Below, piece after piece: positions 1 through 59,273 of a stretch of DNA of 59,273 nt. Below the pieces are notes generated by a model. The model had not been told where the DNA came from, did no database searches, and saw nothing but the letters and a program-made list of their open reading frames with translations. Each line of letters opens with the position of its first letter. The stretch's first letter is position 1. The stretch comes from Verrucomicrobiia bacterium. GTDB lineage: Bacteria > Verrucomicrobiota > Verrucomicrobiia > Verrucomicrobiales > DEV007. The position numbers and the translations under genes are program-made. The stretch is from positions 1 to 59,273 of the forward strand of contig JAUIAH010000045.1 of the NCBI GenBank assembly GCA_030425385.1, written 5' to 3'.

Positions 1-80
1 CGCAAAGGTGACCATGCGCCTGTTCGTGTTATCGTCGTAAGGGCCGGGACAATGATCGTTTACATTCATGCACCCAATAT

Positions 81-117
81 CGCACATTTATTTAAGATGT
101 CTTAACTAAATTGTGCG
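81..117. terminator. long AT-rich inverted repeat, possible terminator
   Basis: Left arm 81-97 (CGCACATTTATTTAAGA) pairs with right arm 100-117 across a 2-base loop, with one mismatch and one bulged base. It begins 7 bases beyond the stop codon of the minus-strand phosphatase gene, so it would form at the 3' end of that transcript. It has no U-run and is AT-rich, unlike a textbook terminator, so a protein-binding operator or the end of a lost element is also possible. Bases 1-80 hold nothing else I recognise. Confidence 0.45.
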
Positions 118-124
118 CCATTCC

Positions 125-1597
125 TTAGGGCGCAGGTGACACATTGACCACTTCGAAGCGCCAATCAGCAAATGTCTCAGCCACCTGCAGGATGGCGAAA
201 CTGTGGAAATCATAGTCGCAGCGCAACCCGTAAAGACTATCTGGACTGACATTAAGCGTGTAGACCGCGCCGTCGACGACGGCTCGGTTCGTCTCACTTT
301 CCAACGTCTCCTCCAGCATGGCGACCGTTCCTTCTAACAGTTCTTCACTATCCGCCTCTTGCCAATGGCGGAAGACGCCCTTGCCAGCGATGAGGCGCCG
401 CATCATTGGATTCCCTTCGAGCGCGTGCTGATGGGCTCGGAAGATGGCGCGCACTTTCGGGCCCTTCTCCGAGGCAGTGTCTAAGACAATCTTGGTACCC
501 TCGCGTCCCCACACCCAACCGGGACGGGTTTTATCCCAAATCAGCGCGGATTCATGCCCCTGGAGCGCGTAGTCCGACCAGAAGAATCCGATAGGAACTG
601 GATAGGAGGGCCCAGCCGGACGGAAGTTTCGCTGATAACGGATTTGATAACCCAGACGCGAATCGTCATCGGTGATCTTATCAATCAACTCCGGCCGCGC
701 CTCAAGAAAGTCGGCTCGCTTCAATTCTCCTAACAATTCATACGCCTTCGGTGAGTCCGCTGCGAGGAGATGACTCGGATTGTACCCGGGCTCCAAACCA
801 CCATGGTTGCATTGCACAAAGTCATCCCCGCACCCTAGATAGAGCACGGCGGGGAGGAAATCGTAAAGGCGAATGACCTTTGGAAGGCTGAAATCCTTAC
901 CGTACTTGTACTGACCCTCATGGGCGAAACCATATTTCCTCACCAAGTTCAAATCTTCGTGGTTGCCACGGATCATCCAGACCTGCTCTGGGTTAGCCAG
1001 TTTCAAACGTAAGATGGTATAGAGGACTTCGACCCCGTGGATGCCGCGGTCTGTGTAATCTCCCAAGAAGAGCATGTGCGTGTTGGCATCCGCGAGTTTG
1101 AATCCTTGCAAGATCCCCCGGCGATTGAGTTCTTTCAGCCCAGCCACTAACGAACGCACATCCCCATGGAGATCCCCCTGCAGAATCACCCTTGCTCCGG
1201 GTGGTAATTGCAGGCGTTGGGCAAAGGGTTGGAAGGGCATGGCGCGCTCGCGGGTGTAGCTGCGGCGCGGATTGAAGAATGTCTCGCGCCCAGGCCGTTC
1301 CCCTAACCAGTGGTCTGGAGCAGCCAGATGCCCAGTGAGGCAGAGATTGAAGTAGTCAACCAAGGGCTTCTCGAACTCGGCAAAGGTCTTCAGCGGTAAC
1401 TGATCGCGCGCCGGATAACTCCGATCTTCCCGACGACCCGATGGCAGGGCTTCGCACGCCCTTGACCAAGCGTCGAAAGCCATCATCGGCTTTGCCTGAG
1501 GCGCCTCGGCCAGAGATCCCACTAACAAAGCAAGCAATGGTAGCAGGGCCGTTCCTAGCAAGGCCACGCGTTTCGGTGAGGTTGACTGATTATTCAT
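125..1597 (-). CDS. exported PPP-family (calcineurin/PP2A-like) phosphatase
   Basis: A 490-residue metallophosphatase of the PPP superfamily. The signature motifs are in order: GDLHG (141-145), GDYTDRG (179-185), RGNHED (210-215), a CNHGG block near 263-267 and a final RAHQH (387-391) that should supply the last metal ligand. This is the dinuclear metal centre of protein Ser/Thr phosphatases, with about 100 extra residues before it. Residues 10-32 form a hydrophobic stretch after a Lys-Arg pair, which looks like a signal peptide or N-terminal anchor, so the enzyme probably acts outside the cytoplasm. The ATG overlaps the last 8 bases of the upstream fxsA-like gene, so the two are likely co-transcribed. 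The substrate (phosphoprotein or other phosphoester) cannot be told from sequence. Confidence 0.8.
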   Translation of the reverse strand: MNNQSTSPKRVALLGTALLPLLALLVGSLAEAPQAKPMMAFDAWSRACEALPSGRREDRSYPARDQLPLKTFAEFEKPLVDYFNLCLTGHLAAPDHWLGERPGRETFFNPRRSYTRERAMPFQPFAQRLQLPPGARVILQGDLHGDVRSLVAGLKELNRRGILQGFKLADANTHMLFLGDYTDRGIHGVEVLYTILRLKLANPEQVWMIRGNHEDLNLVRKYGFAHEGQYKYGKDFSLPKVIRLYDFLPAVLYLGCGDDFVQCNHGGLEPGYNPSHLLAADSPKAYELLGELKRADFLEARPELIDKITDDDSRLGYQIRYQRNFRPAGPSYPVPIGFFWSDYALQGHESALIWDKTRPGWVWGREGTKIVLDTASEKGPKVRAIFRAHQHALEGNPMMRRLIAGKGVFRHWQEADSEELLEGTVAMLEETLESETNRAVVDGAVYTLNVSPDSLYGLRCDYDFHSFAILQVAETFADWRFEVVNVSPAP

Positions 1598-2057
1598 CTT
1601 GATTGAGTTCGATCACTTTCCCTTCCACCATACGCTCTTTCGGCTCAGGCCCCACCTGGCGCGGATCCTTATCCCCCACAGGCATGCCCATGACACGCAC
1701 GCGGCCCTTGAGCGCTTTACCGACCCGATCGCGCAACGCCGCGCGGACCGGGGGCACGAGGAGGAGAAACCCCACGGCGTCCGTGAGGAATCCCGGAGTC
1801 AGCAAGACCACACCCGCGAGGAGGATCATGATGCCATCTAGCACCTCTCGGTGAGGCATTCGCCCCTCGGAAGAGGCTTGTTGAAAGCGTATCCAGGCCC
1901 GCATTCCCTGGGCACGCGTGAGGGTGGCGCCCAGGAGCGCCGTGAGCACCACGATGCCTAACGTCACTCCAAAGCCAATGCGGCTTCCGATGCGGATGAT
2001 GAGATAGAACTCAACAATCGGCACGATGAGAAGTAGAAGAAACAATCGGGCAAACAT
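1590..2057 (-). CDS. fxsA: FxsA family membrane protein
   Basis: 155 residues with the FxsA pattern: an N-terminal hydrophobic segment containing PIVEFYLIIRIG, a second around residues 30-50, a conserved middle with a GMRAWIRFQQA-like loop, and a third hydrophobic region with LTPGFLTDAVGFLLLVPP, followed by a basic tail. E. coli FxsA is an inner-membrane protein that relieves F-plasmid exclusion of phage T7; its normal role is unknown. The gene is first of a two-gene unit, overlapping the phosphatase start by 8 bases. About 100 bases separate it from the divergent sulfatase gene, which is room for both promoters. Confidence 0.85.
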   Translation of the reverse strand: MFARLFLLLLIVPIVEFYLIIRIGSRIGFGVTLGIVVLTALLGATLTRAQGMRAWIRFQQASSEGRMPHREVLDGIMILLAGVVLLTPGFLTDAVGFLLLVPPVRAALRDRVGKALKGRVRVMGMPVGDKDPRQVGPEPKERMVEGKVIELNQDE

Positions 2058-2160
2058 TCCAGTCGACGCTGACCTAGATCTCAGAACAGTGCGAGCGAAT
2101 TCCTGAGATCAGGGCTAGACACGCTTGGCAACGCGTGCTGGATCTCCCAGGATTGGCCGC

Positions 2161-3528
2161 ATGAACTCCCGTTGCCTTCTTCTCCTGCTGTGTGCGTGGG
2201 CTGGCCTTGCTCCCGCTCAAGATATTCGCAACGTCCTCTTTCTCATCTCGGATGACCTTCGCGCCAATGCTCTCGGATGCTATGGCAATGCCATTTGCGC
2301 GACGCCTAACATCGATCGACTTGCACGGGAAGGGATGGTCTTTGAACACACCTATTGCCAAGGAACTGTCTGTGCGCCGTCACGGCAATCACTCATGTAC
2401 AGTCGGTATCGCGGCGATACCGGCCACACCTTGGGCGAGCATTTCCAACGCCACGGCCGCTACAGCGCTCGAGTGGGCAAGATCTTTCACATGCGTGTGC
2501 CTGGCGATATCATAGCGGGAACGGACGGCGCCGACGTGCCGGCGTGCTGGACGGAGCGCTTCAATTCTCCAGGCCTCGAAGCCCACACAGCCGGCGACTA
2601 CGCTTGTTTGAACCTCAATGTCTTCACCAAAGAACTGGCTCATCGCGAATCCACCAAGATGCCACATCGCATGTATGTCAGTGTGCAAATAGACGGCGAC
2701 GGCTCTGATCAGCCTGACCACAAGACCGCCACTAAGACGATCGCCTTGTTAGAGAAACACCGCGACCGCCCGTTCTTCCTCGCGGCAGGATTCGTGCGTC
2801 CGCACTATCCCATGGTGGCCCCACGTTCCACCTTTGACGCCTACCCTTGGGCTCACATGCCACTGCCCGAACAGCGTGCGGGTGATTGGGAAGACATCCC
2901 ACCCTTGGGGATCCCGAGAAGCACGTCCGCCAGCAACGGGATCGATCGCTACCCGGATAATCAGAAACGCATGTGGGCTGCCTACTACGCTACCGTCACG
3001 TTCATGGACGCCCAGGTAGGACGCATCCTCGACGCGCTAGATCGTTTGGGATTGCGTGAGAGCACTGCGATCGTCTTTACCAGCGACCACGGCTATCACT
3101 TAGGCGACCACGGATTCTGGTTAAAAGGCGATCTCCACGAACACGTCACGCGCGTCCCCCTGATCATCGCCGCGCCCACCTATGCACCAGGGCGATCGAA
3201 GAGCCTCACGGAACTGGTGGACCTCTACCCCACCCTCTGTGAATTGACCGGCATCCCAATCCCGGCACACGTGCAAGGCAAGAGCCTGGTTCCTATTCTC
3301 TCCCATCCAGAGGCTCGGGTCAAAGATGGTGCGCTTTCCTTCGCCCGCGGCCACGGCTGGCGCACTTCCCAATGGGCCTACATGCGCTACCCCGATGGGG
3401 GTGAAGAGCTCTACCATATGAATCAAGACCCTGACCAATTCACCAATCTCGTTCATTCCCAGGAGCACCAAGACACCATCACCACTCTCAGGAGAGCGCT
3501 CGCGGAGCGGCTCCAAGAAATCGAATGA
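2161..3528 (+). CDS. secreted sulfatase, iduronate-2-sulfatase-like
   Basis: A 455-residue type I sulfatase. The ATG at 2161 is chosen because it is followed directly by a signal peptide (CLLLLLCAWAGLAPAQ); an in-frame TTG at 2125 would only add a charged tail before it. Mature sequence opens with the metal-binding FLISDDLRANALGCYG block. The formylglycine site is canonical CAPSR, then FVRPHYPM and TSDHGYHLGDHGFW, the spacing seen in iduronate-2-sulfatase-like (S1_7-type) enzymes. It should remove sulfate from sulfated polysaccharides in the periplasm or outside. The Cys needs a formylglycine-generating or anSME enzyme, and none is in this window. It heads a plus-strand cluster with the DUF1549/DUF1553 and DUF1501 genes. 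Confidence 0.88.
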   Translation: MNSRCLLLLLCAWAGLAPAQDIRNVLFLISDDLRANALGCYGNAICATPNIDRLAREGMVFEHTYCQGTVCAPSRQSLMYSRYRGDTGHTLGEHFQRHGRYSARVGKIFHMRVPGDIIAGTDGADVPACWTERFNSPGLEAHTAGDYACLNLNVFTKELAHRESTKMPHRMYVSVQIDGDGSDQPDHKTATKTIALLEKHRDRPFFLAAGFVRPHYPMVAPRSTFDAYPWAHMPLPEQRAGDWEDIPPLGIPRSTSASNGIDRYPDNQKRMWAAYYATVTFMDAQVGRILDALDRLGLRESTAIVFTSDHGYHLGDHGFWLKGDLHEHVTRVPLIIAAPTYAPGRSKSLTELVDLYPTLCELTGIPIPAHVQGKSLVPILSHPEARVKDGALSFARGHGWRTSQWAYMRYPDGGEELYHMNQDPDQFTNLVHSQEHQDTITTLRRALAERLQEIE

Positions 3529-3682
3529 TGAGATGAGGATAGATCGACAACCACGAGCTTGTTGGCCCACACTAGAACGCGAGATGACTCATCGTCCCCG
3601 CGTTCTCGGCCGCTCTGTTTCTCCCATGAATCGACGTCACGGCGACAGATCCCGAAAAGCATTGCGAAAGGGATGGTTTGAA

Positions 3683-5878
3683 ATGATTCGGATCAGCGTC
3701 ATCCTCCTTGCCACGCTGGCGTGTCTGCATGCTCAAGACGGTCCGGTGCTCTTCTCGCGGGATATCCTCCCTCTCCTCTCAGACCATTGTTTCCAATGTC
3801 ACGGTCCCGATGCCAATGACCGCCACGGCGATCTCCGGCTGGATGACGAAGACGATGCCAAGCGTCCTCGAGACCCTTTCGCAGTCGTCACGCCCCATGA
3901 CTCCGCGCGCAGTCTGATCATGGACCGCCTCCGCACTAGCGATCCTGACACTGTCATGCCGCCACCAGAACTGGGGCGCCCCTTGTCTCCAGAACAGATC
4001 ACGCTGTTAGAGCGGTGGATTGATGAAGGTGCCCCCTGGGGACGCCACTGGGCCTTCGAGCCGATCGCCCGTCCCCCTCTACCTGATCGCGACGGCGGGG
4101 AGCACCCGATTGATCGCTTTGTCAGGGAGAAGCTCGATCAGGCCGGTCTCGTTCCGAATCCCCGCGCTTCACGGGCCACTCTCGCGCGGCGTTTGGCGCT
4201 CGATCTCACTGGGCTTCCACCATCGCGAGCAGAGCGCGAGGCATTTCTCAAAGATCCTTCTCCCAATGCATGGGCACGCCTGGTCGATCAATTGTTAGAA
4301 TCACCAGCCTACGGGGAAAGGATGGCATGGGATTGGCTTGAGGCCGCGCGCTACGCCGATACCAACGGGTATCAAGGAGACCGCGAACGAACCATGTGGC
4401 CTTGGCGTGACTGGGTGGTGCGCGCGTTCAACGCCAATCTGCCCTATGACCAATTCACGATCTGGCAACTTGCGGGCGATCTCTTGCCGAAACCCACTCG
4501 CGATCAACTCTTGGCCACAGGATTCAACCGCAATCACATGATCAACGGAGAAGGCGGGCGCATTCCCGAAGAGAACCGTGTGGACTATGTGATGGACATG
4601 ACGGAGACCATGGGAACGGTTTGGTTAGGCCTCACCTTGAACTGTGCACGCTGTCACGACCACAAGTTCGATCCTCTGACACAATCCGAATACTATCAAT
4701 TCACTGCTTTCTTCAATCAAACCCCTGTAGATGGGAGCGGTGGCGATCCGCAAACGCCTCCGGTGCTTGAGGTCGACACCACCTTCACAGAAGCCGCTCC
4801 CAAGGTGATGATCATGCGGGATCGCGACGAAACGCGTCCCACCTACATTCTCGATCGGGGGCTCTACACCGCCCGAGGGGAAACGGTCGATCCCAACGGT
4901 CCGGCGACCTTGCCTCCATTGACAGGGCGCGCGGACGGCAAGCGAGATCGACTGGATCTCGCGCGCTGGTTGGTATCCCACGATCATCCGCTCACGGCGC
5001 GCGTCACGGTGAACCGCTTCTGGCAGATGCTGTTTGGCATCGGGCTTGTCAAGACGGCGGAAGACTTCGGCGTGCAAGCCGAGTATCCCTTGCAGCGTGA
5101 ACTGTTAGACTGGCTGGCAGCGGAGTTCATGGATTCCGGCTGGGACGTGAAGCACCTTCTCCGCACGATCGTCACGAGCGCTGTCTATCAGCAACGCGCC
5201 ACGGTCACCCCAGCTCTCTTGGAAGCAGATCCAGACAATCGTTACCTAGCGCGGGGCGCACGCTTCCGCCTCCCTTCATGGATGCTACGGGATCAGGCGC
5301 TCGCCGCAGCCGGATTGTTAGTCCCTCAGTTAGGCGGTCCCCCTGTGAAACCCTACCAACCGGACGGGCTCTGGGCGGAAGCCACTTTTGGCAAGAAACG
5401 CTACGAACCGGACTCTGGAAAAGCCCTCTATCGCCGTAGCCTCTACACGTTCTGGCGACGGATTGTCGGCCCAGCGATGTTCTTCGACGTGGCCAAACGG
5501 CAAGTCTGCGAGGTGAAACCGCTGCGGACGAATACTCCCATGCAAGCCCTCAACATGCTCAATGACACCACCTACGTGGAGGCCGCACGCGCCCTGGCGG
5601 AGGATCTCTTGCGCTCTTGTGAGAATGATCGGGAGCGTCTCGATCAGGCAAGCCAGAGCGTCCTGGGTCGTCTTCCGCACGAAGACGAGCGTGCTCTGTG
5701 GGAGCGCAGTTTGACCCGTGCCCGAAACGCCTTTGAGGCAGACCCCACCGCCGCTGAAGCGTTCCTTTCGCATGGTGCCTCCGCTAGGGACGCCACGCTC
5801 AAGGCGAGCGACCATGCCACCTGGACCGCCATTTGTTTGAACCTGCTCAATCTCGACGAAGCCCTCACCAAAGAGTAA
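3683..5878 (+). CDS. PSCyt1 / DUF1549 / DUF1553 planctomycete-type cytochrome protein
   Basis: 731 residues from the ATG at 3683, which opens a signal peptide ([18 protein letters not shown]); the frame is open 150 bases further upstream but with charged, unlikely sequence. Domains in order: PSCyt1 cytochrome-c-like domain with haem motif CFQCH near residue 34, DUF1549 with a second CARCH motif near residue 318, and DUF1553 in the last 300 residues. It is shorter than many family members, apparently because the linker between the DUFs is short; the frame is intact. The family is typical of Planctomycetota and Verrucomicrobiota and usually precedes a DUF1501 gene, as here with a 2-base gap. 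Function is unproven; an exported redox role linked to polysaccharide breakdown is often supposed. Confidence 0.88.
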
Positions 5879-5880
5879 TC

Positions 5881-7371
5881 ATGCATCACCCATCCTGGCA
5901 GATTCTTCAACCCGATGCCCCGGCACCCATCCGTGAGCGACAGTTGGCCATCAATCGCCGGCACTTCTTTGGCCGCAGCGCAACCGGGATCGGCACGGCC
6001 GCCCTCGCGAGCTTGTTAGGGAACGACGCAAGCATCGCTGCTGAAGCGGGTCTGGCCACGCTAGCCCAACACGTGGCTCCCAAGGCCAAGCGCGTCATCT
6101 ATCTCTTTCAAAACGGCGGGCCAACCCACTGCGATCTCTTCGATTACAAACCGCGTTTGCATGCTCTCCACGGCACGCCAGTCCCGGAGGAATACATTGG
6201 CGGCAAACGCTTCAGCACCATGACTGGCGAAGCCAACGGCAAGTTGATGCTAGAGCCTGTGGAGCCCTTTCGACAGCATGGGCAAAGCGGTGCCTGGGTC
6301 AGTGCCTTCATGCCACACACGGCACGCATCGCGGATGAGCTTTGTTTCATCAAGAGCATGCACACAGATGCGGTGAATCACGCCCCAGCGATCTCCTTTC
6401 TCCTCAGCGGCGCGCAAATTCCTGGCAGACCCACCATGGGCGCCTGGCTCAACTATGGCTTGGGGTCTCCCTCCGAAGAACTCCCAGGTTTCGTTGCCAT
6501 GACCTCGGTCAGCAAAGGGACGAGTTGCGGTCAGATCTTCTATGACTTCTACTGGGGTTCAGGCTTTCTTCCTTCGCGCTTTCAGGGAGTGAAGTTTCGC
6601 GGGAGCAAAGATCCGGTGCTGTATCTCAAGGATCCTGCGGGCATGTCGCGGACTCTGCGTCGCGGATTGTTAGACGATCTGGCCGCGCTAAACGCGCGGA
6701 AGTTTGCCCAGATGGGTGATCCTGAGATCGAGACACGCATTGCGCAGTATGAGATGGCCTACCGTATGCAAACATCGGTGCCTGAACTGACCGATTTCTC
6801 GGATGAGCCGGATCATGTGCTTGATCTCTATGGTCCCCAGGTGCGCGAGCCCGGAACCTTTGCTTACAATTGCCTCATGGCGCGGCGTTTGGCCGAACGG
6901 GGAGTGCGTTTCATCCAATGCATGCATGCGGGTTGGGATCAACATAACAGTCTCACCACGGAGCTTTACACGCAATGCCGGGACACCGATCAACCCAGTG
7001 CAGGACTTGTGCAAGATCTCAAGATGCGTGGTTTGTTAGACGACACGCTCGTGATCTGGGGAGGTGAATTTGGACGTACCCCCTTCATTCAGGGCGAATT
7101 GACCAATCGCCCGCGCTGGGGACGCGATCACCACCCCTACGCGTTCACGGTCTGGTTGACTGGCGGCGGGGTGCGTCCCGGAATCAGCTACGGGGTCTCG
7201 GACGACCTAGGGTTCAATGTCGCGCAGGATCCCGTCCACGTGCACGATTTCCAGGCCACGCTCCTCCATCTACTAGGGATCGACCACGAGCGCCTCACAT
7301 ACCGCTTCCAGGGCCGCTACTTCCGCTTGACCGATGTGCATGGAGCCCTTGTCGATGGGATCCTCGCTTGA
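5881..7371 (+). CDS. DUF1501 family protein with Tat signal
   Basis: 496 residues. The ATG at 5881 lies 2 bases after the stop of the DUF1549/DUF1553 gene, suggesting translational coupling. Residues 25-46 contain a twin-arginine signal (NRRHFFGR followed by an Ala/Gly/Leu-rich segment), so it is probably exported folded. The body carries DUF1501 features: YLFQNGGPTHCDLFDYKP, QCMHAGWDQH and VIWGGEFGRTP, which resemble the metal-binding parts of the alkaline phosphatase/sulfatase superfamily. The pair DUF1549/DUF1553 + DUF1501 is a hallmark of PVC bacteria; its reaction is unknown. Position behind a sulfatase suggests a part in sulfated-glycan use. Confidence 0.88.
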   Translation: MHHPSWQILQPDAPAPIRERQLAINRRHFFGRSATGIGTAALASLLGNDASIAAEAGLATLAQHVAPKAKRVIYLFQNGGPTHCDLFDYKPRLHALHGTPVPEEYIGGKRFSTMTGEANGKLMLEPVEPFRQHGQSGAWVSAFMPHTARIADELCFIKSMHTDAVNHAPAISFLLSGAQIPGRPTMGAWLNYGLGSPSEELPGFVAMTSVSKGTSCGQIFYDFYWGSGFLPSRFQGVKFRGSKDPVLYLKDPAGMSRTLRRGLLDDLAALNARKFAQMGDPEIETRIAQYEMAYRMQTSVPELTDFSDEPDHVLDLYGPQVREPGTFAYNCLMARRLAERGVRFIQCMHAGWDQHNSLTTELYTQCRDTDQPSAGLVQDLKMRGLLDDTLVIWGGEFGRTPFIQGELTNRPRWGRDHHPYAFTVWLTGGGVRPGISYGVSDDLGFNVAQDPVHVHDFQATLLHLLGIDHERLTYRFQGRYFRLTDVHGALVDGILA

Positions 7372-7395
7372 GTTCGAGGGGTTTCGCTTCTATGC

Positions 7396-9330
7396 ATGGC
7401 CCACCGTGCATCCGATCCTCAGAACCAGCCCATTCTCCCGGTGACTTCCATTCATCAGTTTCGGAGATTTCTGGCGGAGCACACGTTGCTACGCCGCTGT
7501 CTCGCGCTGCTTTGGCATGTGGTGGGCATCGTCGTCTCCTACGCCATCGCCTACGGATTGCGCTTTGATTTCAACTTCAGTGACGGATCGGCCCAGAGTT
7601 TCTGGCCCACCCTCCCCATCGCCGTCTCGATCTACGTGACGCTCATTGTTGCCTTCCGCCTGCACGCCGGGCTCTGGAGCTACTTTAGCTATGGCGACTG
7701 CCTCAAATATCTCACGACGCTCGGCTTGGGAGCCCTTGTCTTTGCCGTCGTGATCTACGTTCAGCGCGGGTTCTCCTTCGATCAATTTCCCCGCTCCATT
7801 CCTATCATCCATCTCATGGTCCTGCTCGTGTGGGAGATCAGTGGAAGAATGGGCATGCGCTTTTTACGAGAAAGCTGGGGGCCCGGTCGGGCGCGGCGAC
7901 GTCTCCATCGCCATGCGGGGCCCAAGAGGACCTTATTGATTGGAGATCCCAAGGAAATTGATGCGGTTCTCAATGCGCTGGCCACTTCACCTGATCACGG
8001 TGTGGTCGTGGGTGTGCTCACCACGGAACGGCTCCATGGCACGCTCCGCGGTGCCAAGGTCCTCGGTCAAATGGAGCACCTCGATGACGTCGTTCGCGAA
8101 ACAGAGCCGGACACGGTGATCATTCTCCCACCGAATGAAAAGCCTCGGCAGATCAAACGTATCATCGACGCCTGTGCCGATGCAGGACTCAAATGTCAGT
8201 ATCGCATCGTGCCATCGGTGCGCGAGATCGCAGGGGGACAGATCAACGTCTCCGCTCTGCGTGATGTGCGCATCGAGGATTTGTTAGACCGCCCCGAGGT
8301 GCGTTTTGACAAGCAATTGCTGACAGACTTCGTCACCGATCAACAGGTGATGGTCACCGGAGCTGGCGGCAGCATTGGCTCCGAACTCTGTCGCCAGGTG
8401 CTCGCACTCAAACCAAAGCGGCTCGTGCTTTTCGAACAGAGCGAATTTGCCCTCTTTGAGATCGACCGCGAATTGCGCGCTACCTATCCGGACGCTGACA
8501 TTGTGGCAATCACTGGTGACATCTGCGTGGAGGACGATATCCGCCATGCGTTGGTATCCACAGGCGGGATTGACATCATCTATCATGCTGCCGCCTACAA
8601 GCATGTCCATCTGATGGAGCTCAACACCGCTGCGGCCATGCGCAACAATGTGCTCGGCACAGACACCCTCGCCAACATGGCTGCCGAGCATGGGGTTGGG
8701 CATTTCATCATGATCTCGACCGATAAAGCCGTGAACCCTACGAGCATGATGGGGAGTAGCAAGCGACTCGCCGAGCGCGCCTTGCTCGAGCGGCCCCGCA
8801 GCAAGACGCGATTCCTCGCGGTGCGCTTCGGCAACGTTCTTGGCAGTAGTGGGAGCGTCATTCCCATCTTTCGCAAACAAATCGAAGAAGGCGGTCCCGT
8901 CACGGTCACCACGAAAGACACCCGACGCTATTTCATGACCATTCCCGAGGCCGTCCAATTGGTGATGATGTCAGGGGTGGTGGGTGATGATCGCCAGATC
9001 ATGGTCCTTGAAATGGGCAAGCCGGTGAAGATCTACAATCTCGCCAAGCGCATGATTGAACTCTCGGGCCTCACGCCCGAAGTCGATATTCCCATCGCAT
9101 TCATCGGTCTACGACCAGGTGAGAAAGAGTATGAAGAGCTTCTCACCGACGACGAAGACGTCATTCCGACGGACTACCAACAGATCGCCGTCTTTGCGAA
9201 ACGCCAGAATGATCTGGAACCGCTGGATCTTCAGCAGCTCCGAGGGCTCATCGATCGCTTTGATAGTGACGGATTACGCCATTTCTGTCGCCAAGCCATT
9301 CCCGAGCACCTGCTCGACCGCTCAGCCTAA
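7396..9330 (+). CDS. FlaA1/WbpM-type nucleotide-sugar 4,6-dehydratase, membrane-bound
   Basis: 644 residues, the usual length of membrane-bound WbpM/CapD/PglF-type enzymes. The N-terminal third has about four hydrophobic segments, then a Rossmann-like domain beginning near TLLIGDPKEIDAV (about residue 177), then the catalytic short-chain dehydrogenase domain with NAD-binding VTGAGGSIGSEL near residue 319 and STDKAVNPTSMMGSSKR near 441. The Tyr of the usual YxxxK triad is Met here (MxxSK), as is normal for this dehydratase group. It should convert a UDP-HexNAc to a 4-keto-6-deoxy sugar for surface polysaccharide. It follows DUF1501 by 24 bases on the same strand and may be read from the same transcript. 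Confidence 0.9.
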   Translation: MAHRASDPQNQPILPVTSIHQFRRFLAEHTLLRRCLALLWHVVGIVVSYAIAYGLRFDFNFSDGSAQSFWPTLPIAVSIYVTLIVAFRLHAGLWSYFSYGDCLKYLTTLGLGALVFAVVIYVQRGFSFDQFPRSIPIIHLMVLLVWEISGRMGMRFLRESWGPGRARRRLHRHAGPKRTLLIGDPKEIDAVLNALATSPDHGVVVGVLTTERLHGTLRGAKVLGQMEHLDDVVRETEPDTVIILPPNEKPRQIKRIIDACADAGLKCQYRIVPSVREIAGGQINVSALRDVRIEDLLDRPEVRFDKQLLTDFVTDQQVMVTGAGGSIGSELCRQVLALKPKRLVLFEQSEFALFEIDRELRATYPDADIVAITGDICVEDDIRHALVSTGGIDIIYHAAAYKHVHLMELNTAAAMRNNVLGTDTLANMAAEHGVGHFIMISTDKAVNPTSMMGSSKRLAERALLERPRSKTRFLAVRFGNVLGSSGSVIPIFRKQIEEGGPVTVTTKDTRRYFMTIPEAVQLVMMSGVVGDDRQIMVLEMGKPVKIYNLAKRMIELSGLTPEVDIPIAFIGLRPGEKEYEELLTDDEDVIPTDYQQIAVFAKRQNDLEPLDLQQLRGLIDRFDSDGLRHFCRQAIPEHLLDRSA

Positions 9331-9353
9331 CCAGGCGCCTTCAAGTTCTGACT

Positions 9354-11234
9354 TCATTTCGTCTTCGTAGGTTTGCGGGTGTTTCCGCGCGGTGGCGCAG
9401 GGCGTCCGGCGAGGTAGGCGAGGCGTTCGTCAATGTAGCGGTTGGAGTGCTTGACCAAACTTTCGTCCACTTTGAGATCATAGCCCGGCTGCCCGTCTTT
9501 GAGCAGGACGGCCGTGTTGAGAATCTCGTTAGTTGCCACTTCCGATGGGGAATCCGTGAGAGCTGCCATGATCCCTGGGCGTGGATCGGCCATCATGGTC
9601 AACCCAAGAAACTCGGCCGCACGGGCGCGGACAGCGACCTCCGGGTCTCGCTGGGCCGCGACCTGCGCGCGTTGACTCAACCCCGCAGCGGCTGGGCCAT
9701 GGGTTGACGCGATGATGTATCCCCAATAACGCTCCCAAGGCTTCTCTGAAGCAACCGCTTTCTCGATACCGGGAGCTGCATCTTCGTAGGGGAGCAACTG
9801 TAGGTCTGTCAATTCCACCAAACGCGCGATTTCAGACTGACGCGCTTGCCCAAATGCTATCGGATCCGCCATGGCATTCGCCACGAGATGGCTCTCTGGA
9901 TAAAAGCTTAAATCCGGCATGCCTGTGACCCACGCGTTGAGCAATTCTCGCATCTCTGACAGCGTCTCCGCAAGATCGCGATTGCCTGCAAGATTGATGG
10001 TTTCGTGAGGATCTCGGCTGAGATCATAGAGAGCCTCTGCCGAGCGCGGCCGGAAGAATTGCTGCTGCACTTCGGTCAATTTGCCCGCTTTGTAAAGGTC
10101 ACGCCACTCCTGGTAAGCGAGCATCTTGTACCGATAGTCATTCTGCAAGCCATCGAAGGTGAATGGCCAATAGCTTCGGACGTATTTGAACGATCCCTTC
10201 CGTACCGTGCGGACAAAGTCGATCTTCTCATCAAACCGATCAGCATACCCATAAGCGACGTCGCGAGAAGCCAAGTCATCTGCCGTCACCCCTTCTCCGA
10301 GAAATGGACGCCCATCGACTTGCGGCGGCACTGGCAGGCCAGCGAGATTCAGCAAGGTCGGACCGAAATCAATGAAACTAACGAAGCCATCAAGACGTTC
10401 CCCGCGTTTATGAGCGATGAGATGCTTCCACTTCTCCGGCACGCGGACTACCAATGGGATGTGAAGACCACTCTCGTAAGCGTAACCCTTGCCGCGAGGC
10501 AAGACCCCGCCATGATCACCGAAGTAGAAGACAAAGGTATTCTCTAACAAACCCGCTTCTTTCAGTTCGGCCAACACCTCACCCACTTGTCTATCGACCG
10601 CTTGGATCCGATCGTGGTAACGGGCATAGGTGTAGCGAAAGGTGGGAGTGTCAGGATGATATGGAGCCAAGACTACAGAAGCGGGATCCGTAGCCGTCTT
10701 CTCGGCAGCCATCGATTCCGCGGAGAAATGGAGCGAACTTTCGTGCGTCGTCGTGTAGGTCCGTTTGTGGAAGAAGGGCTGGTCGGCTTCTCGATCACGC
10801 CAGTGTGCCTGACGCGAGGAGGCGTCCCAGACATCATCACTGGGCGTGGCATTGTAGTCTGTCTTCGATCGGTTTGTTGTGTGATAGCCCGCCGCTCGCA
10901 GATAAGCCGGAAACATCTTCAAGCCTTTGGGCATTGGTGCCATGGCTGATCGCCGATGAAATTGGGTGCCGATTCGCGGACCATAACAACTTGTGATGAG
11001 CGTGGTTCGCGCCACGGAACACACAGGCGCATTGGAGAAGGCATGATTGAAGACCAAGCCGTCCTTGGCCATCTCCTCGATGTGAGGCGTGGGGGCCCCC
11101 GTGGGATCGAAGAGACGAAGGTAGTGCTTCGAATTGTCTTCTGAAAGGATCCACACAAAGTTGGGACGATCCTGAGAGAATCCCGTGAACATCCCGCAGG
11201 AGAGTATTGCCAGTATGAGAGTGAACGGCCGCAT
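9354..11234 (-). CDS. secreted sulfatase with C-terminal repeat-like region
   Basis: 626 residues from the ATG at 11234, which begins a signal peptide (MRPFTLILAILSCGMFTGFSQ); twelve in-frame residues upstream are poor as a start. The sulfatase domain begins with PNFVWILSEDNSKHYLRL, has PVCSVARTTL at the expected nucleophile site and FYFGDHGGVLPRGKG as the second metal block. The nucleophile motif reads CSVAR rather than C-x-P/A-x-R, a variant I associate with heparan-sulfatase-like PVC enzymes. The last 130 residues are helical and resemble HEAT-type repeats, ending in a Pro/Lys/Arg-rich tail. It converges on the dehydratase gene with 23 bases between them and is divergent from the kinase gene at 11283. 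Confidence 0.87.
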   Translation of the reverse strand: MRPFTLILAILSCGMFTGFSQDRPNFVWILSEDNSKHYLRLFDPTGAPTPHIEEMAKDGLVFNHAFSNAPVCSVARTTLITSCYGPRIGTQFHRRSAMAPMPKGLKMFPAYLRAAGYHTTNRSKTDYNATPSDDVWDASSRQAHWRDREADQPFFHKRTYTTTHESSLHFSAESMAAEKTATDPASVVLAPYHPDTPTFRYTYARYHDRIQAVDRQVGEVLAELKEAGLLENTFVFYFGDHGGVLPRGKGYAYESGLHIPLVVRVPEKWKHLIAHKRGERLDGFVSFIDFGPTLLNLAGLPVPPQVDGRPFLGEGVTADDLASRDVAYGYADRFDEKIDFVRTVRKGSFKYVRSYWPFTFDGLQNDYRYKMLAYQEWRDLYKAGKLTEVQQQFFRPRSAEALYDLSRDPHETINLAGNRDLAETLSEMRELLNAWVTGMPDLSFYPESHLVANAMADPIAFGQARQSEIARLVELTDLQLLPYEDAAPGIEKAVASEKPWERYWGYIIASTHGPAAAGLSQRAQVAAQRDPEVAVRARAAEFLGLTMMADPRPGIMAALTDSPSEVATNEILNTAVLLKDGQPGYDLKVDESLVKHSNRYIDERLAYLAGRPAPPRGNTRKPTKTK

Positions 11235-11282
11235 GCCTCTTTCCTGCCACAGCTTCCCCATGGGAGACAAGCGAAACGAACC

Positions 11283-12170
11283 ATGACACCAATCATCCTA
11301 TCAGAACTACAAATGCACCTCAGCCAGGCTCTTGGGAAGACCATTGGTCCCTTGGAATTCCATCCCGTCGGAGGCGGCTGCATCCATGAAAGTGGCATTC
11401 TCAGCAGCGCGAGCAGCGACTTTCGCGCCTTCCTCAAATGGAACTCCGCTGAGCATTTGGCCAGTTTCGAGGCCGAGGCGGATGGTTTATCGGCCCTTGC
11501 CGCCCCTCAAGTGATCCGCGTGCCCCGTCCGCTGCTCCCACCTGGCACCCTGGGCGACCACGCCTACCTCCTCATGGAGGTCATTGCATTGCAGCCGCCT
11601 GTGAAACGAGCGCATTCCGAAAGACAACTGGGGCAGCAATTGGCCGCTCTGCATCGCCAAACGGGCGAAACGTTCGGATGGCCTCGCCACAATGTTATCG
11701 GCGACACGCCGCAGATCAACATCCCCGAGGACGACTGGTTGACTTTCTTTCGGGAACACCGGCTTCGATTCCAGATCGACCGCGCACGAGGCCGTGGCCT
11801 CCTCCTTTCCAACGCCGACACTTTGTTAGAGCGCCTGGAGGAATTCTTTGCATCACACACGCCCGCACCATCGCTCCTTCACGGTGACCTCTGGTCAGGC
11901 AATGTCGGCTATGATGAGACAGGAGCACCCGTTCTCGTTGATCCCGCCGTCTATCATGGTGATCGGGAAACAGATCTCGCCTTCACGACGATGTTTGGAG
12001 GATTCTCCCAGACGTTCTATGAAGCTTACCAGGAAGCGTATCCGCTAGACCAAGGCCACGCGCGCCGACGTGACCTCTACAATCTCTATCATCTTCTCAA
12101 TCACTATAACCTCTTCGGAGGCCACTACGGCTCGGCAGCCGAACAGCGCATTGCTGCTTTGCTCACTTGA
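11283..12170 (+). CDS. fructosamine / ketosamine-3-kinase family protein
   Basis: 295 residues, typical for the fructosamine kinase family. Visible motifs are PVGGGCIHESGIL near the N-terminus (nucleotide loop), the catalytic LLHGDLWSGNVG (Brenner-type HGD) and the metal-binding VDPAVYHGDRETDLA. Family members phosphorylate sugars attached to amines on glycated proteins so that the adduct falls off, a cytoplasmic protein-repair role. No signal peptide. The gene is divergent from the sulfatase with 48 bases between start codons and converges on the metallophosphoesterase gene with an 11-base gap, so it is probably monocistronic. Confidence 0.9.
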   Translation: MTPIILSELQMHLSQALGKTIGPLEFHPVGGGCIHESGILSSASSDFRAFLKWNSAEHLASFEAEADGLSALAAPQVIRVPRPLLPPGTLGDHAYLLMEVIALQPPVKRAHSERQLGQQLAALHRQTGETFGWPRHNVIGDTPQINIPEDDWLTFFREHRLRFQIDRARGRGLLLSNADTLLERLEEFFASHTPAPSLLHGDLWSGNVGYDETGAPVLVDPAVYHGDRETDLAFTTMFGGFSQTFYEAYQEAYPLDQGHARRRDLYNLYHLLNHYNLFGGHYGSAAEQRIAALLT

Positions 12171-12181
12171 GCACGCGTCGG

Positions 12182-14170
12182 CTAATCGGTGTCTAGCGCT
12201 GGGAGGTCTTCCGATGCTAACACCGCGCCTTTGCCAACCGCCACAGCGTGAGCGGCATTGGGGCCATGGTCGATATGAAAGACGCCACCAACGGATTGGT
12301 CTAAATGCAAGAGCAGCACCGTGTCCGCATCGGGCTCGTGACGGTGCCGACGCTCGAAGGATTCACCCTCATAGCGAGCCACTCGGCTGAGGCGGACCTC
12401 ATCGATCTTTCCGCGAAAGTGGCGCGTGGCTTGCCCTCGGCTACTTGGGTCCGCGCCGACGTAGAATGGGTGGGTGTTGAGTTTCCGGGGACCACTGGTG
12501 GCTTTGGTGCCGATGCGTTTCCCATCCACATACAGTCGCACTTCATTCAAGTCGTAAACGCCAGCGATGTGAAACCATTCTCCAATCGCCAATTTGTCAG
12601 GCGTTTGCACAGACTGATAGGAATCCCCTACCAAGACATCAAATTGCAATTGCCCTTCATGAAGGAAGAAGCCGAACTCCGAATTCTCTGTCTTGGCCAG
12701 CACACCGTGAGAACCCTTATTGCCTTCCCCTACCTGAATCCAGGCTTCAAGTGTCAACGGTGATTCCGCCGAGAGTTCCAGGCTTTTGGAATCCAAACGA
12801 AGCGCTCCTTCGCCCCCCAACTGGAGCACTTTGTTATCCCCTGCAGCAAACCACGCCTCTGGCAAGGCGCTGCTCAAGGTGACGGGCATTTCAAACTGCC
12901 GCGATGGGAGCGTGACGCGTGCTCCCGACGCCTCCAGGTAATCGATGTCCAGCGTGAGCGACGGCAAGGCGAATCCCTCCATTGAGGAAGCGCTCCGTTG
13001 CACGCGGAATGCAAGATCTCGCGTTTCATTTGGCGCCAACGTGAGATGACGATGACTGGGCATGATGCGCCAGTCCCCTTGCTTCGGCAACGCCGTGAGG
13101 GTGATCTCGATCGGTTCTGAGGTTGGATTATGACAGCGCGCAGCATACTCCGCGTTGATGGAGCCTTCGGCATCCAGACGTAGCGGGCCATAGGCGGAAG
13201 CGATCGTAAGCGTCCGCAGCGCGTCCAATTCGCCCAGCCGTTCTTTCCCATAGAGCCGCGGATCAATGGCACTTCCCACGGGCAAGATGGCCATCGACAT
13301 CCCTTCGTCACGCACCGTGACGATATTCAAATGATGCACGTAGCCAATCTGGGGCATGTGTCCCGGCATGGAGCCCCCTGTGGTGGCTAGGGCGAAATAC
13401 TCGATCCCGTCTTTGACGCCACCGTAGTTGAGCCGGTGGATATGACCCGCAAAGACCGCACGCACATTTCCCGCTTCCGCCAAGCGCTGGTGCACCTCCG
13501 GCCAATTGCTCTCACGATACTGTGAAAGCCAGCGGGGATGATGAAGAAATACGAAGACTTGTTTAAGATCCTTCATCTCTTTCAGAGACTGGCTAAGCCA
13601 ATCGAGCTGTTCCTGGCTCATCTGTATCTGATCCTTATCCTGGAAGCTCTTCGGCTTGCTGGCATCGCCCGTTTCATCAGTATAGAGCACGAGAAAGCCG
13701 TGATCTTTGTGGGCGAACCAGTACCAGAGCGGACCGAAGTGCTTCTCATAGTTGCCCTCGTGCTCCAACTCAGGCCGCTCCTCTGGGTTCTTGCCCCGCC
13801 AGTAGACATCATGGTTTCCAGCCACAGGAAACCACGGCATGCGCAATTCATTCATCACTCCTCGATACTCGCGCATTTCCTCCATCCACTCTGTCTCCTG
13901 GTTGTACCCATTGATCAGATCACCCACCGTCATGACGAGATCAGGATCGAGCAGATTCGTGTCCTTCACGGCCTGCTCCAGCACCGCAATCCCCTCCGGC
14001 GGTCCACCTGTCCGATCTCCATAGATCACGAAATGGAACATGTCATCCCCCTTGGGTAGCGCGAGGGGGCGCCCAGACCGGGACGTATGGATCCCTTCCT
14101 GGCCGTTGGCAAGGAGGGGCAGATGAACGAGGCAAGCCGCGGCAGAAAGCGAGAGTAGGATCAGGCGCAT
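12182..14170 (-). CDS. exported metallophosphoesterase with C-terminal LamG domain
   Basis: 662 residues from the ATG at 14170, chosen because a signal peptide (MRLILLSLSAAACLVHLPLL) follows; 15 more in-frame residues lie upstream. The N-terminal half is a calcineurin-like phosphoesterase: FVIYGDRTGGP, VMTVGDLINGY, PVAGNHDVYW, FLHHPRW and FAGHIHRLNYG. A beta-rich linker follows, and residues of about 480-640 form a LamG/concanavalin-like domain (LTLEAWIQVG, LYVDGKRIGT, FRGKIDEVRLSRVARY). The combination suggests an exported phosphatase held to a glycan or the envelope by the LamG domain. The substrate is unknown. Confidence 0.87.
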   Translation of the reverse strand: MRLILLSLSAAACLVHLPLLANGQEGIHTSRSGRPLALPKGDDMFHFVIYGDRTGGPPEGIAVLEQAVKDTNLLDPDLVMTVGDLINGYNQETEWMEEMREYRGVMNELRMPWFPVAGNHDVYWRGKNPEERPELEHEGNYEKHFGPLWYWFAHKDHGFLVLYTDETGDASKPKSFQDKDQIQMSQEQLDWLSQSLKEMKDLKQVFVFLHHPRWLSQYRESNWPEVHQRLAEAGNVRAVFAGHIHRLNYGGVKDGIEYFALATTGGSMPGHMPQIGYVHHLNIVTVRDEGMSMAILPVGSAIDPRLYGKERLGELDALRTLTIASAYGPLRLDAEGSINAEYAARCHNPTSEPIEITLTALPKQGDWRIMPSHRHLTLAPNETRDLAFRVQRSASSMEGFALPSLTLDIDYLEASGARVTLPSRQFEMPVTLSSALPEAWFAAGDNKVLQLGGEGALRLDSKSLELSAESPLTLEAWIQVGEGNKGSHGVLAKTENSEFGFFLHEGQLQFDVLVGDSYQSVQTPDKLAIGEWFHIAGVYDLNEVRLYVDGKRIGTKATSGPRKLNTHPFYVGADPSSRGQATRHFRGKIDEVRLSRVARYEGESFERRHRHEPDADTVLLLHLDQSVGGVFHIDHGPNAAHAVAVGKGAVLASEDLPALDTD

Positions 14171-14623
14171 ACGGCATCCTCGGGGTTCAGAAGGAGAGGA
14201 ATCAAGCGGTTTCACGTGTCATCCGCGCGGGGCTCGAACGGTTGACCACGGAGAATTCCTAAGAAATACGAGAAATTTGTGACATCTTTAGAAACAATCG
14301 AGTCCTAAATGCGTTAAGTCTACATAGGAAGGGTGGATTCAGAAGGCACCCAGCCGAGACTTTCTCTAGAAATTCCATAAATTAACAAATAATTATTGTC
14401 TTTGCTGGTACAAATTGGCAAACTTCCATTGACTTAGGCATCCAGCCTGCTTCAAATCCACCCCCCGATTCATCACGATCCTCTAGATTAGCCGCCTGCG
14501 AACAAGATCCCATTAGGGCCTTCCCACTCCCGCTACTTCCCGTAGTTCACGGTCTTAACTGCTCGCTTTCCTGGAGGACCTTCCTGAACGGGACCCCACT
14601 GCAATCCGAACAAACACACAACC
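14171..14623. other. intergenic region upstream of the sigma factor gene
   Basis: About 450 bases between divergent genes. It is much more AT-rich than its surroundings at 14260-14460 (for example around 14380-14400) and has no convincing ORF. It probably holds the promoter of the minus-strand phosphoesterase and a long 5' leader for the sigma factor. A GGAGGA at 14573-14578 is too far from the ATG at 14624 to be its ribosome site. I see no recognisable riboswitch. Confidence 0.5.
14429..14457 (+). promoter_or_regulatory. candidate sigma-70-type promoter for the sigma factor gene
   Basis: TTGACT at 14429-14434 (5 of 6 to the -35 consensus), a 17-base spacer, then TCAAAT at 14452-14457 (4 of 6 to TATAAT). 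It lies in the AT-rich part of the spacer and would leave a leader of roughly 160 bases. Prediction by eye only. Confidence 0.3.
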
Positions 14624-15538
14624 ATGGCAAACCTAGAACTCGACGGCGGCATCAAGATCTATCTGCGAGAGATCGGAAAGACTGCCCTCCTCACCCCAGA
14701 ACAAGAGATTGAACTGGCCGACCGCATCAAAGCAGGCGACCAAGAAGCCCGCGCTCACATGATCCGCGCCAACCTGCGCTTGGTCGTGAAGATTGCGCAG
14801 GACTACGCCAATTACGGCCTCCCTCTCCTGGACCTCATTTCCGAAGGCAACATCGGTCTCATGAAAGCGGTCGAACGCTTTGACCCCAACAAGGGGGGCA
14901 AGTTGAGCACCTACGCCGCCTGGTGGATCAAGCAGTCCATCAAGCGCGCCCTCGCCAACCAGAGTAAGACCATTCGCTTGCCCGTCCACATGGTGGACAA
15001 GATTTCCAAGATGCGCCGTGTGGCGATGTCCATGAGCGAGGAGCTCGGACGCGAGCCCACCGATGATGAGTTGGCAGAAGAAATCGGCATTGACCGCGGC
15101 AAGCTTTCCCAGCTGAAGGCAGCCTCCCTCCGTCCAGCCTCACTCGACGCCCCAATCAGCGACGATGACAGCACTGAGTTCGGAGAGATCGTGGGCGATG
15201 ATAACGCCGATACGCCACTCGAACTCCTCAGCCACAAGAACATGCACGGGCAGCTTGAAGGCTTGCTCAGTGTGTTGGACGATCGTGAGCGCTCCATCAT
15301 TGATGCCCGTTTCGGTCTGAATGGTCAAAAGCCCAAGACCCTCGAGGAAGTGGGCCAAGAATTCGGCGTCACGCGTGAGCGGATTCGCCAGTTGCAGAAC
15401 ATCGCTCTCAAGAAATTGCGCCGAGCCCTCCAGAAGAAAGAGGATCCCGGTCCCCGTCCCGCACGTGGCGTGCAGCCGAAGAGCCTTCCTGACATCGTGA
15501 CAGAGAAGCCTTCTCCCTTCGCCGAAAGCATGGACTAA
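14624..15538 (+). CDS. rpoD: RNA polymerase sigma factor, RpoD/SigA family (compact)
   Basis: 304 residues with regions 1.2, 2, 3 and 4 of sigma-70 but no region 1.1 extension. Region 1.2 is IKIYLREIGKTALLTPEQE (11-29), region 2 includes NLRLVVKIAQDY, LDLISEGNIGLMKAVERF and LSTYAAWWIKQSIKRAL (94-110), and region 4 ends with TLEEVGQEFGVTRERIRQLQ. The size and clean core match the short primary or group 2 sigma factors of PVC bacteria, so it could be the housekeeping factor or a close paralogue. The symbol is therefore tentative. It stands alone, with a long AT-rich leader and a hairpin terminator behind it. Confidence 0.88.
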   Translation: MANLELDGGIKIYLREIGKTALLTPEQEIELADRIKAGDQEARAHMIRANLRLVVKIAQDYANYGLPLLDLISEGNIGLMKAVERFDPNKGGKLSTYAAWWIKQSIKRALANQSKTIRLPVHMVDKISKMRRVAMSMSEELGREPTDDELAEEIGIDRGKLSQLKAASLRPASLDAPISDDDSTEFGEIVGDDNADTPLELLSHKNMHGQLEGLLSVLDDRERSIIDARFGLNGQKPKTLEEVGQEFGVTRERIRQLQNIALKKLRRALQKKEDPGPRPARGVQPKSLPDIVTEKPSPFAESMD

Positions 15539-15563
15539 CACTCTCCAGCATCCAAATAGCTAC

Positions 15564-15600
15564 AAGAGCCCGCCGACGTTCGCGTCTGCGGGTTCTTTGT
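15564..15600 (+). terminator. rho-independent terminator after the sigma factor gene
   Basis: Ten-base stem AAGAGCCCGC (15564-15573) pairs with GCGGGTTCTT (15588-15597), with one G-U pair, followed by TGT. It starts 25 bases after the sigma factor stop codon and also lies just past the 3' end of the minus-strand exbD gene, so it may work in both directions. Confidence 0.7.
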
Positions 15601-15605
15601 TGGTG

Positions 15606-16025
15606 TCAACGCACCTCGATCTCCACCCGCACCGGCACCTCTTTGATCGGGAATCCCTTCGCTGTCAGAATTTCCCACACCTGTAAGATGAGCTGGAGAC
15701 TCACTTTCTCATCAGCCTTGAGATCGAGTTTCGCCTCCGGGAGCGCTTCCTTGAGCTGATCCAAGGCCGCCGGCAGGCCACGGAGATCCACGGGAGCCTC
15801 AGCCAAACGCATCTCGCCGTTGTCCGCCACTTCCAAGGTCACCCGCCGATCCACCTGCGCCTGCGCCGGGAGACTGGTGATCTGCGGGATATCGATGGCC
15901 AACGTTTCACGCTTCTCTGGAAACGTGGTCGTGAGCATGAAGAAGATGAGCAAGATGACCAGAATGTCCATCAAGGGCACGATCGGAATGATCGGCGTAC
16001 GGCGTCGGCGAACGGCGATATGCAT
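15606..16025 (-). CDS. exbD: ExbD/TolR family biopolymer transport protein
   Basis: 139 residues. A short basic cytoplasmic N-terminus is followed by a single membrane segment, PLMDILVILLIFFMLTTTF, with the essential membrane Asp in MDIL, then a periplasmic domain. This is the ExbD/TolR layout. Together with the ExbB-like protein encoded 18 bases upstream and the TonB-like protein before that, it should use the proton gradient to drive outer-membrane receptors. It is the last gene of a tight minus-strand run. Confidence 0.9.
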   Translation of the reverse strand: MHIAVRRRRTPIIPIVPLMDILVILLIFFMLTTTFPEKRETLAIDIPQITSLPAQAQVDRRVTLEVADNGEMRLAEAPVDLRGLPAALDQLKEALPEAKLDLKADEKVSLQLILQVWEILTAKGFPIKEVPVRVEIEVR

Positions 16026-16043
16026 ATGCGAGAGCGATTTCTG

Positions 16044-16640
16044 CTAGCGTGAGACGTGGAAGCGATCGATCGCGTCTTGCAGAATGGTTTCCATCCGCGC
16101 CGTGATCCTATCAATCTTGCGTTGAAAGTAGCCATGCGCAATCACCGCGGGCACCGCCACGACCAAGCCTGCAATCGTCGTGTTCAACGCCTCCGCAATG
16201 CCCCGCGCCATGCCTGTCCCGGAGAGCTGACTGGCGTCGGCACTGCCCAAGCCCGAAAAGACGGTGACCAGACCTGAAACGGTCCCCAACAACCCTAACA
16301 AGGGCGCAATGGTAATGATCACTTCTAGCGTCGACAAGCCCGCCTGGAGTTTCGTCACCTCTTCGCGCGCGGCCGTCTCCGCACGCGACACTGCCGTCAT
16401 GCGATCGGGGGCCACCGTTCCCAGCGCGCGTTGACAGACTCGTGCCAGCGATGAATCTGCTGTCTGCAAACTCGTGCGAATCCCTTCGCGATCTCCCTGG
16501 CTGAGTGCCCGCTGCAGCGCATCCGGCAGCACCTGCCCTTCTCGCAAAGACACCAGGCGATGGACAATCACGGCCACGGCTACTAGCGAGCAGCACAGGA
16601 GCGGGATCATGAAGAGGCTTTCAGTGAGGAAATCAATCAT
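16044..16640 (-). CDS. exbB: MotA/TolQ/ExbB proton channel family protein
   Basis: 198 residues from the ATG at 16640. The frame is open upstream, but that part runs back over the tonB gene, and MIDFLTESLFMIPLLCCSLVAV is the expected first membrane segment. Later segments LEVIITIAPLLGLLGTVSGLV and TTIAGLVVAVPAVIAH are the conserved ExbB/TolQ channel helices. Ten bases separate it from the tonB stop and 18 from exbD. The short length is normal for the ExbB subfamily with few cytoplasmic loops. Confidence 0.9.
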   Translation of the reverse strand: MIDFLTESLFMIPLLCCSLVAVAVIVHRLVSLREGQVLPDALQRALSQGDREGIRTSLQTADSSLARVCQRALGTVAPDRMTAVSRAETAAREEVTKLQAGLSTLEVIITIAPLLGLLGTVSGLVTVFSGLGSADASQLSGTGMARGIAEALNTTIAGLVVAVPAVIAHGYFQRKIDRITARMETILQDAIDRFHVSR

Positions 16641-16650
16641 AACAAAGTGA

Positions 16651-17865
16651 TCAATGGATACGGAAGTTGAACTGGCAAGGGAGATCGCCGCCATCGAGCT
16701 GGTCCACGACTGATTGCGGCATCTCGGGAATGTCCGCCTCGAGGACAGCGTTGAGCGTCTCATTCGTCAGCACAGCATTCTTACCGCGCTTCGACGTGCG
16801 AAGGTTCTGTACTGTCCCATAGCGGTTCAGGGTGAACTCTACCTGTATCTTGACATTAAAACTCATGAATTCACGGCTATTGAACATGCGCATTTGCCAG
16901 GCACGTTCGATCGCCGCCGACACTTCCTTACGGTAGCGTCCTATGGGAGAATTCTCGGCATCGAACGCCGCATAGTTCTTTGCCAGGGCGCCACCCTCCC
17001 GCTGGCTCTTGCGTGTTTCCGATTGAAACGCCGGCACTTGGCGATCCGGTAGAGGCACCGTGGATGGCGCAGGATCCACAGGGACGCCTCCTCCGGGAAC
17101 CGCGCCCGCCATGGACGCGTCTTCGCTAGGTGGCGAATCGGGTTCCTCCGAAGGCCGTTCATGGTTCTCTGGCGCGGTCTCCGCTCCCAGCTGCGATTGC
17201 TCGTCATCGGCAGGCTCGTCGGGCATGTCGTCACTTGGTGAGGGCGACGGTTGCGGCAACGGGATCGCCTCGGCGATCTCTGGCAATGGCTCCGCCACCA
17301 CATTCTCTGGCACTTGCTGAGCCCGAGGCGCGGCGGCAGCAACGGAGGCCGCCGCTTCTCCAGGCTGTCCCCGCACCCTGCCTGGAGTGCCCGGCTGGGC
17401 GACTACCGAAGGGCTTTCTTCTAACAAAGGCCCATCGCGAAAGCGACGCTCTTCCACGTCATTGGTCTCGGTATCCTCCCCCATCACCGCTGGGTCGGAG
17501 GGATCACCCTTTCCGACGTCCTCGGACGCCGCCGTCGTGTTACGATCTGAAATGAAATCAGGCGACTCCGGCGCGACCGCACTTTCTTGATTCGCAGTCG
17601 TTCGGACGAAACCAAGACGTTTCTTGGCCTCCTCCTCCGCGCGCTCTTCCGCTGACGGCTCATCTTCCGCAGCAGCCCCATCGCTCGGTACGATCACCCA
17701 TTCTGCCAATGGCACCACCAGCTCCGTTGTTTGACTCGCAAGAGCCTCATCATCTGCTTCCCGAGCCGCCTCCAACCACTGCACCGCTGGAGGCAGAAGC
17801 ATCCCATGCAAGCCTAACGAAACCACCACCGCCAACACCGGAGAGAGGCGTTGTTCAGCCTTCAT
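16651..17865 (-). CDS. tonB: TonB-like energy-transducing protein
   Basis: 404 residues. Residues about 8-30 form one hydrophobic anchor (LSPVLAVVVSLGLHGMLLPP), as in TonB. A long low-complexity stretch rich in Pro, Glu, Ala, Ser and Asp follows, the usual periplasm-spanning spacer. The last 95 residues look like a TonB/TolA C-terminal domain (YRKEVSAAIERAWQMRM, VQVEFTLNRYGTVQN-like) ending CQFNFRIH. The spacer is acidic rather than Pro/Lys-rich, which is less common, and TolA-like function is an alternative. The gene follows the glycosylase by 21 bases. Confidence 0.82.
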   Translation of the reverse strand: MKAEQRLSPVLAVVVSLGLHGMLLPPAVQWLEAAREADDEALASQTTELVVPLAEWVIVPSDGAAAEDEPSAEERAEEEAKKRLGFVRTTANQESAVAPESPDFISDRNTTAASEDVGKGDPSDPAVMGEDTETNDVEERRFRDGPLLEESPSVVAQPGTPGRVRGQPGEAAASVAAAAPRAQQVPENVVAEPLPEIAEAIPLPQPSPSPSDDMPDEPADDEQSQLGAETAPENHERPSEEPDSPPSEDASMAGAVPGGGVPVDPAPSTVPLPDRQVPAFQSETRKSQREGGALAKNYAAFDAENSPIGRYRKEVSAAIERAWQMRMFNSREFMSFNVKIQVEFTLNRYGTVQNLRTSKRGKNAVLTNETLNAVLEADIPEMPQSVVDQLDGGDLPCQFNFRIH

Positions 17866-17886
17866 AGACGAAGTGGTTTCGGAGAT

Positions 17887-18756
17887 TCATGACGCGCCAA
17901 AGAGGACCTTATCGTGGTGTCTCGCGTAGTGAAATAGATATTGCTGGGCGTAGCCGGCATGGGGCCCGAAGTACCGCCTGGCGTACGCCTGCATCTCCTT
18001 GAGAGGCCATTTCCGCTTCTTCCCCCTCGGCGCGTAAAGATGACTCATCACCCGCTGCACCCACACATCGATTGGGAATGCGGCGAAGCGCCCATACCCG
18101 AAGAGAAGCACGCAATTGGCAATCTTCTCCCCCACCCCGTGCAATTCGCAAAGATGTGCCCGCGCCGCCTCATCATCAAGATTGCTGAGATCGAGACTAA
18201 AGGCGCCGGAAGCCACCCGCGAAGCCGCCAGAGCCAACCCCTTGGCCCGATACCCAAGCCCGCACGCTCGCAACCCCGTTTCTCCCGCCTCTGCTAGCCG
18301 TTCCGGTGTCGGATAGGCATACACCGGCTCACCCTGACAACCATACCGATTGCCGTAGCGCTCGCGCAATGTCAGTGAAATCTGACGTATATGCGGGACC
18401 TGTTTGAGAGATGAGGTGATAAAGGTAGCGAGGCATTCCCAGGGCGGCTGGTGGCAAATGCGCAGTCCTGGTGTGAATGCCAGAGCATCATGCAAATGCG
18501 CATCCTCGGAGGGAAAGCTATCCACGATAGCCTCCAAATCATCTTCCAACCCGAGGTAATGCCGTGCGGTGGCTGCGGTGGTTCCCATCACTTCAAGGAC
18601 CGCTTTCGCAGGATCATGTTCGAAATAAACCGCCTCTTCGCCGAGCGCTCCGAGGTATCCCTTGCCCTTCGGCGTCCAGTGAAATACCTGACCACAATTC
18701 AGCGTCGCCTCTAGATTCAGCGGGGTCCCGCCCAGCGAAAGGCGGAGACGCTTCAT
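17887..18756 (-). CDS. OGG1-type DNA glycosylase/AP lyase
   Basis: 289 residues resembling eukaryote-type 8-oxoguanine DNA glycosylase. The N-terminal domain has LEATLNCGQVFHW, matching the OGG1 start region, and the HhH-GPD core is LHGVGEKIANCVLLFGYGRF followed by FPIDVWV. Lys211 in GVGEK aligns with the catalytic Lys of OGG1, and Asp230 in PIDVW with the catalytic Asp. It should remove oxidised guanine and nick the abasic site. Its ATG overlaps the rex stop by 4 bases (ATGA), so it is translationally coupled to the redox sensor, which fits an oxidative-stress theme. Confidence 0.9.
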   Translation of the reverse strand: MKRLRLSLGGTPLNLEATLNCGQVFHWTPKGKGYLGALGEEAVYFEHDPAKAVLEVMGTTAATARHYLGLEDDLEAIVDSFPSEDAHLHDALAFTPGLRICHQPPWECLATFITSSLKQVPHIRQISLTLRERYGNRYGCQGEPVYAYPTPERLAEAGETGLRACGLGYRAKGLALAASRVASGAFSLDLSNLDDEAARAHLCELHGVGEKIANCVLLFGYGRFAAFPIDVWVQRVMSHLYAPRGKKRKWPLKEMQAYARRYFGPHAGYAQQYLFHYARHHDKVLFGAS

Positions 18757-19370
18757 GGTTCTCTTACAAAGTAACTGAGATTCTCTAACTCAAGAGCGAG
18801 ATCGACATTGTTCACCGTCACCTCTTCGGGAACCTGTAAGACGGTTGGCGAGAAATTGAGAATCGCCTGCACGCCCGCATCGACCATCTGGTTCACCACA
18901 TGCTGCGCGGCTTCACTCGGCACTGCCAGAATCGCCAACCGCACTTGATGTTTGCGGATGAAGGCTCCCATGTCCTCCATGCGATGAACCGGGATGCTCG
19001 CGTGCCGCCGCTCTGGGGCGATGTCGAACCCTGCCACAATCTCAAAGCCTTCCTTGTTGAACCCGCCATATCGCAACAATGCGCTCCCCAAGTTTCCCAC
19101 TCCAACGAGGATCACAGGTTGATATCCCGCTGCCCCTAGCACTTTGTTAAGCACCTCGGACAAGGTGTTCACATTGTAGCCCAAGCCTCGCGTGCCAAAC
19201 TGGCCAAAGTAGGTCAGGTCCTTCCGCAACTGAGTCGGTTTCACCCCCGCCGCGGAGGCTAGCGCATCGGAACTCACCGTCTCGACTCCATTCTCGATCA
19301 AGCGCTGCAAACAACGCTGATAGATCGACACGCGATAGATCGATTTGCGGGGGATTTCGACCTTACTCAT
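18753..19370 (-). CDS. rex: redox-sensing transcriptional repressor Rex
   Basis: 205 residues, the standard Rex length. The N-terminal winged helix has VSSDALASAAGVKPTQLRKD and DLTYFGQFGTRGLGYNV; the Rossmann domain has VGVGNLGSAL (89-98), and the C-terminal part has AILNFSP and a final ENLSYFV swap helix. Rex senses the NADH/NAD+ ratio and releases DNA when NADH rises. It is first in the run with ogg, tonB, exbB and exbD. A partial Rex-like site lies between 19376 and 19391, a few bases before its ATG, so self-regulation is plausible. Confidence 0.95.
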   Translation of the reverse strand: MSKVEIPRKSIYRVSIYQRCLQRLIENGVETVSSDALASAAGVKPTQLRKDLTYFGQFGTRGLGYNVNTLSEVLNKVLGAAGYQPVILVGVGNLGSALLRYGGFNKEGFEIVAGFDIAPERRHASIPVHRMEDMGAFIRKHQVRLAILAVPSEAAQHVVNQMVDAGVQAILNFSPTVLQVPEEVTVNNVDLALELENLSYFVREP

Positions 19371-19375
19371 TCTTC

Positions 19376-19391
19376 TTGTGAAATTTCGCTA
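19376..19391. promoter_or_regulatory. possible Rex operator before rex
   Basis: TTGTGAAATTTCGCTA matches TTGTG-N6-CACAA at 8 of 10 half-site positions: the left half is perfect and the right half is CGCTA instead of CACAA. It lies 5 bases before the rex ATG, where binding would block transcription or initiation. A TTGACA on the minus strand at 19439-19434 could be the -35 of the rex promoter, but no good -10 follows it. Confidence 0.3.
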
Positions 19392-19482
19392 AAACTTTGG
19401 GTTTCCGCCCCTCCCTAAGCATGAACCGCACCCTGTCAATGCACGACGATCCCGAAATCTCAGTTTCCACTTGATGATCCCG

Positions 19483-19616
19483 TTATTTCTGTTAAGACTG
19501 AAATTCATGAAACCAGTTTGCCGCGACCGATCTCGATAGGCCACCAAGGGAAGTGTGTTCCTGAGGTGGCCTTTATTCGCCCTCTTTATTTCTCTTTTAA
19601 CAGAAATTCCTGAAAC
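19483..19616 (+). repeat. pair of 31-bp direct repeats in the rex spacer
   Basis: Units at 19483-19513 and 19586-19616 share 25 of 31 bases with no gap, including TTATTTCT at the left, GAAATTC in the middle and TGAAAC at the right. They sit 103 bases apart between rex and the divergent membrane protein gene. They could be two sites for one regulator. The rest of 19371-19641 shows no gene. Confidence 0.5.
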
Positions 19617-19641
19617 TCCAACTACCAAACGTCCACTTACC

Positions 19642-20046
19642 ATGAATCTAACTGTCCTCACTTACATTGCCTATCTCATCATCAGCATCACGCTGACTGC
19701 TTGGGTCGCCCAAACTCTCTTCCGAAACGGCCGCATCTTTCTTGTCGATTGCTTCCTTGGAAAGGAAGACCTGGCAGACAGCGTCAATCACCTGCTCCTC
19801 GTCGGCTTCTATCTTGTGAATGTGGGCTTCGTTGCCCTCTTCCTTCGCATCGGGATCGACATCGGGACGGTTCGCAGCGTTCTCGAAGTGCTCAGCGGCA
19901 AATTAGGCGTTGTCCTACTCGTTCTCGGTGTCATGCACTTCGGCAATATCTTCGTCTTCACGAAACTTCGCCGCCGTGGCATGCGTCGCCACGACCCGCC
20001 TCCGATTGAACCCACCGCCCGAGTCGACGCTCCGAAACTAGGCTAA
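19642..20046 (+). CDS. small integral membrane protein of unknown function
   Basis: 134 residues from the ATG at 19642; the frame is open further upstream, but that sequence covers the direct repeat and is not needed. About three hydrophobic segments are visible: LTYIAYLIISITLTAWVAQT, HLLLVGFYLVNVGFVALFL and LGVVLLVLGVMHFGNIFVF, followed by a basic, Pro-rich cytoplasmic tail. I do not recognise a named family. It is 21 bases ahead of a DCC-type thiol protein gene and divergent from rex, so a redox-linked membrane role is possible but unproven. Confidence 0.75.
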   Translation: MNLTVLTYIAYLIISITLTAWVAQTLFRNGRIFLVDCFLGKEDLADSVNHLLLVGFYLVNVGFVALFLRIGIDIGTVRSVLEVLSGKLGVVLLVLGVMHFGNIFVFTKLRRRGMRRHDPPPIEPTARVDAPKLG

Positions 20047-20067
20047 CGCAATTCCTTAGCCAACTCC

Positions 20068-20427
20068 ATGAACGCGAAGACCCTCTACGTCTTCTACGAC
20101 GGCAAGTGCGGCCTCTGCTGCGCTTGCCGTCAATGGCTCACCCATCAACACCGCTATCTCAATCTCCAATTTGTGGCCTATCAAACCCCCGAAGCGAAGC
20201 GCCTCTTCCCCGCGCTCCATGCATACGAGCCTGACAAACAACTCGTCCTCCTCAGTGACCAGGGCGACCTCTACCTGGGCGACCACGCTTGGATCATGTG
20301 CCTCTACGCTCTGGAAGACTATCGCGCCTGGGCTGAACGTCTCGCCAGTCCCCTTCTCCGCCCCTTAGCCAAACGGTTCTGCCACGCCGTCTCCACGAAC
20401 CGCCTTCACCTCTCAAAGTTCTTCTAA
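20068..20427 (+). CDS. DCC family thiol-disulfide oxidoreductase-like protein (DUF393)
   Basis: 119 residues. The DCC signature is at the start: VFYDGKCGLCCACRQWL, with a CxxC (CGLC) and two more Cys directly after it. The second half has LYLGDHAW and a helical tail. Family members are thioredoxin-fold-like proteins of unclear reaction, often paired with small membrane proteins. Here it follows such a gene by 21 bases and converges on the moeZ-like gene with a 17-base gap. Confidence 0.88.
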   Translation: MNAKTLYVFYDGKCGLCCACRQWLTHQHRYLNLQFVAYQTPEAKRLFPALHAYEPDKQLVLLSDQGDLYLGDHAWIMCLYALEDYRAWAERLASPLLRPLAKRFCHAVSTNRLHLSKFF

Positions 20428-20444
20428 CACTCCCCTCATTACCC

Positions 20445-21605
20445 CTAGTAAGGCGTAAGCGTTGGATCAATGTCATCCCGCCAGGCTAGAATGCCGCCCG
20501 CAAGGTGGACCGCATCGTTGAAGCCGGCTTCCCGCGCTTTGACAATCGCAGAAACACTACGGATGCCAGATTTGCAGAAGAAGACGACTTGCCGGTCACG
20601 AGGTAGTTCATCCAAGTGCTCACTCAGTTGTCCCAGCGGAATGGCGAGCGCGCCATCAATCTGGCAAATACTTCTCTCGAAATCCTCACGGACATCGACA
20701 AGGGTGATGGCTCGCTTTTCCCACTGGGAGGCGACCATCGTCGGTGTCCAGTCGATTGCGTTGGTGTCTGGATTCATCTTGAGTTCGGATTCAGCATTCT
20801 CGGAAGTGAGGCCACAGAAGGCTTCGTAATCGACGAGTTTCGTGATGGTAGGCGTTTCCCCACAGAGGGGGCACTGGGGATCTTTTCGCAATTGAAACGT
20901 GCGAATACGCATGGAGAGCGTATCCAAATGAACCAATCGGCCTTTCAAGGAATCGCCTATTCCAAGGACATGCTTGATCGCTTCCGTCGCTTGCAGGGAA
21001 CCGATAATGCCTGGCAGAACGCCAAAGACTCCGCCTTCAGCACAGCTTGGTACCATGCCGGGCTTTGGAGGCGTGGGAAAGAGGCAGCGATAGCAGGGGC
21101 CCCCGCCATGGGGATGAAAGAAGCTGACCTGGCCTTCAAATTGGTAAATGGAGCCATAGACATTGGGGATCCCTAGAAAGAAGGCGACGTCATTGCTCAA
21201 ATAACGCGTGGGAAAGTTGTCCGTCCCATCGATGATAAGATCGTATCCCCGCGCCAAATCCATGGCATTGGCTGCTTCAAAGCGAGTTTCATGCAAGGCC
21301 AGCTCGACGTGAGGATTCACCTCTTTCAAAGTCTCCGCAGCCGAGGCGAGCTTCTTTCGCCCAATGTCAGACTCTCCATGAAGCAGTTGGCGATGCAAAT
21401 TCGACCCGTCCACCACGTCCGCATCGACCAGACCCAACTTGCCCACGCCTGCCGCGGCGAGAAACATCGCCAGAGGCGATCCGAGACCGCCTGCCCCAAT
21501 GCAGAGGACCTTGGCGGCCTTCAATTTCTCCTGACCTTCCAGGCCAACTTGGGGAAGAGACAAGTGCCGAGCGTAGCGTTCAAGTTCCTTGGGACTGAGA
21601 GTCAC
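20445..21605 (-). CDS. moeZ: MoeZ/MoeB-like E1 adenylyltransferase with rhodanese domain
   Basis: 386 residues from a GTG at 21605, chosen because MoeB/ThiF proteins start close to LSPKELERYARHLSLPQVG; the frame extends to a TTG at 21662, so the start is uncertain. The ThiF/E1 domain has CIGAGGLGSPLAMFLAAAGV, DGSNLHRQ, the IIDGTDNFPTRY block and a CxxC...CxxC zinc site (CYRC, CPLC). The last 100 residues are a rhodanese domain with catalytic Cys in VVFFCKSGIRS. Such proteins adenylate and thiolate the C-terminal Gly of ubiquitin-like sulfur carriers for molybdopterin, thiamine or cysteine. It is divergent from the adenylation-domain gene. Confidence 0.87.
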   Translation of the reverse strand: MTLSPKELERYARHLSLPQVGLEGQEKLKAAKVLCIGAGGLGSPLAMFLAAAGVGKLGLVDADVVDGSNLHRQLLHGESDIGRKKLASAAETLKEVNPHVELALHETRFEAANAMDLARGYDLIIDGTDNFPTRYLSNDVAFFLGIPNVYGSIYQFEGQVSFFHPHGGGPCYRCLFPTPPKPGMVPSCAEGGVFGVLPGIIGSLQATEAIKHVLGIGDSLKGRLVHLDTLSMRIRTFQLRKDPQCPLCGETPTITKLVDYEAFCGLTSENAESELKMNPDTNAIDWTPTMVASQWEKRAITLVDVREDFERSICQIDGALAIPLGQLSEHLDELPRDRQVVFFCKSGIRSVSAIVKAREAGFNDAVHLAGGILAWRDDIDPTLTPY

Positions 21606-21703
21606 GCCACAGTCCAAACGTGCCTTTCTGCGATTGCAAGTGATGAGATCGATGAGCGCCAAGTTCTCATTTGCCAGCCCTCGCCACTGAGGAAGAGTGC
21701 CCC

Positions 21704-23290
21704 ATGGCTTTTGTCCTGACAGATGCCCTTCACGACCATGCGCAATCAGCCCCCGAGCGAGAGGCGGTGGTGAGTCGCGGTGAACGCCTATCTTACGGAG
21801 AGTTGGAAGCGCAGAGCAATCAGGTCTGCCGTGTCCTCCTCGACCAAGGGGTGCAACGTGGGGACCGCGTTGGCCTCTATCTCGATAAAGGGGTCCAGAG
21901 CATCCTTTCCCTCTACGGCATCCTCAAAACCGGCGCCTGCGCCGTCCCCATCGATCCCCATGCCGAGGGAGAGGGACTCAAACGTCTCTGCCGCCATGCT
22001 GACATCGCCTGGCTCATCACCTCGCCTAACAAACGCCGCCACGTCGTCGCTCTGGCGAGCGATCCTGATTCGCCCCTTAAGAGTCTGCTCGGCATGCCCC
22101 CTCTCGATGGCGTCCGCGCCCGCACCGTGTCCTGGGATCGGATCGCTCTCGCCGACGACGCCGCGGTCACTGGACGCGCCCTGGACCTTGATCTCGCTCT
22201 GCTCCTCTACCCGCAACAGGCACTCACCGCTGCACCTCTGAAAGGGGCCATCCACACCCATGGCAGCATCCTCACATTTGCGCATTGGGCTCAGAAAACT
22301 TTCGCGTTGACTACCCAGGATCGCCTCGCCTCCCAGGCGCCCTTACATACCCACTACGCTCTCTTCGATGTCTTCGCAAGTGTCTTGGGTGGAGCCGTGC
22401 AGGTCCTCATTCCCGAAGACTTGCTACGACTCCCTTCCGCGCACGTCCACCATCTTCGCGAACAGGCACTGACCGTATGCCTCACCACACCAGCGACCTT
22501 GATCCAATGGCGCTTCCGGGGCGGGCTCGAAGAACGCGACCTCCCATCCTTACGGCACTTGATCTGCGGAGGCCGGCCTCCTTCTCCGGTCCATCTGGCA
22601 GACCTCTTGAATCACCTCCCCGATACCAATGCGAGCGTGTTGTTCGGTTCTGCCGAGATACCGGGAGCCACGCTCTATCAAATACCTCAACCACTGACGG
22701 ATCGCTTCATGCCCCTGCCCATCGGCGCTCCCCTGCGCCACATTGATGCCATCACCGTGGATGCCGAGGATCAGGTCGTGGACGGCGACAGCCCCGGTGA
22801 ATTGTTAGTCCGCACGAGCGGGATGTTTCAAGGCTACTGGAATGAACCTGATCTGGAAACGAGTGCCTTTGCCGAGCGCAGCTGTGAGGGGAAATACACC
22901 CACTACTACCATTGCACGGGGTGGGTAGGGCAACGTCTCCGCGATGGCAACGTTCGCCTCCTAGGCGATCGTGCTCGAGAAGTGACTGTTAGGGACAAAC
23001 GCATTGGGCTCGATGCCGTCGAGGCAGCACTCGCCACCATTCCCGCGATCGAAGAAGCAGCCGTGTATGCGCTGCCGGACGACCGCGACCAAACCGTGAT
23101 CGAGGCAGCGGTGCTGTTGCAACCTGAGGCAGAGCACGTCACGGGCACCTCCTTGCGAGATGCCCTCCGAGATCGCCTACCATCCGAAGCCATTCCCAGA
23201 CGCATCCGTATCGAGATAAGCCTTCCTCGCATCGCAGGCGGCGAGATCGACCACGAGGCCTTGGCCAAACGCGCCCAGCAGGGGCACTAG
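21704..23290 (+). CDS. degenerate AMP-binding (adenylation-domain) protein
   Basis: 528 residues with the overall layout of acyl-CoA synthetases and NRPS adenylation domains. The ATG at 21704 is preceded by a good ribosome site (GAGGAAGAG, 21689-21697). Recognisable parts are LSYGELEAQSNQVCRVLLDQG, LYGILKTGACAVPIDP, GELLVRTSGMFQGYWNEP and the C-terminal lid. Key motifs are altered: the Gly/Ser/Thr-rich nucleotide loop is YPQQALTAAPLKG (169-181), the TGD of motif A7 reads TGW (405-407), and the lid Lys of GKID is Glu (GGEID, 512-516). It may be a catalytically dead or re-purposed relative. No carrier protein or condensation domain is nearby. Confidence 0.8.
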   Translation: MAFVLTDALHDHAQSAPEREAVVSRGERLSYGELEAQSNQVCRVLLDQGVQRGDRVGLYLDKGVQSILSLYGILKTGACAVPIDPHAEGEGLKRLCRHADIAWLITSPNKRRHVVALASDPDSPLKSLLGMPPLDGVRARTVSWDRIALADDAAVTGRALDLDLALLLYPQQALTAAPLKGAIHTHGSILTFAHWAQKTFALTTQDRLASQAPLHTHYALFDVFASVLGGAVQVLIPEDLLRLPSAHVHHLREQALTVCLTTPATLIQWRFRGGLEERDLPSLRHLICGGRPPSPVHLADLLNHLPDTNASVLFGSAEIPGATLYQIPQPLTDRFMPLPIGAPLRHIDAITVDAEDQVVDGDSPGELLVRTSGMFQGYWNEPDLETSAFAERSCEGKYTHYYHCTGWVGQRLRDGNVRLLGDRAREVTVRDKRIGLDAVEAALATIPAIEEAAVYALPDDRDQTVIEAAVLLQPEAEHVTGTSLRDALRDRLPSEAIPRRIRIEISLPRIAGGEIDHEALAKRAQQGH

Positions 23291-23374
23291 AACCATCTTG
23301 CGGAAACAACCGGGCGATCGCGCTCGTAGTAAGAGACAAGGCGAACATCCCACTCACGCCTGCCAATTTGCTCT

Positions 23375-25315
23375 ATGAAAGTCCATCTTCCCCTCCTCCT
23401 CATCATCTCGACACTAACCACACCGTTAGGATTCGCCCAGCGTTCCGCTGAAGCGACTCGCGAGAAAGTCGCGCCCGAAGACTTGGACGTTGACATGGGC
23501 GTGGCCACCATTCCAGATCGCGCGACCTTTGAAAGGCTCTCCTACCAGGGAGAGGATGTGGGGCGCGACGACTACTTGGCGGGGATCGAGTATGTGAAGT
23601 TCATCATCGATCAGGCAGGGACGGATGATCCACAGGTTTATTGGATGAACACGGAGAACTATAACGCGCATCCTCCCTTCATGGGCATGATCGGACTATC
23701 GCGTGGTCGAGGACGTCCCAGCGGGGTGCGCGGTGCCGTTTGCTATCTCCCACGTCTCCAAGCGCCTAATGGAGCCCCAGGGCTCTATATCTTCGATTTC
23801 CAACCAAACGATTCGTACACCTTCGAAGAGATTCAATCCTATTACCAATCGCTCATCGACACCGCCCCTGTTCTCCAAGGACGACTCGCCTTTCATCCCT
23901 TACGCGGCAATCTTGATCAATACGAAGAAGACAAAGCCAAGTATGAGACGGCCAAACTCCCAGTGCATTTGGATGAGGACACGCACTCAAACATCGCCTA
24001 CCTACCGCTCAACCCAGGGGTCTCCTTCGGACGGCTGCGCGTGCTGGATAATGACACCCGTTCATCCCCACGCGACATCGTGATATGTAAGACCTTGCCT
24101 AACCAAATGCCTCGTATGGCAGGCGTTCTTTCAGCCGTAAGGCAAACCCCACTTTCCCATGTGAATCTCCGCGCCGTACAAGACAAGGTTCCCAATGCCT
24201 ACATCGCCAATGTTCTTGAACAGGTGGAACCGCTCATCGGCAAATGGGTCCGCTACGAAGTGACGTCACAAGGTTACCAACTGACCGAAGCCCAACAAGC
24301 TGACGTCGATAAACACTTCGCCGCGCTCCGTCCTGCTGAACCGCAAACGCCGAGACGCAATCTTTCCATCACCACATTCCGTCCGCTCACGGAGATCTCC
24401 TTTGGTGAATCTGACAGTTTCGGCGTCAAAACGGCCAACCTGGCCACGCTGCATACCTTTGGATTCCCCCAAGGCACCGTTCCAGAAGGCTACGGGCTAC
24501 CCTTCTCCTTCTACGACGCCTTCATGAAACACAACGGCTTCTATGAAAGGGCTCAGCGTCTCCTGAATGACGAGAGCCTAAACAACGATCGCGAGGCCTT
24601 GGAACAGGCACTCAAGAAGTTTCGCAAAGCCATCGAAGCCGGGGACATGCCCGAACCACAACACTCCGCCCTGGCCAAGCTTCAGCAATCGTTCCCCAAA
24701 GGACAATCAATTCGGTGCCGCTCCAGCACCAACAATGAAGACCTGCCCGGCTTCAGCGGTGCCGGCCTCTACGACTCTTACACGCATAAACCAGATGAGG
24801 GGCATTTGGCCAATACTATCCAGCAAGTGTATGCGAGTCTCTGGAATGATCGAGCCTACGAAGAACGCACTTTCTACCGGATTGATCATCTTCACACCGC
24901 CATGGGGGTGCTCCTCCATCCCAACTTCAAACAAGAGAAAGCCAATGGCGTCGCCGTCACCGAAGACATTCTTTATGAGTCTCGCGGCGGGTTCTATTAC
25001 CTCAACACGCAGATCGGAGAGGACCTGGTCACCAACCCGGACGAAGATTCCAGTCCCGAAGAACTCTTGTTAGGCTGGTATGCCCGTGATGGCCACGAGA
25101 TCGTTCGCCCATCCAAAGACGCCCCACGCGGGGAATCGTTGTTAGGCAGCGCGCATCTGGAAGCCTTGCGCCAACACCTCGCCACCATCCACGCCGAATT
25201 TGCCAAGCTTTACAAGCGCGACCGTGAAGACCGCCACTTTGCTATGGAAATCGAATTCAAAGTCGATCGAGACGATCACTTGGTGATCAAGCAGGCTCGC
25301 CCATGGGTTTTCTAA
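23375..25315 (+). CDS. exported PEP/pyruvate-binding dikinase-like protein (GWD-type order)
   Basis: 646 residues with a signal peptide (MKVHLPLLLIISTLTTPLGFAQ). Residues about 250-266 hold a phosphohistidine-like motif, VRQTPLSHVNLRA, followed by a C-terminal ATP-grasp domain of the PPDK_N type: GVKTANLATL (350-359), RCRSSTNNEDLPGFSGAG (447-464) and the end EIEFKVDRDDHLVIKQARP. In PEP synthase and PPDK the ATP-grasp domain comes first; here the His segment precedes it, as in plant glucan water dikinases, and there is no PEP/pyruvate barrel. The signal peptide is odd, since ATP is not expected outside. The N-terminal 240 residues are unrecognised. Confidence 0.78.
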   Translation: MKVHLPLLLIISTLTTPLGFAQRSAEATREKVAPEDLDVDMGVATIPDRATFERLSYQGEDVGRDDYLAGIEYVKFIIDQAGTDDPQVYWMNTENYNAHPPFMGMIGLSRGRGRPSGVRGAVCYLPRLQAPNGAPGLYIFDFQPNDSYTFEEIQSYYQSLIDTAPVLQGRLAFHPLRGNLDQYEEDKAKYETAKLPVHLDEDTHSNIAYLPLNPGVSFGRLRVLDNDTRSSPRDIVICKTLPNQMPRMAGVLSAVRQTPLSHVNLRAVQDKVPNAYIANVLEQVEPLIGKWVRYEVTSQGYQLTEAQQADVDKHFAALRPAEPQTPRRNLSITTFRPLTEISFGESDSFGVKTANLATLHTFGFPQGTVPEGYGLPFSFYDAFMKHNGFYERAQRLLNDESLNNDREALEQALKKFRKAIEAGDMPEPQHSALAKLQQSFPKGQSIRCRSSTNNEDLPGFSGAGLYDSYTHKPDEGHLANTIQQVYASLWNDRAYEERTFYRIDHLHTAMGVLLHPNFKQEKANGVAVTEDILYESRGGFYYLNTQIGEDLVTNPDEDSSPEELLLGWYARDGHEIVRPSKDAPRGESLLGSAHLEALRQHLATIHAEFAKLYKRDREDRHFAMEIEFKVDRDDHLVIKQARPWVF

Positions 25316-25366
25316 CGACGCATTCTCTCCAGACACTCGAAGATCTCCTAAGCCCCCCGTTTCGCG

Positions 25367-25624
25367 ATGACGCAAAGCAATCGAGCCAACCTGACGCGCG
25401 CCATCCACACGATTCCAACGTTTGTCTCGGATGCTCTCAATGAGCGCTCCCTGATGGCTGCTTATCGTAAGCGCCCCGCCTACCAACAGAATGATTACAT
25501 TGGCTGGATCAACTCAGCCAAACGAGATGAGACCAAACAGAAACGGCTCCGTCAGATGCTCGCTGAACTTGAGCAAGGCGGGGTCTACATGAAGATGGAT
25601 CATCCACCCAGTAGGAAGCCGTAG
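25367..25624 (+). CDS. YdeI/OmpD-associated family protein
   Basis: 85 residues, matching the C-terminal YdeI/OmpD-associated domain: RPAYQQNDYIGWINSAK, DETKQKRLRQMLAELEQGG and the final VYMKM. Small stand-alone versions are common in many bacteria; some relatives are linked to envelope stress or bacteriocin resistance, but the biochemical role is unknown. It is 51 bases after the dikinase-like gene and may be in the same transcript. Confidence 0.85.
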   Translation: MTQSNRANLTRAIHTIPTFVSDALNERSLMAAYRKRPAYQQNDYIGWINSAKRDETKQKRLRQMLAELEQGGVYMKMDHPPSRKP

Positions 25625-25702
25625 CCCTCATTCGTCTGCCGCGAGATCACCCCTTACCGATCGGCTCTTGTCAGCGCCCGCCGTCCTTGATTCACTGCCA
25701 GC

Positions 25703-27064
25703 ATGAGAAAGACGGTCGCACTCGCTCTATTCACCCTCGCCTCCATTGCCAGCAGTTGGGCAAGCCCGACACTGATTCAAGCGGGGCCAATGCTCGGCCA
25801 TGCTTCTGAGAATTCTGTCAGTGTTTGGCTGCGATTGAAACGAGGAGCGCTCGTGAAGGGTACGGCCCTTCAGAGAGGCGTGGCCACCCCAGTTTCGCAT
25901 TGGCAGGACCTTGGTGCTGATTGCCATGTGCTGCGCTTCACCGGCTTGAAAGCGGACGCCCTGACGCAGATCGATTTGCAGGTTGAACGCGCAGGATCGG
26001 AACCTGAGAAGGTCTCTTTGGAAACCCGCACCTATCCGGAGCCGAGCGATACGGGTGAGGTGCGCCTGGCATTTGGATCGTGTAGCAAGATTTCGCAGTA
26101 TCCCAAGGGCCCCATCTACGCAGCCATTGAGAAGGAGGCCCCGCACATGATGGTGTTTCTGGGAGACAACGCCTATTTCATCGTCGCCGATGGTTCGGAC
26201 AAGCATTTCACCACGACGGGGCCTGTAGGCGACTGGACGACTGCCGATGGGATGCGGGCGCGCCATCTGATGACGCGCATGCACCCCGATCTGCAAGGCA
26301 TGTTCCGCCGCGTGCCTTCCTATGCGGTCTGGGATGATCATGACTACGGGCCGAACAACGCAGACCGCACGTTCCCGCTGCGCGAAGAGGCGCTCTACGT
26401 CTTCAAAGAAATGTGGGCCAATCCAAGCTGGGGCACAGCAGAGACTCCGGGCATCTTTAGCCATTTCCGTTGCGGTCCCGTCGAGGTCTTCCTCATGGAT
26501 GATCGCTATCACAAGTACTCACCACTGGAGCACGACGACGTGAGCAAAGAGAATGGGGCATTGTGGGGTGAGGAGCAGTTGACGTGGTTGTTAGAAAAGC
26601 TGAGGGCATCCACAGCCCCGGTGAAGGTGATTGCGAACGGCACTCAGGTCATTTGTAAGGATGGTCGCGGCGAAGGGCACCAGACAGAAGCGGTCGGCGA
26701 ATTCCATCGTTTGGCCACGACTCTCGCCGAGCAGGAGATCGGCGGAGTCGTCTTCATCAGCGGTGATCGCCATCACAGTGAGGCGATGCAACAGGCACAA
26801 CCCGACGGCACTCTCTTGGTGGAAGCGACGAGTTCGCCACTACAACAGGATCAAGACCCCGCCGTCCTCGATCGTCACCACGTGAATCAGATCTGGGGCA
26901 TGCGAGGAAACAACTATGGTCTGCTAACGGTGACTCTCACAAACCCAAACGAAGGCACTGTCACCTTCGAGACACGAGATGCGACGAATGCCACTCACGT
27001 GGTGGCAGGCAAACCCTGCAAGACGACTTGGACCCTATCACAACTGCAATACGGCGAGCACTGA
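25703..27064 (+). CDS. PhoD-type alkaline phosphatase, exported
   Basis: 453 residues with a Sec-type signal peptide (VALALFTLASIASSWA). A beta-rich PhoD N-terminal domain (LGHASENSVSVWLRLKRG) is followed by the phosphatase domain with LAFGSCSKI, VFLGDNAYF, VWDDHDYGPNNAD and FISGDRHHSEA, which supply the metal ligands. PhoD enzymes release phosphate from phosphodiesters or phosphomonoesters outside the cell. The family is usually Ca/Fe-dependent. No Pho box was identified upstream; the 78-base gap to the previous gene would allow a separate promoter. Confidence 0.9.
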   Translation: MRKTVALALFTLASIASSWASPTLIQAGPMLGHASENSVSVWLRLKRGALVKGTALQRGVATPVSHWQDLGADCHVLRFTGLKADALTQIDLQVERAGSEPEKVSLETRTYPEPSDTGEVRLAFGSCSKISQYPKGPIYAAIEKEAPHMMVFLGDNAYFIVADGSDKHFTTTGPVGDWTTADGMRARHLMTRMHPDLQGMFRRVPSYAVWDDHDYGPNNADRTFPLREEALYVFKEMWANPSWGTAETPGIFSHFRCGPVEVFLMDDRYHKYSPLEHDDVSKENGALWGEEQLTWLLEKLRASTAPVKVIANGTQVICKDGRGEGHQTEAVGEFHRLATTLAEQEIGGVVFISGDRHHSEAMQQAQPDGTLLVEATSSPLQQDQDPAVLDRHHVNQIWGMRGNNYGLLTVTLTNPNEGTVTFETRDATNATHVVAGKPCKTTWTLSQLQYGEH

Positions 27065-27247
27065 GTACTTCCCTGCCATCTTCTCCTGCAAGCCTGCCCT
27101 CGGCGCTTACCCGCCTATAGTCGCCGCTGGGTGTGACGAAACCTTTCCAGACTTTCAAGAAATCTTAGTTGCACTGCCGATCTGTACTGTGGTTTCATCA
27201 TCTTGCACGGTGCTCACCCCGTGCCCCTCAAACCACAACCCTTACTT

Positions 27248-30200
27248 ATGCACAAATCTTGTTTCTCTGTGCAGGGAAAGATTCCATCGCGTTTCTTTCA
27301 GTCTCTTCTCGCCACTACCAGTTGCCTCGTCGTCGGCGCTGTGGGGCAAGTCACCATTGACGGCGATTTCTCCGATTGGGAGTCGATCGGCTCAGGTGGC
27401 GGCGAAGCCGTCGTCCCTGTGGATGTGCCTGATCCAGCGGACCTCGGCGATTCCAGCGGCGATATTGCCAGGATCGGTGCGACCGTGGAGGGCGACGTGT
27501 TGGTCCTCACCATGGAGTCTCACGGGGTGACGGCACCGAGTGTGGACGACACTCCAGAGGGAAAGAGCAACCGTTACTACTACCACTGGCTGATCGATAC
27601 CGATAACAACCCCGCGACTGGGGTCAACAATGGCTCTTACGAGAATACCCCCACCGGCATCGACGATCCCATTGGCACGGAGATCATCGTGCAGTTCGGC
27701 TGGCGTGATGGCGCGACGAACGGCGTCTATGCCTACAGCCCACTCGACCCTGACGAAACCGCACTCATCAGCGATTATCCTTGGGAGATGGTAGGCAATG
27801 CGATCGAAGCTCGCATCCCTCTCGATGTGCTTGGCCTGGTGCCCGGACAGACGGTATCCATTTCCGCTTTTCAAGAAGGAGCCTCCGATGATTGGGCGGT
27901 CGATTTCATGGAAAGTGGTGAACTCAAGATCCCTAGCAGTTCAGGATCCTCTACTAACGAAGTACAGGAGGTCGCCGATGCTGCTGATCTCGGTGATTCA
28001 AGTGGTGACATTGCCAGGATCAGTGCGGTCGTCGAGGGCTCCAACCTCATCCTAACCATGGCTTCTCATGGCGTCATTGCGCCCAGCGTCGACGAGACGC
28101 CTGAAGGGAAGAGCAATCGCTATTACTATCATTGGCTCATCGATACCGACAACAATCCTGGCACGGGCGTCAACAACAGCACCTATGAAAACGTGCCCAC
28201 GGGCATTGCCGATCCCATTGGCACGGAAATCATCGTCCAGTTCGGCTGGCGTGACGGGGCAACCAACGGCGTCTATGCGTATAGTCCGCTCGATCCCGAC
28301 GAAACCGCACTCATCAGCGATTATCCTTGGGAGAATATTGGCAATGAGATCAAAGCCACCATTCCGTTAGAGGCACTCGGCTTGGTCGCCGGGCAGACCG
28401 TGTCCATTTCCGCCTTCCAAGAAGGCGCTTCCGATGGCTGGGCCACCGACTGGATGGAGTCCATCGAACTCAAGATTCCCGCTTCCACCGCGACACCTGC
28501 CCAAGAGGTAGCCGACGCCGCAGACTTGGGCGATTCCAGTGGCGACATTGCTAAGATCAGCGCAGCCGTTGACGGTGCCAACCTCATCCTGACCATGGCC
28601 TCGCATGGGGTCATCGCACCAAGCGTCGACGAGACGCCTGAAGGCAAGAGCAATCGCTATTACTATCATTGGCTCATCGATACCGACAACAATCCCGGCA
28701 CGGGCGTCAACAACAGCACCTACGAAAACGTACCCACGGGCATTGCCGATCCCATTGGCACGGAAATCATCGTCCAGTTTGGCTGGCGTGACGGCGCAAC
28801 CAACGGCGTTTACGCTTACAGCCCGCTCGATCCCGACGAAACCGCGCTCATCAGTGACTATCCTTGGGAGAATGTTGGCGATGAAATCAAAGCCACCATT
28901 CCGTTAGAGGCACTCGGCTTGGTCGCTGGGCAGACCGTGTCCATTTCCGCCTTCCAGGAGGGCGCGTCCGATGGCTGGGCCACGGACTGGATGGAGTCCA
29001 TCGAACTCAAGATTCCCTCGGCTTCTGGCGGTGGTGCCAATACGAACATCATCGTCGTAGACGATCCCACCGACGACATGCTCGATCCTAGCGGAGACAT
29101 CAGGCAGGTCCGTGCGACGACGGATGGTGAGTATCTTTACCTCGGGTTGAGTGTGGAAGGCATCATCGCTCCAGGCGTTGACGATGTCGCCGAAGGGCTG
29201 TCCAACCGCTACTACTATCATTGGATCGTCGACGCCGACAACAACCCTGGCACTGGCGTGAACAATGGCACCTATGAGAACAACCCCACCGGCGTGGTGC
29301 GGACCATTGGCACCGAGATCATCGTTCAGTTAGGGTGGCGTGACGGCGCCCCGGATGGAGTCTACGCCTATGACCCCACGGATCCCGATGAGGGTTCGTT
29401 AGTGTCTGACTACGAGTGGGCAGCCATGGGCGACTCCTTTGAAGCCCGTCTCCCCCTCGCCGAGCTCAACTTGGCGGTGGGTCAGAAGGTTAGCATTTCT
29501 GCCTTCCAGGAAGGGGCTTCCGACGGATGGGCCACCGATTGGATGGAGTCTGACGAGCTCACCCTTTCGGCACCTGGTTCTGGTGGCGGAGTGGATCTCT
29601 CTCAACAAGTCTTTGCCGATGGGTACGGTTTCCAGGCAACATTGGAAGACAGCGAGGGCATCACCATCGATCCGGCGACGGTCAGCGCTACTCTTGACGG
29701 GGCAGACGTTGTCATCGAGGCGACCAAAGACGGCAGCGTCACCACAGTCGCTGGCACCTTTGCCGAATGGCTCGCGCCGGGTGGTGAGCACACTCTAAGC
29801 ATTCGTTATCCCGGTGGCTCCACTGACCTGCCTGTGGTCGTTCCTGACTACACCGTCATCCCGGCCACCTACGGCGTGAAAGCGCTCGATGGTGTTCCTC
29901 GCGGATTCGCCATCAATGTGGCCCAAGTGAGTGACATGCAGGCAGAGGGGGCGAGTGCTCATGGAAATCAGTTAGAGAAAGCTGAACAGCAGCTCGCCGG
30001 AACCCTGATCAGCGCCGAAGGAAAGCCTTTCTACAACGAAGCAAGTGGCGTCGAGAATGGATGGGCCGCAGCGACGACGACCATTGACGGCATGATCAAC
30101 TGGGCGGAAGACGCCCCCACGGAAGCGGGCAATTTCAATTCCTCCTCCACGCAGCATACCGATGTGCCCATTCCCTTGGTCGGCAACGTTGCCAATGGGT

Positions 30201-32701
30201 TGGTGGTCGAAGCGCTCGCCTACCTCGAACTCGAAGCCGGATACCACCGTCTCGGCCTTAACACTATCGGTGGCTACAAGGCGAGCATGGGGCCCGACGG
30301 ACGGGATCGGCTCTCGCCGGTGCTTGGCTCTTATGAGGACGCCGTGAACTACTCGTTCCTTGGCGACAAGTATTTCGACGTGCTCGTGCCTGAGGCGGGA
30401 TTCTATCCGATTCGTGTGCTCTTCACCCATAGCACACGCACCAAGGAAGGTGCTTCCATGGAACTCTTCTCCCTCCAAGGTGCCCGACGCGTGCCTATCA
30501 ATGATCCCAATGACCCAGATTCGATCAAAGCCTATCAGTTTCTCGGTGGGGATGCCACATACGTGAGTCACGTTTCCCCCACTCCAGGAACGGATTATGC
30601 GAGACCTAACACGTCAGTGGATCTTACCATCACTCAAGGCGGAGTCGATGTCGTTCCGGGCTCGGTAAGCATGAAGTTCGATGGCAGTCCTGTCACTCCT
30701 TTGTTAGAGTCAGACGGCGACGCCATCCATGTGCGCTATTTCCCAGGCGCTTTGGACTATGCGGGGAGCTACGAAGTCGAATTCGCCTATACGTTAGCCT
30801 TGGATCCTCCTCTACAACGTCAGGAGACCTTTGACTTCGGCGTTTATCGTGGCGCCACGGTTTTACCAGCGGAATGGGCCTCGCCCGTGGATAGTGCGGG
30901 TGAACCTGGATTCCAAGCGCGCGTGGTGCAGAATCCTGGCCCTCGGGGTAACTCCATTTCCGCCGCCGAAGCACAGCTCGCTGGCCAGGGCACGTTCACC
31001 GCGACCAAGACGGTTCCGGTGATGAACTTTGGAGGTGGTGGCCTCTTCGAAGATGCTCTCGACTTTGCCACGGAGACCCTCCTCGGAGATGGTGGCGATC
31101 AGTATTTCAGTATGGAAGTGCTCACCCATCTCCACTTGCAGCCAGGTGCCTACACCTTTGGCGTCAACAGTGACGATGGGTTCGTCGCCAGCGTCGGTCG
31201 TCTGACCTCTGACAAAACCATCATTCTGGATGGATGGGACAGCGGCCGCGGTATCGAAGACAATGAACCGCAGGACTTGTTTGACGTCGTTGTGAGACAA
31301 GAAGGTCTCTACGCGTTCCGCTTGGTGTATTTCCAAGGAACCGGCGGCGCCTCGCTCGAATGGTACCAGTATGATCGCGCCACAGAAACCGCCACGTTGC
31401 TCAACACGGAAGGCGCTCCAGCAGCCTATCACACACGCACAGTGGAGCCCATGGCCTTTGCTGGTCCTCGTCTCTCTGCGCCCGCTTCCGCTGATCTCGG
31501 CTCCATCGCCGTGACGTCGAGCGGGTTGCAGTCTGGCTTCATCCTGCACAACACCGGTTCCGAAGCCTTGCAGATCACAAGCGCCACACTGGGCGGTGAC
31601 GACATGGAGAACTTCACGGTGACCGATTTCCCTTCTAGCATTGCTGCGGGTGAAGCAGGAGCGGTCAAGGTGCGCTTCGATGCCAACGGCGTCGCTGGCG
31701 GGTATCGCACCACCTTGGAACTGACCACCAATGATCCTGATCATGCCATGGTGAGCATCGTCCTTTCGGCAGGTGCTCTCGACCCGCTTGGTCCCGTGGC
31801 GCACTATGCGCTCGATGAGGGCGCAGGAGAGTCCACCATGCGTGACCGCAGCGGGAACCAGCGTGATGGAACGTTCAACGCCGGTGACGGGACCATCGGG
31901 CTGGGACAAGAGGGGCTCGCCTCAGGATCAGCAGTCGCCTTCAGTGGCGGTTCCTATGCCAATGTCAGTGGTGATCGGTTCGGTCGCTGGGAAGACTTCA
32001 CCCTGTCGGCCTGGGTCAACGCGAACACGATCGGGGAAGCACCGCAAATGATCTTCGGAAAAGGCGATCCCTTCGGCGGCAATCCGAACTTCGCCCTGCT
32101 CTTCAGTGAAACAGGCCTCCTTTGGTTCGCTGGCAGCGAACCAGAGTTCGGATCCGATCCTGGTGTCATGCAAGCAGGTCAATCGCATCACGTGACCGTG
32201 AGCTACCTCACCTCGGCCGAGGATCGCGTCATTCAAATCTATGTGGATGGCCAAGTGGTTGCCGAACAGACGGACCCCACCTTCATCGCAACGGGCGTGA
32301 ACGAGCCCCTCTTCCTGGGGGCCTTCAACGGTGCGGTGGCCTTGGATGGCGTGTTAGACGACGTGCAACTCTACGACCGTGCCCTCACCGAAGCCGATAT
32401 CCTCACGCTCTACGAAAACCCGGGTCAATCCTTGGCTTCAGAGATTGACCCCGTGGATCCAGAGCCTTCCGGCGACGGTGTGGCGATCTCAAGCGTGATC
32501 TGGTCTGCTGGCGGTTTCGAAACCACGTTCTCGACAGAGGACGGCGTCACCTACGAACTTCAGTATAGTCCTAATCTGGAACCAGGTTCCTGGACCACCG
32601 TTGGCTCAGTGACTGGAAATGGCGGCGACCAAGTGCTCGCCGATAGTGATGAGGGGCGCGTCACGGATAAGGCTGGATATTACCGAATCCTCACGCCGTA
32701 A
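27248..32701 (+). CDS. giant secreted protein: four tandem sandwich repeats, PA14-like and LamG domains
   Basis: 1817 residues from the ATG at 27248, followed by a long signal region ending near VVGAVGQ. It opens with a CBM9-like start (IDGDFSDWESIG), then four repeats of about 170-180 residues, each with DLGDSSGDIA-like, YYYHWLIDTDNNP, GTEIIVQFGWRDGA and VSISAFQEGASD segments. Two PA14-like regions follow (YHRLGLNTIGGYKAS; PGAYTFGVNSDDGFVAS), then a choice-of-anchor/ASPM-like Ig segment (LHNTGSEALQITSATLG), a LamG domain (VAHYALDEGAGES, LYDRALTEADI) and a C-terminal module (YELQYSPNLEPGSWTTVG ... YYRILTP). It is probably a polysaccharide-binding surface or matrix protein. Confidence 0.82.
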   Translation: MHKSCFSVQGKIPSRFFQSLLATTSCLVVGAVGQVTIDGDFSDWESIGSGGGEAVVPVDVPDPADLGDSSGDIARIGATVEGDVLVLTMESHGVTAPSVDDTPEGKSNRYYYHWLIDTDNNPATGVNNGSYENTPTGIDDPIGTEIIVQFGWRDGATNGVYAYSPLDPDETALISDYPWEMVGNAIEARIPLDVLGLVPGQTVSISAFQEGASDDWAVDFMESGELKIPSSSGSSTNEVQEVADAADLGDSSGDIARISAVVEGSNLILTMASHGVIAPSVDETPEGKSNRYYYHWLIDTDNNPGTGVNNSTYENVPTGIADPIGTEIIVQFGWRDGATNGVYAYSPLDPDETALISDYPWENIGNEIKATIPLEALGLVAGQTVSISAFQEGASDGWATDWMESIELKIPASTATPAQEVADAADLGDSSGDIAKISAAVDGANLILTMASHGVIAPSVDETPEGKSNRYYYHWLIDTDNNPGTGVNNSTYENVPTGIADPIGTEIIVQFGWRDGATNGVYAYSPLDPDETALISDYPWENVGDEIKATIPLEALGLVAGQTVSISAFQEGASDGWATDWMESIELKIPSASGGGANTNIIVVDDPTDDMLDPSGDIRQVRATTDGEYLYLGLSVEGIIAPGVDDVAEGLSNRYYYHWIVDADNNPGTGVNNGTYENNPTGVVRTIGTEIIVQLGWRDGAPDGVYAYDPTDPDEGSLVSDYEWAAMGDSFEARLPLAELNLAVGQKVSISAFQEGASDGWATDWMESDELTLSAPGSGGGVDLSQQVFADGYGFQATLEDSEGITIDPATVSATLDGADVVIEATKDGSVTTVAGTFAEWLAPGGEHTLSIRYPGGSTDLPVVVPDYTVIPATYGVKALDGVPRGFAINVAQVSDMQAEGASAHGNQLEKAEQQLAGTLISAEGKPFYNEASGVENGWAAATTTIDGMINWAEDAPTEAGNFNSSSTQHTDVPIPLVGNVANGLVVEALAYLELEAGYHRLGLNTIGGYKASMGPDGRDRLSPVLGSYEDAVNYSFLGDKYFDVLVPEAGFYPIRVLFTHSTRTKEGASMELFSLQGARRVPINDPNDPDSIKAYQFLGGDATYVSHVSPTPGTDYARPNTSVDLTITQGGVDVVPGSVSMKFDGSPVTPLLESDGDAIHVRYFPGALDYAGSYEVEFAYTLALDPPLQRQETFDFGVYRGATVLPAEWASPVDSAGEPGFQARVVQNPGPRGNSISAAEAQLAGQGTFTATKTVPVMNFGGGGLFEDALDFATETLLGDGGDQYFSMEVLTHLHLQPGAYTFGVNSDDGFVASVGRLTSDKTIILDGWDSGRGIEDNEPQDLFDVVVRQEGLYAFRLVYFQGTGGASLEWYQYDRATETATLLNTEGAPAAYHTRTVEPMAFAGPRLSAPASADLGSIAVTSSGLQSGFILHNTGSEALQITSATLGGDDMENFTVTDFPSSIAAGEAGAVKVRFDANGVAGGYRTTLELTTNDPDHAMVSIVLSAGALDPLGPVAHYALDEGAGESTMRDRSGNQRDGTFNAGDGTIGLGQEGLASGSAVAFSGGSYANVSGDRFGRWEDFTLSAWVNANTIGEAPQMIFGKGDPFGGNPNFALLFSETGLLWFAGSEPEFGSDPGVMQAGQSHHVTVSYLTSAEDRVIQIYVDGQVVAEQTDPTFIATGVNEPLFLGAFNGAVALDGVLDDVQLYDRALTEADILTLYENPGQSLASEIDPVDPEPSGDGVAISSVIWSAGGFETTFSTEDGVTYELQYSPNLEPGSWTTVGSVTGNGGDQVLADSDEGRVTDKAGYYRILTP
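27431..29570 (+). repeat. four tandem ~540-bp coding repeats
   Basis: Units run from about 27431, 27970, 28505 and 29053. Units 2 and 3 are offset by 537 bases (179 codons) and differ at only scattered positions over more than 400 bases, including silent sites, so they are recent duplicates or have undergone gene conversion. Units 1 and 4 are clearly more diverged. Reading frame is kept throughout. Confidence 0.85.
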
Positions 32702-32729
32702 CCATCCTATACTCCACGCCTTCGCTATC

Positions 32730-32778
32730 GACCCGCCCACTGCGACCAGGTTCGCGGTGCGGCGGGTCTTCCTGTTTC
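32730..32778 (+). terminator. strong hairpin terminator after the giant repeat protein
   Basis: GACCCGCCCACTGCGA (32730-32745) pairs with TTCGCGGTGCGGCGGGTC (32751-32768) apart from one bulge and one G-U pair, then TTCCTGTTT follows. It begins 29 bases after the stop codon, between two convergent genes, and could serve both. Confidence 0.65.
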
Positions 32779-32799
32779 CACCCTTGTCAAATAGCACAA

Positions 32800-34293
32800 T
32801 CAGCCTAACATTCTGTCTAATACATTGCGCGTCATTTGCTGGACGCGCCTGTCAGGTCCCTGGGGTTCCGTATACACGTGGGCTCTCACATAGCCGGGAG
32901 GCACACTCAACCCATCTGCCCACCAGCAGGTGGCCGCGTTAAAGACGACGTTTCCGCGAGGGCCTGGGTAGGTGGTGGCCGTGTAGACGCCTCCATTGAG
33001 TGTGCCCGGCGCACTCTGCGTCGGCCCCGTCGCCACGATCTCCAAGCCAGGGATCGTAGCAGGATCTCCATGGTATTCCCACCCGATGAGGCCCGGGATG
33101 CGATCACCCGCCACCATGCCGGTATGCGCATAGATCCAATGCTCTGGCGATGTGCAAATCCAATCCGCCCCTCCGGTGACCGGCCCTGTGCTGTGCGCTC
33201 CAATCAGTTCATTGGCATAAGGACGCTCATGGGCGAGAGCCGCCATCTTCTCGAACTCGCGGGTCCCACCTGGCGGGCCAAACACACCCACACGCTCGAA
33301 CGCATCCCCCTGCTCGGAAAAACGGATGCGCCCGCACACGGCATTTCCCGAAAAGAAGCCGAGACTCACCCCGGCCTCTCTGGCGGCCTCCACGTGACGA
33401 TACATTTCCAAACTCCAGTATTCATCGTGGCCCACGCTGAGGAAACCCTTCCCTCGACGCAATCCACGAGCGTCAGCGTGGGTATCGAGATTCGATAGGT
33501 AGGTGACATCGTATCCCTGCGATTCCAACCAGTAGGCGAAGGGAAATTCCCAAAGAAAGAACTCACCCGATCCGATCGAAAGCGGCGCATCCACCATCTG
33601 ACAGTACTTCCCATAGGGTCTTCGGAAACTGACTTGCACGCTATCTCCCCAGTACCACTGATGCACTCCATTGTCATAGAGTGAGAACTGAGAGGGCCAC
33701 CGATTGTATGCTTGCCAGGTAGTATCGCTACACTGGAAAAGGAAATCTGCCTCACGATCATCCCTCACGATGAAGATGAGGTAACTCTGCGTCCCCTCGC
33801 GCAGTTCCGTCAGTTTCCCCACATAGACACCACTAACCCATTCCCTAGGAATAATGAACGTGGTGCACGCTTCCCACGCACAGGCTCGCACGCGCTTCTC
33901 GCCCACCGGAGGATCGGGTTGGACCGTTCCTTGGAAAGGATCAAACGCTTTGACCAGACGCCCGCCATGCCCTTGATAATACCCCAGCCGGTAGAGGGAT
34001 AGCGTGAACGATGACGCCGGATTCGTACTGACGTGGAAAGCGATCTCTTCCCCAGCTCTGACAGAGGCCTTCGAAGCGTAGCCCTCGATCCAAGGACACC
34101 GATACTTGCTCACGGGGTCCACACGAGTCTTCTCTAGCATCCACTCACGCGTGCCGGGCAAGGCATTCTCCTCGGCTATCACACTATCCGAACGCGAAGG
34201 CGACTGATTGACCCGAGTGAGGCTTGGCAACGCCAATGAAGACCCCGCAGAAGCGATCCGCCTCAGTGCATGACGTCTGGAAGGACTTTGCAT
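32800..34293 (-). CDS. N,N-dimethylformamidase beta-subunit-like protein with Tat-like signal
   Basis: 497 residues. The N-terminus has a twin-Arg-like RRHALRRIASAGSSLALP segment, so export is likely. The body matches the large-subunit C-terminal family of DMFase: SLYRLGYYQGHGGR, GVYVGKLT, YLIFIVRDD, SDTTWQAYNRW, YDVTYLSNLDTH and FLSVGHDEYWS, with SGNAVCGRIRF later. Many proteins with this domain are not true dimethylformamidases, and the small subunit gene is absent, so the substrate is unknown. It converges on the giant repeat gene and is divergent from the first CotH gene with 106 bases between. Confidence 0.85.
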   Translation of the reverse strand: MQSPSRRHALRRIASAGSSLALPSLTRVNQSPSRSDSVIAEENALPGTREWMLEKTRVDPVSKYRCPWIEGYASKASVRAGEEIAFHVSTNPASSFTLSLYRLGYYQGHGGRLVKAFDPFQGTVQPDPPVGEKRVRACAWEACTTFIIPREWVSGVYVGKLTELREGTQSYLIFIVRDDREADFLFQCSDTTWQAYNRWPSQFSLYDNGVHQWYWGDSVQVSFRRPYGKYCQMVDAPLSIGSGEFFLWEFPFAYWLESQGYDVTYLSNLDTHADARGLRRGKGFLSVGHDEYWSLEMYRHVEAAREAGVSLGFFSGNAVCGRIRFSEQGDAFERVGVFGPPGGTREFEKMAALAHERPYANELIGAHSTGPVTGGADWICTSPEHWIYAHTGMVAGDRIPGLIGWEYHGDPATIPGLEIVATGPTQSAPGTLNGGVYTATTYPGPRGNVVFNAATCWWADGLSVPPGYVRAHVYTEPQGPDRRVQQMTRNVLDRMLG

Positions 34294-34399
34294 GCGGGCA
34301 TGGTAGCGTGGACGCCCTCAAGCTGGCGAGAAGAGAAGACGAAAGGACGCTTGGCCCCACACTTGCTTCCTGATAGCTTACCAGTTGCCCTCTGGTCCC

Positions 34400-37300
34400 A
34401 TGAAACACGTCATCTCATTCCTTCTTCTATGCCTCCTCACTCATGGCATCCTACCTAGAGCGTTGGCGAAACACACACTTTCAGAAGTCGTTGCTGTGAA
34501 TCTCGGTGGCCCTTTCGATAAGGACGGCGACCTCTCTTCGTGGGTGGAAATTCACAACGACACCTCCCAACAAACAGACCTCAAGAATTGGTATCTCACG
34601 GATGATCCTGACAATCTCACGAAATGGAGAATCCCCACGCGAAAAGTACCTGCTCATGGCCACGCGCTTCTCTTTTTATCAGGGAAAGACTTCGGTTCGC
34701 TCTTCTTGGAAGAAGTGCATGCTAACTTCACGCTTTCGCTCTCCACGGACTACCTCGCCCTGGTGGAGCCCGATGGTGTGACGATCGCCCATGCGTTCGA
34801 GGATCTCCCGAGTCAGCGTCCAGGCTTCTCCTATGGCATCGATGCCGATGGAGAGGCCACGTTCTTCGCCAAAGGAACGCCAGGCGAACCTAACGAAAAG
34901 CCTATCGACGGCTTTGTCAAAGACACCAAGTTCAGCATCGATCGGGGTTTCTTCACGGAACCCTTTCAAGTGGAGATCACCACGGGAACGCCAGGAGCCA
35001 CCATCTACTATTCAACCAATGGCCAGGAACCCGGCGAGGGCTCCCTCTTCACCGGACCGATCGAGCATCTCTACAGCGGCCCCATTACCATCGACAAGAC
35101 CACCGTGCTCAGAGCTGTCGCCTTCAAAGAGGGTCTCGGGCAGAGCGATATCGATACCCAGACCTACATCTTCACCCAGGACGTTGCCAAGCAATCCACT
35201 ATGCGGACATCCATCACGGAGTCTGAGGAGTGGGGTCCCCTCATGGATGACGCACTCACATCCATACCTTCCATTTCCATCGTGATTGATGATGATGACC
35301 ACTTGGTGAAGCGTGGCGGAGGGCAGACACCTTTCATGGGGACCACAGTCAACGATTATGAGTCAAAAGTCTCGGTAGAATGGCTCAACGGCGATGGCTC
35401 CGACGGCTTTCAAGTCGATGCGGGTGTCTCTCGCTTTGGCGGCTATTACACCGATCACCAGAAATACTCTTACCGCTTTCAATTCCGAAAGAAGTATGGG
35501 ACGCCGACGTTGAAATACCCCGTCTTCCGTGGCCATGAGAACGGGAGAGCACCGGTGGAAACATTCGATTCATTGAATCTCCGATCCGGGTCACACGATA
35601 TGCAGGCGCGGGGAGCCTATCTTTCGAATCGGTTCTGTGATGACACGATGCTCGAGATGGGCGGCATGGCACCTCATGGGCGTTTCGTCCACGTCTATAT
35701 CAACGGGAACTACAACGGCCACTACCATTTGCGAGAGCGCTGGAATGCCGCCATGCATGCAAGCTACTTTGGTGGAAGCGAAGATGACTATGACGCTATC
35801 AATCGCAATGATAATTTCACCGCAGACGCCAAGGCCTTTGATGGTGATCAGGTGTATTGGAAAGAATTGGAAGTACTCGCCCGCAATGGCAGCCCATGGG
35901 AATCCCTCCAGGGTCACATCGATCTAAAAGACTATTACGAATTCATGATGGTATGGTCATCGGGAAACTCGGAGAGTGAGATGCAAGCCGTCGGCTCCAA
36001 GGCGCTTGGTGTCCCCTTCACCTTCTATATGAAAGATGCCGATGGCTGGCTGGTCCCCAGCGCCTTCAATAGCGGTCGCACCCGATGGTTAGTCACTGGG
36101 CCCGGTCGCTTCAACACCCTGCTGCGCCAGGAGAAACACTCGGATCACCAGATCTTTCTTGCCGATCTCATTCATCAACACTTTACCCATGATGGTGCTA
36201 TGACGGCAGATAAGATGGTCGCTCGCTTGCAACGCCGCGTCGACGAATTAGAAACCGCTTTCATCGCCGAGTCGGCTCGTTGGGGAAAGTACACGCCTGA
36301 TGCCTGGCGTAGATACCAACAGAATATCATGAATCGCCACTTCTCCAATTTGGCAACCAACATGCTCAAGATATTCAAGGATATCGACGCTTATCCGAAG
36401 GACATTCAAACACCTTCTTTCAACCAACGCGGAGGTACCATTACGCCTGGATTCACGCTCAAGATTTCCGCCGGCTCGCTCTTCAATCCCGAACCGGGTT
36501 TCTTCTTCTACACGCTGGATGGCACTGATCCACGATTGCCAGGAGGAGCCCGGTCCGAAGCAGCACTGGTTTACGACAAAGAGACCAATGGTCTGCAACT
36601 TGATGACACGGTGACGGTGAAAGCACGCACGTTCCGCACGAGCCTCTTTAATAGTGGTGTCTGGAGTCCTCTCATCGAAGCGACCTTTCATATAGGCGAA
36701 CGGCCACAACCCGGCGATCTCGTCATTTCCGAAATTCATTATCGACCGGCAAAGCCCAGCGCGGAAGAGGTGGCAGCGGGCTTTGACAAACGGAGTTTCT
36801 TCGAATTTATCGAAATCTACAATCGCAGCGATCACGCCGTAAGCCTCCACGAAGTCTCTCTCACCAATGGCGTGCGCTTTCATTTCCAGGAATCGGAAGG
36901 GACCCATCTGGCCCCTCATGAGGTGGTCTTGGTGGTGGCGAACCAACAAGCGTTCGCACTCCGTTATGGAAATGAACTCCCCGTGGCCGGGGCCTTTGAG
37001 GGATTCAAATTGGACGACGGGGGAGAAGCGCTCCGGTTGACTCGTCGTGACGGCGTGGTCCTTCAGGAGTTACGCTATCATGACAAGGATCCCTGGCCAG
37101 AGAGCGCGGATGGCGATGGTCCCAGTCTCACTCTCAAGAGTCCGCAATCCAGGAGCAGCGATGAGCCCTCGAGCTGGATGGCGAGCGCGACAATGGGAGG
37201 ATCGCCCGGCACGGTGCCAGCCAGCGGAGCAGAATTTGATCATCCAGATGAGTGGGATCAGGATGGCGATGGAATGACCGCTCTGCTAGAAGAGGCCCTG

Positions 37301-37588
37301 GGATCCAGTGATACCGATCCCCTTTCTGGGCCGCGGAACCTGACATTGAGGCGAGTGACCGAGGGTTCGGAGACACATTGGACCATTCATGCGACGCGTG
37401 GTCAGATCAACGGGTTCACCTATGAACTGGAGCTATCCCACGACCTCGATACGTGGCAGACCGCCGAAGAGGTCTTTGAGGCCCCCTCAATGGAAGACGC
37501 TGATGGGCTAACGTGGCGCGCTCGCCATCCTGTCAGCTCAGAAGCCCGAACCTCTCTCTTCATCCGCCTCAAGGTGACACGATCCTGA
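34400..37588 (+). CDS. CotH-like protein with lamin-tail and chitobiase-C domains (catalytic Asp missing)
   Basis: 1062 residues from the ATG at 34400, giving signal peptide MKHVISFLLLCLLTHGILPRA. Order: lamin-tail domain (LSSWVEIHNDTSQQTDLKNW), chitobiase C-like segment (GTPGATIYYSTNGQEP), CotH-like core (YINGNYNGHYHLRERWNAAM), a second chitobiase-like segment (FFYTLDGTDPRLPGG), a second lamin-tail domain (ISEIHYRP ... FFEFIEIYNRSDHAVSL), an Asp-rich thrombospondin-3-like stretch (DEWDQDGDGMTALLEEALG) and a C-terminal module. Where active CotH kinases have a WDxD-type metal site after FYxKD, this protein has SAFNSGRTRW, so it may be a pseudokinase. It shares its layout with the next gene. 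Confidence 0.82.
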   Translation: MKHVISFLLLCLLTHGILPRALAKHTLSEVVAVNLGGPFDKDGDLSSWVEIHNDTSQQTDLKNWYLTDDPDNLTKWRIPTRKVPAHGHALLFLSGKDFGSLFLEEVHANFTLSLSTDYLALVEPDGVTIAHAFEDLPSQRPGFSYGIDADGEATFFAKGTPGEPNEKPIDGFVKDTKFSIDRGFFTEPFQVEITTGTPGATIYYSTNGQEPGEGSLFTGPIEHLYSGPITIDKTTVLRAVAFKEGLGQSDIDTQTYIFTQDVAKQSTMRTSITESEEWGPLMDDALTSIPSISIVIDDDDHLVKRGGGQTPFMGTTVNDYESKVSVEWLNGDGSDGFQVDAGVSRFGGYYTDHQKYSYRFQFRKKYGTPTLKYPVFRGHENGRAPVETFDSLNLRSGSHDMQARGAYLSNRFCDDTMLEMGGMAPHGRFVHVYINGNYNGHYHLRERWNAAMHASYFGGSEDDYDAINRNDNFTADAKAFDGDQVYWKELEVLARNGSPWESLQGHIDLKDYYEFMMVWSSGNSESEMQAVGSKALGVPFTFYMKDADGWLVPSAFNSGRTRWLVTGPGRFNTLLRQEKHSDHQIFLADLIHQHFTHDGAMTADKMVARLQRRVDELETAFIAESARWGKYTPDAWRRYQQNIMNRHFSNLATNMLKIFKDIDAYPKDIQTPSFNQRGGTITPGFTLKISAGSLFNPEPGFFFYTLDGTDPRLPGGARSEAALVYDKETNGLQLDDTVTVKARTFRTSLFNSGVWSPLIEATFHIGERPQPGDLVISEIHYRPAKPSAEEVAAGFDKRSFFEFIEIYNRSDHAVSLHEVSLTNGVRFHFQESEGTHLAPHEVVLVVANQQAFALRYGNELPVAGAFEGFKLDDGGEALRLTRRDGVVLQELRYHDKDPWPESADGDGPSLTLKSPQSRSSDEPSSWMASATMGGSPGTVPASGAEFDHPDEWDQDGDGMTALLEEALGSSDTDPLSGPRNLTLRRVTEGSETHWTIHATRGQINGFTYELELSHDLDTWQTAEEVFEAPSMEDADGLTWRARHPVSSEARTSLFIRLKVTRS

Positions 37589-37659
37589 CTCACTGGGAAA
37601 GGTATTGCGCCGCTTCTCCACCATTTATACATTATTGGAATCACGCTTCCCAAACTTCT

Positions 37660-40600
37660 ATGAAAACCCTACCCACCCTAGCCAGTCTCGTGGCTGCTGC
37701 CTCCACTCTCCAGGCGGCTCCGAGGATCTCCGAGTTTGTGGCCGACAACTTGGCAGGCTACCAAGAAGACGACGGCGACTATTCAGACTGGATTGAGATT
37801 CACAATCCTGATCCTGGAAATTTGAAATTGAGCGGCTGGTACCTCACGGACGATGCCGAGGATCTCCAGAAATGGGTCTTTCCTAGCAATGCTACGATTC
37901 CCGAGAATGGCTATCTCGTGGTGCACGCCTCTGGAAAGAACAAGGCCACCCTCTTCGCCAGCACCTTCCATACGAACTTCTCACTGGCTGCCGGTGGTGA
38001 ATACCTTGCCTTGGTAGATCCCGACGGCACCATCGTTCACGAATTCTCCGAAGAATATCCTAACCAATATGTCGACATCTCTTACGGAACGATTGGCGAC
38101 AATGCTGGCTACTTTGCCTCCCCGACACCGGGAGAAGCCAACGGAGATTTCATCGGCGCGCCCCCGAAGAAGGTCGATTTCTCTTTCGATGGCAAGACCT
38201 TCTTCGATTCCTTGGAAGTGACCTTGAGTCACGAGGACCCCGAGGTCGCGATTCGCTACACTCTGGATGGTACCGAGCCCACGTTATCACTCTTTCAACC
38301 AGCCACGCTTTACGACGGCCCCATCACCATTGACGCCACCACCACCCTTCGAGCGCGCGCTTATAAGGATGGCAGTCTGCCAGGCAATGTGAAATCCGAG
38401 GTCTTCATTCAGTTAGGCGAAGACATGAAGGACTTTGAGTCCAACTTAGCACTTTGTTTCCTCGATTCCTTCGGAACACGCGTCGATTCCCTCGGGAAAA
38501 ACAATCTCTACACCACCGCTGCCGTCTTTATCGATACCGATGAAGGTACCGGTATGGCTGCCCCGGACGGTGAAAGCGATTGGGCGGGCCGTATTGGGAT
38601 GCGCCGACGCGGGCAGAGTTCTTTGGACTTTGCCAAGAAGCAGTATCACTTCGAATCTTGGGACGAGCATGATCGCGACAAATCGGTATCTATCTTCGGC
38701 ATGCCCGCGGAATCGGATTGGATCATCCACGCCCCGTATGCTGATAAGACGCTCATGCGCAATTACCTGACCTACCATTGGTCGCGCGCCATGGGACACT
38801 ACGCCGTGCGCACCAAGTTCATGGAGGTCTTCTACAACCCGACCGATGGCGAGCCCGTCACTTACGATGATTACCGCGGCGTCTATGTGTTCATGGAACG
38901 CATCAAGCGCGATGGCGACCGCGTCGACGTGGAACCTCTCCTGCCTGAGCACGACAGCGAACCTGAGATCACTGGCGGCTACATCTTTCGCAAAGACAAG
39001 GAAGATCAGAACAATATCACCATCCGCACGGCTACCGAAAGGCAAACGCTGCAGATCATCGAACCGGAATACACGATTACCGATAAACAGAAGGCTTGGT
39101 TGACCAATTACTTGAATGAAATGGAAGAAGCGCTTCACGGCGACAGTTTCGATGATCCCGAGGAAGGCTTTCGAAAGTACTTCAATGAAGCAAATGCCAT
39201 CGATAACCACATTCTTGTCGAGTTTACGAAGAACATCGATGGCTATCGACTGAGCAATTACATCTACAAGGATCGCGGCGGGAAGATGAACTTTGTAGCC
39301 TGGGACTACAATCTTTCCCTTGGCAATGCCAACTATCTCAATGGTTGGATCCCTGAGGGTTGGTATTATGGGTTGATCACCCGTGATCAGTATCCCTGGT
39401 ATCGCGACATGTTCGAAGATCCCGAGTTCGCCCTCACATACATGGACCGGTGGTATGAACTCCGGCGCGGAATGTTCGCTACTGACGCGCTCATGACGCA
39501 AATCGATGACCTCACCGATCACCTCCGTGACGCCGCCGGACGCAACTTTGTGAAATGGGATCGCTTGGGCAAATATGATTGGCCCAACCCTGACGGATAC
39601 GCCCAACGGCAAACCTACCAGTCCGAGGTCGACTTCATGAAGGATTGGCTAGCGGAACGCGTGGAATGGATCGATGACCAATTCGAACCACCGGTCAAAT
39701 TCAATCACCAAGGAGGTCCCCTAGAACCTGGCACCACCTTGACCATGGACAATAAGATCAGCCTCTTCAAACCGCGTCCTGGCAAGATGTATTACACGCT
39801 GGACGGTTCGGACCCAAGGCTTCGCGGTGGCGAGGTGAATCCAGAAGCACTTCTCTATGAGGATGGCGTGCCCCTCACCGAATCTGGGACCGTGAAAGCG
39901 CGCCTGTTATTGAACACCGGCGAATGGTCGGCCCTGAACGAAGCGGACTTTATTGTGGGTGAATTGGCCAGCAGCGCAAATCTACGGATCACTGAAATCA
40001 TGTATAATCCCACAGATCCATCTGAAGATGAGATCGCTGCGGGATTCGAGAATAATGACGATTTCGAGTATCTCGAATTGCTCAACACGAGTGACGGTCC
40101 GATCCAGCTCTACGGAGCGCAATTTGTCGATGGCGTGACTTTCCACTTCACCGACGGCATCCTGCACACTCTCGGTGCGGGTGAACGCGCCTTGTTAGTC
40201 GCGAATCTCGACGCTTTCACCTACCGCTATGGCGGTGGACTGCCCGTGGTGGGTGCGGTCCAATCAGGTCAACTCAGCAATGGCGGTGAAACGCTGAAAT
40301 TGATAGGCGCTGACGGAGCCACCATCGCGGAATTCGCCTACGATGATGACGCAGAAGCCGGGTGGGCTGAAGAGGCCGATGGCGGCGGCTTTGCCCTGGT
40401 CCTTGCGAACGAATCCGGCTCCCTCAATTACGGGGAGCCGAGCATGTGGACCACTGGTAAAGAAGGCGGCACTCCCGGCACGTCCGAGACCAGCGACGGA
40501 CACCCCACTTTCAATGCCTTTGAAATCACCGATATCGCTGTCGACAACGATGGGTTGGAGATCCATTTCACCAGCCAGGAGGGCGTGGATTATGAGATCC

Positions 40601-40728
40601 AATCGAGCAGCAATCTCCAGGAATTCACGCCGATTCAAGACGTGACCGCCTCAGGCAGCCGCACCACCGTGCGTCTTTCCCGCGACGTCGCAAACACGGC
40701 ACGCTACCTCCGCGTGGCGACACGATAA
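37660..40728 (+). CDS. CotH-type protein kinase-like protein with lamin-tail domains
   Basis: 1022 residues from the ATG at 37660, with signal peptide MKTLPTLASLVAAASTLQA; the frame is open back to 37513 but that part overlaps the previous gene. Order: lamin-tail (SDWIEIHNPDPGNLKLSGW), chitobiase-C segment (VAIRYTLDGTEPT), CotH core with RRRGQSSLDFAKKQYHF, GVYVFMERIKRDGDRVDV and IYKDRGGKMNFVAWDYNLSL (Asp of the metal site present), second chitobiase-C segment (MYYTLDGSDPRLRGG), second lamin-tail domain (FEYLELLNTSDGPIQL) and a C-terminal module (YEIQSSSNLQEFTP ... RYLRVAT). CotH enzymes phosphorylate secreted proteins. It follows the first CotH gene by 71 bases. Confidence 0.86.
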   Translation: MKTLPTLASLVAAASTLQAAPRISEFVADNLAGYQEDDGDYSDWIEIHNPDPGNLKLSGWYLTDDAEDLQKWVFPSNATIPENGYLVVHASGKNKATLFASTFHTNFSLAAGGEYLALVDPDGTIVHEFSEEYPNQYVDISYGTIGDNAGYFASPTPGEANGDFIGAPPKKVDFSFDGKTFFDSLEVTLSHEDPEVAIRYTLDGTEPTLSLFQPATLYDGPITIDATTTLRARAYKDGSLPGNVKSEVFIQLGEDMKDFESNLALCFLDSFGTRVDSLGKNNLYTTAAVFIDTDEGTGMAAPDGESDWAGRIGMRRRGQSSLDFAKKQYHFESWDEHDRDKSVSIFGMPAESDWIIHAPYADKTLMRNYLTYHWSRAMGHYAVRTKFMEVFYNPTDGEPVTYDDYRGVYVFMERIKRDGDRVDVEPLLPEHDSEPEITGGYIFRKDKEDQNNITIRTATERQTLQIIEPEYTITDKQKAWLTNYLNEMEEALHGDSFDDPEEGFRKYFNEANAIDNHILVEFTKNIDGYRLSNYIYKDRGGKMNFVAWDYNLSLGNANYLNGWIPEGWYYGLITRDQYPWYRDMFEDPEFALTYMDRWYELRRGMFATDALMTQIDDLTDHLRDAAGRNFVKWDRLGKYDWPNPDGYAQRQTYQSEVDFMKDWLAERVEWIDDQFEPPVKFNHQGGPLEPGTTLTMDNKISLFKPRPGKMYYTLDGSDPRLRGGEVNPEALLYEDGVPLTESGTVKARLLLNTGEWSALNEADFIVGELASSANLRITEIMYNPTDPSEDEIAAGFENNDDFEYLELLNTSDGPIQLYGAQFVDGVTFHFTDGILHTLGAGERALLVANLDAFTYRYGGGLPVVGAVQSGQLSNGGETLKLIGADGATIAEFAYDDDAEAGWAEEADGGGFALVLANESGSLNYGEPSMWTTGKEGGTPGTSETSDGHPTFNAFEITDIAVDNDGLEIHFTSQEGVDYEIQSSSNLQEFTPIQDVTASGSRTTVRLSRDVANTARYLRVATR

Positions 40729-40750
40729 GAGGTCTACTAGCGTAGTAACC

Positions 40751-42559
40751 CTACAGGCGCGAGGCGAGCAGCTCCCGTTGGAAGACCATTTCCTTCGGCA
40801 TATGGTCGTAGAGATTGAGATAGAGTTCGCCTTGAGAAAGCAATTCTGGGCGCCACTCGTCGCCTCGAATGGCCATGACTTCTTGGAAATCCTCTTTCCC
40901 AAAACCTTCAATGCCATCGGTGTTGAGTTCTCCCCAGTGCGGGATCCACCCGATCTTGGTCTCGTGTCCCGCCGCCTTGCCGTGACACCGATTGATGATC
41001 CACTCTAACACACGCATGTTTTGACCAAATCCTGGCCAGAGGAAACCACCCTCGGCATTGCGTCGGAACCAGTTCACGTGAAAGATGCGAGGGAGATCGC
41101 GAATCTGCGAACACATTTCCAGCCAATGATGGAAGTAATCGCCCATGTTATAGCCGCAGAACGGCAACATGGCCATGGGATCACGCCTTACCTCACCCAC
41201 CTTGCCGGCGGCGGCCGCGGTCCGTTCTGATCCCATGGTGGCGCCGATGTAGACGCCGTGGGTCCAATTGAACGCTTGAAAGACTAGCGGCATGGTCGTG
41301 GCTCGCCGTCCTCCAAAGATGATGGCGCTGATCGGCACGCCTTCAGGATCTTCCCATGCAGGATCAATGAGAGGATTCTGTGAGGCAGGTGCCGTGAAAC
41401 GGGAATTGGGGTGAGCGGCAGGTTGCCCACTCTCGGGATCCCAGGGTTGCCCTTTCCAATCCGTGAGACCTTCCGGTGGTGTGTCTGTGAGACCTTCCCA
41501 CCAGATATCGCCATCAGCAGTGAGAGCGACGTTGGTAAAGATCGTGTTGGCCGAGGCCGAGGCCAGCGCGTTGGGATTCGATTCCTCCGAGGTGCCTGGT
41601 GCCACGCCAAAGTAGCCCATTTCCGGATTGATCGCGCGCAGCCGTCCGTCCTCCCCCGGCCACAGCCAGGCAATGTCATCTCCCACCGTTGTTACCTTCC
41701 AACCCGCGTATTCCTTGGGCGGGATGAGCATGGCGAAATTAGTCTTTCCACAGGCACTGGGAAAGGCCGCGGCCACATACGACTTCTCCCCTTCAGGAGA
41801 TTCCACCCCTAACACAAGCATGTGTTCTGCCATCCATCCTTCCTCCTTAGCGATCCAACTGGCGATGCGCAAGGCGAGGCATTTCTTTCCTAACAAGGCA
41901 TTGCCACCGTAACCGCTCCCAAAGGACCAGATGGCGCGCTCCTCAGGAAAGTGCACGATGTACTTGGTGGGATTGCACGGCCAAGGCACGTCGGCTTCGC
42001 CCTCTCCTAGCGGTTTCCCTACCGAATGCAAACACGGTACAAAGTCGCCATCTTCTCCAAGGCGATCCCACAAATCCTCGTTCATACGCGTCATGATGCG
42101 CATGTTCACCACGACATAAGGCGAATCTGAGATCTGAATGCCAATCTTCGCCAGGGGCGACTCGGGTGATCCCATGCAGAACGGGATCACATAGAGCGTT
42201 CGTCCCCGCATGCATCCTTCAAACAGAGGCCTCAACGACGCCTTCATCTCTTCAGGATCCCGCCAGTTGTTGTTCGGTCCCGCATCGACCCGGCGCTTCG
42301 TGCAGATGAAGGTGCGCTCCTCCACACGCGCGACATCATCTGGATCTGAACGCGCCAAGAAACTGTTAGGCCGCTTGGCTTCATTGAGCCGGATGAAGGT
42401 TCCTGCATCCACCAATTCCTCACATAAACGTGTGTTCTCTTCCTCCGATCCATCACACCACTGCACCGCAGCCGGCTGACACAGCCGCACCATTTCCAGT
42501 ATCCAGGCCTTCGCCCGTGTGTTCCTGACCTGCTTGGGGATGCTCAACAAATCCTGCAT
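40751..42559 (-). CDS. pckG: phosphoenolpyruvate carboxykinase (GTP)
   Basis: 602 residues, the usual size of GTP-dependent PEPCK. Clear motifs are [35 protein letters not shown], the nucleotide loop [13 protein letters not shown] (kinase-1a, with the hyper-reactive Cys), [14 protein letters not shown] and [17 protein letters not shown]. It converts oxaloacetate and GTP to PEP and CO2, the gateway to gluconeogenesis. It is cytoplasmic. The gene converges on the second CotH gene with 22 bases between and lies 59 bases after the TSUP gene on the same strand. Confidence 0.97.
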
Positions 42560-42618
42560 GGGTCACCCAACGCCAGGTATCGATCTTGTCCAGAGCCCAT
42601 TTCCGAATGGGCGGTTCC

Positions 42619-42981
42619 TCAGGCCTTGGTGAAGAAGAGCATCTTGATCCCGAAGACGATCAAGACCACTCCGAAGACCCGCGTGAGCATGAGATTGCTG
42701 AGCGATTTCATGAGATCGGTTCCCAAATAGGCGGCCCCGACCGCTCCAACTGCCGTCATCCCGGCGACCTGCCAATCAATCAGCTGGCTTTGCGCGTAGC
42801 GAGCCGTCGATACCAGGGCAATGGGCACGATCACCGCTAACGATGTGGCGACGGCCGTCTTCTGCGGGAGCCCCAACAGAAGCACGAATGCTGGCACCAT
42901 GACGATCCCCCCACCCACGCCGCAGAGCGCGCCTAACAGGCCCGCGCAGGCACCGGACAGCAATGGCGCGATCCAATTCAC
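42619..42981 (-). CDS. half-length TSUP (TauE/SafE) family permease
   Basis: 120 residues and about four membrane segments. The N-terminus shows the TSUP signature (GLLGALCGVGGGIVMVPAFVLLLGLPQKTAVATSLAVIV condensed to its key residues GVGGG and P-A-F), followed by a second hairpin and a final helix ending LIVFGIKMLF. Full TSUP transporters have two such halves; this has one, and no second half is nearby, so it would need to dimerise. It may move an organic or sulfur-containing anion. It is 18 bases after the aminotransferase gene. Confidence 0.85.
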   Translation of the reverse strand: MNWIAPLLSGACAGLLGALCGVGGGIVMVPAFVLLLGLPQKTAVATSLAVIVPIALVSTARYAQSQLIDWQVAGMTAVGAVGAAYLGTDLMKSLSNLMLTRVFGVVLIVFGIKMLFFTKA

Positions 42982-42999
42982 GATGCTATCCGCTGAGTG

Positions 43000-44079
43000 T
43001 TAGAGTTTTGCCAGACAATCGTCGAGCGCATTGAGAACGATCTCCATGGACGCATCCGTTTCGTCACCCATATTCGAGATCCGGAACGTCTTGCCCTTCA
43101 CTTTCCCATAACCGCCATCGATGATCAGCGAGTGCTCGTCACGGAGCATCTGGATCAGTTTGGGCAAATCCGTCTCCTTGTTGTTCGCCACGCAGGTGAG
43201 GGCTTTGGATCGATATCCTTCCGGGGCAAAGAACGCATACCCATGTTTCTCCACCCACGCATGCACCTTGGCATTGAGCCGCGCATGGCGTTCGTATCGC
43301 TGTTGGATGCCTTCCGATTCGATCTCCAGCAGCTTGGCACGCAACCCATAGATCAAGGATATGGTCGGCGTGCTCGGAGTCATGTCCTTGTCATGGTTCT
43401 TCTTGAACTCCAGGAAATCGAAATAATAGCCGCGATCCGTCTGTTCCGCCGCCCGCGACAGTGCTCGCTCTGAGCAGGTGAACAATGCCAGGCCCGGAGG
43501 CAATGCCAGCGCCTTCTGCGACCCGGTGAGCATGACGTCAATTCCTAGCGCATCCACAGGAGTGGGCACCGTTGAGAACGAGGACACCGTGTCTACCACA
43601 CTACAAACGTTCGGGTATTTCTTGAGGACCGCGCCGATCGCCTCCAAATCCGACAGCACGCCAGTGGACGTTTCGCTGTGGACCAAGGTCACGGTATCGA
43701 ACTCCCCGGTGGCTAATTTGGCATCGAGCGCTGCCGGGTCGACTGGCTGTCCCCACTCAAAGGAAAGCGCCTCCGCTTCCTTGCCGCAGCGCTTGGAAAC
43801 ATCAAACCACTTGTCCGAGAAGGCACCGCAACAGCAGTTGAGCACCTTCTTGCCGACCAGATTCCGGATGGCGCCTTCCATCACACCCCAAGCGGATGAG
43901 GTGCTGAGAAACACGGGATTCTCAGTCTCGAAATACTTCTTCAAGAGCGGTTGACAGTCCGCGTAAAGGGCTTGGAAATCCTTGCCGCGGTGCCCGATCA
44001 TGGGCTGGGCCATCGCCGCATATGTCTCGTCCGACACATTGATCGGACCCGGGTTGTAGAGCTTGATCTTGGAACTCAT
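43000..44079 (-). CDS. class V aminotransferase (alanine/serine-glyoxylate type)
   Basis: 359 residues from the ATG at 44079, which has GAGCGAGGA upstream; a 13-residue in-frame extension is possible. Fold type I PLP enzyme with NPGPINV, QPMIGHRGKDF, STSSAWGVMEGAI, the HSETSTGVL loop, VVDTVSSF (Asp for the pyridine N) and GSQKALALPPGL, where Lys189 should bind PLP. The closest match by eye is the alanine-glyoxylate / serine-pyruvate aminotransferase group, but archaeal-type phosphoserine transaminases look similar. Its TAA stop is part of a CTAAC string. Confidence 0.88.
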   Translation of the reverse strand: MSSKIKLYNPGPINVSDETYAAMAQPMIGHRGKDFQALYADCQPLLKKYFETENPVFLSTSSAWGVMEGAIRNLVGKKVLNCCCGAFSDKWFDVSKRCGKEAEALSFEWGQPVDPAALDAKLATGEFDTVTLVHSETSTGVLSDLEAIGAVLKKYPNVCSVVDTVSSFSTVPTPVDALGIDVMLTGSQKALALPPGLALFTCSERALSRAAEQTDRGYYFDFLEFKKNHDKDMTPSTPTISLIYGLRAKLLEIESEGIQQRYERHARLNAKVHAWVEKHGYAFFAPEGYRSKALTCVANNKETDLPKLIQMLRDEHSLIIDGGYGKVKGKTFRISNMGDETDASMEIVLNALDDCLAKL

Positions 44080-44154
44080 CTGAACGGAGTCCTCGCTCCC
44101 TAAAGGCGCCAGGCGCAATCCGCAACCTCCAAAGACAGCCGAGTCGCCGATTCG

Positions 44155-45126
44155 CTAGCTGATACGCCGTTCGGGCTTCGCTTCACCAAACCGGATCACG
44201 ACTCGATTGCCGCCCCCGTAGCGGCCTCCCAACCGGGGAAAGTGACGGCGCTCTGGGAAATAGTACGTCTTTCGGGCCGCGCAGCGCTGCAGGGACATGA
44301 TCGCCCCCCCTGCCAGAATGAGAATGGAAACGATCGATAAGACCGTGAACCAGAGCCGCCTCGGTGGCAATGACGCTTCGGTGTCCGCCGCCACCGAGCT
44401 AGCCTCCTCAGGCAATTCCTCTTCGGTCTCTTCGCCACCTGCCCCATGAAAAGCCTCTTCGATCCAATAGAGTCGTCGCGACAGTTCTGTTAGGAAACGC
44501 TCCAATTGATCTTCCGCATGGGACACAATCAGAGCTTCATTGATCGATTCAACACAGGCACTCCGTCGTCGGGCCTCGGAAACACTTGCTTCCGCCGTCG
44601 AGCCAAAGATGAGACGGCTCATGGCGGGATTTCCAAAGTTGTAGAGTACAAGCACCCCTAGCGCATCGCCAAACCAGCGCTGATGGATCTCATGGAGATC
44701 GAGCGCGCTGGGCACTCGCTGGTTCGGCTTGAAGACGAGAATGTGTATCTGCGAGGATGCTTCCCGGAAATGATAGTCCAGGAAATTGAGAATCCCGTCT
44801 AGACGAGATTGGGTGAGGAGATTCTGAGGATCCAACACCCGCTGTTCCAACGTGTCAGGGAAATACTGTTCCACCAAGGATGCGGACAGATCCTCCATCA
44901 CCGCAAACTCCATGGATTCCAGGAGCGGTGGCACTTCTTGAGGGGCCTCGGTGTGTTCGTGAGGCTCGTTCTCCTCCCCAAAGAGATCGCGAAACAGCGT
45001 GCCCCCGAGATCTGGGGCGGGCTTGTCTGACCATTGGGGTAATGTCAGTTGCGACCATCCAGTCGTCCATCCCAACGCGAAAGTGAGAAGGACGCCTGCC
45101 AGGCTGCCACGGACGTTACTGGCCAT
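44155..45126 (-). CDS. exported single-span protein with a TPM-like domain
   Basis: 323 residues. A signal peptide (LAGVLLTFALGWTTGWS) is followed by an acidic linker, a domain of about 130 residues resembling the TPM_phosphatase fold (RLDGILNFLDYHF, SQIHILVFKP, FGDALGVLVLYNFGNPA, RLIFGS), a long acidic stretch, one membrane helix (LWFTVLSIVSILILAGGAIM) and a basic tail with GGRYGGGNRVVIRFG. The TPM assignment is by pattern only. Likely lies in the periplasm anchored to the inner membrane. It is 21 bases after the PhoPQ-related gene. Confidence 0.68.
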   Translation of the reverse strand: MASNVRGSLAGVLLTFALGWTTGWSQLTLPQWSDKPAPDLGGTLFRDLFGEENEPHEHTEAPQEVPPLLESMEFAVMEDLSASLVEQYFPDTLEQRVLDPQNLLTQSRLDGILNFLDYHFREASSQIHILVFKPNQRVPSALDLHEIHQRWFGDALGVLVLYNFGNPAMSRLIFGSTAEASVSEARRRSACVESINEALIVSHAEDQLERFLTELSRRLYWIEEAFHGAGGEETEEELPEEASSVAADTEASLPPRRLWFTVLSIVSILILAGGAIMSLQRCAARKTYYFPERRHFPRLGGRYGGGNRVVIRFGEAKPERRIS

Positions 45127-45147
45127 GCGGGATACGAGGACGCGGCG

Positions 45148-46554
45148 CTACTTGCGCTTCGGTTCAAACGGAGGATGTGGCAGCGTGCGTGGGATCACAT
45201 CGACGGCAGTGGTCAGTTTGAGAGGAACCTTGGCCGGCGTAGGAAAGGTCAATTCAACCATGAACGCGGTCCACCCCTTTTCAGGTTCACCCACCTTGGC
45301 GACAAAGACGCCCTCACTGTCCTCTTTCAAATCGCGACTGGTCCAAGCATTCCCGATCGTTTCCTTCCGGAAATCGCGCGCCTCGGCATTGCTCGCTTGC
45401 CACAGCTTCACCGCGTTCGGCTTCAAGCCATTCGCCACCTGGACCTTGATCGAACCATCCCCAGGCAGCTCCCAGGTGAACTCAGGCCGCGGCACATCTG
45501 CCAGGATCATCGCGTAGTAGGCTAAGAGGGTTTCATAGGCATCTGTCTTCTTCAGACTATGATCCGCATTCGGCACATAACGAAGATGCTTCTCCCCTGG
45601 CAATTGATCGAAATAGAATTGTGATGAATCTGGCAGGAAGAATTGATCACCCGTTCCATTCAGCATGAGCTTGGGCATGGTGAACCGCGACCGATACTCA
45701 TAGGGCTCTACCACTTTCAGCAACTGAGCGTAACGCTCCGTGTCCTGCCATTCCATGATCCCATTCTCAACATAGTCATCCACCGCCGGAGCAAAGAAGC
45801 CGTACGCTTGATAGTGATGCTGGAACGATGGACGCACATTCAGCATGTCGATGACGATCGGCACAATGGCCTTGACGCGCTTGTCGACCGCACCGGTTGT
45901 CCACGTCGTCCACCCACGCTTCGAGCCACCCGCCACGACGTAATGTTTCACGGGCACCTCCGCTTCCTTGGCACACACCTCTGTGATAGTGTCCATGGCC
46001 CGAACCGCACTCTTCGTCATGGGAAGGCGCGGCAACCACCGCTCATCCTTCCCTTCCAAATACTGTTTCCAAGCGAAGCCAATCAATTCATCTTCCACTC
46101 GGGGCCGTTTCTCTGGGTCCGCCGCAAAGACCAGAGGCTGATTAGGCACCTGCCCGAGTTCCGTCACCACCGATCCCGAGGCCACAGCGATCTCGGCAAA
46201 CTCTTTCTTCACGCTATCGGGAACGTCTCGGCCATTCGCGCCTCCACCGATAAAGAGCAAGCCCACGTCCGTCTTCACCTCCTTCGGCACGACGATCCTA
46301 ACATCATGCTCCCAGACAACACGATCCACCTCTTCCTCGGTCAGCCACTTCTGAGACTGCATCCGCACAATGTAACCCGTGTAAGTCGCCTCTTTGAGAG
46401 TCTTCTCAATCGTGTAATGATAGGTATCGTCGGGAGCCGCCACATAGGCGTCTAGCTCCGTCTTCACCGCACCGGGGACAGGTTCCGCCATGGACCACTC
46501 AGCTCCTAGATAGAGAGAGGCAGACGCGAGTAAGAGAGATAGGTGTCGAGCCAT
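45148..46554 (-). CDS. PhoPQ-activated pathogenicity-related family hydrolase
   Basis: 468 residues from the ATG at 46554, with a signal peptide (HLSLLLASASLYLGAEWSMA). The family pattern is clear: YTGYIVRMQSQKWLT, GLLFIGGGANG, GSVVTELGQVPNQPL, then an alpha/beta-hydrolase core with nucleophile Ser in VVAGGSKRGWTTW, Asp in LNGTGDQFF and His in PNADHSL. Salmonella PqaA, its founder, affects resistance to antimicrobial peptides; in PVC bacteria the family is common and uncharacterised. Located between the TPR peptidase and TPM-like genes on the same strand. Confidence 0.88.
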   Translation of the reverse strand: MARHLSLLLASASLYLGAEWSMAEPVPGAVKTELDAYVAAPDDTYHYTIEKTLKEATYTGYIVRMQSQKWLTEEEVDRVVWEHDVRIVVPKEVKTDVGLLFIGGGANGRDVPDSVKKEFAEIAVASGSVVTELGQVPNQPLVFAADPEKRPRVEDELIGFAWKQYLEGKDERWLPRLPMTKSAVRAMDTITEVCAKEAEVPVKHYVVAGGSKRGWTTWTTGAVDKRVKAIVPIVIDMLNVRPSFQHHYQAYGFFAPAVDDYVENGIMEWQDTERYAQLLKVVEPYEYRSRFTMPKLMLNGTGDQFFLPDSSQFYFDQLPGEKHLRYVPNADHSLKKTDAYETLLAYYAMILADVPRPEFTWELPGDGSIKVQVANGLKPNAVKLWQASNAEARDFRKETIGNAWTSRDLKEDSEGVFVAKVGEPEKGWTAFMVELTFPTPAKVPLKLTTAVDVIPRTLPHPPFEPKRK

Positions 46555-46613
46555 CCAAGAAGAAACACGCGATTCCCCCAATGGCAACCACCACCCTTAC
46601 AATCAAACCTTGC

Positions 46614-49232
46614 TTACAACCCTTCCGACTCAGACGCCTCCTCCTTCGCATTGACCTCCACCTCTGGCTCAGGGGACTGCAACTTTCGCAAGAGACGCAA
46701 GGCATCACGATAACGAGGCGCCTCGGCCAACGCATCCAGCGTGTGCCGCTTGGCCTTGAAACGATCGGTCTCTTTCAAAAGGTCGGCCACCGCAAAGTGG
46801 ATCTGCGCCGGATTCTTTGGTGACAATGTCAGCAATGTTTCATAGGACGCGATGGCCTCATCGGCTTCCTCGAGTGCACGATGTCGAATCGCACGTGCTT
46901 GGTGGGCTCGCGCAATGTATGGATTGATGGCCACAATCTGTTCCGTCAAGCGCGCCACACGATCCCATCCCTCGGCCTCCAATTCATACTCGAGCAATTG
47001 AAGCATCTCATCGAGCCAATCGGTAGAACGCGACGTCAATTCCCAGAGCATCTCCCGCTCACGTTCACGATCATCCGTCTGCCGATACAAGGCTGCGAGC
47101 ATCTGATAGGGTGACCCCGCATCCGCATGATCCGGAAATCTCTCCACCAATCGCTCCAAGACTGCTTTGGCATCCTCAAATCGCTCCTCCTTCAACAATG
47201 CCGCTGCATGGGTTCGCAGTCCGTAATAATTGTGAGGATTCCGCGCCACCCAATCCTCCAATTCTGCCAGCGAGAGCGCCGCAAGATTCTCCTCAGGGCG
47301 GATCCATTCCAGCTTGCCTCCATACTGGCGCGCCCGCTCCTTCGCATAGGCGAAGAAAGCCTCCTCCAACGCTGCCAAAGGCTCGGCATGACGCTCGCAC
47401 GCCTCCGAGAATTTCTTCCCATCACGCAAGTCCCGAATGATCAGCCGCATCTTCTCCTCCCCAAACGTCTCCATGAAATAGTCGATAAACAAAGACGACT
47501 GCAAATACGCAAACATCATGTGCTGACCCGACTTGGGCCGGAGAAATCCATAATTCAATTGGCTCAATGGAATCAACTCCTCCCCTTCCAAGATCATATA
47601 ACGCGCATCGATATCCAGTTGCTCGCCGCAGGTCGCGTCACGCCGCCGCTCCTCATACACCGAAATTCCTTCCGTGAGCCAGCGCGGCATCCGATTCTTC
47701 GTCGCTCCCAAGGTCACCGCATGACAATATTCATGCCAAAGAGTCGATTCCCAATTCGTCTTCCCAGTCGCCCCATTATTAGGACTATTCATGGTGACCA
47801 CGAGGCCAAAGCACGCTCCCAGAAAGCCATCCCCTCCCATGAACCCAAACGTACGCACGGCGAAATCCTCCTGATTCGGAAAGAACTCGATCAAGATAGG
47901 CTTGCTTGGTTTGAAATCATACTTTGCATGCAAATCCTCCTCTGCCTGCTCTAACAAATCCAAGACGCGGTCACCAAACAGCGCAGCTTCAGACGCCTCC
48001 ATCCGCACAATGAAATTCTTCCGATTGATGATCTCATAATCCTCAATCTCATCATGCAGCGCCAAGAGATTGTAGACCGCGACATTATACTGATCGCGAT
48101 CACTCACCCCCTCCAAGATCACCCAAGCCTCATCTTCCTCTCCCGTACGCAACAAGTTCTGCCCCAGAGCCACCTTCGCTGGCAGAAACTCGGAATCGAT
48201 CTCTAACGAAGCCCGCAGATAAGGCACCGCCTCCTGAAAGCGCATCATCGAACTCATCCACTCGCCGATATGATAGTCGATCGTCGGATCCATCCGCCGA
48301 CCCGCCATCGCCTTCGTTCGCCATTCGGCGGCCGCCTCCTCGTCCGCCTCGATGAGAGCCATCACCACGCGCATCGCCTTCGGTCGTGGATCCGCCGCAT
48401 TCACCGCCTCCACCCGTTCCAGAAACGCCAAGGCCTGGCTCTTATCTTCTAACTCCGCCAACAAATGATGCTCCGCCATCAGCAACAGCGCCTCCACGTT
48501 CTTCGGGTTCTGTTCTAACACCTTCTCTAGAATCTCCAACGCATGCTTCCGATCACTCTCAAAGAAAGTCCGCGCCAGAGAGCAACGGAGATCTGTATTC
48601 GTCGGCTCCACCTGCAACCCCTTGTCATAATTCTCGGCCGCCAACTGATAATCATGCTTCTCCAGCGCCAGATCACCGATGTATTGGAAAACCTCCGCAT
48701 TCTCTGGCTCTCGCTGCTGCACCTGCTTATAAAACCGATTAAGAATATCCTTCGGCTCCCCCCGATGAATCAGCGCGGCTCGCCCGATCGCCAACAAATC
48801 CATCGGCACCGCAAAGCGCCGCGACCGCATCACCACCTGCGCATGCTCCGCCGCCGCCTCGAAGTCCCCCTGCGCCCGCTTGATATCGTAAAGCAGCATC
48901 TGCGCCTCCTGCGTCATCTCAAACGCCCAATCCTGCTCGATCAAGGCAATTGCCTCCTCATAATCACCCGTCGCCATCAGCACGCGCGCCCGCAACGCCA
49001 CCAGACGTCGATCCGTACCATGATCCTCCTCCACCTCGTCTTTCAGCACCTCCAAAGCCTTCTCATAATCCCCCGAATGAAAGAACACCCGAGCCTCCGA
49101 CAACGGCGCCACCACCGGATCCTCAGCCACCACCTCCTCAGCACCCGCCGCCGCCTCCTGAGCAAACCCCGAAACCACCACCATCAGCCAACAAGGCACC
49201 AACAGGAAAAGCAGGCGAAAGGACCCAATCAT
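46614..49232 (-). CDS. exported TPR-repeat metallopeptidase (peptidase MA-like)
   Basis: 872 residues with a signal peptide (LLFLLVPCWLMVVVSGFAQ). The first 400 residues are tetratricopeptide repeats (VFQYIGDLALEKHDYQLAAENYDKGL and similar units). Near residue 497 is a zinc site, TLWHEYCHAVTLG (HExxH), followed by PRWLTEGISVYEE, whose Glu is the expected third ligand, the gluzincin pattern of peptidase MA-like proteins. More TPR-like helices follow, and the end is Glu-rich. It probably cuts proteins in the periplasm or forms a scaffold. It heads the minus-strand run to 42.6 kb. Confidence 0.86.
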   Translation of the reverse strand: MIGSFRLLFLLVPCWLMVVVSGFAQEAAAGAEEVVAEDPVVAPLSEARVFFHSGDYEKALEVLKDEVEEDHGTDRRLVALRARVLMATGDYEEAIALIEQDWAFEMTQEAQMLLYDIKRAQGDFEAAAEHAQVVMRSRRFAVPMDLLAIGRAALIHRGEPKDILNRFYKQVQQREPENAEVFQYIGDLALEKHDYQLAAENYDKGLQVEPTNTDLRCSLARTFFESDRKHALEILEKVLEQNPKNVEALLLMAEHHLLAELEDKSQALAFLERVEAVNAADPRPKAMRVVMALIEADEEAAAEWRTKAMAGRRMDPTIDYHIGEWMSSMMRFQEAVPYLRASLEIDSEFLPAKVALGQNLLRTGEEDEAWVILEGVSDRDQYNVAVYNLLALHDEIEDYEIINRKNFIVRMEASEAALFGDRVLDLLEQAEEDLHAKYDFKPSKPILIEFFPNQEDFAVRTFGFMGGDGFLGACFGLVVTMNSPNNGATGKTNWESTLWHEYCHAVTLGATKNRMPRWLTEGISVYEERRRDATCGEQLDIDARYMILEGEELIPLSQLNYGFLRPKSGQHMMFAYLQSSLFIDYFMETFGEEKMRLIIRDLRDGKKFSEACERHAEPLAALEEAFFAYAKERARQYGGKLEWIRPEENLAALSLAELEDWVARNPHNYYGLRTHAAALLKEERFEDAKAVLERLVERFPDHADAGSPYQMLAALYRQTDDREREREMLWELTSRSTDWLDEMLQLLEYELEAEGWDRVARLTEQIVAINPYIARAHQARAIRHRALEEADEAIASYETLLTLSPKNPAQIHFAVADLLKETDRFKAKRHTLDALAEAPRYRDALRLLRKLQSPEPEVEVNAKEEASESEGL

Positions 49233-49355
49233 ACCTCAGCCTAAAGAGGATTCCCCCCACCGACAAGCACCAGGTTGGATCCTTCGAGACCTTGCTACCA
49301 GGATTCAAGCAATGTAAGCGATCTCCCAAGTCGCGTTATCGACATGGTAGTCCGT

Positions 49356-50087
49356 TCACTTCCTTCGAAACCCGACCCCAAACATCCACGTTGCCAACAC
49401 CACCAGCCCCGCGGTTCCCGGCTCGGGAATCGGCATGCCTACGGCGAACTCGATCGCATCGCCCAACCCTTCTCCATAACTTTGCGGGATTCCGAAGTGG
49501 ACGCCTTCGATGGCCTCGGTCGATGTGATGCTCAGGAAGGCCATCTTGGATTCGCCCGCGGCATTGGAAACCAATGTCAGTTCATTCGCGGCACCATTCC
49601 ACGCCACCTCCCGCTCGAGACTTTGTAACCCATCGCTCCACGCATACGCACCTTCAAACGTGACCATCGCCAACCCAGAACTCGTTGTGGCCGTGACGGT
49701 CACCCCTTGCGTTTGCTGCACACCATCCGAGATCAACTGACCCACACCAACCACCAACTCCAGGACCGGATGCGAGGGAGTAACGGTGATATTCCAATCT
49801 GCCTGCCCTCCCACCGGTGCCACCTGCGCCGAGAACGTACTCACTGTCGCCGAATCACCTAAGGAGTCTGCAAACGGAATCATTTCCCCCCAGAAAGAAC
49901 CTCCTAACATATCCGCTGATGGACTCCCCGGTAGCGCCGTACCAGTATTCACTTCCAGCGCGATACTGGCCATGCTCTCGCCGTCGTCATCCACGAGCGC
50001 TGAACCACTCAAGCTCAGCCAGTCCATCACCACCGTAGCTCCCATGCCGGGGACGAGCGCCAACAACAAGACCGCTAAAATCCTCAT
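49356..50087 (-). CDS. PEP-CTERM sorted exported protein
   Basis: 243 residues with an N-terminal signal peptide (MRILAVLLLALVPGMGA) and a C-terminal sorting signal: PEPGTAG, a hydrophobic segment and the basic end FRRK (220-243). The middle is beta-rich with no named domain. PEP-CTERM proteins are processed by exosortase and are tied to exopolysaccharide production. The exosortase gene is not in this window. Its ATG overlaps the giant gene's TGA (ATGA, 50084-50087), so it is translationally coupled to it. Confidence 0.85.
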   Translation of the reverse strand: MRILAVLLLALVPGMGATVVMDWLSLSGSALVDDDGESMASIALEVNTGTALPGSPSADMLGGSFWGEMIPFADSLGDSATVSTFSAQVAPVGGQADWNITVTPSHPVLELVVGVGQLISDGVQQTQGVTVTATTSSGLAMVTFEGAYAWSDGLQSLEREVAWNGAANELTLVSNAAGESKMAFLSITSTEAIEGVHFGIPQSYGEGLGDAIEFAVGMPIPEPGTAGLVVLATWMFGVGFRRK

Positions 50088-53000
50088 GGCTGCTCCCTCC
50101 TTTCCGTTCCCACCCGATAAAACATTCGCTCTAACATTCCTTCAGGATCATGTTCAAAGATGCGAATACGAATCGTCTCCGTCCCCGCAGCTGAATCTGT
50201 CTCGATGATACTCGCATCCCATTGGCTCGCATTCACCTCCAACCAATTCCCTTGTTTCAAGTCTGGCGAGGCTTCCGGAAAGATCCTGACATAATCTTGG
50301 GAACCTTGGCGCCGCTGAAATCGCAGTTCGGTGTTCGTGAAGGGCACGCTCAAGGTCGATTCCCCATCCAAATCCATAGCGTCAGCCACCGCCGGATCGG
50401 TCAGGAAGACCATCTCATTCACATTGCTCGTGCCATCACCATCTGGATCAGCCGCGAGTTCCACCTCAGAAAGCGTCGCCTTTCCTGCCAGATTCGCCAA
50501 GGCCCAGTTCCAATACTGATTGTCCTCGGCCACACGCACCATGAGCGACTCCGTCGTCGTGAGCCCATTCGCCGTCGCACGCACGGGAACTTCATACACT
50601 CCCGGTGCCGCGTTCACCCCTGGCCAGTGAAACTCACCCTGCCCATCCGCTGATTCCGTGAACTCCAGTTTCCCTAACAACGCCCCCAACTCAGCGCTTA
50701 GACTCACAACATCGCCGTCCGGATCGGACGCCCGGACAGCCAGGGTGTAGCTCTTTCCTTCTAACCATAGCACCACTGGCACCTCTCCCTCAAAGAGCGG
50801 TGGCCGATCCGCGCGCTCCACGACAGCCACCGGAAAGCGAAGCGTCGTCGTTGCAGCAGGCACGCCGTTGTCCGTCACGGTCACCACAATCTCATAGCGT
50901 TGCCCAGCGTCCGCCAACGTCGGCGTCCAGGAAAGCAGGCCTGATTCGGAATCGATCGTCATTCCGCTAGGCGCACCGATTCCCAAAGAATACAGCAACG
51001 TCTGCGGCGGCGCATCCGTGTCCACGCCATCCACATCCACCAGCAAGATCTCGTCCACACCCACCGTTTGTCCCGGAATGGGCGAAACGATTGGCGGCGC
51101 ATTTGTATCCCTCACCGTGACCTGAAAGGCTTGCTGGGCGAACTTCGCCGGAATGCCAGCGTCCCGCGCCACGACCACCGCTTCAAACGCACGCCCACCA
51201 TCGGTCTCTCCCGTGACCCAGCGCATCAAGCCACTCGCAGGGTCGATCACCAATCCCGAGGCTTCCGAATCGATGGTGTAAGTGACAGGCCCGCCCTCTG
51301 GATCCTCCGCCATCACCTGATAAACCAGCACCTCCCCCTCATCGACTTCCTGGTTGGGGATGGTCTCAAGCTCCGGCGCTTGATGAACAAAGGTCACCGA
51401 GGTTTGCGTATCTACCTGCGGTGGCACCGCCTCACGATTCCCCGCATAATCCGTCGCCACACTATAAAACGCATACGTCTTCCCCGGTTCCCCTTCAAAG
51501 ATGCCCGAAGCCCCCCGCGTCTCCGTCAACCAAGGCATGAAGGCCCCACCATCTTCAGACACAAAGACATCATAAAACGCCACGCCCCCTTCATCCTCAC
51601 CTTCCCACATCACGGGAATGGACGCCCCACTCTCCGCCGCCAAGGCCGTCACCATACTCAACGGCGGCAGAATATCCGCATCCGGCCGCGCCTCATAATG
51701 GAGCGTGTATTCACCCGTGCTTTCACAATCCACCAAATGAAGCACATTCTCATAAATCGGCCGCCTTCCAAGGCCAATAAAGGTCCGATCCGTCACCCAC
51801 ACATTGCGATCGATCGGAATCTCCAAGCCATCAGACCGCTCCACCGATACCAAACGGAAACCACCATCCGTGGGTTCTGGCACTCGCAAATAGGTCCAGT
51901 CGGCTCCCATCGCCGCCGTCATCACCACACTCAGATTTCCCGCCGACACCGTGCCCGCAATGCTCGCACTCTCTAACACCGTCACCGCAGCCGTTCCTCC
52001 ATCGCTAAAATGCACCGTGTCTGGGTAGTCATCAATATCCGCCACATCATTGACCAAGAAATCAGGCAAGCCATCATCTTTCGAGCCTAACGCTTGGATC
52101 ATGTGGTTCATCTCATGAATCTCCACCTGCTTGATCAACGAAAGCCGTGGATCACCGAAGCCGTCCAAATGCTCAAACGTCGCTTCGTAGTCGATGAACA
52201 AGCCCTGCAAGGTCGAGGTCATCAACCACGTCCCAATTGACGAGCCACCCGCCGGAATGGTCCCAAACGTCGCCGTCAGTGAAGGCGAAAGATTCTGACC
52301 CGCCACCTCCGTGCCAATAATCTGGAAATCGATAAATAGCCCCTTCTCATTCTCCACGATCTCCGGTTGGGCTGACGTGATGGTCAAGTCACGTGCCGCC
52401 CCCGCACCCTGATTCTCGATCAACACCGCCAAGCTGTAGGGAATGGCCGGTTCAATCCGATCTGTGTGCGGATCATCACTGAAGACATCACGCTGATGGA
52501 AATACTTCAAATAAAGCGCCGCATCCGGCCGCACCGTGATCGCCACCGGCTCCACCGGAATGCTAAACAGCGTCCCCTCCTGCAAATACGAAATCGTCCC
52601 CCCAATCGTATAAAGCGTATCCGCCAAAGGCGCCGCCGTATCGCGTGGAATGATCGACCACCGCGCCGTCCCATTCGACTGTGGCGCAATCACCCCCGTC
52701 CCATCAATCGCTGCCAGCCCTGAGAGCTCTGACTTCTGGACATTAAAGTGATCCAGAGCAGACTCGCCAGCCGCGTCCCGGATATCGAGATCGAAACCCA
52801 CTTGGGTGAGCGAATTAAGCTCCAGATTGTTCCCGAGATCCAAAGTCGCATTGAACGCGCTCCGAGTCATGACCGCGTCTTGGTCGATGTTGATCTTCAC
52901 CTTGGCGCACACGCCTGAGCTATCGCTGGATAGGGCATTAGACACTTTCCCCGCGTAGAATCTCATCTCATCAAAAGGATTCTCAAACCCCTCCTCAACA

Positions 53001-56000
53001 CTGGTTTCGAATGCATCCGACATAGCCGCTGCTCTCCGCTTCAACTCGCTCAAAGCAATAAAACTATCACCAATACCAGGCGTCTCATCTTCTGGTTCTA
53101 CAATCCCTTGCCGTTCCATTTCCACCGTTAAGTTCCATCGAACAAGAACCATCTCCACCAATGATCGATCAAGTCCGTCTCGATCAGCAATCTCCTGTAA
53201 TTCATGTAGTTCCCCAGCATTCAACAACCTTCCATCAGCACTATTGGCATCCGTAAATTCTGCGAACAGAAGTGCCAGTTCTTTGGCATCCTTGGACTCA
53301 AATAGCTGATATGCATCCACTCCACCATAGACGTACGCGAAGAAGTCCACGACTGTTGCAGCTCTTCTGAACGCATCTGCTAGAGATTGATCCAATTTCG
53401 CCAACCGAGAGTATGCTTCAATTGACAACACGGACTGACTCACACGGATTCCCCCGACTACAAGGGCTAGTTGGTTCTCTGCGGAAACTTGCCGCGCGCA
53501 CTCGACAAGTTTCTCGAAACAATCAACATAGCCAGCAATGTCGCAGGCCGCTCCAGCAGGCTTCGCGACAGGCGTCGATTCAAGCACTGCACAAGCACAA
53601 GAAATGGCGGCAGATCCGGCGTCATCCAACTCCAAGGAATTCGAAGCAGTGGCAAGAGCGCGCGCACAACCAAACCACGCTGGAAGCGGAATGAGCTTTA
53701 AAGTAAACTCGAACATTATCTCAAGAACACAGTCGTTCAAGCACCCTCCAGGCGCAGACTGGAAGGCAACCGGTGAGAACGTAGCTCCTGGCCCAGGATC
53801 ACCCTTTGGCGTATTTCCTTCACAGTCTCCTTCCACCCAACTGCCAGGAATTGGTGTGAATTTAGGCACTGGAATGTCCCCGCAAACATAAAACCAACTC
53901 AACGTCAGGGCAACCGAACACGGAACCCTAGATCGTTGCGTCGCCACGCGAAGCCCATTCGCGGCCACCAGATTCTGCCCCAGTGTCACCACACTCCCAT
54001 CATCGGCAAACTCTCCTACTTTCCTCACCGTCACCGGCACCGTAATCGAACTCTTCGCCGGGATCGTCCCCACATCCTCGATCAGCGGGGTGATTTCGTA
54101 GAACGGATGCTCCGCGAAAGAGAGCTTGCCTTGCTCGGCGGCGATGAAGCCGTGGTTCTCGAAGGTGTAGTTGATGACCTTCGTTTGACCTAACGTTGTC
54201 AAATCGCCCAACTCCAGTGTCGCTGGCGTGACCGTGACGACGGGGGCAGGCACGTTGGTTTCAAAGGTCGTTTCCACACTGATCCGATACCGATCCTCCA
54301 ACTCCACTTCTTCCACGGTCCAATTGTAGGTGACCAGCTCGCGCGTGATAAAGATTTGCTCACGATTCGTTTCCCCGGCGTCGATGAAGTAGTTTCCGGT
54401 GGATCGTGTGTGCGTGGGAGAGTCCACATCGATGCGATACCAACCTTCCTGGATGTTTGGAAACGAGACTTCGCCGCTAGCCGATGTCGTTTGTCGGGCG
54501 AGTTCTTCCGAGGTGATGGCATCCCGGAGGGTGACCGTCGCTCCTTCAACCTTCGGAGCTTCCTCGGTAAAATAGAAATACTCGTCGACCACCTCCACTT
54601 CGAGGTCCCCCATCAAATCGGAGACCACGCGGAAGGCAAAGGGAAGATTCTGGTAGTCGCCATTGGCAGGCGACAGCACCAGATGGCCTTCGAACAACGT
54701 GAGGGCCTCAGTGGCTGAGGGTGTGAGGAGAAGATTGAGCGAACTCGCTTCACCAGGAAGAATGCTAGGCAAGGTTCCCGGCGAGGCGAGTTGCATCCAG
54801 GGGATCTCAGGGATCAGGACCTCGATGGGACCCGTTTCCAAGCCCCCGGTGTTCTCTAACTGAATGTTCACGGTCTTCTGCCCGCCGCGCACCACGGAGC
54901 ACCGGAGCGGATTCGGCGTGACCGCGAGCACGGGAATGAGCGGGGCCACCTCGATCTCAACCGGAATATCGAGGATCACCCCTTGGTCATTGTCCAGGCG
55001 CAAGTGCACCCGATGCTCGCCGCTGAATCCCGCTGCCGCCGTGAGAACGACCCCAACTGTCAACGAACTTCCGGCCGCCAAGGTGGAGTTTGGCAAAGTG
55101 ATGGCCGCACTCAATCCCTCTGGTAGTTCATGTCCCATCAGGGTCAAGCCAGTCAACGCCATCGCCGTGGGATTGGTGAGGGTTCCGGTAATGCTGGCAC
55201 TCGCACTTTCCTCAAAGGCGATCACCTCTTCGGGGAAATCCGTGTCTACGGTAAGAATGGTGAACTGATCCTGTGTCGGCGCTTCCCCGATGCCGGGATG
55301 CACCGCCCCGATTTCATAAAAGCCGCCCTCACCTGGCAGCGGTTGCCAGTTCACGGCGAAATCCCCTACGGAATTCGTGAGGGCAGCGATCACCCGTTCC
55401 GTCTCTCCCCTGCGGATATGAATATTGACCATGCTATGTGGCACCTTAGCGCCGTCCTTCCATGCCGAGCCCGTCAGAGGAATCGGGGTATTGGCCGGGA
55501 TCGTCTCCACCTCGGTCGATACCGTGGCTCCGTAAGCCGCTGTCACGACGAGAGGCTCTGAAATCAAGGTGGCGTTATTGGATTCTAACATCTCCTCCAC
55601 GGCATCCACCGCATCTGTCGTCACCAAGATCCAATACATTCCGGTGACGCGTGGACTGCGAACCGTTTCGCTTCGGCTGAAAGACACCCCCGGATCCAAC
55701 TCGCCTGCGAAAGCATATTGGCTCAAGAGCACATCATCGCCCAACACAGAATCCTCCGAAAGCCAGATGCGCTGAAGGAAATCAGAAGCCGCCATGAGCC
55801 CGCGATTCTCAATCGCGTAGCGTACGAGAAACTCTTCTTCTGTCGCCACCTCCGAAGACGCACGCACATCCTTCGTGACAAGGTCCGGCAGACTCAAATC
55901 CGTGACTAACACCGTCGCCTGACCTGGACTGTGCCCGGCGGCGGCAGCGGTGATCTTGACGAAACGATGTCCCTCCGTTTCCACAGTCGAAACGGCAGCG

Positions 56001-59000
56001 AAAGGCACGGCCACTTCCGTTTGATTCGCAGGGATCTCCACCGTCCCAGGCAGATCAAGGTGGCCACTCGCATCGACAGAAAGCGATACCGTGAGGGCCG
56101 CGGTGCTAGAGTCCAGGCGCCGCAAGATGGCTTCGGCTTGGCCACCCTCCAGCAGCCAATCCGCCTCATAAATCAATTCCAGCCGTGGCCCTTCATCATC
56201 ACCCACCTCTAACGTGATCGCATTGCTTTCCACCACCGTGCCATAACCGTCCAAGCGCAATTCCGCTCGAATGGTAGCGGATTGCGTTCCGTCCGGCACC
56301 GTATCGTCCACCGCGGCGATGGGAAATTGAACCGTGGCTTGGCCCGCCGGAAAGGTGACCTGTTCTGGCAGCATCACGGCGGACGGATCCGTATTGGTCA
56401 GCCAAACCGTCACCGCTTCCGGAGACACCTCCACGCGTTCCAAAGTCGCCATGGCCGCCTGGCTGCCATCCCCTTCACTGATGACCTCACGATCCACGGA
56501 AAGCAGGAGCCCCGGCCAGTCGTCGTCTAACAACATCACCACGGCGGACGCCGCTCGCGCATTCATCCCCGTGGCCTCGATCCGAATATCCGAAGGCGCT
56601 TCGATCTGCGTGTCCTGTAATCCTGTGAGGGTGAACAAAGCACTCGTTTGCCCCGCCGGAATCAGCGCGGGCGGTCCTGGATCGATCTGCCCTGGCCGCG
56701 AAGAACTGATGGTCACGCTGTAATCCGTCGAGCGGGTGCGATTGATCGCTACTTGCCCGGAGAGCGTCTGCCCCTCTTCCAACGTCGCGTCTAACGTCAT
56801 GCCTAAGATCAATTCGGCGTCAATGACCACCGAAACCACGCGTTCCACGGAGAAATCACTCGCCGTCATCCCGACCGCACGGAGTTGATAGGGCCCATCG
56901 ACAACGCTATCAAAGGCCCAAGGCACACTGAAGAACTCATCTACGCCGCCCTGATCCAGCCCAAGGCTCTGCCAGGTCTCACTGCCGGAGGCCCGGCCAT
57001 AGAAGTTCACCTGAGCAACCCCGACCGCATCACGAATCTCCGCACTCAAGGTGCCGCCCGAAGTCAGCACCCGACCATCCTCTAACAGAGTTCCATCGAG
57101 GGCAAAGCTGGCGAAGACGGGAGGCACGTGCAAGGATTGGCTCGTACTCGTGGGCCAGAACTGCGCATCACCATCCTGAAAGGCCGTTAGGGTGATGGGA
57201 CCGCCCTGATGCACGATCAAGGTACTGCCTTCCACCGCGGCTGCCTGCCGAGGCGACACCTCATAGCGGACGGGCAGCCCACTAGAAGCCACCGCTTGCA
57301 ACAGAATTTCACGAGGACCCGTGACAATGTCAGGGAAATCAATCGTCTGGCTCTGCTTCGTCGCCTGCACCGAGGTCACGGCTGGATCGCTCTCATCGAG
57401 CGTATTCACCGTGGCGACGGCATAGTGCTTCCCGGAAACCGCCGCAAACTCACCTAACACACTGGTCGTCCCCAGCGCGACCTTGAGCGGCGTGAGCCCG
57501 GCGATCGATGTGATGGGACTCGCACTTTCATACACCTCGTAGTAACGCACCAGACCGCCCGGTTGCACCCCCTGCCAGAAGAGTTGCACTTCATTTCCCT
57601 GCACCGTGAGGCCCACGTTGTCAGGATTGGGCAACCAGGTCGGCGCGAGCAAAGTGATCCCATCACTTTCATTGCCAAAGCCATCCACCGTCGCCAGCCG
57701 AATCAGGTAACCACGTCCCGATTCCAATCCAGTAGCCTCCCATGACGTGGCGCTCGCCGGCAAGACGACGGGTGACGTCGCGTCGTCGAAATAGACATGA
57801 TAAGCCGCCCGAAACGCCTCCGTGTCTGGCGGCGCCATCCAGGTGAAACTCAGAGAGTTGGCCCCACTGATCGCCGCAAAGTCCACCACCTCTCCTACGG
57901 CCGAAACTGACGTCTTAGCGGAGAAGGAACGCACCGTTGGGTTGGCATTTCCTAACGAATCTGCTGCAACGACAGCAAAGTGATAGATTCCGCCTCCGGG
58001 CAAGCCGGGCAACGTGTGGCGCTGAATGCCTCCGGGCACCACGGCGATGGGCGACATGTCTGCCGTGATGGTGTCAAAGAACGACTCCGCGAAATAAACC
58101 CGATACTCAATCACATCGAGCTGCTCATGCTGATTGTAGCTCGTCCAATCCAGGTCCACCGCTCCAAAGGCCGTGGTCGAGGTTTCCACGAAGAAGCCGC
58201 TATCAATGCCCGTGACCGGATCCGGCACCTCGGCGTCCGGCACGAGGAGATCGTATTCTCTCGAAATCACCTCGGCATAGGGTTCCGCGGGCCCATTCTC
58301 GATGAAGAGCGAGAGCTCCCGCGAAATCACCTCGGGCGCTAACACATAAGCTGCCGAGTAAGTCACGGCCGATTGGAAATTCCCTAACGCATCCACCGGC
58401 ACCAGGGCGAAATAGTGATCCGTCCAAGGCGTCAAATTCTCCACGGTCGCTGACGTGGGTTCCGCTGGGAGCGTGACTTTGGTCAGCCCAGGCTCGGAAA
58501 CATCCGTGAAGGGTCCACTATCAGTATAATAAAGATCGAAATGGGCGATGTCCAACTCGACCCATTGGTTGTAGGCACTCCAATCCAAGGTCACCACGTC
58601 TCCCGTTGGAGAAACCGTCAGGGCCAGATCGGTGATCGGGGTGGGAGGCGCAGGGGAAGCCACGGCCAGGCTTAATTCTCGTGAAATCACCTCCCCATAG
58701 GGTTCCGCCGGGCCATTCTCGATAAAGAGTGAGACCTCTCGCGAAACCACATCGGGTGAGAGCACATAAGAAGCGGCATAAGTCACACTGGGATCCACGT
58801 TTCCCAAGACATCTACCGCCACGATGGCAAAGAAATGGTCCGTCCATGCGGGCAGATTCTCGATCGTCGCGCTCGTCGATTCTCCAGGCGCCACCACTTT
58901 CTGCAGCCCTGCCTGATTGATATCATCAAATGGCCCCGACGCGGTGTAATAGATTTCAAAGAAATCGATGTCCAACTCCGCCCATTGATTGTAGGCACTC

Positions 59001-59095
59001 CAGTCTAGCATCACCACCTCACCAGTGGGCGACGCGGTGATCGCAATCTCCGTGATAGGAGCGGGTGCTGCCTCAGTCCCCACGGCCACGCTCAC
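50084..59095 (-). CDS. giant multi-domain surface protein, 5' end apparently missing
   Basis: 3003 residues from a GTG at 59095, but without signal peptide, and an in-frame TGA (59152-59150) lies just upstream inside a further copy of its own repeat. Domains: fibronectin-III-like repeats of about 140 residues joined by SREVSLFIENGPAEPY linkers; Ig-like; Calx-beta-like repeats (ITLEVGDDEGPRL); a CARDB-like segment (LPDLVTKDVRASSEV); a low-GC Cys-rich helical part (about 1720-2045); a segment with HEMNH near 2326; cadherin-like Ig domains (LETIPNQEVDEGEVLVYQV); a thrombospondin-3-like end (DPDGDGTSNVNEMVFLTDP) and a C-terminal module. Likely an adhesin or matrix protein. Coupled to the PEP-CTERM gene. 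Confidence 0.75.
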   Translation of the reverse strand: MSVAVGTEAAPAPITEIAITASPTGEVVMLDWSAYNQWAELDIDFFEIYYTASGPFDDINQAGLQKVVAPGESTSATIENLPAWTDHFFAIVAVDVLGNVDPSVTYAASYVLSPDVVSREVSLFIENGPAEPYGEVISRELSLAVASPAPPTPITDLALTVSPTGDVVTLDWSAYNQWVELDIAHFDLYYTDSGPFTDVSEPGLTKVTLPAEPTSATVENLTPWTDHYFALVPVDALGNFQSAVTYSAAYVLAPEVISRELSLFIENGPAEPYAEVISREYDLLVPDAEVPDPVTGIDSGFFVETSTTAFGAVDLDWTSYNQHEQLDVIEYRVYFAESFFDTITADMSPIAVVPGGIQRHTLPGLPGGGIYHFAVVAADSLGNANPTVRSFSAKTSVSAVGEVVDFAAISGANSLSFTWMAPPDTEAFRAAYHVYFDDATSPVVLPASATSWEATGLESGRGYLIRLATVDGFGNESDGITLLAPTWLPNPDNVGLTVQGNEVQLFWQGVQPGGLVRYYEVYESASPITSIAGLTPLKVALGTTSVLGEFAAVSGKHYAVATVNTLDESDPAVTSVQATKQSQTIDFPDIVTGPREILLQAVASSGLPVRYEVSPRQAAAVEGSTLIVHQGGPITLTAFQDGDAQFWPTSTSQSLHVPPVFASFALDGTLLEDGRVLTSGGTLSAEIRDAVGVAQVNFYGRASGSETWQSLGLDQGGVDEFFSVPWAFDSVVDGPYQLRAVGMTASDFSVERVVSVVIDAELILGMTLDATLEEGQTLSGQVAINRTRSTDYSVTISSSRPGQIDPGPPALIPAGQTSALFTLTGLQDTQIEAPSDIRIEATGMNARAASAVVMLLDDDWPGLLLSVDREVISEGDGSQAAMATLERVEVSPEAVTVWLTNTDPSAVMLPEQVTFPAGQATVQFPIAAVDDTVPDGTQSATIRAELRLDGYGTVVESNAITLEVGDDEGPRLELIYEADWLLEGGQAEAILRRLDSSTAALTVSLSVDASGHLDLPGTVEIPANQTEVAVPFAAVSTVETEGHRFVKITAAAAGHSPGQATVLVTDLSLPDLVTKDVRASSEVATEEEFLVRYAIENRGLMAASDFLQRIWLSEDSVLGDDVLLSQYAFAGELDPGVSFSRSETVRSPRVTGMYWILVTTDAVDAVEEMLESNNATLISEPLVVTAAYGATVSTEVETIPANTPIPLTGSAWKDGAKVPHSMVNIHIRRGETERVIAALTNSVGDFAVNWQPLPGEGGFYEIGAVHPGIGEAPTQDQFTILTVDTDFPEEVIAFEESASASITGTLTNPTAMALTGLTLMGHELPEGLSAAITLPNSTLAAGSSLTVGVVLTAAAGFSGEHRVHLRLDNDQGVILDIPVEIEVAPLIPVLAVTPNPLRCSVVRGGQKTVNIQLENTGGLETGPIEVLIPEIPWMQLASPGTLPSILPGEASSLNLLLTPSATEALTLFEGHLVLSPANGDYQNLPFAFRVVSDLMGDLEVEVVDEYFYFTEEAPKVEGATVTLRDAITSEELARQTTSASGEVSFPNIQEGWYRIDVDSPTHTRSTGNYFIDAGETNREQIFITRELVTYNWTVEEVELEDRYRISVETTFETNVPAPVVTVTPATLELGDLTTLGQTKVINYTFENHGFIAAEQGKLSFAEHPFYEITPLIEDVGTIPAKSSITVPVTVRKVGEFADDGSVVTLGQNLVAANGLRVATQRSRVPCSVALTLSWFYVCGDIPVPKFTPIPGSWVEGDCEGNTPKGDPGPGATFSPVAFQSAPGGCLNDCVLEIMFEFTLKLIPLPAWFGCARALATASNSLELDDAGSAAISCACAVLESTPVAKPAGAACDIAGYVDCFEKLVECARQVSAENQLALVVGGIRVSQSVLSIEAYSRLAKLDQSLADAFRRAATVVDFFAYVYGGVDAYQLFESKDAKELALLFAEFTDANSADGRLLNAGELHELQEIADRDGLDRSLVEMVLVRWNLTVEMERQGIVEPEDETPGIGDSFIALSELKRRAAAMSDAFETSVEEGFENPFDEMRFYAGKVSNALSSDSSGVCAKVKINIDQDAVMTRSAFNATLDLGNNLELNSLTQVGFDLDIRDAAGESALDHFNVQKSELSGLAAIDGTGVIAPQSNGTARWSIIPRDTAAPLADTLYTIGGTISYLQEGTLFSIPVEPVAITVRPDAALYLKYFHQRDVFSDDPHTDRIEPAIPYSLAVLIENQGAGAARDLTITSAQPEIVENEKGLFIDFQIIGTEVAGQNLSPSLTATFGTIPAGGSSIGTWLMTSTLQGLFIDYEATFEHLDGFGDPRLSLIKQVEIHEMNHMIQALGSKDDGLPDFLVNDVADIDDYPDTVHFSDGGTAAVTVLESASIAGTVSAGNLSVVMTAAMGADWTYLRVPEPTDGGFRLVSVERSDGLEIPIDRNVWVTDRTFIGLGRRPIYENVLHLVDCESTGEYTLHYEARPDADILPPLSMVTALAAESGASIPVMWEGEDEGGVAFYDVFVSEDGGAFMPWLTETRGASGIFEGEPGKTYAFYSVATDYAGNREAVPPQVDTQTSVTFVHQAPELETIPNQEVDEGEVLVYQVMAEDPEGGPVTYTIDSEASGLVIDPASGLMRWVTGETDGGRAFEAVVVARDAGIPAKFAQQAFQVTVRDTNAPPIVSPIPGQTVGVDEILLVDVDGVDTDAPPQTLLYSLGIGAPSGMTIDSESGLLSWTPTLADAGQRYEIVVTVTDNGVPAATTTLRFPVAVVERADRPPLFEGEVPVVLWLEGKSYTLAVRASDPDGDVVSLSAELGALLGKLEFTESADGQGEFHWPGVNAAPGVYEVPVRATANGLTTTESLMVRVAEDNQYWNWALANLAGKATLSEVELAADPDGDGTSNVNEMVFLTDPAVADAMDLDGESTLSVPFTNTELRFQRRQGSQDYVRIFPEASPDLKQGNWLEVNASQWDASIIETDSAAGTETIRIRIFEHDPEGMLERMFYRVGTERREQP

Positions 59096-59150
59096 CTCGC
59101 GGGAGACGACCTCGGGATAGGGTTCAGCCGGGCCATTCTCGATGAAGAAT
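58250..59150 (-). repeat. tandem ~420-bp repeats in the giant gene
   Basis: Copies of the linker and fibronectin-like unit begin near 58259, 58678 and 59096, about 419 bases (140 codons) apart. The third copy stops abruptly between 59147 and 59151, where similarity to the other two is lost at the sequence encoding FFIEN. Confidence 0.8.
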
Positions 59151-59273
59151 CACAGGCATCCCGTAAGAAAAGCTGGAAACCGGAAAGCTCACGCCGTCTA
59201 ATCGGTGTGTGAAAACTAACAAGAGACGTAAAACTTCCCAGCCCCAGCCTAAATCGAAAGTAATCGCTCTGCG
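59096..59273. other. window end beyond the giant gene start
   Basis: Bases 59096-59150 continue the repeat of the giant gene in frame but reach a stop at 59152-59150. Beyond that I see no gene; a minus-strand ATG at 59162 opens only an 11-codon frame. No promoter is clear. Confidence 0.5.

Follow-up and report, generated by a model that had tools for sequence, protein, structure and literature searches.

A predicted exported dikinase-type protein family with VTC and DUF4956 genes as recurrent operon partners

An ATP-grasp domain and a swivel domain occur together in the plant glucan and phosphoglucan water dikinases (GWD and PWD), in PEP synthase and PPDK, and in rifampin phosphotransferase (RPH), which we take to be a cytosolic enzyme. 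In GWD, which phosphorylates starch, the swivel (PF22973) precedes the C-terminal ATP-grasp domain and the starch-binding module is a CBM45 or CBM20, while PEP synthase and PPDK carry the domains in the opposite order together with a PEP/pyruvate barrel. RPH is arranged as ATP-grasp domain, rifampin domain and swivel, according to the accessible text of PMC4844700. Structures of GWD were still missing in 2026, as stated in the accessible part of PMC12892837.

Kinase-type proteins of another kind are encoded beside genes of VTC, a polyphosphate-polymerase family. A contiguous set of CotH, polyphosphate polymerase, DUF4956 and DUF4832 genes lies by the Pel cluster in streptococci and clostridia (PMC7112168, available portion). 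In Streptococcus intermedius, Pel levels were altered and aggregation was reduced when either a secreted CotH-like protein or a membrane protein was mutated (PMC12345266); the available portion of that report does not use the name DUF4956 for the membrane protein, and it states that the three-gene arrangement was not found outside Pel. A search of the literature, conducted mostly outside subscription journals, returned no report of an exported dikinase. Here we describe such a candidate, encoded in a 59,273-nucleotide stretch of Verrucomicrobiia DNA (the window), and the homologous family to which it belongs.

Domain order, fold and catalytic residues of the window protein

The gene occupies positions 23375–25315 on the plus strand of the window as an open reading frame with an ATG start and encodes 646 residues. 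Its N-terminus (MKVHLPLLLIISTLTTPLGFA, followed by Q) reads by eye as a Sec-type signal peptide, with neither lipobox nor twin arginine, covering residues 1–21 (23375–23437) and with a putative cleavage site after GFA. An N-terminal domain (residues 33–206; 23471–23992) is followed by the phosphohistidine swivel domain (residues 206–307; 23990–24295), whose TPLSHVNLRA motif at residues 258–267 (24146–24175) carries the predicted phosphohistidine H262 (24158–24160), and by the ATP-grasp domain (residues 331–646; 24365–25312). In Pfam, PPDK_N (ATP-grasp) matched residues 348–643 above its cut-off (E 8.1e-27) and GWD1_pHisD (PF22973) matched residues 248–309 below it (E 0.023, 14.7 of 27 bits). 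The latter match is not due to chance, since a search of the source genome (8.0 Mb, 95.5% complete) with this model at E up to 10 returned three places only, namely the window gene and two full-length paralogues, none of them above the cut-off, and since 29 of the 52 aligned members match the model at E up to 0.1 (best 7e-5). No PEP/pyruvate barrel family matched the window protein in Pfam or NCBIfam, no carbohydrate-binding module appeared among the Pfam matches of the window protein and the aligned members, and the dikinase had no match in PHROGs. The signal peptide, the TPLSHVNLRA segment ahead of the ATP-grasp domain, the missing barrel and the GWD-like domain order had all been proposed in a sequence-only reading of this DNA and are borne out, the signal peptide by inspection of the sequence and the others by the profile searches and, for the domain order, by structural alignment.

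The NCBIfam models for PEP synthase and RPH hit ATP-grasp residues only, far under their cut-offs; the best PEP synthase model spans residues 337–531 (72 of 598 bits) and the RPH model reached 58.9 of 999 bits. Domain order and scores rule out membership in RPH, PEP synthase and PPDK. The protein is not a GWD either, because it has no starch-binding module, its swivel profile match stays under the cut-off and its homologues show no consistent glycan neighbours; unlike GWD and PWD it is also predicted to be exported and has an N-terminal domain that resembles none of the folds tested. The likeness to GWD covers domain order and swivel type, not substrate.

We modeled the full-length protein with AlphaFold2 using the window protein together with sequences from 51 of the 80 homologous loci (mean pLDDT 89.7, pTM 0.85). 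By VIA alignment, residues 206–307 superpose on the swivel part of RPH (5fbu 754–867; Z 10.9, rmsd 3.0, 97 aligned), and residues 331–646 superpose on the RPH ATP-grasp domain (5hv1; Z 30.1, rmsd 2.5, 289 aligned). The earlier assignment of residues 240–280 to a phosphohistidine domain therefore withstood structural comparison. The swivel domain of RPH comprises residues 767–865 with His825 (PMC4844700), and H262 would pair with His825 as read from the aligned ranges only. The C-terminal region of pyruvate kinase also matches (3t05 478–583, Z 10.4), and the accessible text of PMC4844700 names pyruvate kinase among the folds similar to the RPH swivel. Swivel profiles run against PDB sequences gave no hit at E up to 1, one of the alignments being poor with one row much longer than the others.

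Residues H262, K352, R447, R449, S468, E627, K629, Q640 and R642 are invariant in all 52 aligned rows, which come from several phyla, and H262 is likewise invariant in a 26-row alignment of the swivel. In RPH, Lys22Ala abolishes activity and Arg117Ala and Thr136Val abolish resistance, while Glu297Ala remained active (PMC4844700, accessible text); we read Lys22, Arg117 and Thr136 as the counterparts of K352, R449 and S468. The invariance of E627 proves little because the matching Glu297Ala stayed active. The hinge is mostly HPN[FY] in the family (H515 in 52/52 rows, P516 in 45/52) where RPH has QQMI, and nucleotide use could thus differ from that of RPH. The altered hinge residues, like the low-complexity and Ca-type repeats of these secreted proteins, would also suit a surface protein that has kept the fold but is catalytically dead or structural. 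The retention of the catalytic histidine, lysine and arginines and of the E...Q.R motif in 52 of 52 rows across several phyla argues against such a protein, and we give it little chance.

The N-terminal domain, of a type that RPH does not have, was predicted alone with a pLDDT of 92.7, and K75 and H99 are present in all 51 rows with a letter at those positions. Foldseek, VIA and BFVD searches yielded no convincing match for its fold in the PDB or BFVD, the best being a cofilin-like structure by Foldseek (E 0.014), polyphosphate kinase 1 by VIA (Z 4.6, rmsd 4.9) and a BFVD entry at E 0.44. The likeness to polyphosphate kinase 1 was dropped as noise-level, like all fold hits of this domain. Among 38 related genomes, 34 of the 35 N-terminal domain rows sit in frames that also match the whole-protein search beyond this domain; the remaining row (G001:C182) is a 174-residue frame that holds the N-terminal domain alone and, by its coordinates, is cut by the contig start. 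By exclusion, this is probably the acceptor-side domain.

Export signals and distribution of the family

A crude signal-peptide rule was passed by 67 of the 76 homologues not cut at their 5' end, out of 80 loci; a generous form of the same rule was passed by 308 of 763 neighbouring frames. Three of the nine homologues that failed are broken or short frames, and in the other six a hydrophobic stretch can be seen by eye. Behind the signal peptide, many members have EF-hand-like or TSP3-like repeats (three examples gave Pfam E values of 0.0013, 0.0057 and 0.027, under the cut-off), and all three Bacteroidota loci end in a Por_Secre_tail (T9SS) match at E 0.0006–0.001, again under the cut-off. By all signs available in the sequences, the family appears to be exported, in agreement with the signal peptide noted in the window protein.

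According to record titles, the family occurs in Verrucomicrobiota, Planctomycetota, Poribacteria, Acidobacteriota, Bacteroidota and a few other phyla, and the homologous loci come nearly all from metagenome-assembled genomes. In a sample of the own phylum, seven of 288 genomes gave matches, three nearly full length and the others partial. Four matches were obtained in phage records, all within residues 316–643 and hence in the ATP-grasp domain, and 91 in plasmid records, the best two being from Streptomyces. In Neolewinella agarilytica (L113; G319:C45:141383-143230) a TAA interrupts the dikinase frame, as a real break or a sequencing error, and the upstream frame carries the signal peptide and a TSP3-like part.

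Relatives of other layouts were also seen. The Streptomyces protein WP_331760287 (P0005), named as a PEP/pyruvate-binding domain protein, shares the TPLSH swivel and the ATP-grasp domain in the same order; the two proteins are 27% identical across 464 columns starting at residue 150, with an N-terminal domain likeness by eye before that. It differs in lacking a visible signal peptide and in its genomic neighbours, a BacD-like ligase and an MFS transporter. The Streptomyces plasmid locus (L162:5599-7611), with its BacD-like amino acid ligase and MFS transporter neighbours, perhaps belongs to a natural-product pathway. The own genome holds a second exported-looking family of the P0004 type (L005; G000:C33:82466-83800; 1068 residues), with a similar N-terminal domain region, a PEP-utiliser swivel motif, an ATP-grasp domain and an additional region at the C-terminus. 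The match of P0004 to the PEP-utiliser mobile domain falls just under the cut-off (E 0.00015), and the stretch around its histidine can be aligned with the window protein. A 964-residue frame (L004; G000:C21:61957-62943) contains PPDK_N with an unrecognisable swivel histidine motif.

VTC, DUF4956 and CotH genes around the dikinase and across genomes

In the window, the dikinase gene lies between an acyl-ligase gene upstream and a PhoD-like gene (25703–27064) downstream. Neither appeared in the three loci compared from the same genus, and two of these have another upstream gene in common, of the dienelactone hydrolase type (by Pfam in one); the window neighbours were therefore not used as evidence. 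A PhoD-like phosphatase next door would suit an extracellular scavenger that splits ATP into AMP and phosphate for phosphorus supply, but its absence from the same-genus loci, and from the recurrent neighbour clusters as well, makes this function very improbable. Further downstream, positions 27203–32701 encode an 1832-residue protein that looks exported and in which four similar modules in tandem can be made out by eye. Two adjacent plus-strand genes of the CotH family with an LTD domain follow: the first, at 34385–37588 (CotH E 4.7e-13), starts about 9 kb downstream of the dikinase gene and forms no operon with it, being part of the genome-wide association described below, and the second is listed at 37513–40728 (E 5.6e-55) with a mechanically assigned start, such that the two listed frames overlap by 76 bases. 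These CotH genes mean little alone, because, by simple arithmetic, at least 43 CotH matches spread over 8.0 Mb make it no rarity to find one within 15 kb.

The neighbours of the dikinase vary between lineages and mostly within a genus too. A Pfam survey covered 109 neighbouring proteins from 41 loci, out of 140 candidates of which 20 were lost to a size filter and 11 left out; among the 25 families listed of 209, the commonest were beta-propeller (5), VTC (5) and DUF1501 (4). A regular-expression search for VTC in the loci found nothing and was replaced by HMMs for VTC and DUF4956 built from Pfam-confirmed members. With these, both genes turned up near the dikinase in 11 of the 80 loci (L074, L076, L080, L081, L082, L083, L085, L089, L092, L106 and L112). 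Every one submitted to Pfam was confirmed, for VTC in L074, L080, L082, L085, L089, L092, L106 and L112 and for DUF4956 in L074, L076, L082, L085, L089, L092 and L112. In nine of the 11 loci, VTC, DUF4956 and dikinase share one strand and are spaced by -10 to 79 bp, in the orders VTC–DUF4956–dikinase, DUF4956–VTC–dikinase or dikinase–VTC–DUF4956, and the start codon ATG of the L076 dikinase overlaps the stop codon TGA of DUF4956. In L106 and L112, a CotH–VTC–DUF4956 trio on the opposite strand starts within 1.2 kb of the dikinase. Calling further 250-residue neighbours VTC proved wrong for nine of ten proteins tested. The stored flanks of the other 69 loci, some of them short, contain no VTC or DUF4956. 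By arithmetic, from one or two copies per 5–8 Mb genome, VTC would be expected by chance in fewer than one locus over the 1.37 Mb of loci. Five of these 11 loci are closely related to one another, and a quick tree of 84 rows required five changes of the VTC label, three of them forced by well-supported branches; none of 500 shuffles was as low (shuffle mean 10.6). This strong clustering indicates that the linkage arose in a handful of events. The recurrent operon partner of the dikinase family is VTC–DUF4956, which is a new finding. The arrangement resembles the CotH–polyphosphate polymerase–DUF4956 set in that a kinase-type protein is encoded with VTC and DUF4956, and differs from it in that the operon holds a phosphohistidine dikinase instead of CotH.

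The sequence-only reading had pointed to a glycan substrate. An exported glycan dikinase, phosphorylating a surface or imported polysaccharide as GWD does starch, would fit the GWD domain order and the GWD1_pHisD-like swivel, and also the CotH, polyphosphate polymerase and DUF4956 genes that adjoin the Pel cluster in some Gram-positives (PMC7112168, available portion) and the altered Pel and aggregation of the Streptococcus intermedius mutants (PMC12345266, available portion). Moreover, a cluster that we read as sulfatases occurs at scattered distances in 18 of 81 loci and LamG-type proteins, by our reading, occur in 15 (Poribacteria by titles), and their recurrence keeps a glycan setting in consideration. 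The homologues have no consistently adjoining glycan gene, however, and the missing carbohydrate-binding module and the unmatched N-terminal domain fold likewise speak against such a substrate. The glycan claim is accordingly not supported, and we regard a glycan dikinase as improbable.

The window copy of the dikinase is not part of a VTC–DUF4956 operon; the module is found elsewhere in the own genome, on contig C73, as VTC, DUF4956 and then an HlyD-type gene. Two genomes from the same family have an OEP (TolC-type) gene behind a biotin-lipoyl/HlyD-type gene, so that HlyD- and OEP-type genes adjoin VTC in the own clade. Directly upstream of VTC on C73 lies a 2383-residue gene read as NRPS-like (L173:800-10851).

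We examined co-occurrence in 38 related genomes including the own genome. A search with the N-terminal domain called the family in 14 of them; a fifteenth, G031, matched the whole-protein search over the ATP-grasp domain only, had no N-terminal domain and was therefore not counted. VTC was present in 14/14 genomes with the family and in 7/24 without it, and DUF4956 in 14/14 and 6/24 (Fisher p 1.7e-5 and 4.3e-6 by genomes, 3.9e-3 and 2.6e-3 at genus level). Restricting VTC to E<1e-24 gave 14/14 versus 2/24 (p 1.2e-8 by genomes, 1.2e-5 at genus level), the two genomes being 62% and 83% complete, and at least nine CotH copies were found in 14/14 versus 0/24 (p 1.0e-10 and 1.9e-7), the 24 having 0 to 4; both of these cut-offs were chosen after the tables had been seen. 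All these p-values are too small because the genomes are related, and the CotH counts per genome are lower bounds at about 43, a number reached in the own genome. In all 14 relatives the dikinase and VTC are on different contigs. Twelve distant genomes with the family, picked by hand and not at random before the VTC link was known, contained DUF4956 in 12, CotH in 10 and VTC in eight cases; each of the three was found in three of 14 control genomes.

The two distant genomes in which CotH went unmatched at E up to 1e-10 are Bryobacterales in which the dikinase sits in the VTC–DUF4956 operon. They bear on a reading in which the dikinase runs toward the nucleotide, making ATP outside the cell from AMP and polyphosphate or another donor and thereby feeding CotH kinases. 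PPDK makes ATP in reverse in bacteria and protozoa (PMC5371819, accessible text), and the co-occurrence with VTC and tens of CotH copies would accord with such a supply. The Bryobacterales operons, holding a dikinase where no CotH match was found, count against it, and we consider this direction of the reaction improbable.

A proposed extracytoplasmic phosphotransferase

The window protein is likely an active, exported dikinase-type phosphotransferase that shares a pathway with VTC–DUF4956 and CotH. The more specific reading that we prefer, with somewhat better than even confidence, is that this phosphohistidine dikinase is the extracytoplasmic phosphotransferase of the VTC–DUF4956 module, taking the place that a CotH protein has in other copies of the module. 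The dikinase would be exported by Sec and act outside the cytoplasm. By analogy with RPH and PPDK, its ATP-grasp domain would move a pyrophosphoryl group from a nucleotide to H262 of the swivel; of the two phosphates, one would go to water and the second would travel with the swivel to an acceptor bound by the N-terminal domain or close to it.

The sequence-only reading had found an ATP-dependent enzyme outside the cell surprising, and the supply of ATP there is indeed a real puzzle. Candidate donors would be surface ATP, nucleotide rebuilt outside, or polyphosphate derived from the module. A broader scheme, which we think rather unlikely, is an extracellular phosphorylation economy run on exported polyphosphate: the polymer would come from VTC and cross the envelope by way of DUF4956 and its HlyD- and OEP-type partners, and the dikinase and the putatively exported CotH proteins would spend it on surface targets, directly or through an outside nucleotide pool. 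How kinases work where ATP is scarce is an open problem, and the present family offers an apparently intact and, as predicted, exported dikinase conserved in several phyla, with partner genes that suggest where its phosphate could come from. DUF4956 and bacterial VTC genes also gain a testable context in the Bryobacterales dikinase operons that have no CotH match.

A further gene recurs beside some family members. In L049, a same-strand gene after the dikinase (11931–12551) encodes a secreted-looking, Arg/Gly/Ser-rich protein with EF-hands, and equivalents are found in L043, L056, L059, L061, L067 and L091. The spacing to the dikinase is 62–64 bp in five of these seven loci, and the genes overlap in L043 and L059. 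The encoded protein is possibly a substrate of the dikinase, or it may duplicate the leader region of the dikinase itself.
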